Assembly: GCA_027923505.1 (NCBI GenBank)
Contig: BROI01000013.1
Coordinates: forward strand, 620,001-684,000
Reading direction: 5' to 3'
DNA: 64,000 nt
Origin: Mayamaea pseudoterrestris
Lineage: Eukaryota > Bacillariophyta > Bacillariophyceae > Sellaphorales > Sellaphoraceae
Positions 1 through 64,000 of the stretch are shown here, in pieces. The position numbers and the translations under genes were made by a program. The stretch's first letter is position 1, and every line of letters starts with the position of its first letter. Below the pieces are notes generated by a model that was not told the DNA's origin, ran no database searches, and saw nothing but the letters and a program-made list of their open reading frames with translations.

Positions 1-424
1 CGGTTTCGCATCGCTCTCACTTCATCCAAGCCGCAAATGTTTTATACAGCAACGACGATACAAAACACGACAAGATAGATATATATGAGGAACATTGTGA
101 GCAGAATCTACTCTCAATGGCGCTACAATGGAATGTTTTGGACGACGCAGTTCATATGGTAGAGATTGCGCCGGGAAAGCAATGGTCCGTGGCCGTGTCC
201 GTGTCGGTCGCAGCTTGTATTTCTGCTCGATTGCCAAGCGACTACAGCAAGTGCAACAAATCTAAAGTGAGCTGCGTAGCAAGAGCCTGCGTGCACGCGA
301 ATCAGAGCGTGAAATGCTAAGCTACTGCTACTGCCCCAATTCCATCGCCCATCGCAGACGCGTCTCATAATAAAACCATACAACAATTGCTCAACTAAAC
401 AACCTTATAGTAATATCAATTTGT
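1..424. other. No gene recognised (left edge)
   Basis: Only short overlapping ORFs on both strands, none with a recognisable motif. The right part is presumably the 3' flank of the minus-strand RPS28 gene. A gene lying mostly outside the window cannot be excluded. Confidence 0.4.
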
Positions 425-845
425 TTATCTCAATCGTCTTGCCTCTCGCTCCCACTCCAATAGACAAAGAATGTCTCCTTCCCGGACTGGTCCCTTGACG
501 TTGCGGACAATGGATCGGCCGGTCGTTCCGCCACCTTCGGCATCCATAAACTCCACGCGCACCTGCGTGACGTTACCCGTGTTTCCCGTACGTCCGAGGA
601 CGCGATTCACCTTGGCGAGCTTGACTGGTTGATCCTGTGATATTGAATGAAGATGGAGGAGGAAATACGTTTAGTAAGCAGTGGTAAGAGGTAACCATGA
701 GCATCAAGGCCGGACGCGTTTCGCAATACAACAAGCATTCCAAATCAATCCAGCAATTCTAGCAGTTCATACACTCGCATGCACCGAATGTAAAAGCGCA
801 AACGATCAAAAGACTTTGTTGCAGCGACCGTCGGCAACGCACCAT
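425..845 (-). CDS. RPS28: 40S ribosomal protein S28 (eS28)
   Basis: Small-subunit ribosomal protein eS28, acting in cytosolic ribosomes near the mRNA exit region. The main exon (634..425) encodes 69 residues with the family core [36 protein letters not shown] and the C-terminal EREARRLR. The exon opens directly after a CACAG acceptor and lacks its own start. The best upstream start is an ATG at 845-843 followed at once by a GTGCGT donor, so the first exon would be only the ATG (208-bp intron, 70-aa protein starting MDQPVKLAK). An ATG at 698-696 also abuts a GT (61-bp intron) but its donor GTTACC is poor. Compared with animal or plant eS28, a short Gly/Thr insertion (AEGGGTTG) follows EFMD, and a Trp replaces the usual Ser in LLESERE. 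Identity is very sure; the position of exon 1 is inferred. Confidence 0.93.
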
Positions 846-1192
846 GGTGAAGGCTGTGATTTGATTTTGTGCGAGAGCTTCGCGTCGAGTCGGTGTTGAA
901 CGAGCGGCGGAGGGTCGTCGAGTGGAGCGTCGGACAGACCTTTGTCGCACTACGACAATCACGTGCAGTCGTGCGATTCGCATCCGTGACTCGTTCCCAC
1001 GTCATCCGTCGCGGCAAACGCTTGCCTCCGATCCTTTCGTCGTTCCAAACTTCCATCACAAAACAATACACCAATGGAGGGAGCTGAGTGAAGGATTTCG
1101 CTTTCTAGCCGTACCGCCCTCTCATTGTAAGCTCTTGACGAGTCTACTGTAATACCATACAAAATCCTCTACCCCTTTCGTTTCGCGCTCTT
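846..1192. promoter_or_regulatory. Divergent intergenic region RPS28 / aspartate oxidase
   Basis: The 347 bp between the probable RPS28 start and the aspartate oxidase start must hold both promoters. Overlapping ORFs here have no recognisable content. No clear TATA box is seen. Confidence 0.4.
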
Positions 1193-3127
1193 ATGCTCAA
1201 GGTTGCGCAACGAGTCTCATTGGCAGTTTCTGCGTCAGTAAGATTGAAATCAGCGACTGCGACTGCTACTGCTGCTCGGGTTGGTAGATCATTGTCAACT
1301 GCCTCGCATCGTCATGTGATTCGTTCCGATTCATCAATCTCGAAAACGACAAACGATCAGCATGAGGACCGCTTGCTGGTGATTGGATCGGGCGTCGCCG
1401 GCAGTGCCGCTGCTCTCATTGCGGCGGAGCAGTACCAAATCCCAGTCACTCTGCTCTTTGCCGGTCATCTTTCCACCGACTGCAACTCGTACTGGGCGCA
1501 GGGAGGCATCATTTACCGCAACCACGACGTCAATAGTGGAGATTCCGCGGCGAGTCTGGCGCAAGACATTCAGCGCGCCGGTGCCGGCCTTTGCGAACAT
1601 GGTGCCGTTTGGAAGGTTGCCAATGAAGGACCGGATCGAGTGAGACAACTTCTGTTGAACAATGAGCATGGTAGTAACGTGAACAATCCGTACTGTCAGG
1701 TTCCGTTTGAGCGCAGTGCGAGCGACTCGTCCGAGTATGCGCTCTGTTTGGAGGCGTCGCACGCCGCACCTCGCATTCTCTTCACGGCCGATCACACGGG
1801 TCGAAGCATTACGGAATGCTTGTCGGAAGCCTTGATCAAACATCCGCTCATTACGTTGCAGCCGCATACGGTAGTGACGGATCTCATTGTCATGGAGTCA
1901 AACGAAAGTAGCAGCAGCAGCAAGCACTGCCTGGGCGTGACGACACTCAATCGCACCACTGGAGCAACTGGCTACGAACTAGCCAATCACGGAACGGTCC
2001 TTTGCAGCGGCGGCTTGGCCGGTATTTACCAGCATTCCACCAATCCGGCTGGTTTCAATGCATTGGGAAGCAGCGTCGGCTTGGCGCAGCGCGCTGGTGC
2101 CGTCACGCGCGACTTGGAGTTTGTGCAGTTTCATCCCACGGCCCTTTCTATTCCTGGTCAGCCGAGCTTTTTGGTGTCGGAAGCAGTGCGCGGTGATGGT
2201 GCCAAACTAGTCAATGCGAATGGACATTTTTTTGCGGCCGACTATCATGCGGATGCCGAGCTTGCGCCTCGCGATGTGGTGGCGCGCGCCGTGTACGCCG
2301 AGTCGCAGGCCACTGGAAAGGTGTACTTGGACTTGTCGCGCAGTGGCCACTCGGTGGAATACATTCACCATCGGTTTCCAAGCATTCAGGCGCACTTGCA
2401 AAAGCACGGATTGGACTTGGCGCGCAACAAGATTCCCATTTTGCCAGCGGCGCACTACACGTGCGGTGGCGTTGTCACGGACGAACATGGTGTAACGAAT
2501 ATTAACAACTTGTACGCGGCGGGTGAAGCGGCGCGAACAGGTTTGCATGGTGGGAATCGACTGGCGTCGACGAGTCTGTTGGAAGGCTTGGTCTATGGAG
2601 CGGCTGTGGCTGATCATGTTGGAACGATAAATGGTCGAGCCAGTGAATGGGTTGACACGAGCAAGCGCCTTTTGCAAGACAGCAACAAGTCAAACGTTAA
2701 CGACTGGGTGCATGAAACTGTTTTGAACAATAGTGCACTTGTCAATGGCAGCAACAATGCGACTCATGGATTTCGTCACCGCCACAAGATTGAGCCGCAG
2801 CAGATTGAATCGGCTGGTTATGCTGCCATGACGTTGCTCAAGGAAGTGAGACGCTGCATGTGGGACAACGTTGGAGTGGTCAGAACACCCTCTGGACTGA
2901 CAAGGGCATTGGACGAATTGGACTCGATTCGTCGAGATGCCATTGAACTTTATGCAAAGAGCCCAACGTTGGAAACTGCGGCGGTGCGTGACGCTGCCTA
3001 CGCCGGATATGCCGTCACTGAAGCAGCGAGTCGCAACAAGACTTCCATTGGGGCTCATCACATTGTGGCTGATGATGAGGACATGGAAGAGTCGGAGCTT
3101 GAGGAAGCTGCGTCGGCCGTGTTGTAA
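1193..3127 (+). CDS. nadB: L-aspartate oxidase, organelle-targeted
   Basis: FAD-dependent L-aspartate oxidase, converting aspartate to iminoaspartate as the first step of de novo NAD synthesis. The 644-aa protein is a single exon. Residues 1 to about 55 are Ser/Ala/Arg-rich without acidic residues, a likely mitochondrial or plastid presequence. The FAD-binding Rossmann motif (VIGSGVAGSAAALIAAE) begins near residue 63, then SYWAQGGI, HPTAL, SEAVRGDGA, APRDVVARA and the C-terminal FAD motif NLYAAGEAARTGLHGGNRLASTSLLEGLVYG type. Conserved His and Arg of the substrate site (HPTAL, EAVRGDG, AAHYTCGGV) are present, and SYWAQGG plus the C-terminal helical domain separate it from succinate dehydrogenase flavoprotein. 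Pathway partners (NadA, NadC) are not in the window. It is transcribed away from RPS28. Confidence 0.95.
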   Translation: MLKVAQRVSLAVSASVRLKSATATATAARVGRSLSTASHRHVIRSDSSISKTTNDQHEDRLLVIGSGVAGSAAALIAAEQYQIPVTLLFAGHLSTDCNSYWAQGGIIYRNHDVNSGDSAASLAQDIQRAGAGLCEHGAVWKVANEGPDRVRQLLLNNEHGSNVNNPYCQVPFERSASDSSEYALCLEASHAAPRILFTADHTGRSITECLSEALIKHPLITLQPHTVVTDLIVMESNESSSSSKHCLGVTTLNRTTGATGYELANHGTVLCSGGLAGIYQHSTNPAGFNALGSSVGLAQRAGAVTRDLEFVQFHPTALSIPGQPSFLVSEAVRGDGAKLVNANGHFFAADYHADAELAPRDVVARAVYAESQATGKVYLDLSRSGHSVEYIHHRFPSIQAHLQKHGLDLARNKIPILPAAHYTCGGVVTDEHGVTNINNLYAAGEAARTGLHGGNRLASTSLLEGLVYGAAVADHVGTINGRASEWVDTSKRLLQDSNKSNVNDWVHETVLNNSALVNGSNNATHGFRHRHKIEPQQIESAGYAAMTLLKEVRRCMWDNVGVVRTPSGLTRALDELDSIRRDAIELYAKSPTLETAAVRDAAYAGYAVTEAASRNKTSIGAHHIVADDEDMEESELEEAASAVL

Positions 3128-3337
3128 TTTGCTGGTCGGCGTCGGTTTCTGCGAAACCATTGTTTAATGTCACATTTAAATGCATACTCTATAATGCAAT
3201 GCATACTCAGTAATGCAGCAACATTAGAACTTATTGTTAACATGTAAGTTATACAATAGATTATCCAATTAAGAAGTTATTGTTGTTGCCGCCTAAGTTG
3301 TTATGTGTACACATGTAACTTCATGCAAAACCTACGT

Positions 3338-5296
3338 TCAAGCCCCAACAAGCTTTGCGCCAAGGTAGCATGCCGGCACTGGAACGCCGGAGGTGATATT
3401 GCCTTCCATCAAGGTCGCTGCTAGACTGGACAAGATGTAGTTCATGTCGCGTACAACGGCAAGGTAGTTGTGAGGCGGCGTTGGACTCGTAATGCTCCGC
3501 GTTGCTGTGCTACTGGTTTGTGCGACGAACGCATCAAACCTTTCCTCTTCCTGCGAGTAGTCGGTCCATGTATTAAAGATTGACTTCTGCCACGTCCATT
3601 GCGGTGCGGTACCGAACAAGTCGGCTTGGGTCGGTGTTGTTGAGTTGAATGCGCCATTGACGCCAGCGGACTGAAGCACGACGCCATCGTCTACATCAAC
3701 ACCCTGCAGCGAGCGGTACCCCGTCCTCCTGAATCCACATCCCATGAACATGCACCACTCTGTGATCAATGGAAACAATAGGCACAGTGAGCATGGTTAC
3801 ACGGCAGTAGCATTCGATGCATTCGCAGTTGTACTTACGAACAAAATTTGGTCGATTGCAATTCTTGGGGCAGACATTGATCGAGGTGCGCAAGTATCGA
3901 CGATCGCCGGTAGATTCAGAGTCAATAGGTGAGCCGGGTGCAATGTACTCTAGTTCCGGTACGTGGGCTTTAAACGCCATGAACAGCTCCTCCTGAATGA
4001 AATCCTTCATGCTCCAAACCTTGTCCGGACAATCGCGGCCCACCAAAATGACCTTCCAGAGCTCTGGCTCGTCTTTGCGTTGAACATCTTGCGTGGCAAC
4101 TGTTGCCGGAAGAGCGACAGGCGGAATGCTTGGCGATTGCGTCGTCTGAGACGCCGTTGGTAATAACGTCGCGTCAACGACCGCCGCAGTTTCAGTCGGC
4201 AGCAGACTCAAGCATTCGACGGCTTTGTTGCTACTCGTCACGACGGAGACCTGGACATTCTTGTTCGCCTTGAGTCGGTCTCCACGTGCCAAGTTTGTGT
4301 ATGCACCTGTTTCTCCCTTGTTGAGAACCTTGGGTAACATGTCATTGAGCATGACCACCGTGCCATTCTCACCAGCCATGCAGTACAATGCAGTAAATTC
4401 AAGAGGGTTTGAACTAACGTCTCCACCATTCAACCCACTAGCATCCTTTCCGACAGGCGAGACTGTAAGGTTGCAAAAAAATCGCGTGAGTGAGTTTATG
4501 GTTACACAGTTTCGTACACAAATCAAAACTAGCGAGGACAGCGCCAACATACCAAACGTCGTTCCCCAGCGATACGTGGTATAGTAGACTTCCACCTCGG
4601 CCGCCATGCTTGGACCAGCAGCTCGCGGATAGACGCTTCGAGCAATGGCAATTGGAACGTTGCTTCGCACCAAGTCGCCTCCATCATACTGGATCGTCCT
4701 TGTTCCTTGAAACAAATTGACACCTTGCTGAATCATAATCATGTCACCAGCCGACAAGACGTCAGATTCATCAGTGCACGCAATATTCGTCGACGGCGCG
4801 CACCCATTGGAAGCATTGCCGTCGCCCCAAACTCTGGTATAATCTTGCAACGTTGTTGTTGTCGAGTCGCTCCAATGAAACGGTTCGGCTTCGTACCCAT
4901 CCTCCCAGTGGTCCCATACAATAACTGTGTCATTCGTTGAAACGGATAGCGCCACGTTGGAAACCATGATTGGAGATCCAGCAGTGGCGCCACTGCCCAT
5001 GCGCTTGTACGTTTGTTCGTACAAGTCGGTTTCGGGTAACGGAATGAAGTACGAGTAGAATGAGGGTGCTGATGGAGCAGCAGTAGAGGCAAGGTTGTTC
5101 GTGGATGCCGAAATCATCGTCGCCTGATAATAATGTGAGGATAAAGTAAGATAAATGATTTCGTTTTGCAAGATGCAGATAAGGACGTCATGGCGTGTGC
5201 GCATGTTTCGGATTCGTACAAGCATCAACTTACATGAGCGGCAGGAAAAGCACCATGAGCAAGCAAGAAGCATCCAACAAGCGAGATAGGCTTCAT
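3338..5296 (-). CDS. Secreted protein: WDHWEDGYE-type domain plus C-terminal Cys-containing domain
   Basis: Four exons: 5296-5234, 5123-4553, 4462-3839 and 3759-3338 (559 aa). All introns have GT-AG ends and the phases agree. Exon 1 encodes a 21-residue hydrophobic signal peptide. The N-terminal half has the block VIVWDHWEDGYE, VWGDGNASNG, GDMIMIQQG and YDGGDL, a pattern I associate with secreted bacterial and algal proteins of unknown function. The C-terminal half has PELWKVIL, QEELFMAFKAHVPE, VCPKNC, QWCMFMGCGF and NTWTDYSQEEERFDAF. This half matches the neighbouring gene at 6455-7313 throughout, including the position and phase of the last intron (phase 1, before QWC). The second intron is 90 bp, in frame and stop-free, so naive ORF calling reads through it. 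Function unknown; a cell-surface or cell-wall role is inference from the signal peptide. Confidence 0.8.
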
Positions 5297-6454
5297 GGTT
5301 ATCTTGTTGTATTAGTCGCCGAGTTTGTGTAGCTAACACTGCTTGCAGGATCAAGTCAAGGGATTTGGCAAATACAAGAGGCGGCAGTGCGGCGTTGCAA
5401 GCGGCAAGCGACGATTCGTACGAGTCGCAAAAATCGAGTCGCTGGAACGTTTTTTAATGAGCAGCTGGCGGAGACGAGGCCTCGCTGCTTCAACAGGACG
5501 GATCCTATCAAAAGTGTCTCAAGTCTTTTCGTGACCCTCCATGCGAATCCCATGTTGCACTTGTTGGACCGGCCATGTCCTCTCGCGGCGCACAAGCTGC
5601 AGGCGAAACGTAGCGTCGAGAGTCACGGAACGGGACCAACGAGGAATCCAGTCACCGAGAAGTCCTTGCGGCAATCTTGCCAAGAAGCTTGGATTGCTGC
5701 ATGCAGTGAACAAATTGACATAATCCAGCAGTGGCTTCGAGTTCCTCATGGCTGGAACGACGACGAGCCAGCAAGATTCGCCCAAGACTTGCAGCAGCAG
5801 CTGCGAATCGAGTCATTTTGCGACGAGATGCATGCAAGTCCATTCACCTCGTGCATATGACTGCTGTCATGATCCAATACGATTAACTTGCTCTCGATAG
5901 TCGGCGTGCATGCTTGGCGTCGTTTGGTGGAACAACTTGACTCGTTCCATCCATCAAGCGACGCCGCATTCTCCATGATTCCTGTGTTACGACGGTAGAA
6001 GATTCTGTAGCTGCTATACATGAGCATTTGCATCAAGTTGACTCGACTAGCGCCGCATGCAGGCAGCAGTTTGACGATCAAGCCATTGGGTTTCTCGCAT
6101 CGTCGATGGTGCAAGGCGCGGCGGCGGAGAGTGACTAAGATCGTAGCGGTTATGAAAAGGTCCTAGCGGTTATGGAATGACACTCGGGAGTCATTCGCCG
6201 GGTCACCAACGTTGCGCGCGGATAGGGATCCCGTCCGTTTCCTGCCGGCAGCAGAGCAGGTTACCCAAGGCTAGCAAGACCAAGCTAGCGGTAGTCTATG
6301 TTTGCAAGCCAAGGTAAGTAAATGACCGTATAAGGTAATGATTGTTGTTATTGTATGTATGAAAATGTGCACGTGACGATGCATGCGTCTGCATCCGTCG
6401 TTCCTCGCTTGATCGAAGAGTCTCATGTATAGAGTCGCTCCCTTCCTTGCATAT
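5297..6454. other. Intergenic region between the two secreted paralogs
   Basis: Holds the promoter of the 559-aa gene and the 3' flank of the 254-aa gene. ORFs on both strands (the longest about 157 codons) begin at non-ATG codons and show no motif. Small structures: a direct repeat TAGCGGTTATG at 6144 and 6164, and a hairpin at 6175-6196 (7-bp stem GAATGAC/GTCATTC, 8-nt loop). Confidence 0.4.
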
Positions 6455-7313
6455 TTACGCAGACGCACTAAGCCTTGCTCCCAGCGAGCAAGTTGCCGAT
6501 ACAGTTTTGCTCGTCGTCGTCGCTGCCGTGTAGCTTGGCGCAATGCTCGTCAAGACCAGATTCATTTCCTTGACGGCGGTAATGTAATTCGCCGGATGCA
6601 CCGTATCCGACGCGACGAGCGAGTCAAACATGCGCTCCTCCTTGGAGTAGTCGGTCCATGTATCGAGTGACGCCTTGTTCCAGGACCATTCCGTCTTGCT
6701 CACCAAGAACTTGTTGGACGCCAAGTTTCGTTGGCGAAGGTTGGTACTGCTCTGGTCGCTGGTCATGCTAGTCGTGGATGCAGTCGCTTTTTCCTCCGAC
6801 TCCGCGAGGCTGCGGCGTCGTCCGCCGCAATTGGTGCAGTAGCAGCCCAAGAAGCGGCACCATTCTGCAGAAAAAGCGCATGCCATGAGCTTATTCCATT
6901 CTCGCAAAACCGGTCATGCTTTCTCAATCATACTCTACATATATATGCACAGACTTACGAACGTTTGCCGGCTTTTGGCAGTAGGTGCGAGAGGGACAGA
7001 GCGCAATACCAAGGTTGCGATTGCTGCCGCTCGACGTTCCTCCGGGCGGCAAAAAGACGGCGTCCGGAGCCTGCGCCTGCATGGCTACAAGGAGCTCCTC
7101 CTGAATGAGGTCCAAGTTTTCTGTAACAGTGCAGTTGCTTCCAAACAAGTAGAGTTTCCAAATGACTGGTTCATCGATAATGACGTTGTTGCTGGCGATG
7201 GTTGTAGTTGTTGTAGTTGAAGATGATGATACCTGCTGTGCATAGACTAGAATTCCTTGCTGCTGCGACAGCAGCGCGAGTAGAAGGGAGCTGACAACAA
7301 GCAAGTTGTTCAT
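6455..7313 (-). CDS. Secreted Cys-containing protein, paralog of the 3338-5296 gene
   Basis: Two exons, 7313-6959 and 6864-6455 (94-bp intron, GTAAGT...CTGCAG, phase 1), giving 254 aa. An N-terminal signal peptide (NNLLVVSSLLLALLSQQQG) is followed by a short Ser/Thr-rich stretch. It then aligns with the C-terminal half of the neighbour: PVIWKLYLFG, QEELLVAMQAQAPD, ALCPSRTYC, QWCRFLGCYCTNC, DTWTDYSKEERMFDSLVAS, NYITAVKEMN and a terminus with GARL (GAKL in the neighbour). It lacks the WDHWEDGYE-type domain. Conserved intron position and the shared C-terminal Cys pairs indicate tandem duplication followed by domain gain or loss. Unrecognised family; extracellular or cell-wall location inferred. 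Confidence 0.78.
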
Positions 7314-8080
7314 CGTGGAGAGTCGTTGCTTTGTGACTGTGAATCAGAGCAAACGAGTTTGGTCTTTGGTCAGTGAAAGGAATCAGATGCAGAGGGCGGT
7401 TCCAAGTCATCTTGGAGAGGCGCAAGCGATTTTGCTGGCTCGTGGCGAAATATCTCACGATCAAACAAGATTGATCGAAGCCGCTAGTTAAGTAAAAATG
7501 AGTCATAAAAAGACTTTTCATGATGGAAAAGAAGCAACATGCGTCGATGGCGAATCCTTCATTCGTCGAAACGCCTAAGTAATGCTTAATGACTATCAGG
7601 CTTAATTAAAGCTAACCATTGACCCTTGTGATGGATATAGCCTTGTTTAACCATGCAGTCTTTTTGCATAATGTGGATCGCAATGGATGAGGCATATCTT
7701 TTGTCATGTCGCAAACTGCTCAGCCAAGGCCACGAGCCAAGCACATGCGCGCAATGCAAGTAACTACCGAAGCGGTGCCTACTCTACTAATTGCACTGTA
7801 AGCGATTGGTAAGATATTCTCACCCATGGCCTGGCTACTCTACCAATAGAATAGCCAGGCATCCCATCTTGTAGTCAGTGCGGCAATAGTTCTCAAATGA
7901 AGCCACGTTGATGCATTCACATCCATATAGTGGTTCTATTGTTGCAAGTTTGTACAATTTGTAAGTTGTTAAAATGCTTTAACGCAACTGCAGGAAAAAG
8001 ATTGATTCTTAGCTATGATATATGACTCCATGGCAGCAGCCGGCAAGTGCGGCCGCTATCGTTTGCCGATTCTTCGACGC
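7314..8080. other. Intergenic region with one hairpin
   Basis: No gene seen. At 7829-7860 there is a perfect 9-bp inverted repeat (GCCTGGCTA...TAGCCAGGC, 14-nt loop). It lies between the promoter of the secreted protein and the 3' end of the GluRS gene and could be part of an RNA 3' end, but nothing decides this. Confidence 0.4.
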
Positions 8081-11017
<2,937 letters not shown>

Positions 11018-11482
11018 GGTGAAGCAAACGTTCATTTCTGTGCAAGTGAATGTCAATGGAACAATTACGTCTTGGTCGGCTACTAGTAGTCAAAGTGAAG
11101 CGTCTGATTGTATATTGCTAGCGTATTTGCTCCTCTTGATTGTATTACTCCGTCAAGCAAAGAGAGATGCAAAAAGGTACGACGATATCGATCGTCAATG
11201 CATGCAAGGAGGGCGAACAGGAAACATCGTTGTCATGGCGTTGATCGCAAACTTCAACCACTCGAGGGTGGAAGGACGGACGATACTCAGTGGCGTGCGA
11301 TAAGATTTTAGACAGGACATCTACTGCTTCATTGTCGAACCCTTCGGAGCAACACTAGTGTCGCAGTGAGTCATGATGCGACTTGCGCTTGACAGCCGCA
11401 CGAGGCTCGATCACAACAAGGACCTCCGCCTCGTGTATATTGCAGCATCGTCGAATACTATATCATCGTCAGAGACTAAAAC
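11018..11482. promoter_or_regulatory. Divergent intergenic region GluRS / cyclophilin-like
   Basis: 465 bp between two divergently transcribed genes that both look organelle-targeted. It should contain both promoters. No TATA-like element or gene is evident. Confidence 0.4.
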
Positions 11483-12565
11483 ATGAATCTACTGATCAAG
11501 CAATCTACAGAGAGATTGCTGCTGATGCGAAATCGAATAGCTAATCGATCGCTGTCAGCCGTTGCAGCTCATCAAGCCTCGTCGCTACAGTCCGTGAACA
11601 AGCCTCCATCATTAGCAGCATATTCATCAATCACTCCACCAACAACAATTACTCGCAGTTTCGCAACGGGAACGCGCGGCGCCCGGGGCCACGGCTGGTA
11701 TCAAAATTACCGCGCCTCCAAGGGCGGCCGGCACTTGCAGGGCGAGTATTTCGAACACGAGTCGCTCGAGGAGCAGCTGCAGTGGAACGAAGCAATCTTG
11801 GCAATGGGAAGTACGCAGGCGAGTATGCAAGTCAAAGTCATGCCCAAGAGTAGTGCGAGTGCAAGTAATGCTAGTAGTGACGATGAAAAAGCAGGCGAAG
11901 CTGCAGCAGTGGAACCGTTGGCGGTGCACACGCTGCACATGCGACTAGCGTCCACCGTCATGCCGGAGTCGACGCGCAACTTTATCAACCTCATGACTGC
12001 TGGCAATGACAATGATTCGTCATTCATTGGCTACAGGAACAGTCTGTTGCACCGCATGGAGCGCAACATTGGCGTTTGCGGCGGCGACGTGATGACCAAC
12101 ACGGGCCGCGTCGGAAGGCCGTCGCTGGAATCGCTCACGCATGCGTCAAGCGCCTATGACAATGACAATGAACGCAGTAACACGAAGAAACCAAACTTTA
12201 GAAATCTCTTGTCGCTACCGATACTGCACGACCCGCTGGCGCTCTGGCACGTTCCCGGCACCGTCAGCATGCTCGTGAGCACCGTGGGAGAAGTGGACAG
12301 TCGGTTTTTAATGACCTTTTGCGAGGCGCCGCATTTAAACGGCATTCATCGCGCGATTGGAATGATGACGAGCGAGTCGCGCGAGTTGCTGAAGCAGTTG
12401 CATGACTCGACACTGACGCGTCACGGCGTGCCCATGAACGTGCAGTTGGTCGTTAAAGAGTGCAAGGTGGAGAATGAAGAGGCGCAGCAGCAGACGCATG
12501 AGAAGGATAATATGACGGACAATGGAAGCGAAACAATGAAGAGAAATGCTAGCGCCAGTGGATGA
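11483..12565 (+). CDS. Divergent cyclophilin-like protein, probably mitochondrial
   Basis: Single-exon 360-aa protein. Residues 1 to about 70 are basic and Ser/Thr-rich without acids (a presequence, e.g. RSLSAVAAH and TRSFATGTRGARG). A cyclophilin fold follows: MPESTRNFINLMTAG, GYRNSLLHRMERNIGVCGGD, GTVSMLVSTVGEVDSRFLMTF, LNGIHRAIGMM. In cyclophilin A the catalytic stretch is HRIIPGFMCQGGD. Here Arg and GGD remain, but Phe60, Met61 and Gln63 are replaced by Ile, Gly and Cys, and the Trp121 position is His, so prolyl isomerase activity is doubtful. A Ser/Asp/Glu-rich insertion (about residues 115-150) and an acidic tail add length. Start ATG at 11483. It could serve as a scaffold or binding protein; this is inference. 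Confidence 0.75.
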   Translation: MNLLIKQSTERLLLMRNRIANRSLSAVAAHQASSLQSVNKPPSLAAYSSITPPTTITRSFATGTRGARGHGWYQNYRASKGGRHLQGEYFEHESLEEQLQWNEAILAMGSTQASMQVKVMPKSSASASNASSDDEKAGEAAAVEPLAVHTLHMRLASTVMPESTRNFINLMTAGNDNDSSFIGYRNSLLHRMERNIGVCGGDVMTNTGRVGRPSLESLTHASSAYDNDNERSNTKKPNFRNLLSLPILHDPLALWHVPGTVSMLVSTVGEVDSRFLMTFCEAPHLNGIHRAIGMMTSESRELLKQLHDSTLTRHGVPMNVQLVVKECKVENEEAQQQTHEKDNMTDNGSETMKRNASASG

Positions 12566-12904
12566 GTTGGTGCGGCAGAGAATTGTTTTGTCGAGGCCGC
12601 GCTGGCGCAAATTGTCGGCGCGACGAAAAATGCTGTCGTATAATTAAATAAAAAGATCATTACTGCAATTATACAATTGTCTTGGCCTTGTGCGTATGTA
12701 GCGTAGATGTACCTAGCCGGAGGTCCGTACCAACGTGGACGTGCGAAACTGCTATAGTCAGAGCACAATCTTGCCGCATTTTTCAAAATCGAGGGAGAAG
12801 TCGACCCGTTTGCAGCTACAAGCATGTAAGAATAGTCGTCAATATTGCAGCTACAAGCTTATATACATGCCGTTCATATGTATAAATGTATGTATATGTA
12901 ATGT
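12566..12904. other. Convergent 3' intergenic region
   Basis: 339 bp between the stop codons of the cyclophilin-like gene (+) and the DUF6824 gene (-). AT-richer towards 12840-12915 (TATA-type runs); presumably 3' UTRs and polyadenylation signals. No gene seen. Confidence 0.4.
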
Positions 12905-15900
12905 CTATGTAATTGTTACGCCAGCTTGTGCAGCTACAGTGGCTGATTCAACCTCCATGAGGAGATGCAATTGTTGAATCAACCAGGTGAACCGCTTAAA
13001 CGATGCATCCTCGACTTGCTCTGAAACATTGAGACCATGTTGCGTCTTGGCAAACATACTCAGTAAATACATGTCTGTCTCGGCCGCCCTTTCCAGCATG
13101 TCAATCGTTGGCGCTGCATGTCCGCACAAAGTCAACGTGGCAAGGTTGACTACACTGACAAGCGACTTCAAATCCGATCGTTTCTCGCAAATGCACCGAA
13201 AACGAGAAAGATTTGCCGCAGCGGCAATGATTCTTTTGCATGTTCGCGAATCTAAACTTTCTACAAGCGTGGTGCGATCGTCCCTGGCGGCGCCTTCTAT
13301 GTCGTGGCACAAATCTTCAGCGCTATACGCAAACGGACGAAAGTTTCGGAAACCATCCGCGGTTTGTAACGCAGCAGCCCACTGGGCGAGCTCGCTGTGG
13401 AACCATTTGACAACGGGTGTAAGGGTTGACGGCGAGGGGTCAAAACCGTGCGCCACCATAAACATCTTTTCCAAGAGTCCAATGATACGAATTGCAAACG
13501 TCCGCGGATGCAGGCTCCCCACAAAAATTTTGTCGACTGCATTTGTCAAGTCTCGCTCACTTTTGCAGGCAACTGAAAGTGCCTGCCAGTTAAATTGGGG
13601 AGTGGCATTGTCGGTGATGCTACTGTTACTGTTTTGCATGTCGGTGCTTGTTCGCAAACTTTCTTCAAGGTGCCCTTCACGCCAGACCGGAAGTCCCCAA
13701 CGCGTCACACCCTTGAAAAAGTCGGCTTCTACAAGCGATATAGCCAGCATTCCTTTTTGCTTGCGAATGACTTGCTGCTGCTGCGGTTGCTGAGTAGGCA
13801 TAATATCTGGTTGGGGCGTAGTCGACCCATTCTCTGTAGCAATCAATGCGTTTTTCGTTGCGGTCGTTCCTGGCATGTCAACAGGCATGCCATTCTGGGT
13901 CAAGGCTGGTGCAAGTTCGTCAGTCATGATGCCGTGCTGCTCCGGGGCAGTTGCGAGTCGGAAGTGATGCGTAGAGTTCATCGTTGCTTGGTCGACCAAG
14001 ACTTGTTCGAGAACCACGGCGTTTTCCTCTGACATGCGTTCACCTACAGGAAGTAATGGCTGCTCCGGAACCGTTACAAGTCCGACTGGAAGCGGATTGT
14101 CTTGGACTGAAACCAAAGCAGCGTCGTTGTCAGTAAATGGCGTTGGATTCAAGTTGTTTACCTGATCACGAGTAGACGCAGATCCTTCGGTGGCAGCGGT
14201 AGGAGCTGCACATGTCGGCGGAGAAAAGTCCGAGTTTTGCTCTAGTGTATTGCCTCCGTGCTGCACTATGACGCGCGACTCTGGTTCAGGTGAAAGTGGA
14301 AGCATTGGATCAGAAGCACCTTCAATGGCGGAAGGTGACACATCCAGCACGTGCACTGACGCGTCAAGTCCTCGCTGCGGTTCATCCAAAGGCAATCCTT
14401 GTAAATCCAATCGAAGGTTCTTGCTCGGCTCAGTGTGAGGCTGCTCGTGTACATCAAGCGGACTCGAGTTTGCTTCCATGATCGGTCCGAGCCCCGGAAG
14501 GCACATCTTGCCATGTTCCAAGACCACGTCACTGCTTTCCGATCCTTGCAGCATTATTGTCGGCATCGCCTCCAAGAGCGCTCGTTTAGTGGATTGCTTA
14601 ATGTTTTGAACCAGAGTCGATATAATCGCAATAATGACGTTTTCGTCCAGTACTTCCACCCAATTTTTTGTTACAGTGAAGTGTTTTTTCGATTGTAAAT
14701 CAATAATGATGCTACGATCCTTCTGAAAGAATCTCCGCCCTTCTTGCTTCATCGTCCGAATAACTTCCTTGGCAAGTTGTTTATTAAAATGCCATTTGGG
14801 TTGTTTCATGTAGTCGTTCATTCGTTCTTTTACTAGATTGTGGTAGTAGATGTTGCCAGCTTGCCTAGAAAGATTGCCTTTGCCGAGGAGAATATCACGG
14901 GGCGTTGGTTCAACAAAGCAGCTCTGATCTCGCACACCATTCGATGCTTGAATGGCTGGTGTCATACTGTCGTTGCTTTTCTCCATGGTCTCAGTGATCG
15001 AATCAACTTTTAGACTGGTATTCTTGCTCGAATCGTCAGGCTCCTTAATTGACTCATCTCGTGAATCCATGTTACTCTGCAATTGTTTCGTTGCTACCAC
15101 GCTTTTTTTGCTTTCGTTCAATGGAAGCTGCAATGGCATCTTCGTTATTTTGGCTTTGTCGCAAGAATCAAACTCTGCAAGACTTTTACGATGATGCGTC
15201 AACTCGGGCGCCGCCAGAGTCGTCTCGCCGTCCTGTAAGCCTTTTAAACGTTTGGCGGGTTGCATTGGCAAGACCGAATCGAGTAGTGCAGGTCGCTTTA
15301 TCAGGTTTTTAGGCGCAATGCTTCCGGCCGGTGGCTGCGGTTGCTCGAGTGGCAACGCTCCGAGATGATCATGCGTAGAATTTTTCTCCGACTCGTCGGG
15401 AGGCTGCTGCAAGTACTCTTGTTGTGATTCATGACTATGTCCGCCATCCTGTATTGAATTGTGACAATTATATTCTCGAGAATCCTTGTAATGTTCTAAC
15501 GCAGTGCTGCTTTCTTTCCCGCTACTTTCGGACTTCTGCATGCTGCTGCAATTAGCCCGCTTTTCATTTAAAAGCTTGTAGACATTATACAATCTCCTCG
15601 TAATTCTTTTGATAATGACTTCTTCATCTAAGATTTCCAGCCAGTCGTTTGTCGCTAAGGATAATTTCCTTCCTTGCGCGTCAATGGTAGCTAATAGTTT
15701 CTTTTGAAGGAAGCGGCCGCCGCTTTGCTTGATTGACTGCAAGATTTCAATTGCCACTTGCCTTCCAAAAAAGCCTCGTTTGCTCCTGTAATCGTTGACT
15801 CGCGCAAGCAATAATTTGTGAAATTGAATGTTTTTGTTTGATTGGGTGCCTTGGACGAAAAGAACATCGAGCGGAGTCGGAATGACAGGAATTCGTTCTT

Positions 15901-15961
15901 CCACTCGCTCTTCATCCATTGCCTCATTCGCTGCAGCCGCAATCTCGCTGCCTTTCTCCAT
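12905..15961 (-). CDS. Protein with two DUF6824 domains
   Basis: Single-exon protein of 1018 aa from ATG 15961 (the open frame extends six codons upstream to a TTG). Two copies of the diatom-expanded DUF6824 domain are visible. Copy 1 (about residues 28-125) has TPLDVLFVQGTQSN, FHKLLLARVNDY, SIKQSGGRFLQK and WLEILDEEVIIKRI. Copy 2 (about 350-455) has TPRDILLGKGNLSRQAGN, YYHNLVKERMNDY, TMKQEGRRFFQKD and WVEVLDENVIIAII. Copy 2 keeps the canonical D-I-L-L-G-K-G box; copy 1 has a degenerate V-L-F-V-Q-G. The middle is Pro/Gln/Glu-rich low complexity. The last 250 residues are a predicted helical region of unknown function. DUF6824 proteins are often guessed to be nuclear regulators, but no function is established to my knowledge. 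Confidence 0.85.
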   Translation of the reverse strand: MEKGSEIAAAANEAMDEERVEERIPVIPTPLDVLFVQGTQSNKNIQFHKLLLARVNDYRSKRGFFGRQVAIEILQSIKQSGGRFLQKKLLATIDAQGRKLSLATNDWLEILDEEVIIKRITRRLYNVYKLLNEKRANCSSMQKSESSGKESSTALEHYKDSREYNCHNSIQDGGHSHESQQEYLQQPPDESEKNSTHDHLGALPLEQPQPPAGSIAPKNLIKRPALLDSVLPMQPAKRLKGLQDGETTLAAPELTHHRKSLAEFDSCDKAKITKMPLQLPLNESKKSVVATKQLQSNMDSRDESIKEPDDSSKNTSLKVDSITETMEKSNDSMTPAIQASNGVRDQSCFVEPTPRDILLGKGNLSRQAGNIYYHNLVKERMNDYMKQPKWHFNKQLAKEVIRTMKQEGRRFFQKDRSIIIDLQSKKHFTVTKNWVEVLDENVIIAIISTLVQNIKQSTKRALLEAMPTIMLQGSESSDVVLEHGKMCLPGLGPIMEANSSPLDVHEQPHTEPSKNLRLDLQGLPLDEPQRGLDASVHVLDVSPSAIEGASDPMLPLSPEPESRVIVQHGGNTLEQNSDFSPPTCAAPTAATEGSASTRDQVNNLNPTPFTDNDAALVSVQDNPLPVGLVTVPEQPLLPVGERMSEENAVVLEQVLVDQATMNSTHHFRLATAPEQHGIMTDELAPALTQNGMPVDMPGTTATKNALIATENGSTTPQPDIMPTQQPQQQQVIRKQKGMLAISLVEADFFKGVTRWGLPVWREGHLEESLRTSTDMQNSNSSITDNATPQFNWQALSVACKSERDLTNAVDKIFVGSLHPRTFAIRIIGLLEKMFMVAHGFDPSPSTLTPVVKWFHSELAQWAAALQTADGFRNFRPFAYSAEDLCHDIEGAARDDRTTLVESLDSRTCKRIIAAAANLSRFRCICEKRSDLKSLVSVVNLATLTLCGHAAPTIDMLERAAETDMYLLSMFAKTQHGLNVSEQVEDASFKRFTWLIQQLHLLMEVESATVAAQAGVTIT

Positions 15962-16439
15962 GGCTACTTCAATATTCAAGCAGATGAGACTCTTGCCGAG
16001 ACGACTATTGGGAGGTTCTCCCTCTCCCTTTACGTGCCTTGCTTGCCAAACAAGTGAAGAGAAGGAGACGAAGAATCGGCCTTTCGCGTGCGATGAAATA
16101 ATCGCAGTGGTTATCCCATCGTCTGACCGGTACTCCTGCGACGCTGACTACTCCTACAAATGTACGAGCACTAACAGGGGCCTTCATCATTCAAAGCTTG
16201 CTCTCCAGCAATTAATAGCAACGCAGTGAAAACATTTTTCTTCTTAAAAGGATCACTGGTGAGCCAAGGACTCAGAATGGGATAAGGCAGCCAGCAACTG
16301 CGGACTTGCCTGGGGCAAAGAAATTTTGGCAGTCCTACTCGCAGAACTTGGAGACTAGATGGGCTAGTGATGAATGCAGTGCAAATTTTCTGCATCATGA
16401 AACAATGCCTGTTGCCTGTGAGCTATCATTTTATACCCT
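15962..16439. promoter_or_regulatory. Promoter of DUF6824 gene and boundary to the satellite
   Basis: 478 bp upstream of the minus-strand DUF6824 gene, up to the first recognisable, strongly diverged satellite sequence near 16440. No gene motif is seen in the short ORFs. Confidence 0.4.
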
Positions 16440-17298
16440 CTATGGCTATTGGCATGATTTATGGCAGCCAGCTGCTGTGGCTTCAATGCAACTTGTGAAA
16501 GCTTTTACCAGTCTTAGCCCGCAAGAAAGTGCCCCTTGAACATCTCTTGTATAAAGCCAAATACAACAGAATGGTGCCAAACTCATTATTCAGGCTGCGC
16601 TACAAGATGGTAGGCTTGGCTGGTGTCTCAGGCTATGGCAATGATATTGGTGACAACTTGTCACCAGTCTCAGCCCGCAAATGCCGTGACATTCAAACGC
16701 CCCTACAGCAAGCCCTGTAGGTGCCCAGAGTCCACCAGAATGGTGCCAACATCATTATTCAGGCTGCGCTACAAGATGGTAGGCTTGGCTGGTGTCTCAG
16801 GGGATGGCAATGTATTTGGCGACAACTTGTCACCAGTCTCAGCCCGCATTTGCCATGACATTCAAACGCTTCTACAGCAAGCCCTGTAGGTGCCCAAATT
16901 CCACCAGAATGGTGCCAAACTCATTATTCCGGCTGCGCTACAAGATGGTAGGCTTGGTTGGTGTCTCAGGCTATGGCAATGATATTGGTGACAACTTGTC
17001 ACCAGTCTCAGCCCGCAGATGCCGTGACATTCAAACGCCCCTACAGCAAGCCCTGTAGGTTCCCAGATTCCACCAGAATGGTGCCAACATCATTATTCAG
17101 GCTGCGCTACAAGATGGTAGGCTTGGCTGGTGTCTCAGGCTATGGCAATGATATTGATGACAACTTGTCACCAGTCTCAGCCCGCAGATGCCGTGACAAC
17201 TAAACGCCCCTACAGCAAGCCCTGTAGGTGCCCAAATTACACCAGAATGGTGCCAACATCATTTTCAGGCTGCGCTACAAGATGGTTGGCTTGGCTGG

Positions 17299-20200
17299 TG
17301 TCTCCGGGGATGGCAATGTATTTGGTGACAACTTGTCACCAGTCTCAGCCCGCAGATGCCGTGACACTCAAACGCATCTACAGCAAGCCCTGTAGGTGCC
17401 CAGATTACACCAGAATGGTGCCAACATCATTATTTAGGCTGCGCTAGCTACAAGATGGCAGGCTTGGTTGGTGTCTCAGGGGATGGCAATGATATTGGTG
17501 ACAACTTGTCACCAATCTCAGCCGACAGATGCCGTGACATTCAAACGCCCCTACAGCAAGCCCTGTAGGTGCCCAGATTACACCAGAATGGTGCCAACAT
17601 CATTATTCAGGCTGCGCTACAAGATGGTAGGCTTGGTTGGTGTCTCAGGGGATGGAAATGTATTTGGTGACAACTTGTCACCAGTCTCAGCCCGCAGATG
17701 CCGTGACATTCAAACGCTTCTACAGCAAGCCCTGTAGGTGACCAAATTACACCAGAATGGTGCCAAACTCATTATTCTAGCTGCGCTACAAGATGGTAGG
17801 CTTGGTTGGTGTCTCAGGCTATGGCAATGATATTGGTGACAACTTGTCACCAGTCTCAGCCCGCAGATGCCGTGACATTCAAAGCCCCTACAACAAGCCC
17901 TGTAGGTGCCCAAATTACACCAGGATGGTGCCAACATCATTATTCAGGCTGCGCTACAAGATGGTAGGCTTGGCTGGTGTCTCAGGCTATGGCAATGATA
18001 TTGGTGACAACTTGTCACCAGTCTCAGCCCACAGATGCCGTGACAACTAAACGCCCCTACAGCAAGCCCTGTAGGTGCCTAAAATACACCAGAATGGTGC
18101 CAACATCATTTTCAGGCTGCGCTACAAGATGGTAGGCTTGGCTGGTGTCTCCGGGGATGGCAATGTATTTGGTGACAACTTGTCACCAGTCTCAGCCCGC
18201 AGATGCCGTGACACTCAAACGCATCTACAGCAAGCCCTGTAGGTGCCCAGATTACACCAGAATGGTGCCAACCTCATTATTCAGGCTGCGCTACAAGATG
18301 GCAGGCTTGGTTGGTGTCTCAGGGGATGGCAATGATATTGGTGACAACTTGTCACCAATCTCAGCCGACAGATGCCGTGACATTCAAATGCCCCTACAGC
18401 AAGCCCTGTAGGTGCCCAGATTACACCAGAATAGTGCCAACATCATTATTCAGGCTGCGCTACAAGATGGTAGGCTTGGTTGGTGTCTCAGGGGATGGCA
18501 ATGTATTTGGTGACAACTTGTCACCAGTCTCAGCCCGCAGATGCCGTGACATTCAAACGCCCCTACAGCAAGCCCTGTAGGTGCCCAAATTACACCAGAA
18601 TGGTGCCAACATCATTATTCAGGCTGCGCTACAAGATGGTAGGCTTGGTTGGTGTCTCAGGCTATGGCAATGATATTGGTGACAACTTGTCACCAGTCTC
18701 AGCCCGCCAATGCCGTGACATTCAAACGCCCCTACAGCAAGCCCTGTAGGTGCCCAGAGTCCACCAGAATGGTGCCAACATCATTATTCAGGCTGCGCTA
18801 CAAGATGGTAGGCTTGGCTGGTGTCTCAGGGGATGGCAATGTATTTGGTGACAACTTGTCACCAGTCTCAGCCCACATATGCCATGACATTCAAACGCTT
18901 CTACAGCAAGCCCTGTAGGTGCCCAAATTCCACCAGAATGGTGCCAAACTCATTATTCAGGCTGCGCTACAAGATGGTAGGCTTGGTTGGTGTCTCAGGC
19001 TATGGCAATGATATTGGTGACAACTTGTCACCAGTCTCAGCCCGCAGATGCCGTGACATTCAAACGCCCCTACAGCAAGCCCTGAGTGCCCAATGGGCGG
19101 CTGCGCTAAAAGGTAGGTGCCCAGATGCCGAACACCAGAATGGTGCCTCCATCATTATTCAGGCTGCGCTACAAGATGGTTGGCTTGGCTGGTGTCTCAG
19201 GGGATGGCAATGTATTTGGTGACAACTTGTCACCAGTCTCAGCCCGCAGATGCCGTGACACTCAAACGCATCTACAGCAAGCCCTGTAGGTGCCCATATT
19301 ACACCAGAATGGTGCCAACATCATTATTTAGGCTGCGCTACAAGATGGCAGGCTTGGTTGGTGTCTCAGGGGATGGCAATGATATTGGTGACAACTTGTC
19401 ACCAATCTCAGCCCGCAGATGCCGTGACATTCAAACGCCCCTACAGCAAGCCCTGTAGGTGCCCAGATTACACCAGAATGGTGCCAACATCATTATTCAG
19501 GCTGCGCTACAAGATGGTAGGCTTGGTTGGTGTCTCAGGGGATGGAAATGTATTTGGTGACAACTTGTCATCAGTCTCAGCCCGCAGATGCCGTGACATT
19601 CAAACGCTTCTACAGCAAGCCCTGTAGGTGACCAAATTACACCAGAATGGTGCCAAACTCATTATTCAGGCTGCGCTACAAGATGGTAGGCTTGGTTGGT
19701 GTCTCAGGCTATGGCAATGATATTGGTGACAACTTGTCACCAGTCTCAGCCCGCAGATGCCGTGACATTCAAAGCCCCTACAGCAAGCCCTGTAGGTGCC
19801 CTGATTCCACCAGAATGGTGCCAACATCATTATGCAGGCTGCGCTACAAGATGGTAGGCTTGGCTGGTGTCTCAGGCTATGGCAATGATATTGGTGACAA
19901 CTTGTCACCAGTCTCAGCCCGCAGATGCCGTGACATTCAAACGCCCCTACAGCAAGCCCTGTAGGTGCCCAGATTACACCAGAATGGTGCCAACCTCATT
20001 ATTCAGGCTGCGCTACAAAATGGCAGGCTTGGTTGGTGTCTCAGGGGATGGCAATGATATTGGTGACAACTTGTCACCAATCTCAGCCGACAGATGCCGT
20101 GACATTCAAACGCCCCTACAGCAAGCCCTGTAGGTGCCCAAATTACACCAGAATGGTGCCAACATCATTATTCAGGCTGCGCTACAAGATGGTAGGCTTG
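17299..20200 (+). repeat. Five-monomer higher-order repeat zone
   Basis: Diagnostic variants recur with a period of about 845 bp (5 x 169). TCTCCGGGGATGG occurs at 17301 and 18148. The rare GCCGACAGATGCC variant occurs at 17521 and 18365, and again at 20086. An irregular segment of about 38 extra bases interrupts the third cycle near 19085-19130. Confidence 0.75.
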
Positions 20201-23200
20201 GTTGGTGTCTCAGGGGATGGCAATGTATTTGGTGACAACTTGTCACCAGTCTCAGCCCGCAGATGCCGTGACATTCAAACGCCCCTACAGCAAGCCCTGT
20301 AGGTGCCCAAATTACACCAGAATGGTGCCAACATCATTATTCAGGCTGAGCTACAAGATGGTATGCTTGGATGGTGTCTCAGGCTATGGCAATGATATTG
20401 GTGACAACTTTTCACCAGTCTCAGCCCGCAGATGCCGTGACATCTAAACGCCCCTACAACAAGCCCTGTAGGTGCCCAAATTACACCAGGATGGTGCCAA
20501 CATCATTATTCAGGCTGCGCTACAAGATGGTAGGCTTGGCTGGTGTCTCAGGGGATGGCAATGTATTTGGTGACAACTTGTCACCAGTCTCAGCCCGCAG
20601 ATGCCGTGACACTCAAACGCATTTACAGCAAGTCTTGTAGGTGCCCAAATCACACCAGAATGGTGCCAACCTCATTATTTAGGCTGCGCTACAAGATGGT
20701 AGGCTTGATTGGTGTCTCAGGGGATGGCAATGTATTTGGTGACAACTTGTCACAAGTCTCAGCCCGTAGATGCCATGACATTCAAACGCTTCTACAGCAA
20801 GCCCTGTAGGTGCCCAAATTGCACCAGAATGGTGCCAACATCATTATTCAGGCTGCGCTACAAGATGGTAGGCTTGGTTGGTGTCTCAGGGGATGGCAAT
20901 GATATTGGTGACAACTTGTCACCAGTCTCAGCCCGCAGATGCCGTGACATTCAAACGCCCCTACAGCAAGCCCTGTAGGTGCCCAGATTACACCAGAATG
21001 GTGCCAACATCATTATTCAGGCTGCGCTACAAGATGGCAGGCTTGGCTGGTGTCTCAGGCTATGGCAATGATATTGGTGACAACTTGTCACCAATCTCAG
21101 CCAGCAGATGCCGTGACATCTAAACGCCCCTACAGCAAGCCCTGTAGGTGCCCAAATTGCACCAGAATGGTGCCAACATCATTATTCAGGCTGCGCTACA
21201 AGATGGTAGGCTTGGTTGGTGTCTCAGGGGATGGAAATGTATTTGGTGACAACTTGTCACCAGTCTCAGCCCGCAGATGCCGTGACACTCAAACGCATCT
21301 ACAGCAAGCCCTGTAGGTGCCCAAATCACACCAGAATGGTGCCAACCTCATTATTCAGGCTGCGCTACAAGATGGTAGGCTTGATTGGTGTCTCAGGGGA
21401 TGGCAATGATATTGGTGACAACTTGTCACCAGTCTCAGCCCTCAGATGCCGTGACATCTAAACGCCCCTACAGCAAGCCCTGTAGGTGCCCAAATTGCCC
21501 AGAATGGTGCCAACATCATTATTCAGGCTGCGCTACAAGATGGTAGGCTTGGTTGGTGTCTCAGGGGATGGCAATGATATTGGTGACAACTTGTCGCCAG
21601 TCTCAGCCCGCAGATGCCATGACATTCAAACGCTTCTACAGCAAGCCCTGTAGGTGCCCAAATTGCCCAGAATGGTGCCAACATCATTATTCAGGCTGCG
21701 CTACAAGATGGTAGACTTGGTTGGTGTCTCAGGGGATGGCAATGAGACTGGTGACAACTTGTCACCAGTCTCAGCCCACAGATGCCATGACATTCAAACG
21801 CTTCTACAGCAAGCCCTGTAGGTGCCCAAATTGCCCAGAATGGTGCCAACATCATTATTCAGGCTGCGCTACAAGATGGTAGACTTGGTTGGTGTCTCAG
21901 GGGATGGCAATGATATTGGTGACAACTTGTCACCAGTCTCAGCTGGCAGATGCTGTGACATTCAAACGCCCCTACAGCAAGCCCAGTCGGTGCCCAGATT
22001 ACACCAGAATGGTGCCAACATCATTATTCAGGCTGCGCTACAAGATGTTAGGCTTGGTTGGTGTCTCCGGGGATGGCAATGATATTGGTGACAACTTGTC
22101 ATCAGTCTCAGCCCGCAGATGCCATGACATTCAAATGCTTCTACAGCAAGCCCTGTAGGTGCCCAGATTACACCAGAATGGTGCCAACAACATTATTCAG
22201 GCTGCGCTACAAGATGGCAGGCTTGGTTGGTGTCTCAGGTGATGGAAATGTATTTGGTGACAACTTGTCACCAGTCTCAGCCCGCAGATGCCATGACATT
22301 CAAACGCTTCTACAGCAAGCCCTGTAGGTGCCCAAATTGCACCAGAATGGTGCCAACATCATTATTCAGGCTGCGCTACAAGATGTTAGGCTTGGTTGGT
22401 GTCTCCGGGGATGACAATGATATTGGTGACATCTTGTCATCAGTCTCAGCCCGCAGATGCCATGACATTCAAACGCTTCTACAGCAAGCCCTGTAGGTGC
22501 CCAGATTACACCAGAATGGTGCCAACATCATTATTCAGGCTGCGCTACAAGATGGTAGGCTTGGTTGGTGTCTCAGGCTATGGCAATGATATTGGTGACA
22601 ACTTGTCACCAGTCTCAGCTGGCAGATGCTGTGACATTTAAACGCCCCTACAGCAAGCCCAGTCGGTGCCCAGATTACACCAGAATGGTGCCAACATCAT
22701 TATTCAGGCTGCGCTACAAGATGGTAGGCTTGGTTGGTGTCTCAGGGGATGAAAATGTATTTGGTGACAACTTGTCACCAGTCTCAGCCCGCAGATGCCG
22801 TGACATTCAAACGCCCCTACAGCAAGCCCTGTAGGTGCCCTAATTACACCAGAATGGTGCCAACATCATTATTCAGGCTGGGCTACAAGATGGTAGGCTT
22901 GGCTGGTGTCTCAGGCTATGGCAATGATATTGGTGACAACTTGTCACCAGTCTCAGCCCGCAGATGCCGTGACACTCAAACGCATCTACAGCAAGCCCTG
23001 TAGGTGCCCAAATCACACCAGAATGGTGCCAACCTCATTATTCAGGCTGCGCTACAGGATGGTAGGCTTGATTGGTGTCTCAGGGGATGGCATTGTATTT
23101 GATGAAAACTTGTCACCAGTCTCAGCCCGCAGATGCCATGACATTAAAATGCTTCTACAGCAAGCCCTGTAGGTGCCCAAATTACACCAGAATGGTGCCA

Positions 23201-23579
23201 ACATCATTATTCAGGCTGCGCTACAAGATGGTAGGCTTGGTTGGTGTCTCAGGGGATGGCAATGATATTGGTGACAACTTGTCACCAGTCTCAGCTGGCA
23301 GATGCTGTGACATCTTAACGCCCCTACAGCAAGCCCTGTAGGTGCCCAAATTACACCAGAATGGTGCCAACATCATTATTCAGGCTGCGCTACAAGATGG
23401 TAGGCTTGGCTGGTGTCTCAGGGGATGGCAATGTATTTGGTGACAACTTGTCACCAGTCTCAGCCCGCAGATGCCGTGACACTCAAACGCATCTACAGCA
23501 AGCCCTGTAGGTGCCCAAATCACACCAGAATGGTGCCAACCTCATTATTCAGGCTGCGCTACAAGATTGTAGGCTTGAT

Positions 23580-26500
23580 TGGTGTCTCAGGGGATGGCAA
23601 TGTATTTGGTGACAACTTGTCACCAGTCTCAGCCCGCATATGCCATGACATTCAAACGCTTCTACAGCAAGCCCTGTAGGTGCCCAAATCACACCAGAAT
23701 TGTGCCAACCTCATTTTTTAGGTTGCGCTACAAGATGGTAGGCTTGGTTGGTGTCTCAGGGGATGGCAATGTATTTGGTGACAACTTGTCACCAGTCTCA
23801 GCCCGCAGATGCCGTGACATTCAAACGCCCCTACAGCAAGCCCTGTAGGTTCCCAAATTACACCAGTATGGTGATAACATCATTATTCAGGCTGAGCTAC
23901 AAGATGGTATGCTTGGCTGGTGTCTCAGGCTATGGCAATGATATTGTTGACAACTTGTCACCAGTCTCAGCCCGCAGATGCCATGACATCTAAACGCCCC
24001 TACAGCAAGCCCTGTAGGTGCCCAAATTACACCAGAATGGTGCCAACATCATTATTCAGGCTGCGCTACAAGACATGATGGTAGGCTTGGCTGGTGTCTC
24101 AGGGGATGGCAATGTATTTGGTGACAACTTGTCACCAGTCTCAGCCCGCAGTTGCCGTGACACTCAAACGCATCTACAGCAAGCCCTGTAGGTGCCCAAA
24201 TCACACCAGAATGGTGCCAACCTCATTATTTCGGCTGCGCTACAAGATGGTAGGCTTGATTGGTGTCTCAGGGGATGGCAATGTATTTGGTGACAACTTG
24301 TCACCAGTCTCAGCCCGCAGATGCCATGACATTCAAACGCTTCTACAGCAAGCCCTGTAGGTTCCCAAATTGCACCAGAATGGTGCCAACATCATTATTC
24401 AGGCTCCGCTACAAGATGGTAGGCTTGGTTGGTGTCTCAGGGGATGGCAATGATATTGGTGACAACTTGTCACCAGTCTCAGCTGGCAGATGCCATGACA
24501 TTTAAACGCCCCTACAGCAAGCCCAGTCGGTGCCCAGATTACACCAGAATGGTGCCAACATCATTATTCAGGCTGCGCTACAAGATGGTAGGCTTGGATG
24601 GTGTCTCAGGGGATGAAAATGTATTTGGTGACAACTTGTCACCAGTCTCAGCCGGCAGATGCCGTGACATTCAAACGCCCCTACAGCAAGCCCTGTAGGT
24701 GCCCTAATTACACCAGAATGGTGCCAACATCATTATTCAGGCTGGGCTACAAGATGGTAGGCTTGGCTGGTGTCTCAGGCTATGGCAATGATATTGGTGA
24801 CAACTTGTCACCAGTCTCAGCCCGCAGATGCCGTGACATCTAAACACCCCTACAGCAAGCCCTGTAGGTGCCCAAATTACACCAGAATGGTGCCAACATC
24901 ATTATTCAGGCTGCGCTACAAGATGGTAGGCTTGGCTGGTGTCTCAGGGGATGGCAATGTATTTGGTGACAACTTGTCACCAGTCTCAGCCCCCAGATGC
25001 CGTGACACTCAAACGCCCCTACAGCAAGCCCTGTAGGTGCCCAAATCACACCAGAATTGTGCCAACATCATTATTCAGGGTGCGCTACAAGATGGTATGC
25101 TTGGCTGGTGTCTCAGGGGATGGCAATGTATTTGGTGACAACTTGTCACCAGTCTCAGCCCGCATATGCCATGACATTCAAACGCTTCTACAGCAAGCCC
25201 TGTAGGTGCCCAAATCACACCAAAATTGTGCCAACCTCATTTTTTAGGTTGCGCTACAAGATGGTAGGCTTGGTTGGTGTCTCAGGGGATGGCAATGTAT
25301 TTGGTGACAACTTGTCACCAGTCTCAGCCCGCAGATGCCGTGACATTCAAACGCCCCTACAGCAAGCCCTGTAGGTTCCCAAATTACACCAGTATGGTGA
25401 TAACATCATTATTCAGGCTGAGCTACAAGATGGTATGCTTGGCTGGTGTCTCAGGCTATGGCAATGATATTGTTGACAACTTGTCACCAGTCTCAGCCCG
25501 CAGATGCCATGACATCTAAACGCCCCTACAGCAAGCCCTGTAGGTGCCCAAATTACACCAGAATGGTGCCAACATCATTATTCAGGCTGCGCTACAAGAC
25601 AAGATGGTAGGCTTGGCTGGTGTCTCAGGGGATGGCAATGTATTTGGTGACAACTTGTCACCAGTCTCAGCCCGCAGTTGCCGTGACACTCAAACGCATC
25701 TACAGCAAGCCCTGTAGGTGCCCAAATCACACCAGAATGGTGCCAACCTCATTATTTCGGCTGCGCTACAAGATGGTAGGCTTGATTGGTGTCTCAGGGG
25801 ATGGCAATGTATTTGGTGACAACTTGTCACCAGTCTCAGCCCGCAGATGCCATGACATTCAAACGCTTCTACAGCAAGCCCTGTAGGTTCCCAAATTGCA
25901 CCAGAATGGTGCCAACATCATTATTCAGGCTCTGCTACAAGATGGTAGGCTTGGTTGGTGTCTCAGGGGATGGCAATGATATTGGTGACAACTTGTCACC
26001 AGTCTCAGCTGGCAGATGCCATGACATTTAAACGCCCCTACAGCAAGCCCAGTCGGTGCCCAGATTACACCAGAATGGTGCCAACATCATTATTCAGGCT
26101 GCGCTACAAGATGGTAGGCTTGGATGGTGTCTCAGGGGATGAAAATGTATTTGGTGACAACTTGTCACCAGTCTCAGCCGGCAGATGCCGTGACATTCAA
26201 ACGCCCCTACAGCAAGCCCTGTAGGTGCCCTAATTACACCAGAATGGTGCCAACATCATTATTCAGGCTGGGCTACAAGATGGTAGGCTTGGCTGGTGTC
26301 TCAGGCTATGGCAATGATATTGGTGACAACTTGTCACCAGTCTCAGCCCGCAGATGCCGTGACATCTAAACACCCCTACAGCAAGCCCTGTAGGTGCCCA
26401 AATTACACCAGAATGGTGCCAACATCATTATTCAGGCTGCGCTACAAGATGGTAGGCTTGGCTGGTGTCTCAGGGGATGGCAATGTATTTGGTGACAACT

Positions 26501-26631
26501 TGTCACCAGTCTCAGCCCCCAGATGCTGTGACACTCAAACGCCCCTACAGCAAGCCCTGTAGGTGCCCAAATCACACCAGAATTGTGCCAACATCATTAT
26601 TCAGGGTGCGCTACAAGATGGTAGGCTTGGT
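23580..26631 (+). repeat. Tandem duplication of a 1526-bp nine-monomer block
   Basis: Sequence from about 23580 to 25105 is repeated immediately at about 25106-26631 with offset 1526 bp (8 x 169 + 174). Both copies carry the same unique 5-bp insertion (ACATG near 24072, ACAAG near 25597) and the same rare changes (CACCAGTATGGTGATAACATC, GTTGACAACTTGTCACC). I noticed only a handful of differences between the copies, so this is a recent unequal exchange or amplification. Confidence 0.85.
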
Positions 26632-27985
26632 TGGTGTTTCAGGAGATGGCAATGATATTGGTGACAACTTGTCACCAGTCTCAGCCGGCAGATGCAGTGA
26701 CATTCAAACACCCCTACAGCAAGCCCTGTAGGTGCCAAGATTACACCAGAATGGTGCCAACATCATTATTCAGCCTGCGCTACAAGATGGTAGGCTTGAT
26801 TGGTGTCTCAGGGGATGGCAATGTATTTGGTGACAACTTGTCACCAGTCTCAGCCCGCAGATGCCATGACATTCAAACGCTTCTACAGCAAGCCCTGTAG
26901 GTGCCCAAATTGCACCAGAATGGTGCCAACATCATTATTCAGGCTCCGCTACAAGATGGTAGGCTTGGTTGGTGTCTCAGGGGATGGCAATGATATTGGT
27001 GACAACTTGTCACCAGTCTCAGCTGGCAGATGCCATGACATTTAAACGCCCCTACAGCAAGCCCAGTCGGTGCCCAAATTACACCAGAATGGTGCCAACA
27101 TCATTATTCAGGCTGCGCTACAAGATGGTAGGCTTGGCTGGTGTCTCAGGGGATGGCAATGTATTTGGTGACAACTTGTCACCAGTCTCAGCCCGCAGAT
27201 GCCATGACATTCAAACGCTTCTACAGCAAGCCCTGTAGGTGCCCAAATTGCACCAGAATGGTGCCAACATCATTATTCAGGCTGCGCTACAAGATGGTAG
27301 GCTTGGCTGGTGTCTCAGGGAATGGCAATGTATTTGGTGACAACTTGTCACCAGTCTCAGCCCGCAGATGCCGTGACACTCAAACGCATCTACAGCAAGC
27401 CCTGTAGGTGCCCAAATCACACCAGAATGGTACCAACCTCATTATTCAGGCTGCGCTACAAGATGGTAGGCTTGATTGGTGTCTCAGGGGATGGCAATGT
27501 ATTTGGTGACAACTTGTCACCAGTCTCAGCCCGCAGATGCCATGACATTCAAACGCTTCTACAGCAAGCCCTGTAGGTGCCCAAAATACACCAGATTGGT
27601 GTCAACATCATTATTCAGGCTGCGCTACAAGATGGTAGGCTTGGTTGGTGTCTCAGGGGATGGCAATGATATTGGTGACAACTTGTCACCAGTCTCAGCT
27701 GGCAGATGCCATGACATTTAAACGCCCCTACAGCAAGCCCAGTCGGTGCCCAGATTACACCAGAGTGGTGCCAACATCATTATTCAGGCTGCGCTACAAG
27801 ATGGTAGGCTTGGATGGTGTCTCAGGGGATGAAAATGTATTTGGTGACACCTTGTCACCAGTCTCAGCCCGCAGATGCCGTGACATTCAAACGCCCCTAC
27901 AGCAAGCCCTGTAGGTGCCCTAATTACACCAGAATGGTGCCAACATCATTATTCAGGCTGGGCTACAAGATGGTAGGCTTGGCTG

Positions 27986-29960
27986 GTGTCTCAGGCTATG
28001 GCAATGATATTGGTGACAACTTGTCACCAGTCTCAGCCCGCAGATGCCGTGACATCTAAACACCCCTACAGCAAGCCCTGTAGGTGCCCAAATTACACCA
28101 GAATGGTGCCAACATCATTATTCAGGCTGCGCTACAAGATGGTAGGCTTGGCTGGTGTCTCAGGGAATGGCAATGATATTGGTGACAACTTGTCACCAGT
28201 CTCAGCCCGCAGATGCCGTGACATTTAAACACCCCTACAGCAAGCCCTATATGTTCCCAAAGTACACCAGAATGGTGCCAACATCATTATTCAGGCTGCG
28301 CTACAAGATGGTAGGCTTGATTGGTGTCTCAGGGGATGGCAATGTATTTGGTGACAACTTGTCACCAGTCTCAGCCCGCAGATGCCGTGACATTCAAACG
28401 CTTCTACAGCAAGCCCTGTAGGTGCCCAGATTACACCAGAATGGTGCCAACATTATTATTCAGGCTGCGCTACAAGATGGTAGGCTTGGCTGGTGTCTCA
28501 GGGGATGGCAATGATATTGGTGACAACTTGTCACCAGTCTCAGCCCGCAGATGCCGTGACATTCAAACGCCCCTACAGCAAGCCCTGTAGGTGCCCAAAT
28601 TACACCAGAATGGTGCCAACATCATTCTTCAGGCTGCGCTACAAGATGGTAGGCTTGGCTGGTGTCTCAGGGGATGGCAATGTATTTGGTGACAACTTGT
28701 CACCAGTCTCAGCCCGCAGATGCTGTGACATTCAAACGCTTCTACAGCAAGCCCTGTAGGTGCCCAAGTTACACCAGAATGGTGCCAACCTCATTCTTCA
28801 GGCTGCGCTACAAGATGGTAAGCTTGGTTGGTGTCTCAGGGGATGGCAATGATATTGGTGACAACTTGTCACCAGTCTCAGCCCAAAGATGCCGTGAGAT
28901 TCAAACGCCCCTACAGCAAGCCCTGTAGGTGCCCAGATTACACCAGAATGGTGCCAACATCATTCTTCAGGCTGTGCTACAAGATGGTAGGCTTGGTTGG
29001 TGTCTCAGGGGATGGCAATGATATTGGTGACAACTTGTCACCAGTCTCAGCCCAAAGATGCTGTGACATTCAAACGCCCCTACAGCAAGCCCTGCAGGTG
29101 CCCAAATTACACCAGAATGGTGCCAACATCATTATTCAGGCTACGCTACAAGATGGTAGGCTTGGTTGGTATCTCAGGGGATGGCAATGATATTGGTGAC
29201 AACTTGTCACCAATCTCAGCCCGCAGATGCCGTGACATTCAAACGCCCCTACAGCAAGCCCTGTAGGTGCCCAAATTACACCAAAATGGTGCCAACATCA
29301 TTATTCCGGCAGAGCTATAAGATGGTAGGCTTGGCTGGTGTCTCAGGGGATGGCAATGTATTTGGTGACAACTTGTCACCAGTCTCAGCCGGCAGATGCC
29401 GTGACATTCAAACGCTTCTACAGCAAGCCCTGTAGGTGCCCTGATTACACCAGAATGGTGCCAACCTCATTATTCAGGCTGCGCTACAAGGTGGAAGGCT
29501 TGGCTGGTGTCTCAGGGGATGGCGATGTATTTGGTGACAACTTGTCACCAGTCTCAGCCCGCAGATGCTGTGACATTCAAACGCCCCTACAGCAAGCTTT
29601 GTAGGTGCCCAAATTACACCAGAATGGTGCCAACATCATAATGCAGGCTACACTACAAGCTGGTAGGCTTGGCTGGTGTCTCAGGCTATGGCAATGATAT
29701 TGGTGACAACTTGTCACCAGTCTCAGCCCGCAGATGCCGTGACATCTAAACGCCCCTACAGCAAGCCCTGTAGGTGCCCAAATTACACCAGAATGGTGCC
29801 AACATCATTATTCAGGCTGCGCTACAAGATGGTAGGCTTGGCTGGTGTCTCAGGGAATGGCAATGATATTGGTGACAACTTGTCACCAGTCTCAGCCCGC
29901 AGATGCCGTGACATTTAAACACCCCTACAGCAAGCCCTATATGTTCCCAAAGTACACCAG
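27986..29960 (+). repeat. 1690-bp (ten-monomer) repeated variants
   Basis: The rare monomer end CCTATATGTTCCCAAAGTAC occurs at about 28247 and again exactly 1690 bp later at about 29937, with the preceding two monomers also matching. The sequence between is less well conserved than in the nine-monomer duplication. Confidence 0.7.
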
Positions 29961-30654
29961 AATGGTGCCAACATCATTATTCAGGCTGGGCTACAAGATG
30001 GTAGGCTTGGCTGGTGTCTCAGGCTATGGCAATGATATTGGTGACAACTTGTCACCAGTCTCAGCCCGCAGATGCCGTGACATTCAAACGCCCCTACAGC
30101 AAGCCCTGTAGGTGCCCAAATTACACCAGAATGGTGCCAACATCATTATTCAGGCTGCGCTACAAGATGGTAGGCTTGGCTGGTGTCTCAGGCTATGGCA
30201 ATGATATTGGTGACAACTTGTCACCAGTCTCAGCCAGCAGATGCCGTGACATTCAAACGCCCCTAGATCAGGCCCTGTAGGTGTTCAAATTACACCAGAA
30301 TTGTGCCAACATCATTATGCAGGCTGCGCTACAAGATGGTAGGCTTGGCTGTTGTCGCTAGGGATGGCAATGATATTGTTGACAACTTGTCACCAATCTC
30401 AGCCCGCAGATGCCGTGACATTCAAACGCCCCTACAGCAAGCCCTGTAGGTGCCGAGATTACACCAGAATGGTGCCAACATCATTATTCAGGCTGCGCTA
30501 CAAGATGGTAGGCTTGGTTGGTGTCTCAGGGGATGGCAATGTATTTGGTGACAACTTGTCACCAGTCTCAGCCCGCAGATGCTGTGACATTCAAACGCTT
30601 CTACAGCAAGCCCTGTAGGTGCCCAAGTTACACCAGAATGGTGCCAACCTCATT

Positions 30655-31930
30655 ATTCAGGCTGCGCTACAAGATGGTAGGCTTGGCTGGTGTTTAAGGG
30701 TTGGCAATGTATTTGGTGACAACTTGTCACCAGTCTCAGCCCACAGATGCCGTGACACTCAAACGCTTCTACAGCAAGCCCTGTAAGTGCCCAGATTACA
30801 CCAAAATGGTGCCAACATCATCATTCAGGCTGCGCTACAAATTGGTAGGCTTGGTTGGTGTCTCAGGGGATGGCAATGATATTGGTGACAACTTGTCACC
30901 AGTCGCAGCCCGCAGATGCCGTGACATTCAAACGCCCCTACAGCAAGCCCTGTAGGTGCCCTGATTACACCAGAATGGTGCCAATATCATTATTCTAGCT
31001 GCGCTACAAGATGGTAGGCTTGGCTGGTGTCTCAGGGAATGGCAATGTATTTGGTGACAACTTGTCACCAGTCTCAGCCCGCAGATGCCATGAGATTCAA
31101 ACGCCCCTACAGCAAGCCCTGTAGGTGCCCAGATTACACCAGAATGGTGCCAACATCATTTTTCAGGCTGCGCTACAAGATGGTAGGCTTGGTTGGTGTC
31201 TCAGGGGATGGCAATGATATTGGTGACAACTTGTCACCAGTCTCAGCCCAAAGATGCCGTGACATTCAAACGCATCTACAGCAAGCCCTGCAGGTGCCCA
31301 AATCACACCAGAATGGTGACAACATCATTATTCAGGCTGCGCTACAAGATGGTAGGCTTGGTTGGTGTCTCAGGGGATGGCAATGATATTGGTGACAACT
31401 TGTCACCAGTCTCAGCCCGCAGATGCCGTGACATTCAAACGCCCCTACAGCAAGCCCTGTAGGTGCCCAAATTACACCAGAATGGTGCCAACATCATTAT
31501 TCAGGCTGCGCTACAAGATGGTAGGCTTGGCTGGTGTCTCAGGGAATGGCAATGTATTTGGTGACAACTTGTCACCAGTCTCAGCCCACAGATGCAGTGA
31601 CACTCAAACGCTTCTACAGCAAGCCCTGTAAGTGCCCAGATTACACCAAAATGGTGCCAACATCATCATTCAGGCTGCGCTACAAATTGGTAGGCTTGGT
31701 TGGTGTCTCAGGGGATGGCAATGATATTGGTGACAACTTGTCACCAGTCGCAGCCCGCAGATGCCGTGACATTCAAACGCCCCTACAGCAAGCCCTGTAG
31801 GTGCCCTGATTACACCAGAATGGTGCCAATATCATTATTCTAGCTGCGCTACAAGATGGTAGGCTTGGCTGGTGTCTCAGGGAATGGCAATGTATTTGGT
31901 GACAACTTGTCACCAGTCTCAGCCCGCAAT
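30655..31930 (+). repeat. 845-bp (five-monomer) repeated variants near the right end
   Basis: Variants CTACAAATTGGTAGG, CACCAGTCGCAGCCC and CATCATCATTCAGG occur together near 30800-30910 and again 845 bp downstream near 31650-31755. Confidence 0.75.
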
Positions 31931-33180
31931 TGCTGTGACATTCAAATGCCCATACAGCAAGCCCTGTAGGTGCCTAAATTACACCAGAATGGTGCCAACA
32001 TCATTATTCTGGCTGCGCTACAAGATGGTATGCTTGGTTGGTGTCTCAGGGGATGGCAATGATATTGGTGACAACTTGTCACCAGTCTCAGCCCGCAGAT
32101 GCCGCGAGATTCAAACGCCCCTACAGCAAGCCCTGTAGGTGCCGAGATTACACCAGAATGGTGCCAACATCATTATGCAGTTACAAGATGGTAGGCTTGG
32201 TTGGTGCCTCAGGGGATGGCAATGTAATTGGTGACAACTTGTCACCAGTCTCAGCCCGCAGATGCCGTGACATTCAAACGCCCCTACAGCAAGCCCTGCA
32301 GGTGCCCAAAATACACCAGAATGGTGCCAACATCATTATTTAGGCTGAGCTACAAGATGGTAGGCTTGGCTGGTGTCTCAAGGGATGGCAATGATATTGG
32401 TGACAACTTGTCACCAATCTCAACCCGCAGATGCCGTGAGATTCACACGCCCCTACAGCAAGCCCTGTAAGTTCCCAAATTCCACCAGAATGGTGCCAAC
32501 ATCATTATATGGGCTGCGCTACAAATTGGTAGGCCTGGCTGGTGTCTCAGGGAATGGCGATGTATTTGGTGACAACTTGTCACCAGTCTCAGCCTGCAGA
32601 TGCCGTGAGATTCAAACGCCCCTACAGCAAGCCCTGTAGGTGCCCAGATTACACCAGAATGGTGCCAACATCATTCTTCAGGCTGCGCTACAAGATGGTA
32701 GGCTTGGTTGGTGTCTCAGGGGATGGCAATGATATTGGTGACAACTTGTCACCAGTCTCAGCCCAAAGATGCCGTGAGATTCAAACGCCCCTACAGCAAG
32801 CCCTGTAGGTGCCCAGATTACACCAGAATGGTGCCAACATCATTCTTCAGGCTGCGCTACAAGATGGTAGGCTTGGTTGGTGTCTCAGGGGATGGCAATG
32901 TATTTGGTGACAACTTGTCACCAGTCTCAGCCCGCAGATGCCGTGACATTCAAACGCCCCTTCAGCAAGCCCTGTAGGTGCCCAAATTACACCATAATGG
33001 TGCCAACATCATATTCAGGCTACGCTACAAGATGGTAGGCTTGGCTGGTGTCTCAGGGGATGCTGAGACATTTAAACGCCCCTACAGCAAGCCATCTTTA
33101 CTCCCAAATTACACCAGAATGGTGCCAACATCATTATTCAGTCTGCGCTACAAGATGGTATGACTGGCGGATGTCTAGTA

Positions 33181-33461
33181 GCCTGCAATGGGACTGATGT
33201 GATTGTGCCGCCTATTCAAGCAGTCTGGTTACCACAAAATAGCTAGCGGTTTGCAAGAATGAAAAGCGTCGCATTCGTCACACTGCGGGAAATTGGAAGA
33301 TCGTGATCGTCCGTCGATCTCGACCATGACACGAGATTCGCCGCCGTCAATTGTCAAACCTACATATACAAGCATCTCCTTTCCATAATACAATCAGTCT
33401 GCTCTTAGTTCAGAGCCTCTGTCAGGTTACAAGTCCAATACATTACAGCAGCAGCTGCACC
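33181..33461. promoter_or_regulatory. Satellite right flank and rhodanese promoter
   Basis: Short unique stretch between the end of the array and the rhodanese gene start. The first 25 bp still resemble a diverged monomer (TATGACTGGCGGATGTCT then GTAGCCTGCAATGG). No gene. Confidence 0.4.
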
Positions 33462-33911
33462 ATGGGTCAATCACTGTCATCATTTTCTCGCGACGACGAC
33501 ACCACCACAGCATCCGTCAAGCAGCAGGAATTATCCGACGAGGATATTCAAGCGGAACGCCGTCGACTCGAGTACAAGATTGTCTCTCATGACGTCGTCA
33601 AGCAGGCTGCCCGCGATCCATCCTGCTACTGGGTCGACGTGCGCAGCGAGGAGGAGGTGATCAACCGCAAGATTGGCTACGTTTCCACCGACAAGCGATG
33701 GGTGTATGCGCCATGTCACGACGACGCCTGTCCTATACTTCAAGTGACGGCGGAAAATATGATTCCCGAAAAGAATGCTCAGATTATTGTGTATTGTTCG
33801 TCGGGAAGGAGGGCTGCCATTGCCAAGGAAACGTTGGAAGGCAAGGGCTACACGAATGTTATCAATGCTGGAGGACTTGTCGATGTATTTTATCCGCGGA
33901 AGCGAAAGTAG
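33462..33911 (+). CDS. Rhodanese-domain protein with N-myristoylation-type start
   Basis: 149 aa from ATG 33462, which has a good context (A at -3, G at +4). The frame is open upstream only from a TTG, so this ATG is preferred. The protein starts MGQSLSS, with Gly2 and Ser6 as in N-myristoylation signals, then an acidic helical linker. The rhodanese/Cdc25-like domain spans about residues 45-145. YWVDVRSEEEV is the usual first strand, and the active-site loop VYCSSGRRAA carries the catalytic Cys followed by a Ser/Gly/Arg-rich phosphate-type loop and GYTNVINAGG. Single-domain rhodaneses transfer sulfane sulfur or bind oxyanions; the substrate is unknown. Membrane attachment by myristate is inferred. 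It is the first gene to the right of the satellite. Confidence 0.85.
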   Translation: MGQSLSSFSRDDDTTTASVKQQELSDEDIQAERRRLEYKIVSHDVVKQAARDPSCYWVDVRSEEEVINRKIGYVSTDKRWVYAPCHDDACPILQVTAENMIPEKNAQIIVYCSSGRRAAIAKETLEGKGYTNVINAGGLVDVFYPRKRK

Positions 33912-34701
33912 AAGCAAGTGGACATGAATCTACTGGAGCTATAGAGTGAACTGTCAAGTTTAGCGAAAGTTGGTCGGGAAAGTGAGTCGGCGATTCTCGA
34001 ATCGGCGATTCGAAAGCCATAGAGCATGGCGAGCAAAGGGACAGCGCGACGAATTGGCGTTGTACACGAGTGTTGTCAGCTCATTTTTAAAGCGTCATGC
34101 GAAAAAGTAAATTAATCACTCGTAGCTTATTGCGTTCGTTTATAGCATTCCAGGAACGAATCCCATGCGAATCGTCCGTGTGACACGCCTCTACGGAAAA
34201 ATTTGTTGATTGTTATTAGCTGCAGCAGCAGTCGTACCTTTGTATCTATAAAATCATGGTCAGCTTGCAGTAACATTGCGGCTACTGCACGTCCTACCTA
34301 GTAGTAGCTACAGTTTTGCGTTTATGATACTCACACTGCAAGTCGTCGACGCTGCGATGGAGCGTGACGACCGTTCAGTCGTATCAAATGACTCAAAAGT
34401 CATTAGGCATATGTACCGAAAGATACGGTCATTCTCCGGTCATTTGGATCCATCCATTGTCGTTCGACGACCGCTCGCTTGATTGGCATGCCAATGTTGA
34501 ACCGCACGACGAGACCTTTAGGCATCAATTGATAGTCCTCGCAAGCTACGATAGAACCAAGCAAGAGCATCATCATAATTTTCTATCCCAGGTGCAAGCC
34601 GAGTATCAGATTTCTAAAGTCATTACATTGGAACGAGCAGTCATTCTCCCATTGACTCTGCACGCAACAAATTCCACTCCTCGCCCTTTTACTCCTCCAC
34701 C
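33912..34701. other. Intergenic region upstream of the kinase gene
   Basis: 790 bp between two plus-strand genes. Short ORFs have no motif. Near 33989-34014 the motif GGCGATTC/GAATC is repeated in both orientations. Presumably the kinase promoter and 5' UTR. Confidence 0.4.
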
Positions 34702-37415
34702 ATGCCTCCTTCCAGCAGTATCAAGTCGCCCGACAAGCTCAACATGACGCCCCAGGAAGCCTACAATGTTTTGCAGCAGCTTTTGGAGACGCAAAAATTG
34801 AAAATGGCCGACTTGGAAGTCGCTCTGGGATGCGTACGAAACAACAACGGCAAGCAGCAGCTGCAGCAGCAGCAAGTCAAGAAGAAGGGATTATTCTCCG
34901 GACTCCGACGAACCTCAAGCAACGTTGACTCGTCGTCGCACCACAATGAGTCATCGGAGCATAGTAATGCTTCCAATAACATTGTTTCCGCCATCATGAA
35001 GCAACCGCGCAGCCGGGCTCGCCAAAAGGTGCGGGCGCAGCACGTTGATGTTTCCGGCAGCAAGGACGATTCCCAGACGGTCAGTCTTCCAGTCTACGAA
35101 AAGAGTCAAGCATCGGTAGCATTCTTGACGCAGGCGCTTTCAAGCGATTCAAATTTTCTATTCAGCAGCCTCAGTCCCAACGAACTGCACTTGCTCATTG
35201 GCGCCATGGCTCCATGTTCGGCGAAAGCGGATACGATGATTATACAGCAGGGTGACATTGGCGACTACTTTTACGTACTAGAGATTGGTCGCGTCGATTT
35301 CATCGTGGATGGCAACTTGGTGGGACATTGCGGATCGGGCGCCAGCTTTGGAGAATTGGCGCTACTGTATGACGCGCCGCGCGCGGCCACCTGCAAGGCG
35401 CATTTGGATTGCCAACTCTGGAAGGTGGATCAGCATACCTTTCGCTACATGCTGGCCAAGACGCAGGCGAATCAAAACTCTCACATTCACTCGATTCTTC
35501 GCAAGGTGCCGTTCTTGAGTGAATTGGAAGACTCGGCCTTGAGTAAGATTATTGATGCGCTCGTGACTGTCAAATTTCACAAGAATGATGAAATCTTTCG
35601 CAAGGGCCAGGTCGGCGACAAGTTTTACATTTTGGAAAAGGGCAAGGCTCGCATTCATGAGATTGGTTTTGGTGACACCAAGTTTGACGATGTTTTCATT
35701 GACAGTGGCGCCTACTTTGGAGAGCGAGCGCTGCTGACGGGTGAGCCACGGGCGGCGCATGTCACGGCCACGACGGACTGCGTTTGCTTCACGCTGAGTC
35801 GAGAGTCGTTTGAGGCGACGCTGGGGCCGCTGCAGGCCTTGATGGATCGAGCCATGACCAAGCGCGTGTTGGTGTGTAATCATTGACGCGCGAGTTTATA
35901 TAAAGACCGTGTTCTGGCTAATTTCTCCCAACTTTCGCTATCGCAGGTATCGATACCCAGTTTTGGAGAAAAGTACATTGACAACCACGAACTTGATCGG
36001 CTTTTGGATAGCATGAAGGAAGTTTCATTCAAAAAAGGCGAAATTATCATGGAGGAAGGCGTCGGCGTCAAACCAGCTCTGCACATTATTCGCAAGGGCA
36101 ATGTCAGTGTCGTTTCAAACAAGGGTGAAATCAACAATCTCACAAACGGAGGACACTTTGGCGAATCAACACTCATAATGAAGTCGACGGACTCTGCACG
36201 AGCAACCATTTCCGCCCTTGATGAAGTTGTTTGCAACGTACTCACCAAAGCAGACATTGAAAAGGTGATTGGATCGACGACTCGATTAGGACAAGCGCGG
36301 GCACTTATCAACCTGCGCGAGCGACGAGACTACGTCAAGTACAGTAACCTGACCAAGGTGCGCATCCTGGGCGTTGGAACCTTCGGAAAGGTATGGTTAG
36401 CTGTGGACAAGACGACCAACAGGTCGTTCGCTTTGAAGCTCATGGATAAGAAGCAGTGCATTGAGCACGGCCAGCACGAGGGCGTTATACGCGAAAAGAA
36501 TATATTGGCAAACATTGATCATCCCTTCTTGCTTAAAATGTGGGGTTCCTATCAAACTGACAAGCATTTGATGATGTTGATTGACTTGATCCAAGGTGGG
36601 GAACTTTTTACTGTGTTGCATACAGACAAGCGCGACGGAGTGCCCAATGGCGACGCAGTTTTTTACGCCGCATGTGTTTTGGAAGGGCTGGGCCATTTAC
36701 ACGAGCGAAACATTGTGTATCGAGACTTGAAGGCAAGTACAACGTGACGAGGAATGGCGAGGTGCCTACCGCCCAGGTGGACGATTGCTCACCTTTCGCA
36801 TGTTTATTCTCTGCTTTCCTACAGCCCGAGAACGCCTTGATCGACGCCACTGGCTACTGCATTGTGGTAGACTATGGATTCGCCAAGATTGTTACCAACA
36901 AAACCTTTACTCTCTGTGGTACGCCCGAGTACCTTGCTCCGGAAATTATTCTCAGCAAGGGGCACAACAAAGGCGTCGATTATTGGGCATTCGGCGTTTT
37001 GATTTACGAAATGCTGGTAGGTCGTTCTCCCTTTTACGATCATGATCAAATGCGTCTCTTCAAAAAGATTGTTCAAGGCAAGTATGGCTATCCGGAGCGT
37101 CGGACAGTCAGCAGGGCAGCGGAGGACTTGATCAGTTCGTTGCTCCAGCGAAAGCAGTCGAGTCGGCTGGGTAACTTGAAGGGCGGACACGTTGACGTTC
37201 AAAAGCATCCATGGTTCAACGAGATGGACTTGGCCAAGCTGCTGAGACGTGAACTTGAAGCTCCATGGAAGCCACAGCTAAAAGATACACTGGACGCAAG
37301 CAATTTTGAAGATTTCAGCTCGATGGAAAAGGACGACGTCGTGGTCGACAAGTCCGGAAAGCGATTGAACGCCAAGGCCCAGGAGATGTTTAGGGAGTTT
37401 GGCGAGTACGTGTAA
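34702..37415 (+). CDS. Cyclic-nucleotide-dependent protein kinase (PKG-like AGC kinase, three cNMP domains)
   Basis: Three exons: 34702-35871, 35947-36732, 36825-37415 (848 aa). Intron 1 is GT-AG (75 bp). Intron 2 (92 bp) starts with GC (AAG|GCAAGT), a GC-AG intron, and its removal joins YRDLK to PENALID exactly. Residues 1-130 contain a Gln/Lys-rich low-complexity stretch. Three cNMP-binding domains follow, with phosphate cassettes FGELALLYDAPRAAT (about residue 217), FGERALLTGEPRAAH (about 340) and a degenerate FGESTLIMKSTDSARAT (about 461). The kinase domain (about 520-785) has LGVGTFGKVWLA, the ATP Lys in FALKLMDK, YRDLKPEN, DYG at 668-670 in place of DFG, and CGTPEYLAPE. Fusing regulatory and catalytic parts is PKG-like. 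Classical PKGs have Thr or Ser after the cassette Arg where this protein has Ala, so cAMP or another ligand is possible. Confidence 0.92.
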
Positions 37416-37506
37416 ATTACTGACGACGACGACAAAATGCCAAACTGGATAGCTGTAGCTAATTGTTTGCTACTGATAATGATTAGAATTTGAGCAATGT
37501 ACATGC

Positions 37507-39693
37507 TTAGCTAGCTAATACATCCGCCTCGATCATTTCGACGATAACGTATCCTCGATTCGTCGGTCGACAATTCAGCAGCTTGAACGCCTTGTGCAAG
37601 TCATGCACGTCCGTCGGATGAAGGTATCGATCGGAAAGGTCCCATTGCGCCTTTGGAAAGTCCCAGTCGCCGCATTGATCGACTCCTTGCATGGACGCTA
37701 CTAATCGATGCGTCGGAACCCAAACGGGTGGATACTTGTACTTGGCCATGTCCATAATGAGAAAGGCGTCTTGACTGCTCGAGTAAGATGCGATTGGAGA
37801 AAAGTGGCCATAGCCCTCCTGATTCAGCGTCATGCGATTAAAGTTTATCAGGACGCGAGCATTTGCATTTGTGAGCGCCGCGATCAGTTCAGCTCGAACA
37901 AACTCCCCAGACAAGGTTTCGTCCAAATGACGTAACTTGACTTGCCATGCTGCTTTGGGCAAATGACATTTGAGTAGCTCCGCAACCTGCGTCAAGGTCA
38001 AACCACCTGGCATGCTGAAAATGCCGTTGAACTCGTCATTGTATCGGACAACGTGATGATTGACACAAGAGTTGTTCAAAATAGATTGCTGCGTCGCATA
38101 TGGATGTGGACTGTAAATGGGATCGAGTGGCAGCTGAATATTGTTTGACGCCAACGAGTTCAAGACTGCCACTGCCGACGCCACGCCGCAAAAGCCTTGG
38201 TTCTCCTGCACGTCCCAGCCTCGTTGGTAGGCGAAAAAGTCGTGCGAGCGATCCATCCAGCCAAAGTTGCTCGTGAGCAGTGAGTATGCCACCGAGTTGT
38301 TCAAGTAAAGCAGCGGATTGTTTTGGTAAAAGACGTTCAACGTTTCATTCCGGCTCACATAGTGCTCGTCAAACCACGATTTCATGGCGCTCCACCAAAC
38401 GTTCCGCTCGTTGTCGGCATAGGTTGTCGTCGCGTTCCAATCCTTGCTCGCCTCCTGCTGCGTCCAGTTCCAATCTTTGGCAGCCTCCGTCTTGGTCCAG
38501 TTGTAAGCTCGCGACGCTTGATACTGGCTCCAGTTGCTTCCCACCTGCGCCTTGGTGCGTGCCATTTCCCAGTCTTGCCGCGCAGCATGTTGCGTCAGTT
38601 CCCACCACAGTGACGTTTGATTGCCAGCCGCGTGCGTAAAGTGCTGGTATGCGTCGAGCGTATCGGCCCACCAAGCCTTTTCCGACTGACTGGCATGGTT
38701 CCACCATGATTCAAAATTGGTTTGAATGTATTGCTTGGCGGACGACTCGTCGTGAGCAAGTGTTGTTGCGTTACCGTCGTTGATATTACTGTTGCTATTT
38801 TGCGACCACCAGTCTTGCAGGTGATGGCCAAACCGATGGAGATGATGCAGCAAATGACTTCGCCAAGCCTCCTCCGACTCGACTGCAGCCTTCCACCATT
38901 GATGATGCTGATTGTTGCTACTGTTGCCGCCATTTTCATGACTACTTATACTCTTGACCCATACTTGATGCGTCTGCTGCACTAGCGCTTCCCAGGAATG
39001 TTGCATGGCGCTGGGTGCCGACCGAACCGACGTTTGAACGCGCTGCCATGGAGCGTCGTCGTGCTTGGAATTATGGTTGACGATTGCTTGGTGCTGCTGA
39101 TTGCTGCTGCTGCTGTCGTTGGGTGATTGTGTCGTTAAAGAGGATGAGTCTGAACTCGCGTCGCTTGATGAATCACTAGTTGAATCGCCGGTCGAAAGCT
39201 CCTCCGAGACAAAACTACTGCCAGATGACGAGTCCTTCTCTTCCGTTTCTTGCTGCTGCTGCTGCTGGTGACGATGATGCGAGTGCTTTTGCTGCCTCGC
39301 GCTGCTACTCGATCCTGCTGCCGCTGAATTTTCGTCGACAAGATGCGCCGCTGACAATTGCTTCCACTCCTGCCACTGCTCGTACAGCTGCAGACGATTA
39401 TGATGATCGTATAAATTGCTTCTCTCGTGATGATTTGCTCGTATATTGTAGTAAAGAGTAATGATAGAAAAGGCTGCAAGCAGTAGCAATGCCGTCGTGG
39501 ACGCCGTCGCATATGGTGCATTGCATCTACTATACCAAGGCCGACGCCTCCTCGATATTGTCGAGTAATTCGGGGAGCCGTTCAAATCATTGGCTAGTAC
39601 AAGACTGCTTGTTTCATCTGCGGCAGCGCTACTTTCGTAGCTTCGTCGTTTCGTCCTGGATGTTGAACGCAGTAGATTGGTTTGCTCATTCAT
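37507..39693 (-). CDS. Membrane-anchored phytochelatin-synthase-like protein (peptidase C83 domain)
   Basis: Single-exon protein of 728 aa. The N-terminus starts MNEQTNLL, an acidic di-leucine (ExxxLL) signal of the kind reported to send diatom proteins to the vacuole membrane. A basic stretch (RRRRPWYSR, 48-56) and one hydrophobic segment (about 61-82) follow, predicting type II topology. A His/Gln/Ser-rich region and a Trp-rich stalk (WNWTQQEASKDWN and similar, many N-x-S/T sites) lead to the C-terminal C83 domain (about 480-720). The triad expected from plant phytochelatin synthase is present: Cys502 in QGFCGVAS, His630 in GYGHFSPI, Asp648 in LIMDMAKYKYPPVWV. The His-Asp spacing of 18 matches the Arabidopsis enzyme. 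Phytochelatin synthases condense or hydrolyse glutathione peptides and are usually cytosolic, so a lumenal domain suggests peptidase action on glutathione or its conjugates. Convergent with the kinase gene (91-bp gap). Confidence 0.88.
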   Translation of the reverse strand: MNEQTNLLRSTSRTKRRSYESSAAADETSSLVLANDLNGSPNYSTISRRRRPWYSRCNAPYATASTTALLLLAAFSIITLYYNIRANHHERSNLYDHHNRLQLYEQWQEWKQLSAAHLVDENSAAAGSSSSARQQKHSHHRHQQQQQQETEEKDSSSGSSFVSEELSTGDSTSDSSSDASSDSSSLTTQSPNDSSSSNQQHQAIVNHNSKHDDAPWQRVQTSVRSAPSAMQHSWEALVQQTHQVWVKSISSHENGGNSSNNQHHQWWKAAVESEEAWRSHLLHHLHRFGHHLQDWWSQNSNSNINDGNATTLAHDESSAKQYIQTNFESWWNHASQSEKAWWADTLDAYQHFTHAAGNQTSLWWELTQHAARQDWEMARTKAQVGSNWSQYQASRAYNWTKTEAAKDWNWTQQEASKDWNATTTYADNERNVWWSAMKSWFDEHYVSRNETLNVFYQNNPLLYLNNSVAYSLLTSNFGWMDRSHDFFAYQRGWDVQENQGFCGVASAVAVLNSLASNNIQLPLDPIYSPHPYATQQSILNNSCVNHHVVRYNDEFNGIFSMPGGLTLTQVAELLKCHLPKAAWQVKLRHLDETLSGEFVRAELIAALTNANARVLINFNRMTLNQEGYGHFSPIASYSSSQDAFLIMDMAKYKYPPVWVPTHRLVASMQGVDQCGDWDFPKAQWDLSDRYLHPTDVHDLHKAFKLLNCRPTNRGYVIVEMIEADVLAS

Positions 39694-40352
39694 TGTGATT
39701 GCTGCTGCTTCTGCTCCTGATTCCTTGATAAATCACAAAATGACTAAGGTGAGGCGTCTATATGCCTATTTGGCACGTAGTTGTTGTAGCAGCAAGCCGT
39801 CTTGCATGTAGCGCCGTCTTGCACTTGCTTGACGAATGGACGAAAATGCCGATGCAATCGTTGTCGTCGTCGGCATCCGATTTTTTCACGTCGGAGCGGT
39901 GATGAACGTCTGTTGTCGGTTCAACGAAGCCGCAGCGGTACTCACAATTGAAGATAATCTACCGGTATGGCTTACCACTGTTATTGGTACGATGAGTTTG
40001 CAGGTTGGCTTGCGGCTGACTAATTGGTACAGTATGTTTGCGGGCGGACTAAGTGGTACCATTAGTTAGCAGGTTGGCTTGCAGCTGATTAGTTGGTATA
40101 GTCAATTCACCCACTTTAGCCTACGACAGCTATGACTTGTCAAGAATGCAATAAAGACACTGCTGTCTATGCATTTCCTTGTTGTCTGCTAGACTTGGAA
40201 GCTCTTGCATGGCTATGCTTCCACCGGTTGTAGTCAAGTGGTCAGGACGTTTGGAATGTACAGAAACGGCCGGTCGTCCATGGCCGCGCACATTGCCAAT
40301 CTCCGCTTCGTCGCCACGCCTCGCGTGCGCGCCCGTTTGAATCAACTTGGAA
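39694..40352. other. Intergenic region with a short tandem duplication
   Basis: 659 bp. Near 40002-40103 a segment is present twice: GCAGGTTGGCTTGC followed by GGCTGACTAATTGGTA in one copy and AGCTGATTAGTTGGTA in the other, about 69 bp apart. No gene recognised. The first part should contain the phytochelatin-synthase-like promoter. Confidence 0.4.
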
Positions 40353-40664
40353 ATGGCTCGTGTGCTCCAAAGCGCCACGAAGAACGCAAACGCTCACCGC
40401 GACACTTTGTGCACCATGGACGCTCCAAAGCTTCCTCGCCCGGAGTCGTCTTTGGGCAAGGAAGACGACGACGATCATGATGGTCTCAACGAAGATGATT
40501 GCAATCAATGGTAATAATGATGATGATGATGCCAATTCTTTGAAGACGGCAGGAGCCGTCACCGTTCGAACTTCCAACCGAGTACGTCTAAGTCCGACGA
40601 GTGGCATGATGTCGCGCAGTTCATTCGTCTGTTTCATCATCCACGTCGTTTCTGCGATCTTTGA
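40353..40664 (+). CDS. Possible small acidic/basic protein, 89 aa (two exons)
   Basis: Tentative. ATG at 40353 opens a frame with MDAPKLPRPESSLGKEDDDD and DGLNEDDCNQ. Joining 40510 (before GTAATA) to 40553 (after GGCAG) rebuilds a Trp codon and continues open as WSRHRSNFQ and SDEWHDVAQFIRLFHHP to a stop at 40664. The proposed intron would be only 42 bp, shorter than any other in the window, which weakens the model. No family recognised. It could instead be the 5' region of the next gene. Confidence 0.28.
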
Positions 40665-40752
40665 TCATTGTCCCACTCGATCGTTGTGTCTTTCGATCCT
40701 CATTTCTTATGCTCTCGGATTCGATGCCTCTTGATTCTGCCACCTTGCCAAG

Positions 40753-41632
40753 ATGAAAGACTCAGTTCAAGTTCGACAAGCCAAAGGTACGAACGAGTAC
40801 GGAGCAATGTGCACGTCTACCGCATGGCGCATTTTCCAAGTTGTTATATTGTTGCTCATTGTGTCAATCGAGTTGTCTGACTTTCACTGTATTTCTAACA
40901 GCCATTCTGACAAAAATGCTAGATGAAACTTTACAGAGTTCATCCAACACACAAAGCGCCATTGATATGTTGGATCAATGGGCATTACATGTCAGATTTC
41001 CTGCGAACGTTTTGATTGGGGACGCCGCTATTCCTGTGGACACATTGGCCAAAGCTCACGTTTGGGAGGAATTCTACGCGCACTGCATGGATCTCATTCT
41101 AGCGGCAGCGCAACAGGAGAGCACTAATCGGGCAGCGCAAGCTGCAGCGCTGGCTCAATCGGACGATGAAGCGCAAGAAGACGCACAAGATGACGCCAAG
41201 CATGGTTTTAGGGACGACTTTAAAGTTACAAGTTTGAGCGATGGAGATAAAATGGATTCTGATTCATCAGCCGCAACGGATCGAGTGGCACCATCTTCTC
41301 AGCCTGTTGCTGCTACCTTGGCGTCAAACCAAGGTCAGTCTCAGGCAACCGCTCCTTTGCAGGGTGCTGCGCCGATTATGCAAATCCAGACGCAGCCAGC
41401 TCCTGCTGCTCCTCCCGTGGCGAGCCAAGTTCAGTCTCAGCCATTGCCACTATTGGAGCAACCTCAACAAGTCGCTCCTTTGCAGGGTGCTGCGCCAATT
41501 ATGCAACTCCAGGCGCAAGCAGCTCCTGCTCCTTTTCCCGTGGCAGGCCAGCGTCAGCAAGCCGCTCTTCAGCCCGACACTCCGCCGCAACCTGGAGTAA
41601 TGGAGTGCCCCTGCCGTTGTCTCATACTCTAA
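40753..41632 (+). CDS. Gln/Pro/Ala-rich protein ending in a CaaX box
   Basis: Two exons, 40753-40786 and 40902-41632 (115-bp intron, GTACGA...CTAACAG, phase 1), giving 254 aa. The junction yields MKDSVQVRQAKAILTKMLDETLQ. Without the first exon an ATG at 40916 would still open the frame. Residues about 1-90 form a mostly helical region (AIDMLDQWALHVRF, AHVWEEFYAHCMDLILAAAQQ). An acidic Ala/Gln-rich linker follows, then a low-complexity tail in which APLQGAAPIMQ-[IL]-Q occurs twice. The protein ends CPCRCLIL. CLIL is a CaaX box with Leu, typical of geranylgeranylation, and the nearby Cys could be palmitoylated. Family and function not recognised; a membrane-tethered adaptor is inference. Confidence 0.7.
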
Positions 41633-42107
41633 TCATGTGGACTGGACTTCGCGCGTATATTGACAATCATTAGTCTTCTATGTTATAACATTATGTTGCG
41701 GTATATTACAGTAGCGAAAGGCTATCATCTTGTCGCCAACTCGCCCGCTGGTTACGCCGCTTCGTCGAGCGGAGCGCGTCAAACTATTGCAGCTTTGCTG
41801 CTGGTCCGTTAAAGCCAAACTGAACCGAGCAGAGGTGTAAAGGCCATTATTGTTTCTCGAGCGTCATACATTCACTCGAATGCTCGAATGCTCCTACGTG
41901 CTATGGTAGTTTAGACAAAGAATGAATAGAATTGATATAGACGCGCATTTCCGTAAAGTTACTTGATACTAGTACATGCTCAGGCAGCTAGACTTGCGTC
42001 GATGTCGATGTGCTTGGCTTATTTGGTTACATTTGCATTCCGTAAATGACTGCGTCACATTTCATGGGCTCTTTGCGATACTTCCATACATCCACGTTTT
42101 CGCGTCG
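41633..42107. other. Intergenic region
   Basis: 475 bp with no recognisable gene. It contains a small repeat ACTCGAATGCTCGAATGCTC near 41874. Convergent 3' flanks of the CaaX gene (+) and the 134-aa gene (-). Confidence 0.35.
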
Positions 42108-42512
42108 TCACCCTTGCATGGCTTTGCTCCATCCATGCCGCGGCTGCTTGACGTTTCGCATGTACTCACAGTGGCGACGATGCGTTGCAGTTGGCGGCGC
42201 TGGTCGCTTGCGACTCGTCGCGTCAGGTGAACATTTTTCTTGATCAAAGTAATACTCATCCATGGCAACCTCTTTCACTGGCCTGAAATGAACCGACGGT
42301 TGCTCGGAACTGTCCGATTGCATGGAAGAGAATGACTCGTCGCCGCAAGTACTCGTCGATGAATCAAGATCCACGGCGACCAACTGTCGCTTGGTCATCG
42401 CCAAAGAATCCGCTGCGACAGTCAAATGCTCGTCATCCACTGGATAGAATAAGCACGATGCGTTGCAAGCAGGATCGTCAAAGGCAGAGACTGGCGCGGT
42501 GTTGTGCTTCAT
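42108..42512 (-). CDS. Hypothetical protein, 134 aa
   Basis: Open frame from ATG 42512 with the composition of a regulatory-type diatom protein: DSSTSTCGDESFSSMQSDSSE (Ser/Asp-rich), then PSVHFRPVKEVAMDEYYFD and a basic tail. The VHFRPV segment recalls the VRF motif of the neighbouring 310-aa protein, so a distant relation is possible. No domain recognised. The start is good, but 3' splicing to further exons cannot be excluded. Confidence 0.45.
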   Translation of the reverse strand: MKHNTAPVSAFDDPACNASCLFYPVDDEHLTVAADSLAMTKRQLVAVDLDSSTSTCGDESFSSMQSDSSEQPSVHFRPVKEVAMDEYYFDQEKCSPDATSRKRPAPPTATHRRHCEYMRNVKQPRHGWSKAMQG

Positions 42513-43069
42513 GTTGGAATGATCGTAAATTCAAATCTGAACGCTCACTTTATGGCGACAGAGCTCCTTTGTTTGTCCGTGAACCTTTTTTTAGTTGCAA
42601 AATGGCATGAACATGACGGTGACAGGGTCACGGGGGCGATGCCTTGCACAAAGTGAAGCTAATTGCAGCTGTTCCGTGGAAATTTCCAGGCTTAAACACT
42701 TTTGACACGCATGATGACGGGCAATAGTACTTTTTACCATTAATCATGAATACAAGTCACGAAGGCTTTCCAAGCCCGACTAAAAAGCTAAGTGAACCCC
42801 GGTGACAAGAGCCTTTCGTCCTTGAACAGCGAATAGCAACGATATTGATAGACGACCGAGAATTTGCTACCCTCATCTCAAAGCTATATACATTGCAAAG
42901 CTACATAGTACAGTATTAGAATATATCTTGTCGACAAGCAACTCGAATCTCATTGAATGTAAAGCAGCCGCTGATTCTGCAGTTGAACTCACCAAAGCCG
43001 GCTTGACTGTGAGTGCTTTCATTCGCACCCACGATCAACAAACTAACAAACCAGTTACCCAAGCACGTT
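42513..43069. other. Intergenic region
   Basis: 557 bp between two minus-strand genes; no gene, repeat or RNA recognised. It should contain the promoter of the 134-aa gene and the 3' UTR of the 310-aa gene. Confidence 0.35.
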
Positions 43070-44002
43070 TTACGAAATGACCGTTGCCGCCCGAGCCTTG
43101 AGTCGCACGGAGTTGGACCTTCGCGACGTTCGATCCAGTGGAGCAATCGCCGGTAGATGCGGTCCACGAACAAAACTCGTGCCGCGAGCAACACTACTGA
43201 GCGCTGGATGACTAGACGACCGACGCATGGACTGCAACAATGAACTGCCGTTTGCAACCACTACTGCTGATTGCTGCTGCTGCTTTGCTAGTAGTAGCTG
43301 CGCATCCAACTGACCCAGTTGCAACGCCATGCATCGGGATGTCTTGCTTGCCAGTCGCGCCTGCTTGCGAATCTCGTCGGGCGAATTGAAACCATGCCGA
43401 CGCTGCTTGTCTTGCTCCTGCAAGACGGCTTGCACGTATAAAGTCTTGCGTTCATTGGAAGCATTGACTGCAGAGTCGTTCATGTAGTCTTCTAAACCTC
43501 TCAAGTCGTCATCGCTGCCATGATTCCGACTAGTGTTGGAGGAGCTGCTGCTTTTGCTGGCGAGCTTTTTATGGTAGCGCATCATTCGTTGAATCTCCTC
43601 GGCGCTATAAAAGGCAGATTGAATGTCTTTCTCGCATAGCTCAAACTTGGAAACGTATTGCTTGTTGCAGGACAAGTCGAATCGAACCTGTTTGGTCGCT
43701 GGTGCGTTTTGTTGGCTGTGAATGCAGCAGATTTTGGAACGTCTCTCCCTGCGGTCTTCCGTTGAATGACGCTCACTAATAGATCGAGTCTTGTAATTGA
43801 CTAGCTTACTCGATGGCAAAGAAGAAGAAGTGCTCTCTACAGGCTCGTCATCATCGTCGTCGCATGATACTTGCTGCTGCTTCTCCTGCTGCAACTTGAC
43901 GGACGCTTGTCGCTTGCGAATGACGACGCGAACGATTCGTTTCGCGTCGCCACCTGATGCCGACGCCAAGGGTTCATTGACGACTTTGATGATCGAGTTC
44001 AT
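43070..44002 (-). CDS. Diatom-type hypothetical protein (VRF / RGLE / VLxEQxxQR signature)
   Basis: Single-exon 310-aa protein starting at ATG 44002. Order of recognisable pieces: Ser/Asp-rich N-terminus, KQVRFDLS, FYSAEEIQRMMRYHKKLA, LRGLEDYMND, YVQAVLQEQDKQRRHGF, then RKQARLASKTSRCMALQLGQLDAQ, and a basic Ser/Arg-rich tail. This arrangement (a VRF motif, a short x-S-x-E-E-I-x-x-M helix, RGLE, then VLxEQxxQRxxG and a helix with x-A-x-x-x-G-x-x-D) is very common among unannotated diatom proteins. The function is unknown. It is one of the better taxonomic markers in this window. Confidence 0.75.
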   Translation of the reverse strand: MNSIIKVVNEPLASASGGDAKRIVRVVIRKRQASVKLQQEKQQQVSCDDDDDEPVESTSSSLPSSKLVNYKTRSISERHSTEDRRERRSKICCIHSQQNAPATKQVRFDLSCNKQYVSKFELCEKDIQSAFYSAEEIQRMMRYHKKLASKSSSSSNTSRNHGSDDDLRGLEDYMNDSAVNASNERKTLYVQAVLQEQDKQRRHGFNSPDEIRKQARLASKTSRCMALQLGQLDAQLLLAKQQQQSAVVVANGSSLLQSMRRSSSHPALSSVARGTSFVRGPHLPAIAPLDRTSRRSNSVRLKARAATVIS

Positions 44003-44198
44003 GTTGCTTAGCTGGAAATTAATGAGACGACTCGACTTTGTATGCTTGAAAACCTTTGGTCCGTGCGAATGGAGTGCGCGCTATGGACGAAACGTTCCCT
44101 GGTTTTTGACCCACGATCCAAAATGCTCATGAGGTCGTGTGAAACAGCAGGCATAAATAAATAGTGTCGGCTGTGCAGTTTTGCAATGATTGAAAACT

Positions 44199-44510
44199 TC
44201 AATGACGCCCAATTTTAGGCTCAAGACACTTTTCATTATTGCGCGATATTGCCCGTTTCATGAGGGCGCATATAGAAAACTGTCCAGTGGTTTGCTGGTA
44301 ATCGTAATCTGCGGGGTCCATCGTTTCGATGATCCCGCCGTGTACTGTGTTCTCCTGCTGTACTCTAGCTTGATAGCTTTGCTCATTTGCTAGCGCACGA
44401 CCCCGTCGCAGGATTACTGCCTGTATATATAAAGAAATGGCAATCTTCATGGTGGCGCTGCTGGCGTCTGACTCCAGTAACAATCGACTCACATACGATG
44501 CGCTGCCCAT
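44199..44510 (-). CDS. Possible small protein, 79 aa (two exons)
   Basis: Tentative. ATG 44510 starts MGSASY, then a GTGAGT donor at 44492. A TATATACAG acceptor ends at 44421, and exon 2 (44420-44199) continues AVILRRGRALANEQSYQARVQ, VHGGIIETMDPADYDYQ to a stop. The 72-bp intron is in frame and stop-free, so the unspliced frame is also open (103 codons). Gly2 and the following Ser residues would fit N-myristoylation. No family recognised. Confidence 0.38.
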   Translation of the reverse strand: MGSASYVSRLLLESDASSATMKIAISLYIQAVILRRGRALANEQSYQARVQQENTVHGGIIETMDPADYDYQQTTGQFSICALMKRAISRNNEKCLEPKIGRH

Positions 44511-45276
44511 GATCCTTTTTGAAGTGTGTCCGCCGCTCCCTTTCGGTAGTGTTTCTGCCTGCCAGCTTGAGTTGCGGAGTGCATCGCCGCCAATGCCATA
44601 GATTATTGATGCTCGGCGCTTGGTGTCATTCCCAAATGCGTGCGAGGCATGATAATGTCAATGGTAAGCAAATGCATGCATTACAGGTTCATGAGCAGAT
44701 GGCAAGCTAGACTAGTGCACTGTAAAGTCTGGTACTGGCGTTTACACTTGCCATCGAAAACGAACCCAGTCCAAGGTTCCAAAGTTGTCCACGGTAGTTC
44801 ATAGCTAACAACCAACCGAAGCCAGTCGAATGTTCCAGGATCTTCCTCGAAATTACAGGAACTCCTCGAGCGGATGAGAACCCTTTTTGTGTGTGTATCG
44901 AATTATTGTAAAGTCAGCCGAGGTCGTTGATGGCCGTTCGCGACTGTTGTGTCGTTTCAAACGCAAAGTGTGACTCCAACGGGTGCTCGTTCCAAAATTC
45001 AGACTGACGTCATGAGATTTTAAACTGTACCGGTCAGACTTCACTCGTCTCACTCGCAGTTTTGTTCGAAGCTTCCCGATGTATTCTCCCTCTGAAATGT
45101 ACAATATTATACTGATACTGCTATTATTATCAACCTTTTGCACTATACTAGTTGTCACCAAACGAAACATTAACGATTCCAGTCAGGCTTGCCTTGAGAA
45201 ATGCAACACAGCCGTGTGGCCGCACAGTTACACTTGCAAATACGACAGCCTTTCCAGCGGACCATCTTTAAACGGC
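44511..45276. other. Intergenic region
   Basis: 766 bp without a convincing gene. The plus-strand ORF entering the next gene from 45079 is the antisense shadow of the repeat protein. Nothing else recognised. Confidence 0.35.
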
Positions 45277-46398
45277 TTACAGTCGGAAGCTCATGCTCAT
45301 ACTCATGTACATGTCGCCTTCGTCTTCCTCGTCTTCGTGATCTGCGCCTTGGTCATGGTCGGCTCCAGCTCCTGCACTGCCTTCAACCATGCCATGGTCG
45401 GCTACGGCACTGCCTTCATCCATGCCATGGTCGCCTTCCGCCGCGGGACTGCCGTAGTTGATAGGAGAGCCAATGGAGCCTTCGCCTGGGGTGACGCGTC
45501 CATGTCCACTGTTGTTGCCTCCGGCGGAGCCATTGTTTCCACCGTTTCCGTTGTGGCCACCGGCAGAGCCTCCGTTTCCGCCGCTGTGAGTTGGGCTTGA
45601 GCCTCCGCTGGTAGGACTAGGGCCGCTATGCGTTGGGCTTGGGCCGGTTGGGGTGCGGTGTGTTGGACTTGGGCCGCTCTTGCTCGGGCTTGGACCTCCC
45701 TTGGAGCCTCCCTTCGATCCCTTGCTGGGACTAGGGCCGCCCTTGGAGCCTCCCTTTCCACCCTTGGATCCCTTGCTTGGACTAGGACCTCCCTTGCTGC
45801 CCTTGGAGCCGCCCTTTGATCCCTTACTCGGGCTACCTCCCTTGGAACCTCCCTTCGATCCCTTGCTCGGGCTTGAGCCGCCTTTGCTGCCCTTGGAGCC
45901 TCCCTTTCCGCCCTTGGATCCCTTACTTGGGCTTGAGCCGCCCTTGCTTCCCTTGGAACCTCCCTTGGATCCCTTGCTGGGGCTTCCACCCTTTCCACCC
46001 TTGCTTGATCCGCCCTTGGATCCCTTGCTTGGGCTTCCTCCCTTTCCGCCTTTACTGGATCCTCCCTTGGATCCCTTGCTTGGACTGGAGCCCGAGCCGC
46101 CCTTGCTAGAACCTCCCTTTCCGCCCTTACTGGATCCTCCCTTGCTGCCCTTGGCCGCCTTGGATCCCTTGCTGGACTTGGATCCCTTGCTCAACACCCG
46201 ACGGACGCCTCCATGAATCGGCACTGGCTCCTGCACCCAGAGTGATTCCAGGACGGACGCGGCCGCCGCTCGCTGGTCGACGGCGTCGTCCACCTTGAGG
46301 ACGCTGCGGCGACGGTGACGAACGAGCGAGGAGTCGTCCTGGGCGCACGTTGATGCGACCAAGACTGATAGTAGGAGAAGACAGATTTTGGACATCAT
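45277..46398 (-). CDS. Silaffin-like secreted Lys/Ser/Gly-repeat protein
   Basis: Single-exon 373-aa protein. A signal peptide (ICLLLLSVLVASTCAQ, residues 4-19) is followed by an acidic/basic propeptide-like stretch with RHRRR. GGVRRVLSKGSK at about residue 65 is a candidate R-x-L processing site of the type used in silaffins and cingulins. The core (about 70-240) is built of SKGSKGG, SSKGGKGG and SPSKGSKGG repeats with Lys regularly spaced by Gly and Ser. A Ser/Pro/Thr zone (GPSPTHSGPSPT), a Gly/Asn/His zone and an acidic tail ending DMYMSMSMSFRL follow. Lys-rich, Ser-rich secreted proteins of this build are typical diatom biosilica proteins (polyamine-modified Lys, phosphorylated Ser). The family is assigned by composition, so the silica role is inference. 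The repeat makes the antisense strand a long Pro/Leu-rich shadow ORF. Confidence 0.8.
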   Translation of the reverse strand: MMSKICLLLLSVLVASTCAQDDSSLVRHRRRSVLKVDDAVDQRAAAASVLESLWVQEPVPIHGGVRRVLSKGSKSSKGSKAAKGSKGGSSKGGKGGSSKGGSGSSPSKGSKGGSSKGGKGGSPSKGSKGGSSKGGKGGSPSKGSKGGSKGSKGGSSPSKGSKGGKGGSKGSKGGSSPSKGSKGGSKGGSPSKGSKGGSKGSKGGPSPSKGSKGGKGGSKGGPSPSKGSKGGSKGGPSPSKSGPSPTHRTPTGPSPTHSGPSPTSGGSSPTHSGGNGGSAGGHNGNGGNNGSAGGNNSGHGRVTPGEGSIGSPINYGSPAAEGDHGMDEGSAVADHGMVEGSAGAGADHDQGADHEDEEDEGDMYMSMSMSFRL

Positions 46399-47977
46399 GA
46401 TATGAGTTGATGTAAATTAGTTTTGGAGCCTGCGATGTTTTGATGAATGCGAAAGAAAAGAGTTCGGATGGATGTGAGATGATGGATGAATGAGCGATTA
46501 GCAAGCGTGACAGTCGATCGATCGATCGAGCAGTCCAAAGAAGCAGCAGCAGCAGCAGCAGTCACTGCTCGTAACCTCGCGCGAGCATGCAAAGGACTCC
46601 TTCTTCATTGCTTGCTGCCAGTCATTTTGCACTGCGCATTACGTGCGTAGCGCCGCGTCTTCCTCGCGCACCTCGAGAGAAACGCCATTGTTTGGATCCG
46701 ACTCGACCCTCGCGTCGGCATCAGTAGCTCCGACAACAATCGACTCACCTTTCTCAATTTATGAGTGAACGCTGGATTGCTTTGTGCAAGTAAAGTGGAG
46801 CGAAAGCAAAGACGTGTAGAGCTAAATGCACATGCAGTGATGCAGGGCAAGTCGACAATAATGAACGATTTTTGGTGAGGACTTTTGCAGCGTGGTGCAC
46901 CGCGTGCGAACAAAGTCTCCGGGTTGTCGCTGCCAAAAATCCGAGGGTCTTTTGCCGCATGGAAAAGACTCGGAACGGATCGTTAACTAGCAGTCGTGCG
47001 CGCCCGCAGGGCAATGGTCGCCGAATTTGAAATTGCGCCACGCTCCAGCGGTTTACGTAACCGAAAACCACTGGCGGACGACGCGTGTATCGTCAGCGGT
47101 TGGCTAAACAAATCGACGACGTTTCGCGTTTCCGGAAACTCGTGGAGCCTCTTGGTGGACGAACGCGATCGATGGTTCCGTCCGCAAGGCTGGATCGATC
47201 GTGCATGCGCACTCGAGTGCGTACCAAGTGATATTGTCATGGAAACATGACGGCATGCTACATAACAATCGATTCTTCCGCATCTGTTTAGGTGGATCGG
47301 CCGGATGGTTTGCCGACTGACCGGAGTTTTGGCACGATGGGCCGATTCTACTTGCGTGATGCGGTGCAGCAAGCTTGCTCCTCGGATGGCTGCGTGGCTG
47401 CCGATGGATGAAAACGAAGTTCAGCGCTAGGGCAACAACTGCACGAAACAGTTCGTGCAGCGCAGTATGCTTTACTGGTTTGCATTACAATGCGGCGTAG
47501 CTTCTGTCCATTGCATCGATTCGTCGACACTCTCTACTTTGACTGCTGTTTCTCACTCGTTGCTCGATCCAATCGGTCCTGATCCATCGGAGAGTGCCAA
47601 CAGATTGGAGCCATGAACCGTTAGCCAAACCATATTTTGCTCGCGTAGAAGCATTTATAATCGCAAAATTTATTTGCCGTGTCTCGTCAATGTAGAATGT
47701 ATGTACCGGTACAGTAGCTGTAGCTGTGCAACCGCAAAACGAATCTGTCGATGGCCATGGCCAAATTGTATTGCGATTATCTGTAAATTACATGTAGCTC
47801 CTCAACTCAACTGTCAAACTCTTTTACTGTAAACAATTTAACCACTAATAGCATCCATAGCTTGGCCATGGCCGTTCCCGTTTTGGTTGCTTGCTTGCTT
47901 TGTTCGACTGGAAGCATACTTTGTGTCTGACGCGACACGACTCGCGACTCGGCTGGCGTCGCGAAACGCCGCCGTTC
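46399..47977. other. Gene-poor region upstream of the silaffin-like gene
   Basis: About 1.6 kb without a firm gene. CAG repeats occur near 46544-46560. A plus-strand frame from ATG 47014 to 47250 (78 aa, with VSGWLNKSTTFRVSGNSW and RDRWFRPQGWID) has protein-like composition but no known motif. A minus-strand stretch ending at 46639 reads NNGVSLEVREEDAALRT and could be an isolated exon. Neither is supported well enough to call. Confidence 0.3.
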
Positions 47978-48117
47978 CACCAGTCTCAGCCCACAGATGT
48001 GTCCTTGACAATTGAATGCCTTTATATCAGGCCAAGTACACACTTGAAATAGACCAGACTGGTGCCAACATCAGTATTCAGGCTGCACTATAAGTTGTTA
48101 TGCCTGGCTGGTGTCTC
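47978..48117 (+). repeat. Lone diverged monomer of the 169-bp satellite
   Basis: Runs CACCAGTCTCAGCCCACAGATG ... ACTGGTGCCAACATCAGTATTCAGGCTGC ... GCCTGGCTGGTGTCTC in the same order and orientation as the array monomer, about 140 of 169 bp, with many substitutions and without the main palindrome. It lies some 14.8 kb beyond the array. Its end (TGTCTCTGTAGGCTGCAGTGG) resembles the diverged right edge of the array (TGTCTAGTAGCCTGCAATGG) more than the core monomers. Confidence 0.85.
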
Positions 48118-48220
48118 TGTAGGCTGCAGTGGTAGCGCAAGGCAATGTGCTTTGCCGTTGCGTTTGTCGCAGGGGTAGTTTCGTTCATAACCGGTCCGAC
48201 TTTAATGGTCATTTGAATGC

Positions 48221-48252
48221 GTGAGCAACCATCGTATTAAAAGACGCCGGCC
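48221..48252 (+). repeat. Left arm of a 32-bp perfect inverted repeat
   Basis: The 32 bases here, beginning GTGAGCAACCATCGTATTAA, are the exact reverse complement of 49135-49166. The arms enclose 882 bp. Similarity continues weakly for about 25 bp on the inner side (GAACG...ATAAA-type). No matching target-site duplication is visible. Confidence 0.9.
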
Positions 48253-49134
48253 AAGCCAGGTATCTTTATTGTCCGTTCATATTTTGCAAATCAACTTCCG
48301 TTGATGGACCGACCGTCGGATTGATGGTTGCCACAAAATTGCGGCAGTTGCATCGTTGACGATGGGAAACAAAAAAATCATTCCAACTACGATTCTGGAT
48401 GGCTATTGATGATGAAGCAGCATAAGTAAGCAAACTGCTGTGACTGTGCAAAGTGAAATGGTGCGCAACTAGTTGGTCCTGTCAGTATCTCACCAAAAGT
48501 TTGGCTGAGGCTGGGCGGTTCACGCCGTCAACCGCCTCGTTGATGTTGTTTGTTGACTGCCAAAACTATGCATTAATGCTCAACACTCACATCCCGGTCA
48601 TCGTCTTTTTACAGCGCACAGGAATCTCTTGCTCTTTCTAGTCAAGGTTCGAGGTTCATTCCGACTGACAGATGTTATTGACCATTGAACTGCATCGGCA
48701 GCCTTTTACTGCGACGTGCTAAAGCGCTAATTAAAGGATTCAAGTCAATATTTTATGTGATATCTATCCCTTGTGAGGAATAGAAGCAAGTTGCAAGTGT
48801 ATACTACAGGATAAATGAGTATAGCAATTGGAAGAGCGGCTGCAACTGCGATGAAGAAGGGCTTGATGCATCTGGACCAAAGCTGGAGCAGCAGCGGGAC
48901 CAATACGCCTCGTATGACAAAACTAATTACACCAATAGATGCTGCTTAACATAATTAATAGATCTAGTGCTTTAAATTTCTGTTAAAGACCAACTGTACG
49001 TACATTTCCTTGGAGTGCAGAGGACTCATACTGCGTACTCGTACCGATGCATCATTGAAAAAACTACCGTCCAAGCCGAAACAAATTGTGAATGGTTCTC
49101 GCCCGGCTCGATGGAGAACGCCATATAAAAGCTC
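48253..49134. other. Segment between inverted repeat arms
   Basis: 882 bp with no recognisable coding sequence; the longest ORFs are about 60 codons without motifs. If the arms are terminal repeats, this would be the interior of a small non-autonomous DNA element, but no transposase remnant is seen. Confidence 0.35.
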
Positions 49135-49166
49135 GGCCGGCGTCTTTTAATACGATGGTTGCTCAC
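49135..49166 (-). repeat. Right arm of a 32-bp perfect inverted repeat
   Basis: Exact reverse complement of 48221-48252. It is preceded by CATATAAAAG, a TATA-like sequence at 49122, and contains an in-frame ATG (ACGATGGTTGCTCAC), so the repeated unit could also be a duplicated promoter/start segment. Confidence 0.9.
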
Positions 49167-49595
49167 TGTATCATTACCGCTCCGACTATCTTTTTGTGGT
49201 CATTCTGGCGTTTTCCTTCATTGACACTGTTGCAGCGACACATTGTATGTCATCAGCGTACACTTTGGCACACACTCGTGTCACATTGACGTTGGCAATG
49301 GGAAATGGATCTTGTGGTGTCGCCGCGCTGGAAGGGCGCGGCGCTCGTGTAGTGCAACCCGAAGCAAATTGTCTTCAACGTTTCATGTTCGTGCGAGTAT
49401 CTACCTTGTAAATCGTTTTTCCATTGCAGTAAACTACATTACCAAGCAGGACGTTGATAACGAGGAAGTGGAATAAGGGATCAAGCGAAAGCCTACGGTG
49501 AATTCGCAGTTGAGCTGGCAGCATCGAACTTGATCCTGCTTGATCTCGACTCGTTCCTCTCTTCTACATTGCAATAAGCGCATTCACACATAAAC

Positions 49596-52454
49596 ATGAA
49601 TAACAGCAGCAGCAATGCCGATTTCACATCCGACGACATGCACGCCCTCTGCTCGTCGTGCGACCGCTGCCGGGCCCGCAAGACCAAGTGCGACTCCCAA
49701 CGGCCGTGCGGCAACTGCGCCACCAAGTACATGAAGAAGCATAAATTGACGAGGTATGTGAGAAATGTATGTAAATAGTTATTTGGTATTGATGATTGAT
49801 GCATGATGCATGAGAGAATGGAATAAGAATGAGAAATGAGAGATAGAGGGCCAGGAATAGGAGGAAATAATATTATTCATTTCCAAACTTGCACCTCCTG
49901 CGTTCCATTCCATCTCACGCAATCGCAATCATTTCATCCTTTATTTCAAATCCATTATTATTTTTGATTATTAATTCAGCCTCGACGGCGTCCCCATGGA
50001 GGCGATTGAATGCATCTACTCGCCCGCCAAGCGCCGCGGTCCGGTGCCAGGCAAGACGACGTCGTCGACGGGGCAGCAGCAGTCGACGGGGCAGCACCGC
50101 AAGCCTTCCGAACTGGATGGAAGTAACAATAATATCAATAACATGATTCAGTTCAACAGTGAGCAGTTGCATCACGATGCAGCCGGAGCATCCGACTACT
50201 TGGCGAGTCAATTGCAGGGATCCAGTGGCGGCGACAATAGCAACGCACTCATGTCGTGGCAATTGCAGCTGCAGCAGCAGCAAATGCAGCAGGCGGCGGC
50301 GACGGGATACTTGCAGCAGCAGCAGCAGCAGTCTTACAATGTTGGAGGCGCTGCAACGGCATCTCTCATGGAGCAGCATAGTAGCAATAGCAGCATGAAT
50401 CTCAATCAGCAGCAGCAAGGAGGAGCAAATCTGTCGCAGCAGCAGCAACAACCATATGGCGGAATGACGAATCGCTCCGTCCTGGACAATCTAATGGAGG
50501 CGGCCAGTCGACGCATGCAGCAGCATCAGCAGCACCCTAGCAACGTTGGCAGCAGCAGCAATCATCACTCGAGCAGTCAGCAGCACCATGCGCCACAATC
50601 GTCGGGCGGAGGCAGCGCGCAGATTCCACGCACCATTTCCAATCATACGCACTTGCTCGAGCCCAACGATCCGGATGGTTCGCGCCTCTACGCCTACTAT
50701 CGCCTCTCCATTGACGAAATCTTTCGACTGCCGCCAACGGTTCGTGCGCAAGACTTGGCCATAAGCAGTGAACATAATGGCAACAGCAGCAACAACGACT
50801 TGATGAGCAACATGTCCAACAATCCGGGACTGGCGGCACTCTCGGCGGCGCAGTTTGCCGAATTGGCATTGGGAGCACTGGTGCACAACGAAGTGGCCTG
50901 GGCCATGGAACTATGCAACGCCGTGGTGCACTGCCTGCGCGACAGTTGCAGCAGCAGCAACAATAATGTGTCGAGTGGTGGCGGCGATCATGGTGCCGCC
51001 GGTGCGATGCACAATTCGCCGCTGGTGCAGTTTGAAGTGACGCGGGCCTACTTTTTGCTGGGCGTCTTTCGGGCCTGTCGGGGCGACATGGTGCGGTACT
51101 TTAAATATCGAACCGTCTGCATGGTGTATTTGAGTAAAATGGAGGTGAGATCGTAAATGTGTTGTGGTGTTGGATAATGATTGAAAATGAATGAGTCTCA
51201 CCACTTTGCCTTTCGCTTTCACTTGCACAGCCCGACGACAAGACGACGATTCTCATGGCCGCCATCTCCTTCTTGGACTCGTGGGCCTACATGGTTTACA
51301 ACGGCAACGAAAAAGACCTTCCGGAAGGTTGCGCCGCTGGTCACCGCGGCATGATTCATAGCGACTCCATGTCTAATGTAAACAAATACGGCATTGACAC
51401 GAACATTCAAGCCATTGCGCGCGACCCTCGCAACCGCAACTGGGTCCAGGGTGCGCCGCCCGTCTACTTGAACAATGAGGCTCCGCTGCACGCACGGTCG
51501 CTCGATGCCGTTGCGTGCGCCATTCGCAACTGCTGCGACCAAGCGAATACACGGTTTGCAAGTATTGCCAAGGAAGCGGCTGGTGGCGGGCATGTCGATC
51601 CGTCGCAGCAGCATAGAGTACCCATGGAACCTGGTGAGCAGGACCTTCATTCACTAACCTCAGCCGCAGTCATGTCGCACGAGAGCGAACTCTGCAGTCG
51701 CAACATTATATTGAGCGCCTACACGCTCATGCAGCAGCACGATGCGCTCAACAAGGGTCGACACAAGTACGACGGATTGCACATGGTCATTTCCGTCATG
51801 GATGCCTTTTTGGAAAATAGCGACGATGATTTGCAGGGCGGCTTTACGGATAGCCAGATTCAGTCGCTCTTGAGTGTTTGCAACACGACTCTGGAAAATC
51901 CCTTGCTGCTGCACCACGCTGGACCAACCTATCACATGGTGACCAACGCGGCCGTCTTGCTTTGTCATTTGCTCAATGGCATGCACGTCATGCAGAGCGA
52001 GGAACACCAAAGCGCGGATGGTAGTGCCGCTAGCACGAGTAGCGGAAGCAGTTCGAGCATGGAGCAGTCGCTCTTTGAGGAAGTCCTTGATACCTTTTTG
52101 CCAATTCGCAAGCTCCTGACGATTCATCGCCGCAAACTCCCAGTCAAGCTACGCTGCCACGGCATTCCTCGACCAAACTTTCGATTCAAAAAGGGTGAAC
52201 CTTTGGTAGACTTGAGTGAAACTTTGCTTTGTCCTTGCCGCGGCTGTCAAGGCTTTGTGCTCATGGCCTGCAGTCCATGCGTGGCGGCGGAGCGAGCGCG
52301 GGCTGCGACGACGCGCGTGGAGGTGGAGGAGGCGCAGGAGATTGAAGCCATGCAGCTTGGTGAGGTTGACAAGGAGATTGACGACTTGGGCGCCGAGTTT
52401 GATTTGGATGATGATGCCTTACTTGGCATGATTGGCAATCTCATTAGCAACTAA
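49596..52454 (+). CDS. Zn2-C6 (fungal-type) transcription regulator
   Basis: Three exons: 49596-49753, 49980-51144, 51231-52454 (848 aa), introns of 226 and 86 bp with GT-AG ends. The zinc cluster is CDRCRARKTKCDSQRPCGNC in exon 1, and its sixth Cys lies in exon 2 (SLDGVPMEAIECIYSPAKRRGP), so splicing completes the binuclear cluster at residues 22 to about 63. A basic PAKRRGPVPGK follows. The middle has long poly-Gln and Ser/Asn tracts. A conserved block DPDGSRLYAYYRLSIDEIFRLP (about residues 230-250) and a helical region across exons 2-3 follow, ending in CPCRGCQGFVLMACSPC and an acidic tail. Predicted nuclear DNA-binding activator; targets unknown. The cluster type and following block match other stramenopile Zn2-C6 proteins. 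Confidence 0.88.
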
Positions 52455-52767
52455 TAAGCTCGGTGCATGACGCCGGCATGCTGTGGAAGAGACTGCTTCC
52501 TTCTGCAATGTTTGCTTTTAACTCTATCTGTTACCTGTTAACGTATTATAGATTCTGATCACTAAATTGTTGGAGCTGGCTAAGCTACGTACATGTTGAG
52601 CATTTCGGCTTACGAATAATGCGTCGCTTGGCAACGTGTCGCACCGAAACTAACTCGCTGTCGGCGCGCCTTTCTTTCGCAAACACGATGCAAGAGCCAC
52701 TATTTTCATACGCTGCTGGTGCAAGTACATCGACCTGCCTTCAAACTACTATAAACTGTCTCCCGTC
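52455..52767. other. Intergenic region
   Basis: 313 bp between plus-strand genes. No gene seen; contains the promoter of the first Tudor-like gene. Confidence 0.35.
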
Positions 52768-53907
52768 ATGAGTGATTCTCTAGCAGCTACTAGAATCGAC
52801 TCTCCATTACTCGCCGCTGGTGCTTGGATTGAAGTTTGGTTTCCAGCCGACGATCGCTTCTTTTCCGGGAGGCTCGTTCAGCTTCAACAGCAAGAAGAAG
52901 ATGAATGCAGCTGGACGGTCGAATTCAACGACAATACTGTCTACAATATGAACCTTGTCAATGAGAATTTTCGACTGCTAGCCGCTGCTAAATCGCCTCA
53001 CGCCAAGCACCTTAACGACCAAAAGGCGCGACTAGCGCAGCTACAGATTGGCAGTCGCATTCAAGTCTACTGGGAGCAACCCTTTCACAGTTGGCTCTCG
53101 GGAACGATTCGAAACATTGTCAATGGCAAGGATGGAGAGTATCTAGTGGAATATGACTACAAGGGAGAAACGTGGGAAAGTTTGTTTTCGGAACAGTTTC
53201 GATTGCTGGATACAAACACTGCTGCAACTTTGTTGGCGCAGGACGAGGATGAAGAATGCCTCGGTCGAACGAACAATTCTATCATTCCAAACGATTCACA
53301 TATAATTCAGTTAGCGTCTGGGACTCGCATTGCCGTCTACTTCGACGATGACAATGGTGGTAATTTTTATCCTGGAACAGTCAAATCGAACAAGCCGAAT
53401 AGCAAGGGCGAAACCAAGATTTTGTTTGACGATGGCGAAACGTTACGCATTGATTTGTCGCAAGAATACTACAAGCTGTTGGCCAATGATCGTAGTCCTT
53501 CGGCGCCGGCCTACGAAAGCGAGTCGATGGAAAACATCAAGGAAGGCAGCAAGCCATCCGATGACTCGCACAAAGACAAGGAATCGCCGCGGCAGCAACA
53601 GTCGTTTCATGATATCGAGAACGACGTTTGTATCGACTCGGAGGAAGCGCGACGGGCAACCAAGTCAAAAAGGGCATATATGCACCGTCGCTGCGTTCAT
53701 TCTGGTTGCTCACGATTTGCTCAAAAGGCTGGACTTTGCTTTGTGCATGGAGCGAAGCGACCAGTATGCCAAACTCTTGGTTGTACGAGGGTGGTGCATA
53801 CGAACCGTCTTTGCTATAGGCACGGAACGGGTCTGCTCAAGAAAGCTGCTCGAATGGGTCAGTCTCGTTCGGGATTATACATTTATCAAGCACATGCGAA
53901 AAACTAA
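52768..53907 (+). CDS. Triple Tudor-like protein with C-terminal zinc knuckles (copy 1)
   Basis: Single-exon 379 aa. Three Tudor/chromo-like barrels are visible: about 17-72 (GAWIEVWFPADDRFFSGRLV), 93-150 (GSRIQVYWEQPFHSWLSGTI ... YLVEYDYKGETWESL) and 183-240 (GTRIAVYFDDDNGGNFYPGTV ... ILFDDGETLRIDL). A charged linker (SKPSDDSHKDKESPRQQQ) leads to two C-x4-C-x9-C-x2-H-G knuckles (CVHSGCSRFAQKAGLCFVHG and CQTLGCTRVVHTNRLCYRHG) of the kind seen in WRKY19-like and stramenopile proteins. Tudor-like domains often read methylated histone tails, so a chromatin role is plausible but inferred. Tandem paralog directly downstream. Confidence 0.8.
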   Translation: MSDSLAATRIDSPLLAAGAWIEVWFPADDRFFSGRLVQLQQQEEDECSWTVEFNDNTVYNMNLVNENFRLLAAAKSPHAKHLNDQKARLAQLQIGSRIQVYWEQPFHSWLSGTIRNIVNGKDGEYLVEYDYKGETWESLFSEQFRLLDTNTAATLLAQDEDEECLGRTNNSIIPNDSHIIQLASGTRIAVYFDDDNGGNFYPGTVKSNKPNSKGETKILFDDGETLRIDLSQEYYKLLANDRSPSAPAYESESMENIKEGSKPSDDSHKDKESPRQQQSFHDIENDVCIDSEEARRATKSKRAYMHRRCVHSGCSRFAQKAGLCFVHGAKRPVCQTLGCTRVVHTNRLCYRHGTGLLKKAARMGQSRSGLYIYQAHAKN

Positions 53908-54250
53908 CCAGAGCATGAGCTCATAGGTACGAATAGTTTTGTCGCAATTTGAATCTGTGTAAACTTTTTTGTCGCAGTACAAACAGTGCTGCGCTAATAA
54001 ACCAGCAGTTTGAGTAGCTAACTCGTGCCGGAAAACGCCCGCATCGCACCGGTTCACGAGTTTGCTCCAAAGCATTCGTAGTGCTGAGAAAAACACGTGT
54101 CACTCCCCTCATCTATCGCTTGCGAGCAATGCGGCAAATTCGGCCATGACATTTTCCGCCCCGAACCCAATCGTGCAGGAAGAATCAAAGATATGCACCA
54201 TATTCTCGCATTGATCTTTGCACTGACAGTACTTTTGCATTGATGCTACA
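53908..54250. other. Intergenic region between tandem paralogs
   Basis: 343 bp, no gene or repeat recognised. Contains the promoter of copy 2. Confidence 0.35.
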
Positions 54251-55515
54251 ATGAAGCAAGCATCAAGTCAGCTCAAGTCGGTACCGTCACTTGATGAAGA
54301 CGATATCAGTAGCCAGCGCCTGCCTTTTTCCGTCGGAGCATGGATCGAAACATGGTTTCCGTCACACCAAAAATACTATTGCGGCAAGCTCACCAAGCAG
54401 CGCGACCATGACTGCTGGCAAGTCGAATATTTGGATGGAAGCTGCCAGTGGATGTTGCTCTCCAAGGAACGGATTTGCGTGATTGCCGCAGCAGATTCCT
54501 TGGCAGCAAAGGATTATGACGAACGAAGGAGACTCCTGGCGCACCTTAAGATTGGAAGCCGAGTCGAAGTATTCTGGGAGCCGTACGATACATGGTTTTC
54601 TGGAACTGTCAAACAAATCAAGTCTGGCATGGAGGAAGAGTACTTGATTGCATATGACATTAAGAATGAGACATGGGAGAGCTTGTTCTCGGAGACTTTC
54701 CGGCTGCTTGGCAACGCCATGATTGGCACTGAGCAGGCCGCACCTCTTTCTGATGACACCGCGGCTCCAGAATCATTCTCAGCTGGTGCTCGCATTGCCG
54801 TCTTTTTCAGCGACGACCAAGGTGGACAATTTTATCCAGGAACGGTAACGACAGGCAACGTGAACAGCAAGGGCGAGATCAATGTTGCGTTTGACGACGG
54901 CGAGGTTTTGGATCTTGTGCTGGCAGAGGAGGAGTACAAGATTCTACCTGATCAATCCAAGAAACGGAAGTTAGCGAGTGACAATTCCAATGATGGCGTG
55001 ACAAGTCTTTGCGAGGATGTTGGTCAGAGTGCAGTATTGTCCTCGATTCACTGCCATTCACGGACCTTCTCACGCGACGGCAAGTCTCTGCCTTGCATCC
55101 CAATCGAGCAAGATTAGCCCGCCTGCCGGACGTGAAGCTGGAGCAAGACGACACGCAGCAATTGCTTCATGTTGGGGTGACGCATGACGGTGATTATTTG
55201 AGTATGGAGTCGGCTCACCAAGACACAAGCAACGCATCGCGCTCCAAGTGCACCGTCAAAAACTGCCAAAACGACGCCAGACGAGACGAAATTTGCATTG
55301 CACATGGTGCTAATTCAACGCTGTGCACGTTTGCTGGCTGCCCCAAGCGCATCTTTTCAAAACTCGTCTGTCGTCCGCATGGGCCAAGGAAAGTGTGCGC
55401 CATTGCTAATTGTCGCAATCTCGCACTGCAAGGTAATGTTTGTCGTAGTCATGGAAACCTGAAAAATCGTGTGAAAACTTGCCTGGTGACTGATTGCTTG
55501 AATCAAGCGAAGTAA
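54251..55515 (+). CDS. Triple Tudor-like protein with C-terminal zinc knuckles (copy 2)
   Basis: Paralog of the preceding gene with the same order: three Tudor-like barrels (GAWIETWFPSHQKYYCGKL; GSRVEVFWEPYDTWFSGTV; GARIAVFFSDDQGGQFYPGTV), a linker, then three complete knuckles (CTVKNCQNDARRDEICIAHG, CTFAGCPKRIFSKLVCRPHG, CAIANCRNLALQGNVCRSHG) and a partial fourth. The barrel frame runs 54251-55117 and the knuckles lie in another frame ending at 55515, so an intron or a frameshift lies between about 55000 and 55200. A candidate intron is GTATTG at 55034 to CGCAG at 55158 (phase 0). The pyrimidine tract is weak and other choices exist, e.g. an acceptor at 55117. If no intron is used, the product would lack the zinc knuckles. 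Confidence 0.72.
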
Positions 55516-56017
55516 AAGGATTGTGCCAGAGCCACTCCACCCTTGCTAAAGGCTTGAAGGCAGCATGCCTCTTTACCATTGACTTACAGCTCATGCAAGT
55601 GTAGGGCGATGCGATTGCATCAAACATGAATGCAGCGGATCATGACGAGGAGTAACGTTCGCTCCCAAGTGTCGCATGTCCACCAAGTACCAATTGCTGG
55701 CGAGGCGGAAGCTGATTTTATAGGAGAACCGTCCATGTGAACATTGTTTTTTAGTTCTACCAATAATTTTTGTATACATTCTTTTGTGCACCTCTACGGT
55801 AGTTGTCTGCCCAGGCTCAAAAGGCGCCTCGCTGCTATTGGTATCATAGTTCCGCTCGGGTAGCTTGAGTTTCGGTCCGACACAAGTATTCACCATGCAT
55901 GTGAGCTCTCGATGTTCTTCGACTTTGCGTGATGGATTTTGCGTCACACTCGCGATCCTGCAACCACAACATTGCATCATTCGATCGGAACTCACGACAA
56001 GCAAGATATATACGACC
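55516..56017. other. Intergenic region
   Basis: 502 bp. A minus-strand ORF of 142 codons (56019-55591) starts at an ATG that overlaps the start codon of the 67-aa gene. It has no motif and I do not call it. No other feature seen. Confidence 0.35.
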
Positions 56018-56684
56018 ATGGTACATCCAAAGCAGTAAGTGAAACTAAATTATGATTGAACGTCGCATGTGATGACCCAAGAGAATTCATGGCAAAAGGG
56101 TCGTTCACGGAAGGAAGGCTGCGAAACGAACCCTCACCTCGACGCATCATGCCTGCACGTTTGGACGACGGATGCATTGAAACGACTCTTTCGACGAGTA
56201 AACATGTAAATTTGATGGAAGCGATGTAATCATTGACTGAATCTTGTCATTCTTTCGTCGTTGCAGGGAAGAATTTCACAAGGGCAAGTCTCCAGTTCCG
56301 GAAACGACTGGAATTGAGGAAGGCTCGCCCAAGCGCAACATTCAGCGAAAGGTTCGTAAAACATGCAAGCTTGATTGACCGAAGATCAACTTGGAATGGA
56401 GAGCAAAAGATGACGGGAGTTTGACTGGATTGGAAGCGAGATGTGATGTCTGTAGCCTTTCATGTTTCATTCATGACGCCTTGTACAAGCAGTCAATGTC
56501 GAACTACTTTTCGCTGCGCCAGTCTCACTTATATATGCAATTCTATTCTTACCTTTCTTGATACGTTTCACACATTATACAGAGCGACCATGACCCCAAC
56601 AAGGACAAGAAGCAGCACGGAGGTGCCGGCGGCAAGGGCAAGTGGAACGAGTTGGACGATGGCACCTTGGATGAGATTCAGTAG
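56018..56684 (+). CDS. Small protein, 67 aa, with RNIxRK and KKQxGGxGGKGKW motifs
   Basis: Three exons too short for simple ORF finding: 56018-56034, 56267-56351 and 56583-56684, with GTAAGT/TTGCAG and GTTCGT/ATACAG borders and matching phases. The 67-aa product starts MVHPKQEEFHKGKSPVPETT, continues PKRNIQRKSDHDPNKDKKQH, then GGAGGKGKWNELDDG and ends LDEIQ. The central part repeats the N-terminal motif of the PDCD4-like protein encoded next door (RRNIVRK ... SSHKKQGGHGKGLWK). A GG-x-GKG-x-W box also occurs in HABP4/SERBP1-type ribosome-associated proteins, so an RNA- or ribosome-linked role is possible but inferred. No family assignment. Confidence 0.68.
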
Positions 56685-57348
56685 AAGTGAAAGAGAGAGA
56701 GGAATAGGTGGGTTACAATGGAATGGATAATTGATGGATTACACGGATTGGACTGGATAGTAGCGATGGAGTAATACAGCAAACTAGCTTGGATATGAGC
56801 ATGGACTCGAGCAAGAGTGAATACGGACTGATTGTTTGTATGCGATTCTGTAGCCACTATGGACTTGAAGCATTGGACGAGTTCATGCTTTGTTTCCAGT
56901 GCATGTCTCGTCTACCGTACATTGAGAGTCTTCCCAATTCGTCGTCGCCGCGGCGCATGGAGGATCGGATCGCGTGTTGCTACCAGCATGCGTTTAACGC
57001 TTCCTCGATTCGCCTATCGGCAACTTTCTGAATCACATCATGTATCTACGCTCCAACGAATAGAATGTTCGTCCTTGATGTCCAGTCATGCTACGTGCTC
57101 GCGCGTAGGAGAAGGAACATGGAGAGATAAATAGGCAGCCCTTGCATAGCTCGGAACGCCATTAAAGCACACCCGCCCTTTGCAATATTCCTTCGAGTGA
57201 ATGGATGTCACTCGCGCGACGCCATGATGCGAAGCAGTGTGCGTCGGCAGAAAGATCCATACGGCAATCAGGAACAAGGAGCTGCAACTGCATCAAGCTA
57301 CTACAGTAGTCTCTCTTACTCATCGTTACCAATATTATTGTTATTATC
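56685..57348. other. Intergenic region
   Basis: 664 bp between the 67-aa gene and the MA3 gene, both on the plus strand. ORFs lack motifs. Near 57297-57348 it is TA-rich (repeated TTATT) just before the next start. Confidence 0.35.
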
Positions 57349-59157
57349 ATGGCTGACTTTGCGAAACGATCCGAAGTAACGATTGAAACCATGGTGAGTA
57401 CATCAATTGCTGCTGCTGATTGCTTCCCTTTGATGCTTGTTCCATGCTACTGCATATCTTTTAATAGCCCCTCTCTCACACTATCTATTGTCGTTCCTTT
57501 TTTTACAGGGCCGCGTCAATAATCCCACTGGCGCCGGAGTGCGCGCCACGTCCACCCAAGTGCAGGCCCGCCGCAAAAAGATGCAGGAGCGAGAGGAGGA
57601 GAGTGACGCTCATAACATTCCGGATTGCATCAGCACGACGACTGTTAATAATGGTATCAAGGACAATTCTACAAATACTGCTACAGCATTAATGACAGAC
57701 GGCTCGTCGCGCCGCAACATTGTCCGCAAGCACACGGCCGACGCAATCCACCGCTACGACTCGTCCCATAAAAAGCAGGGCGGCCACGGCAAGGGCCTCT
57801 GGAAGCGCGAAATTGGATTAGAGGATGGAGAGTACTACCAGGATGCAGCAGTCGTCTTGGACGAATCGGATCCGCTCTACATGGCGAGCGAAGACTCAAA
57901 GTACATTTTAACGTCTCACGGTGGCACCTTGGAGCAGGCGCGCGGCGTTGATCCATCCACACGCAAGCAAGTCTACGGCCCGCTGCTGACGCTGCAAGAG
58001 TTCAAAGTCCAAGTCTCGGATTGCTTGCTCGAGTATTTGCAAGACTCGAATGACGCGGACGAGGTCATTCGCTGCATTCAGGAGTTGGCCTGTCCCGAGT
58101 ATTACGTGCGCGTCTTGGTCAAGCGCGTTGTCAGCTTGGCGCTCGACATGGGGCCGCGCCAGCGCGAGTGGGCGAGTCGACTGCTGACGTGTTTGCACCC
58201 CGTGCCCATGAGTGAGGCGGAAATGCAAGCGGGTTTTCAAGTCTTGCTGGATGGCATGGAGGATTTGAGCAAGGATGTGCCGGATGCAGTGGTAAGTGTC
58301 ATGGCAGTGCGATATAGTATATGATTAGCGTTTGACATGCATGGCAACTCACACTTTCTCCAAATCCTTCTCTCGTTAATTCCCTCCACTCTCCTTTAAT
58401 ATCTACACAGAACATGGTGGCTTGCTTTTTGGCGCGCGCCGTTGTCGACGAAGTATTGCCGCCGGCATTTTTGTCGCAGGAGAATGACGCGCGCCCCGGC
58501 GACGCTGTGGTGGCCCGCGCCATTTCGCTGCTGAACCGCGAGCACGCCACGGCGCGCCTCGAAAAGATTTGGGGACCGGGTGATGGACGACCTGTGGCGG
58601 AACTCAAGCAAGACATGGATCAGTTGCTGCAGGAATACTTGGCGAGTCGCGAGTTGGATGAGGCGGCGCGCTGCGTCAAGGAACTCGATGCCAAGCACTT
58701 TCATCATGAGTTGGTCAAGCGGGGAGTAATGTGCGCCATGGAACTGGATGGTGCGAGTCATTGTGGAGGCAGCAAGGGCAAGAATGGCGCCATTGTTGCG
58801 AATGGAGACAAGCATGTTGCGACTACTGCCACTGACAATGACGACGAGTTGAGCAACTTGGATGCCATGGCGGCGCTCTTTGGATTCTTGGTATCGAACG
58901 CCATTGTCAGCGAGAACCAAGTCATGAAGGGAGTTGTTCGTTTGCACCATTTGCTGGACGATATCAAATTGGACGTTCCGTCGGCGCCAATCTTGCTCGA
59001 GTCGTTTGAGAAAATGGCCATGGAGCAAGGCTGCTTGCCAACGACGGGAGTCTCGTCGAGTGAGCTTGCCAAGATTGGAGGTGCTGGAGCAAGTGGTACG
59101 TTGCCATCTGCGGAAGCAGCAACGACAACGGCAGCGGAAGAGTCGGCCGAGTCGTAA
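57349..59157 (+). CDS. PDCD4/MRF-like protein with two MA3 domains
   Basis: Three exons: 57349-57393, 57509-58291, 58411-59157 (524 aa), introns of 115 and 119 bp, phase 0 throughout, with GTGAGT/TTTACAG and GTAAGT/CACAG borders. The N-terminus has VNNPTGAG, RRNIVRKHTADAIHRYDSSH and KKQGGHGKGLWKREIG. MA3 domain 1 (about 173-285) shows LQEFKVQVSDCLLEYLQDSND, RVLVKRVVSLALD and DAVNMVACFLARAVVDEVLPP across the second intron. MA3 domain 2 (about 337-475) shows VAELKQDMDQLLQEYLASRE, HELVKRGVMCAMEL, and GVVRLHHLLDDIKLDVPSAP. In animals PDCD4 binds eIF4A through MA3 domains, and plant MRF proteins link TOR to translation, so a translation-control role is likely by homology. The C-terminal 50 residues are Ala/Ser/Thr-rich. 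Confidence 0.9.
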
Positions 59158-59710
59158 AACGTTGGACTTGATGCGGTTAAAGGCTGCGAGAATGGTCGTA
59201 TGCTAACGGCTGCAAATGGCGGTACATGACTGCATGAGAGATACATGATAGCACTCACAGTAACATAATAAAGTCTTTGCTAACTTATTGACTATTGACG
59301 TTAGTCGTATCTTACGAGTATAGCGCACTGACTCGTTTACAACTACCAGCTTCGTCTCGAGCTGACACTTTTTCGCCGAAACGACTTGACACCCGCAGAT
59401 GCTTCCGGTACATGTCATCGCTATAGACTCCAAGGCTACTACAAGAAGAACACTCTTTCATGTATAAACTTGACAAGCTATTGGTTAGTTATAAATGTAC
59501 TCGACTCATTGTTCGCCATTCGTTTTGTTACCATGAATGAGCTTGTTTCTTCTCTCGTGTAGTATGAAATTATGTAAGTAAAATGTATCAATATCATGTT
59601 CGCATGGACGATGCAAGCATGCATGCATATTTCTGTTCCTTCCTCTCTGGTTTCGATTCGTATCCAACTGAGCCTTCCATCATGCACTCCCCATCACGAC
59701 TGACTCCATT
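59158..59710. other. Convergent intergenic region
   Basis: 553 bp between stop codons of the MA3 gene (+) and the 111-aa gene (-). AT-rich around 59450-59640; GCATGCATGCAT near 59617. No gene recognised. Confidence 0.35.
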
Positions 59711-60193
59711 CTACCACAACGACCGCTTCTTGGTCGTCGTCAATCGCCTGGTAATTTGCGCGTGATGCAGCGCGTTTTGCTCGCGCGCCGCCATGGCGTG
59801 CGTCGCCTCGTGGGGATGCATGCCGGCAAAGGCAATGGCCTGCGAGTGCTTGTTGCTATTCTTGCGCTGCAAGGCTTGCTTGACTTCCGTGACGTGCTGG
59901 CATTCCGAAGGAATGTTGGGATAGTACTTGTCCAAGTCCTTGATGCAGGACTTTTCCGATAGTGGAGACGGAGGAGGGGATGAATCGTTGTTGTTACCGT
60001 CGGCTGGAAATGTTGGATGGAATGGAGGTGAGCAAGAGTGAGAAAAAAATGATGCAACATCCATTGCACGTCGCGCTCAAAATCAGCTTCCAATGACACT
60101 CTCTCTCATTCGCTTGCGTCTCTTCACTCTCTCCATCAATATAGACTTACTATCACTACGGAGGGACAGGCGGCGAGCGACTTGTTCCAACAT
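59711..60193 (-). CDS. Hypothetical protein, 111 aa
   Basis: Two exons, 60193-60151 and 60003-59711, with a 147-bp intron (GTAAGT...TTTCCAG, phase 1). The product starts MLEQVARRLSLRSD, followed by an Asn/Ser/Pro stretch, then LDKYYPNIPSECQHVTEVKQ and HEATHAMAAREQNALHHAQI and a basic end (TTTKKRSLW). Mostly helical, no recognised domain. Divergently placed to LSM1. Confidence 0.6.
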
Positions 60194-60628
60194 GGTAGAC
60201 TTGATTTGATGGCTTGTTGGATTGCGAGATGCGAGATTTGCGAGATGCGAGCGAGCAAAGATTTTGTGTGCGTTCCTACGTGATTCGTGTACTCACTGGT
60301 CGCGAGCTAAATCGCTCGACCATGACACCATACTTCCACGTGGAGAAGGCCAATGGACGCTTCCGCGCGATCGATTCTTGACGTCTTTCGATTGGATCCA
60401 GTCAAAGCCCGACACGTGGGAGCAGATGAATTCTGACACCAGCGAACCAAGTATTCATGAAATTGGAGTTCGCGTTCGCTGCAGCAGATGGCGAGAAACG
60501 TGCGGGTTTCTTCATGAGTGCCGCTAGGACTTTCTGATGAATTTTGTCGCTCGCCACCATGACCATCAAAAATCCATCGGCTCGCCGTTCGTTCAAAAGA
60601 CCTTGCAGCACACATAATATATAGCACG
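60194..60628. promoter_or_regulatory. Divergent intergenic region (111-aa gene / LSM1)
   Basis: 435 bp that should contain both promoters. A direct repeat (ATTGCGAGATGCGAGATTTGCGAGATGCGAGCGAG type; GCGAGATGCGAG twice) lies at about 60224-60252. TATATA-like sequence ACATAATATATAGC sits just before the LSM1 start. Confidence 0.45.
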
Positions 60629-61355
60629 ATGCAGTCGCCACAAGCGCCTCCGCAGCAGCCGCAAGCTCCCGCGGCGTCGCAGCAGCATGCAAATCAGCGA
60701 CCGCATCATGGTGCAGCGTCTCGTCAGCAGCAGCAACCGCAAGCCGTCCAAAAACACCCCGGCAGTAGCATTCCGCATGGATTCGTGCCGGCATATCTTC
60801 CTGGAAGCGCCAGCTTGGTGGAGGAACTGGATCAGCGACTCTTGCTCGTGTTGCGAGACGGAAAGCATATTGTTGGGGTATGTATGCAGTAGTTGAATGG
60901 AGATGGAGGATGAAACACTGAATTGAATGGAGCTGCAGCAGCTGTTGAGACGCAGCTTAGCACTCGCTTTAGTAGCTCATGATGATCATTCTTATGCATT
61001 ATCTCCTTTCATTATGCAACAGACACTGAGTACCTTTGACCAATACTCCAATTTGGTGCTGTTGGATGCCGTCGAGCGACGCATCATCATGCCCCATCCT
61101 TCATCTACGCCACCGCCAACAAATAACTCCTCTCGCAACTACGACTATTTCTACACGGACATTGACTTGGGCGGCTTGTACTGCGTGCGCGGCGAAAACA
61201 TGGTGCTGCTGGGAAGGCATTGCGATACAAACGAGCGAGGACAGCGCCTCGACTTTGCCGCGTGGCAGGAAAAATATTTGGAGCAGCAGCAACAGGCGGC
61301 GACTGCAAACAGTGCAACAACGGAGTGGGACTTTGATGCCGACTTGGTGGCGTAA
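60629..61355 (+). CDS. LSM1: U6 snRNA-associated Sm-like protein LSm1
   Basis: Subunit of the cytoplasmic LSm1-7 ring that binds oligoadenylated mRNA 3' ends and promotes decapping. Two exons, 60629-60877 and 61023-61355 (145-bp intron, GTATGT...CAACAG, phase 0), 193 aa. A Gln/Pro/His-rich N-terminal extension of about 65 residues precedes the Sm fold. Sm1 has LVEELDQRLLLVLRDGKHIVG, continued after the intron by TLSTFDQYSNLVLLDAVER. Sm2 has GLYCVRGENMVLLG (I/L-x-R-G motif). An insertion rich in Pro/Ser/Asn lies between Sm1 and Sm2, and a short C-terminal tail follows (QEKYLEQQQQ). VERR and VRGENMVLLG distinguish LSm1 from other LSm proteins. Confidence 0.92.
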
Positions 61356-61768
61356 CGGCATAGAATAGTGTTTTGCGCGAGTTTAGCTACTGGACAGCCA
61401 CACGATCCATGGACCGTTCAGTGCGGAGCGAAAGCGAAAGCTCGTCGATTCTGCTGCGTATCGAATTGTCAAGCACATAGCTTAATGAGCCATTAGAAAC
61501 ATGCTTATTAAAATCGAGTGTGCATATATCGAGTATGTGAAGGTAAGGTTATTGGAGACCAGCTCTTGGCAACAGGGAAGAAGGTTCGGCCGAAGTGCTC
61601 ATGTTTATCAGTGTGCCACGTAGCTACATCCAACTAGCATGCTACCAAAACTAGCCGCAGTTCAATATATGTTAATGTCATTAGCTCAAATCATTTTTAT
61701 ACCTGTTGTGTGAAGTCTGTTTGCAGCCAGGGCTATGGACAAAAGCCGACGCCAAATTCAATACAATT
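61356..61768. other. Convergent intergenic region
   Basis: 413 bp between LSM1 (+) and the 124-aa gene (-). No gene recognised. Confidence 0.35.
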
Positions 61769-62720
61769 CTACTTTGATTCCGCCGGATGCGTATTGGTCA
61801 AGACGGCTCCACTCGACGGCGGAATGGACGCCACCAAGTCCGAATCATGCTCCGCCTCCAATACCAAAATCTCCTCGCGCTTGCACTCCTTTTTCGCTTG
61901 AATGACGGCAATGTCCTTGCGGGCGCCGTCAAAGAGCGCTCGAATCTTCGCCTCCTTTTCCGTGACACTTAACGAGTCGTTCGCTTCAAGTTCCTCCATG
62001 AGATCATAAATTTCAATGCCAAAGCCTTGCTTGCGCGTCTTGATTTCTCGGTCCAGCAAGACAATGTCCGTCTGAAACAAGAGTTTAACGACATGAGTGG
62101 GATAGGCAGCGTCGCATAACCAAATGCAGGGGCAGCTCCAGTGATCAAAGTCGACGAAACAGAGCATGGATGGAATGCAAGTGAATCAAGACGAGTTGCG
62201 CGTAACGCAATCTGCCTCCTGGTGTTTTGCTCTAGCGGTTCAAGAGACTCTTGACGATGCAGGGCAAGATGCGTCCGCCAAGCTAGCTAGAGTAGCAGTA
62301 TTTGATTACGAAATTGCCTTGACTCGAGCTCATGGTGGAGTCCAGTCATTCATACGTCGCTTGCAATAAATGATCCAAAGTAACTAAACCAGTCATGGTC
62401 CATCGTTGTAACGCTCGACAATACGAATACATGGAAGCGAAACGTCGCTGGCGTTCGCGAAACGACAAACATGGCGCAGCTCTCTCTCGAGTGAAGCATG
62501 CTCTCAAGTAGACGAGGACCAAAGAACGGCTCGCAAAGCCTTCTCGTCTCTTTCCGTTTCATGTTCAATAACGCTCTCCGCTCTCAGCAATAACGAGACT
62601 TGCTGCTGCAGCAACTAGCGCGCGCATCCAACGCATGCGGCAACTCACCTTGAGCATGGTCTTGGCGCCAGCATCCACAACGCCCTTGGAAGCCTTTTTC
62701 AGCTTGTCAAAGAGACTCAT
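61769..62720 (-). CDS. Conserved small helical protein, 124 aa
   Basis: Two exons, 62720-62649 (MSLFDKLKKASKGVVDAGAK then TMLK) and 62071-61769 (starting TDIVLLDREIKTRKQGFGIE, YDLMEELE), with consensus GTGAGT...TTTCAG borders, phase 0. The intron of 577 bp is the longest in the window. The product is mostly charged helix (DREIKTRKQ, EKEAKIRALFDGARKDIAV, KKECKREEILVLEAE), probably coiled coil. I recall similar short proteins (xLFDKLKK...LKTDIxxLxRxIKxRKxxFGxxxYDLM) in other stramenopiles but no function. An ORF inside the intron on the plus strand (62166-62369) has no motif. Confidence 0.72.
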
Positions 62721-63274
62721 GGTGGAATGAATCAAAAATCTATTCTTCTTGTTGCTAATGCGAGTAATGGCTGTATCGTTGGTTCGTTGATACTTGCAGC
62801 GGAAGCCTTTCTGCGGTCGCCGTCGCCATGGTGACGAGAGCCGTTAATGACTGGAATTAGCGCTAGCCCTATGTAGGTTGTGCAGTTTAGCTATGTCATC
62901 TTGGACAGCGACCATACTCGAGCCGATTGGTGCTGCCACCCGTAGCTCTTATCCTCTCTTCTGAAGTAATACGATACATTTGCAGCACCCATTTGAATAA
63001 AAAATAGCATGTAGGCTTTGCGTTAATGGTGAAATTTCATCTTTCAAGGCTCGGATCATCTGCATGATGAGGAGCGACCCGAGCGACCTTTTGGTCTGGC
63101 CTTTTTGACCTTCGCGCGATACCTCCTTTCGAAATAGACAGAGACAACGATTTGCTACTTGACTCTACAGCCGCCCTTGTATCGCGTGCGTATCTACGGA
63201 CAAAAAGTAGCTAGCAATATTGCAATGCCGCAAGAAAACTGCAGCTACTACAAGTATGCTCATACACATTTTAG
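62721..63274. other. Intergenic region
   Basis: 554 bp between the 124-aa gene start and the proteasome gene stop. No gene, tRNA or repeat recognised. Confidence 0.35.
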
Positions 63275-64000
63275 TTACTCCTCCATATGCTCCTCCTCGT
63301 CATCATCATCATCTGCTTCCAGCTGCTCCTTGGCCCACGTCTTGGCATTCTCCAAAACATCCTTTGGAACATATTGATGCTCCCAATTGGTCGCTTGACT
63401 CAACCAACTCACTTCCAGTTCCAGCGGCTTGCCTTCGTTTTCCGACTGCTCCTGAAACAGCATGGTCAAAATCTTGACCGCTTGCTTGACCGCATCGCTG
63501 CAACTAACCCGCGATTCTGGCTTGTGCAGATTCAACTTTTCCAGTTCCGTCTTGGCCGCCTGCTTGCCCTTGCCGGCGGCAACTCCATAGTAAGAGTACG
63601 CTGCACCGTTCGGCTCGACCATGTACAATCCCGCTTGATCCGCATCTTGATCATGCGCCGCCAGCAGACAGGCCGCTCCAAACGGCCGCAGCGCGCCGTG
63701 CAGCGTAAAGTAGTGCACGTAGGCCGCCAATCGATCCGCCAGCACCATGGGCGCAATGGGCGATCCGTAAAACTCGTTATAGTCGAAGCATTCCTCCATG
63801 GCGCGACTCACCAACTGACGCGCGTCCGGCAAATTGCCGGTGCTCGCCATGCCAACGTGTTTGGAAACGTGGTGAATGCGCTTGTAGCTGCCCGTGCTGC
63901 TGACAACGAGCTTGTGCAAAACGGGTTTACTCACGGCCAAGACGACACCGTCGGTGGCCAAGATGCCAATCATGGTGGAGGCATTGTCGACGGCCTTGCC
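63275..64000 (-). CDS. PSMA3: 20S proteasome alpha subunit, PSMA3-like (alpha7), N-terminus outside window
   Basis: Open frame running off the right edge, so the N-terminal part of the subunit is missing. The visible 241 residues begin GKAVDNASTMIGILATDGVV (family: KAVENSSTxIGIRCKDGVV), followed by KRIHHVSKHVGMASTGNLPD, DRLAAYVHYFTLHGALRPFG, LYMVEPNGAAYSYYGVAAGK, GKQAAKTELEKL and a C-terminal Asp/Glu tract (DDDDDEEEHMEE). The LxVSKPVLHKL, RPFG and GKxxQAAKTExEKL motifs and the acidic tail fit alpha7 (human PSMA3) rather than other alpha subunits. It forms part of the outer ring of the 20S core. No intron seen in this part. Confidence 0.92.
   Translation of the reverse strand, partial: GKAVDNASTMIGILATDGVVLAVSKPVLHKLVVSSTGSYKRIHHVSKHVGMASTGNLPDARQLVSRAMEECFDYNEFYGSPIAPMVLADRLAAYVHYFTLHGALRPFGAACLLAAHDQDADQAGLYMVEPNGAAYSYYGVAAGKGKQAAKTELEKLNLHKPESRVSCSDAVKQAVKILTMLFQEQSENEGKPLELEVSWLSQATNWEHQYVPKDVLENAKTWAKEQLEADDDDDEEEHMEE

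Follow-up and report, generated by a model that had tools for sequence, protein, structure and literature searches.

About 16.7 kb of the DNA of Mayamaea pseudoterrestris is occupied by satellite DNA, as is supported by the many non-coding units that follow one another head to tail. The array lies at positions 16484-33201 (+ strand) of the 64,000-nucleotide stretch of contig BROI01000013.1 analysed here (the window), where it fills a single gap between two divergently transcribed genes in gene-dense DNA. A diverged solo copy of the monomer, depletion of CpG, and the alternation and block duplication of monomers point to a silenced satellite derived from a repeat. We consider it reasonably probable that this satellite arose from such a repeat between the two genes, that it is methylated and silenced, and that it grew by unequal exchange or slippage.

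The unit is 169 bp long and was found by TRF in 97.5 copies with 89% matches at 16557-33062, while anchoring on a single motif gave 98 monomer intervals; the count of about 98 tandem monomers in an earlier sequence-only reading is therefore confirmed. The 97 full monomers (16601-33025, + strand) include 83 of exactly 169 bp, nine of 168 bp, and five of 163-202 bp. The final anchored interval (33026-33148) is a truncated monomer of 123 bp and was dropped from the counts of CpG positions, dyad variation, paired changes, and monomer types. Beyond these, nhmmer detected an eroded edge copy on the left at 16484-16600 (E = 5.7e-14) and another on the right at 33149-33201 (E = 0.051 when the whole window was searched, 0.0016 when the search was small). 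Because these diverged copies extend the array to 16484-33201, the limits given earlier (16440-33180) were off by no more than 44 and 21 bases. Mean identity is 94.7% between monomers and consensus and 91.4% between pairs of monomers. No open frame of at least 150 codons was found within the array, where the longest stop-free runs span 136 and 109 codons, and a 27-base core of the monomer was not matched exactly anywhere in the viral or prokaryote collections.

Two monomer types are intermingled, A (GATATT, n = 51) and B (GTATTT, n = 45), with one monomer belonging to neither. They tend to alternate, forming 68 runs where 48.8 ± 4.9 were expected (P = 0.00035, 20000 shuffles). Moreover, a block of nine monomers (1526 bp) is duplicated in tandem at 23560-26611 (+ strand), with eight mismatches between its copies, an excess of identity at lag 9 (z = -4.87), and an exact repeated stretch of 593 bp at lag 1526. 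Outside this block only two three-monomer runs repeat, with at most five differences each. Erosion is limited to the outermost monomers, and the homogeneous centre, eroded edges, and block duplications are those of an array under concerted evolution. The A/B alternation and the 1526-bp duplication point to unequal exchange as the process that may have left this pattern.

The gene on the left of the array (12905-15961, - strand) is an open reading frame with a DUF6824 domain (Pfam PF20710, E = 2.4e-15) whose start codon is approximately 520 bp from the array. On the right, an open reading frame with a rhodanese-like domain (33462-33911, + strand; PF00581, E = 9.2e-07) starts approximately 260 bp away. 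The G+C content of the array resembles that of the flanks (mean 50.6%) and falls no lower than 40% per 100 bp or 48.4% per 500 bp, so there is no AT-rich core. No doubled telomere repeats were found. Further monomers were sought in the left flank (16171-16483) and rejected, as the match to the consensus was at the shuffle median (28 vs. 28). The two halves of this flank do resemble each other (38 vs. a 95% shuffle point of 30; the maximum of 500 shuffles was 39), and a 21-nt repeat occurs there in two copies with a spacing of 177. This likeness could represent a much older copy of a repeat of similar size.

A diverged solo copy of the monomer was found at 47977-48134 (+ strand), about 15 kb from the array and interstitial between genes (nhmmer, 47977-48086, E = 6.7e-18; 48089-48148, E = 0.016). 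Of 135 aligned positions, 108 (80%) are identical to the monomer; the match begins at monomer position 61, and the 17-bp palindrome described below is missing. The sequence-only reading had held that a monomer confined to this locus would speak against a centromeric or heterochromatic block, and the solo copy shows that it is not so confined. Such an interstitial, intergenic site favours a repeat that is dispersed over one confined to a single block on each chromosome. The dispersed family is putative, a single solo copy in the window being insufficient to establish one, and the copy may equally be a remnant that was seeded by an array. It is a candidate mobile element whose ends can be aligned over about 20 bp as a short, gapped inverted repeat (score 21), a weak, post hoc resemblance reached in 14 of 2000 shuffles. 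No ungapped inverted repeats of at least 14 nt bound 47977-48134, no target-site duplication was seen by eye around the copy, and no coding sequence came to light in it. Homology between the array and solo loci does not extend past the monomer, either on the right (score 32 vs. a 95% shuffle point of 37, with control stretches slightly shorter than those compared) or on the left (27 vs. a shuffle median of 29). The right end of the solo copy looks tRNA-like by eye; however, a tRNA-derived SINE was rejected, as an Rfam search of 47900-48400 and 32800-33460 returned no tRNA even at E up to 5, and ARAGORN found no tRNA genes in the window. The one Rfam match at the solo copy, to mir-456 (E = 0.76), was taken as chance.

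The array has an observed/expected CpG ratio of 0.32 and the solo copy one of 0, compared with 1.09-1.12 in the flanks, while TpG and CpA are raised (1.62-1.74 vs. 1.20-1.25 in the flanks). The 158-bp solo copy is free of CpG, which holds for none of the 1848 overlapping flank windows of that length. All four consensus CpGs are gone in the solo copy, three of them being now TpG or CpA. At the eight CpG positions of the monomer, transitions occur at 0.075 per site and copy, three times the 0.024 at other C/G positions, with a permutation P of only 0.031; transversions are also commoner there (0.040 vs. 0.017). Together, CpG depletion and TpG/CpA excess indirectly support methylation decay as the origin of the pattern, and a CpG-methylated repeat is predicted from them. 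A CpG-poor founder could account for part of the depletion, since 1.1% of the overlapping 169-bp flank windows (n = 1868) reach the low CpG level of the consensus, and further CpG-poor stretches are present elsewhere in the window. In diatoms, CG methylation is described as concentrated on repeats and transposons (PMC9998398). The sequence-only reading had offered a satellite centromere or a heterochromatic block, and it is the latter, as heterochromatin-like silenced DNA, that gains indirect support here.

Most monomers carry the 17-bp palindrome GGTGACAACTTGTCACC (monomer positions 49-65; first intact copy at 16649-16665), which occurs in 84 exact copies in the array for 98 anchored monomers, always in one orientation. 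Its frequency was thus stated correctly by the sequence-only reading, although the arms are longer than the 8 bp around a 1-bp centre then described: in 84 of 84 exact copies the palindrome extends by one base on each side to TGGTGACAACTTGTCACCA, with 9-bp arms. The second dyad reported then, CACCAGAATGGTG (monomer positions 133-145; for example 32652-32664), is likewise present in most monomers, with 78 exact copies in a single orientation. Outside the array, neither is found on either strand of the window. A third dyad, CTACAGCAAGCCCTGTAG (CTACAG-CAAGCC-CTGTAG; monomer positions 103-120; for example 32622-32639), had been overlooked and has 75 exact copies. These counts vary by method, with 84, 78, and 75 from string searches and 84, 77, and 76 among the 97 aligned monomers. 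Among 3000 random monomers built from the consensus dinucleotides, 0.1% had arms of at least 9 bp; since the copies share ancestry, the 84 palindromes are not independent evidence. In a post hoc test, the three dyads together had the lowest proportion of non-consensus letters of 169 circular placements (1.5% vs. 6.4% outside). The earlier suggestion that the dyads are constrained sites is modestly supported by this, and protein binding is a putative role for them.

Primate alpha satellite has a unit near 170 bp, two alternating monomer types, and the CENP-B box, TTCGNNNNANNCGGG, through which CENP-B binds it. The array is similar in having a unit of near-nucleosomal length and two alternating types; unlike alpha satellite, it has no CENP-B box and lies next to genes, and the likeness is one of unit length and monomer pattern. 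A centromere, as the sequence-only reading had proposed, or a pericentromeric block, in which a dimeric protein would occupy the dyads at every nucleosome, would agree with this unit length, the homogeneity of the array with its two alternating types, the low joint variation of the dyads, and the signs of CpG methylation. Nevertheless, it is very improbable. The whole array sits in one divergent intergenic gap with gene starts close by on both sides, in gene-rich surroundings that argue against a centromeric satellite, and the solo copy occupies an ordinary intergenic site. The best fit to the CENP-B box in the consensus has two of nine fixed letters wrong on either strand (three of nine in the + strand of the array). 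Moreover, the flank-like composition does not resemble the short AT-rich centromeres described for Phaeodactylum (PMC7082073, PMC9266582). There is a very slim chance that a CpG-methylated satellite whose dyads recruit a dimeric protein at each nucleosome forms a diatom centromere or heterochromatin centre; if true, such a centre would lie inside gene-dense DNA, unlike those of Phaeodactylum.

The position of the array and its dyads would also suit a cis-regulatory repeat, in which two divergent promoters would be separated by many dimeric sites for an insulator protein or transcription factor. The half-sites TGACA/TGTCA presumably resemble TALE-homeodomain sites, and no other placement in the monomer varies as little as the dyads do together. 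However, CpG depletion suggests silencing, the solo copy is without the 17-bp palindrome, and a promoter-side location may be chance in such compact DNA, leaving this explanation unlikely. A structured or self-cleaving RNA encoded by the unit and amplified in tandem was considered as well and rejected as extremely unlikely. One monomer, the only one folded singly, gave z = -3.26 on the + strand, a value matched by 1 of 200 shuffles, and -0.25 on the - strand, but the consensus folded unremarkably in 13 rotations (+ strand, z = -2.2 to -0.5, with shuffles of a single rotation as controls). At 18.4 and 16.8 bits, the lax rne-II matches in two monomers (Rfam, E = 0.0048 and 0.014) fall below the gathering score of 50 and take in just the final ~59 of 287 model positions, and no Rfam family reaches its gathering score in the window. 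Furthermore, no dyad shows a change on both sides of a pair, compared with 15, 10, and 31 one-sided breaks. Finally, the exact 593-bp stretch recurring at lag 1526 could suggest that assembly has added to the length of the array, for instance if the assembler repeated the nine-monomer block. This is quite improbable: the monomers differ (91.4% mean pairwise identity) and beyond the block just the two three-monomer runs repeat, so a single read repeated over and over cannot account for the array.

Among known satellites, several derive from transposon-borne repeats, including miDNA4 and Xstir in Xenopus, Cg170/HindIII in Crassostrea, and Helitron internal repeats, as described in PMC12628747. 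The array is like these satellites in that its monomer exists as a single copy and in a long array and that palindromes are frequent; it differs in that its solo copy has just a weak gapped inverted repeat at the ends, with no Helitron end or transposase seen. The TCAST-like euchromatic copies of Tribolium are also monomers among genes, partial and single copies included, but their dispersed arrays are described as reaching tetramers (PMC3411249), whereas here the long array itself lies between genes. In the oomycete Phytophthora parasitica, also a stramenopile, PpSat1 and PpSat2 are described as forming arrays of high and of low copy number as well as solo copies (PMC7290008). This likeness is by description only, and single PpSat1 copies span ~320-340 bp, in contrast to 169 bp.

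A repeat-derived, silenced satellite may have begun with one copy of a dispersed non-coding repeat of ~160 bp inserting into the divergent intergenic gap. The copy would then have expanded through unequal exchange or replication slippage, initially as a two-type A/B repeat, with recombination maintaining a homogeneous centre while the outermost copies decayed. The CpG sites of the array would most likely be methylated, as on diatom repeats, so that the array would form a small patch of silenced DNA within active chromatin. The dyads were most likely kept through binding of a dimeric host or element protein or through hairpin-aided amplification of the array, and their persistence would not require a cellular function.

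Descriptions of diatom satellites seem scarce: the matches listed in a search of open-licence titles and abstract openings included no diatom nuclear satellite family. With its nearby solo relic, CpG trace, and gene neighbours, the array would offer a test bed for the birth and silencing of a satellite in a compact algal genome, and the system could show whether silencing spreads to neighbouring promoters.

The 169-bp tandem satellite proposed in the sequence-only reading is real. Tandem Repeats Finder (TRF) returned 97.5 copies of a 169-bp unit at 16557-33062 with 89% matches, and monomers (single 169-bp units) anchored on a conserved motif were delimited as 98 intervals, 97 of them full. When diverged monomers are included, the array extends from 16484 to 33201. 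Most full monomers are exactly 169 bp (83/97) or 168 bp (9/97) long; one monomer in the array measures 202 bp, 33 bases above the usual, and TRF likewise reported a 202-bp period at 18931-19296. Mean identity is 94.7% between monomers and consensus and 91.4% among monomers compared pairwise. Grouped by tens of monomers, consensus identity stays flat along the array (0.943-0.959); the exception is the final group, to which a truncated copy belongs.

Two monomer types were distinguished by a short motif, type A with GATATT (n = 51) and type B with GTATTT (n = 45), and they alternate more often than expected by chance (68 runs vs 48.8 ± 4.9, P 0.00035). At 23560-25085 lies a nine-monomer block of 1526 bp that is duplicated at 25086-26611 with 8 mismatches between the copies; it contributes to the likeness of monomers nine apart, which goes beyond that of shuffles (z −4.87). 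Likeness is somewhat raised at lag 4 (z −2.7) and somewhat lowered between neighbours (z +2.1), the second of these as predicted by the A/B alternation. Apart from this, similarity stays level as distance grows, from 0.913 at lag 1 to 0.912 at lag 39. The alternation, block duplication and lag pattern are what unequal exchange and conversion would be expected to leave in an array that started as a two-type repeat.

The 17-bp palindrome and second dyad previously noticed in most monomers were both recovered. The palindrome occurs in 84 exact copies, the second dyad CACCAGAATGGTG in 78 and a third dyad CTACAGCAAGCCCTGTAG in 75, each in a single orientation, and an exact string search of both strands found none of the three elsewhere in the window. 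All 84 palindromes lengthen by one base per side to 9-bp arms. Among 3000 random monomers generated from dinucleotides of the consensus, 0.1% had a palindrome with arms of this length; since the repetition is inherited, its 84-fold occurrence adds nothing to this estimate. Jointly, the three dyads contain 1.5% non-consensus letters compared with 6.4% outside them, the lowest variation among all 169 circular placements in the monomer. By medians the gap is smaller (1.0% vs 2.1%), because a few positions outside the dyads are common two-state variants. Taken singly, the 17-bp palindrome stands out most, with 1.8% of placements equally low, compared with 12% and 9% for the other two. It is intact in 43/51 type A and 40/45 type B monomers. 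Comparison of monomers revealed 15, 10 and 31 one-sided pair changes in the three dyads and no pair altered on both sides, a pattern that speaks less for an RNA helix under constraint than for a DNA site, or for copies that are simply homogeneous.

The whole array lies within a single intergenic gap. To its left a DUF6824 gene, of a protein family typical of diatoms, starts ~520 bp away, and to its right a rhodanese gene starts ~260 bp away, both reading outward. The overall character of the genes also fits a diatom, and the open-licence literature gave no paper on DUF6824. Pfam comparison of ten neighbour proteins gave matches for eight, including a class I (Glu/Gln-type) tRNA synthetase and a cyclophilin further left, and a cyclic-nucleotide-binding protein and phytochelatin synthase further right. 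Two adjacent genes at 52654-55515 seem to be a duplicated pair, with 74% identity over 121 bp (53318/54783); the first matches Tudor-like and WRKY19 zinc-finger families. An open frame on the minus strand (45277-46416) contains long Ser-Lys-Gly repeats (SKGSKGG). The sequence-only reading had suggested that the satellite may be centromeric, for which nothing testable in the window offers support. Phaeodactylum centromeres are reported as short and AT-rich (PMC7082073, PMC9266582), whereas this array has no AT-rich core and shares the base composition of its flanks. Together with its position in one gap so close to outward-reading genes, this leaves a centromere only a slim chance.

A monomer profile search of the window found one further copy, which lies at 47977-48134 in the orientation of the array (E-values 6.7e-18 and 0.016 for its first and second parts; 108/135 aligned positions identical). 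This solo copy shows that the monomer sequence occurs beyond the array, and does not indicate by what means it moved. It lacks the 17-bp palindrome because the match begins at monomer position 61. Past its ends no flank shared with the array was found, nor were a tRNA head or a bounding ungapped inverted repeat of at least 14 nt detected at the copy. Its ends align as a ~20-bp gapped inverted repeat, equalled by 14/2000 shuffles; as this was noticed by eye before testing, it hints at a MITE-like element without proving one. About 86 bp past the solo copy begins a 946-bp stretch (48221-49166) that resembles a small DNA transposon: it is bounded by inverted repeats of 36 bp, 97% complementary, and has a normal CpG ratio (0.98). 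Solo copies and arrays are similarly combined in satellites born from transposons, as reviewed in PMC12628747, and in the cases described from Tribolium (PMC3411249) and Phytophthora (PMC7290008).

CpG observed/expected is 0.32 in the array compared with 1.09-1.12 in the flanks, and the solo copy contains no CpG where 8.9 are expected; TpG and CpA ratios are 1.62-1.74 vs 1.20-1.25 in the flanks. Among overlapping flank windows, 0/1848 of 158 bp are CpG-free and 1.1% of 1868 of 169 bp are as CpG-poor as the array consensus. The consensus retains four CpGs, none of which survives in the solo copy, where three have become TpG or CpA. At the eight positions of these CpGs transitions reach 0.075 per site and copy, compared with 0.024 at 79 C/G positions elsewhere (P 0.031 by permutation, 0.0012 by Mann-Whitney test), and transversions are higher too (0.040 vs 0.017). 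The plain reading of this depletion would be long-term CpG methylation. Diatom genomes are described as containing isolated, highly CG-methylated transposon islands amid otherwise unmethylated DNA (PMC9998398). The left flank of the array (16171-16483) is CpG-poor as well (0.21-0.25 in 158-bp windows) and has no monomer match; its two halves are weakly alike, with a 21-nt repeat at a spacing of 177. A further CpG-poor stretch (40051-40250, minimum 0.14) overlaps a 49-bp direct repeat (39985-40033/40054-40102, 86% identical).

No description of a diatom satellite family was found, by title and start of abstract, among the matches listed in the open-licence literature. The Pleurosigma genome contains tandem repeats with 34.5% G+C, and neither "satellite" nor "centromer" was found when that paper's text was searched (PMC12803021). 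Satellite DNA is an already known kind of sequence, of which this array is a new instance. Most likely, a short dispersed repeat would have expanded into the satellite array, and the array would have been silenced by CpG methylation within gene-dense DNA.
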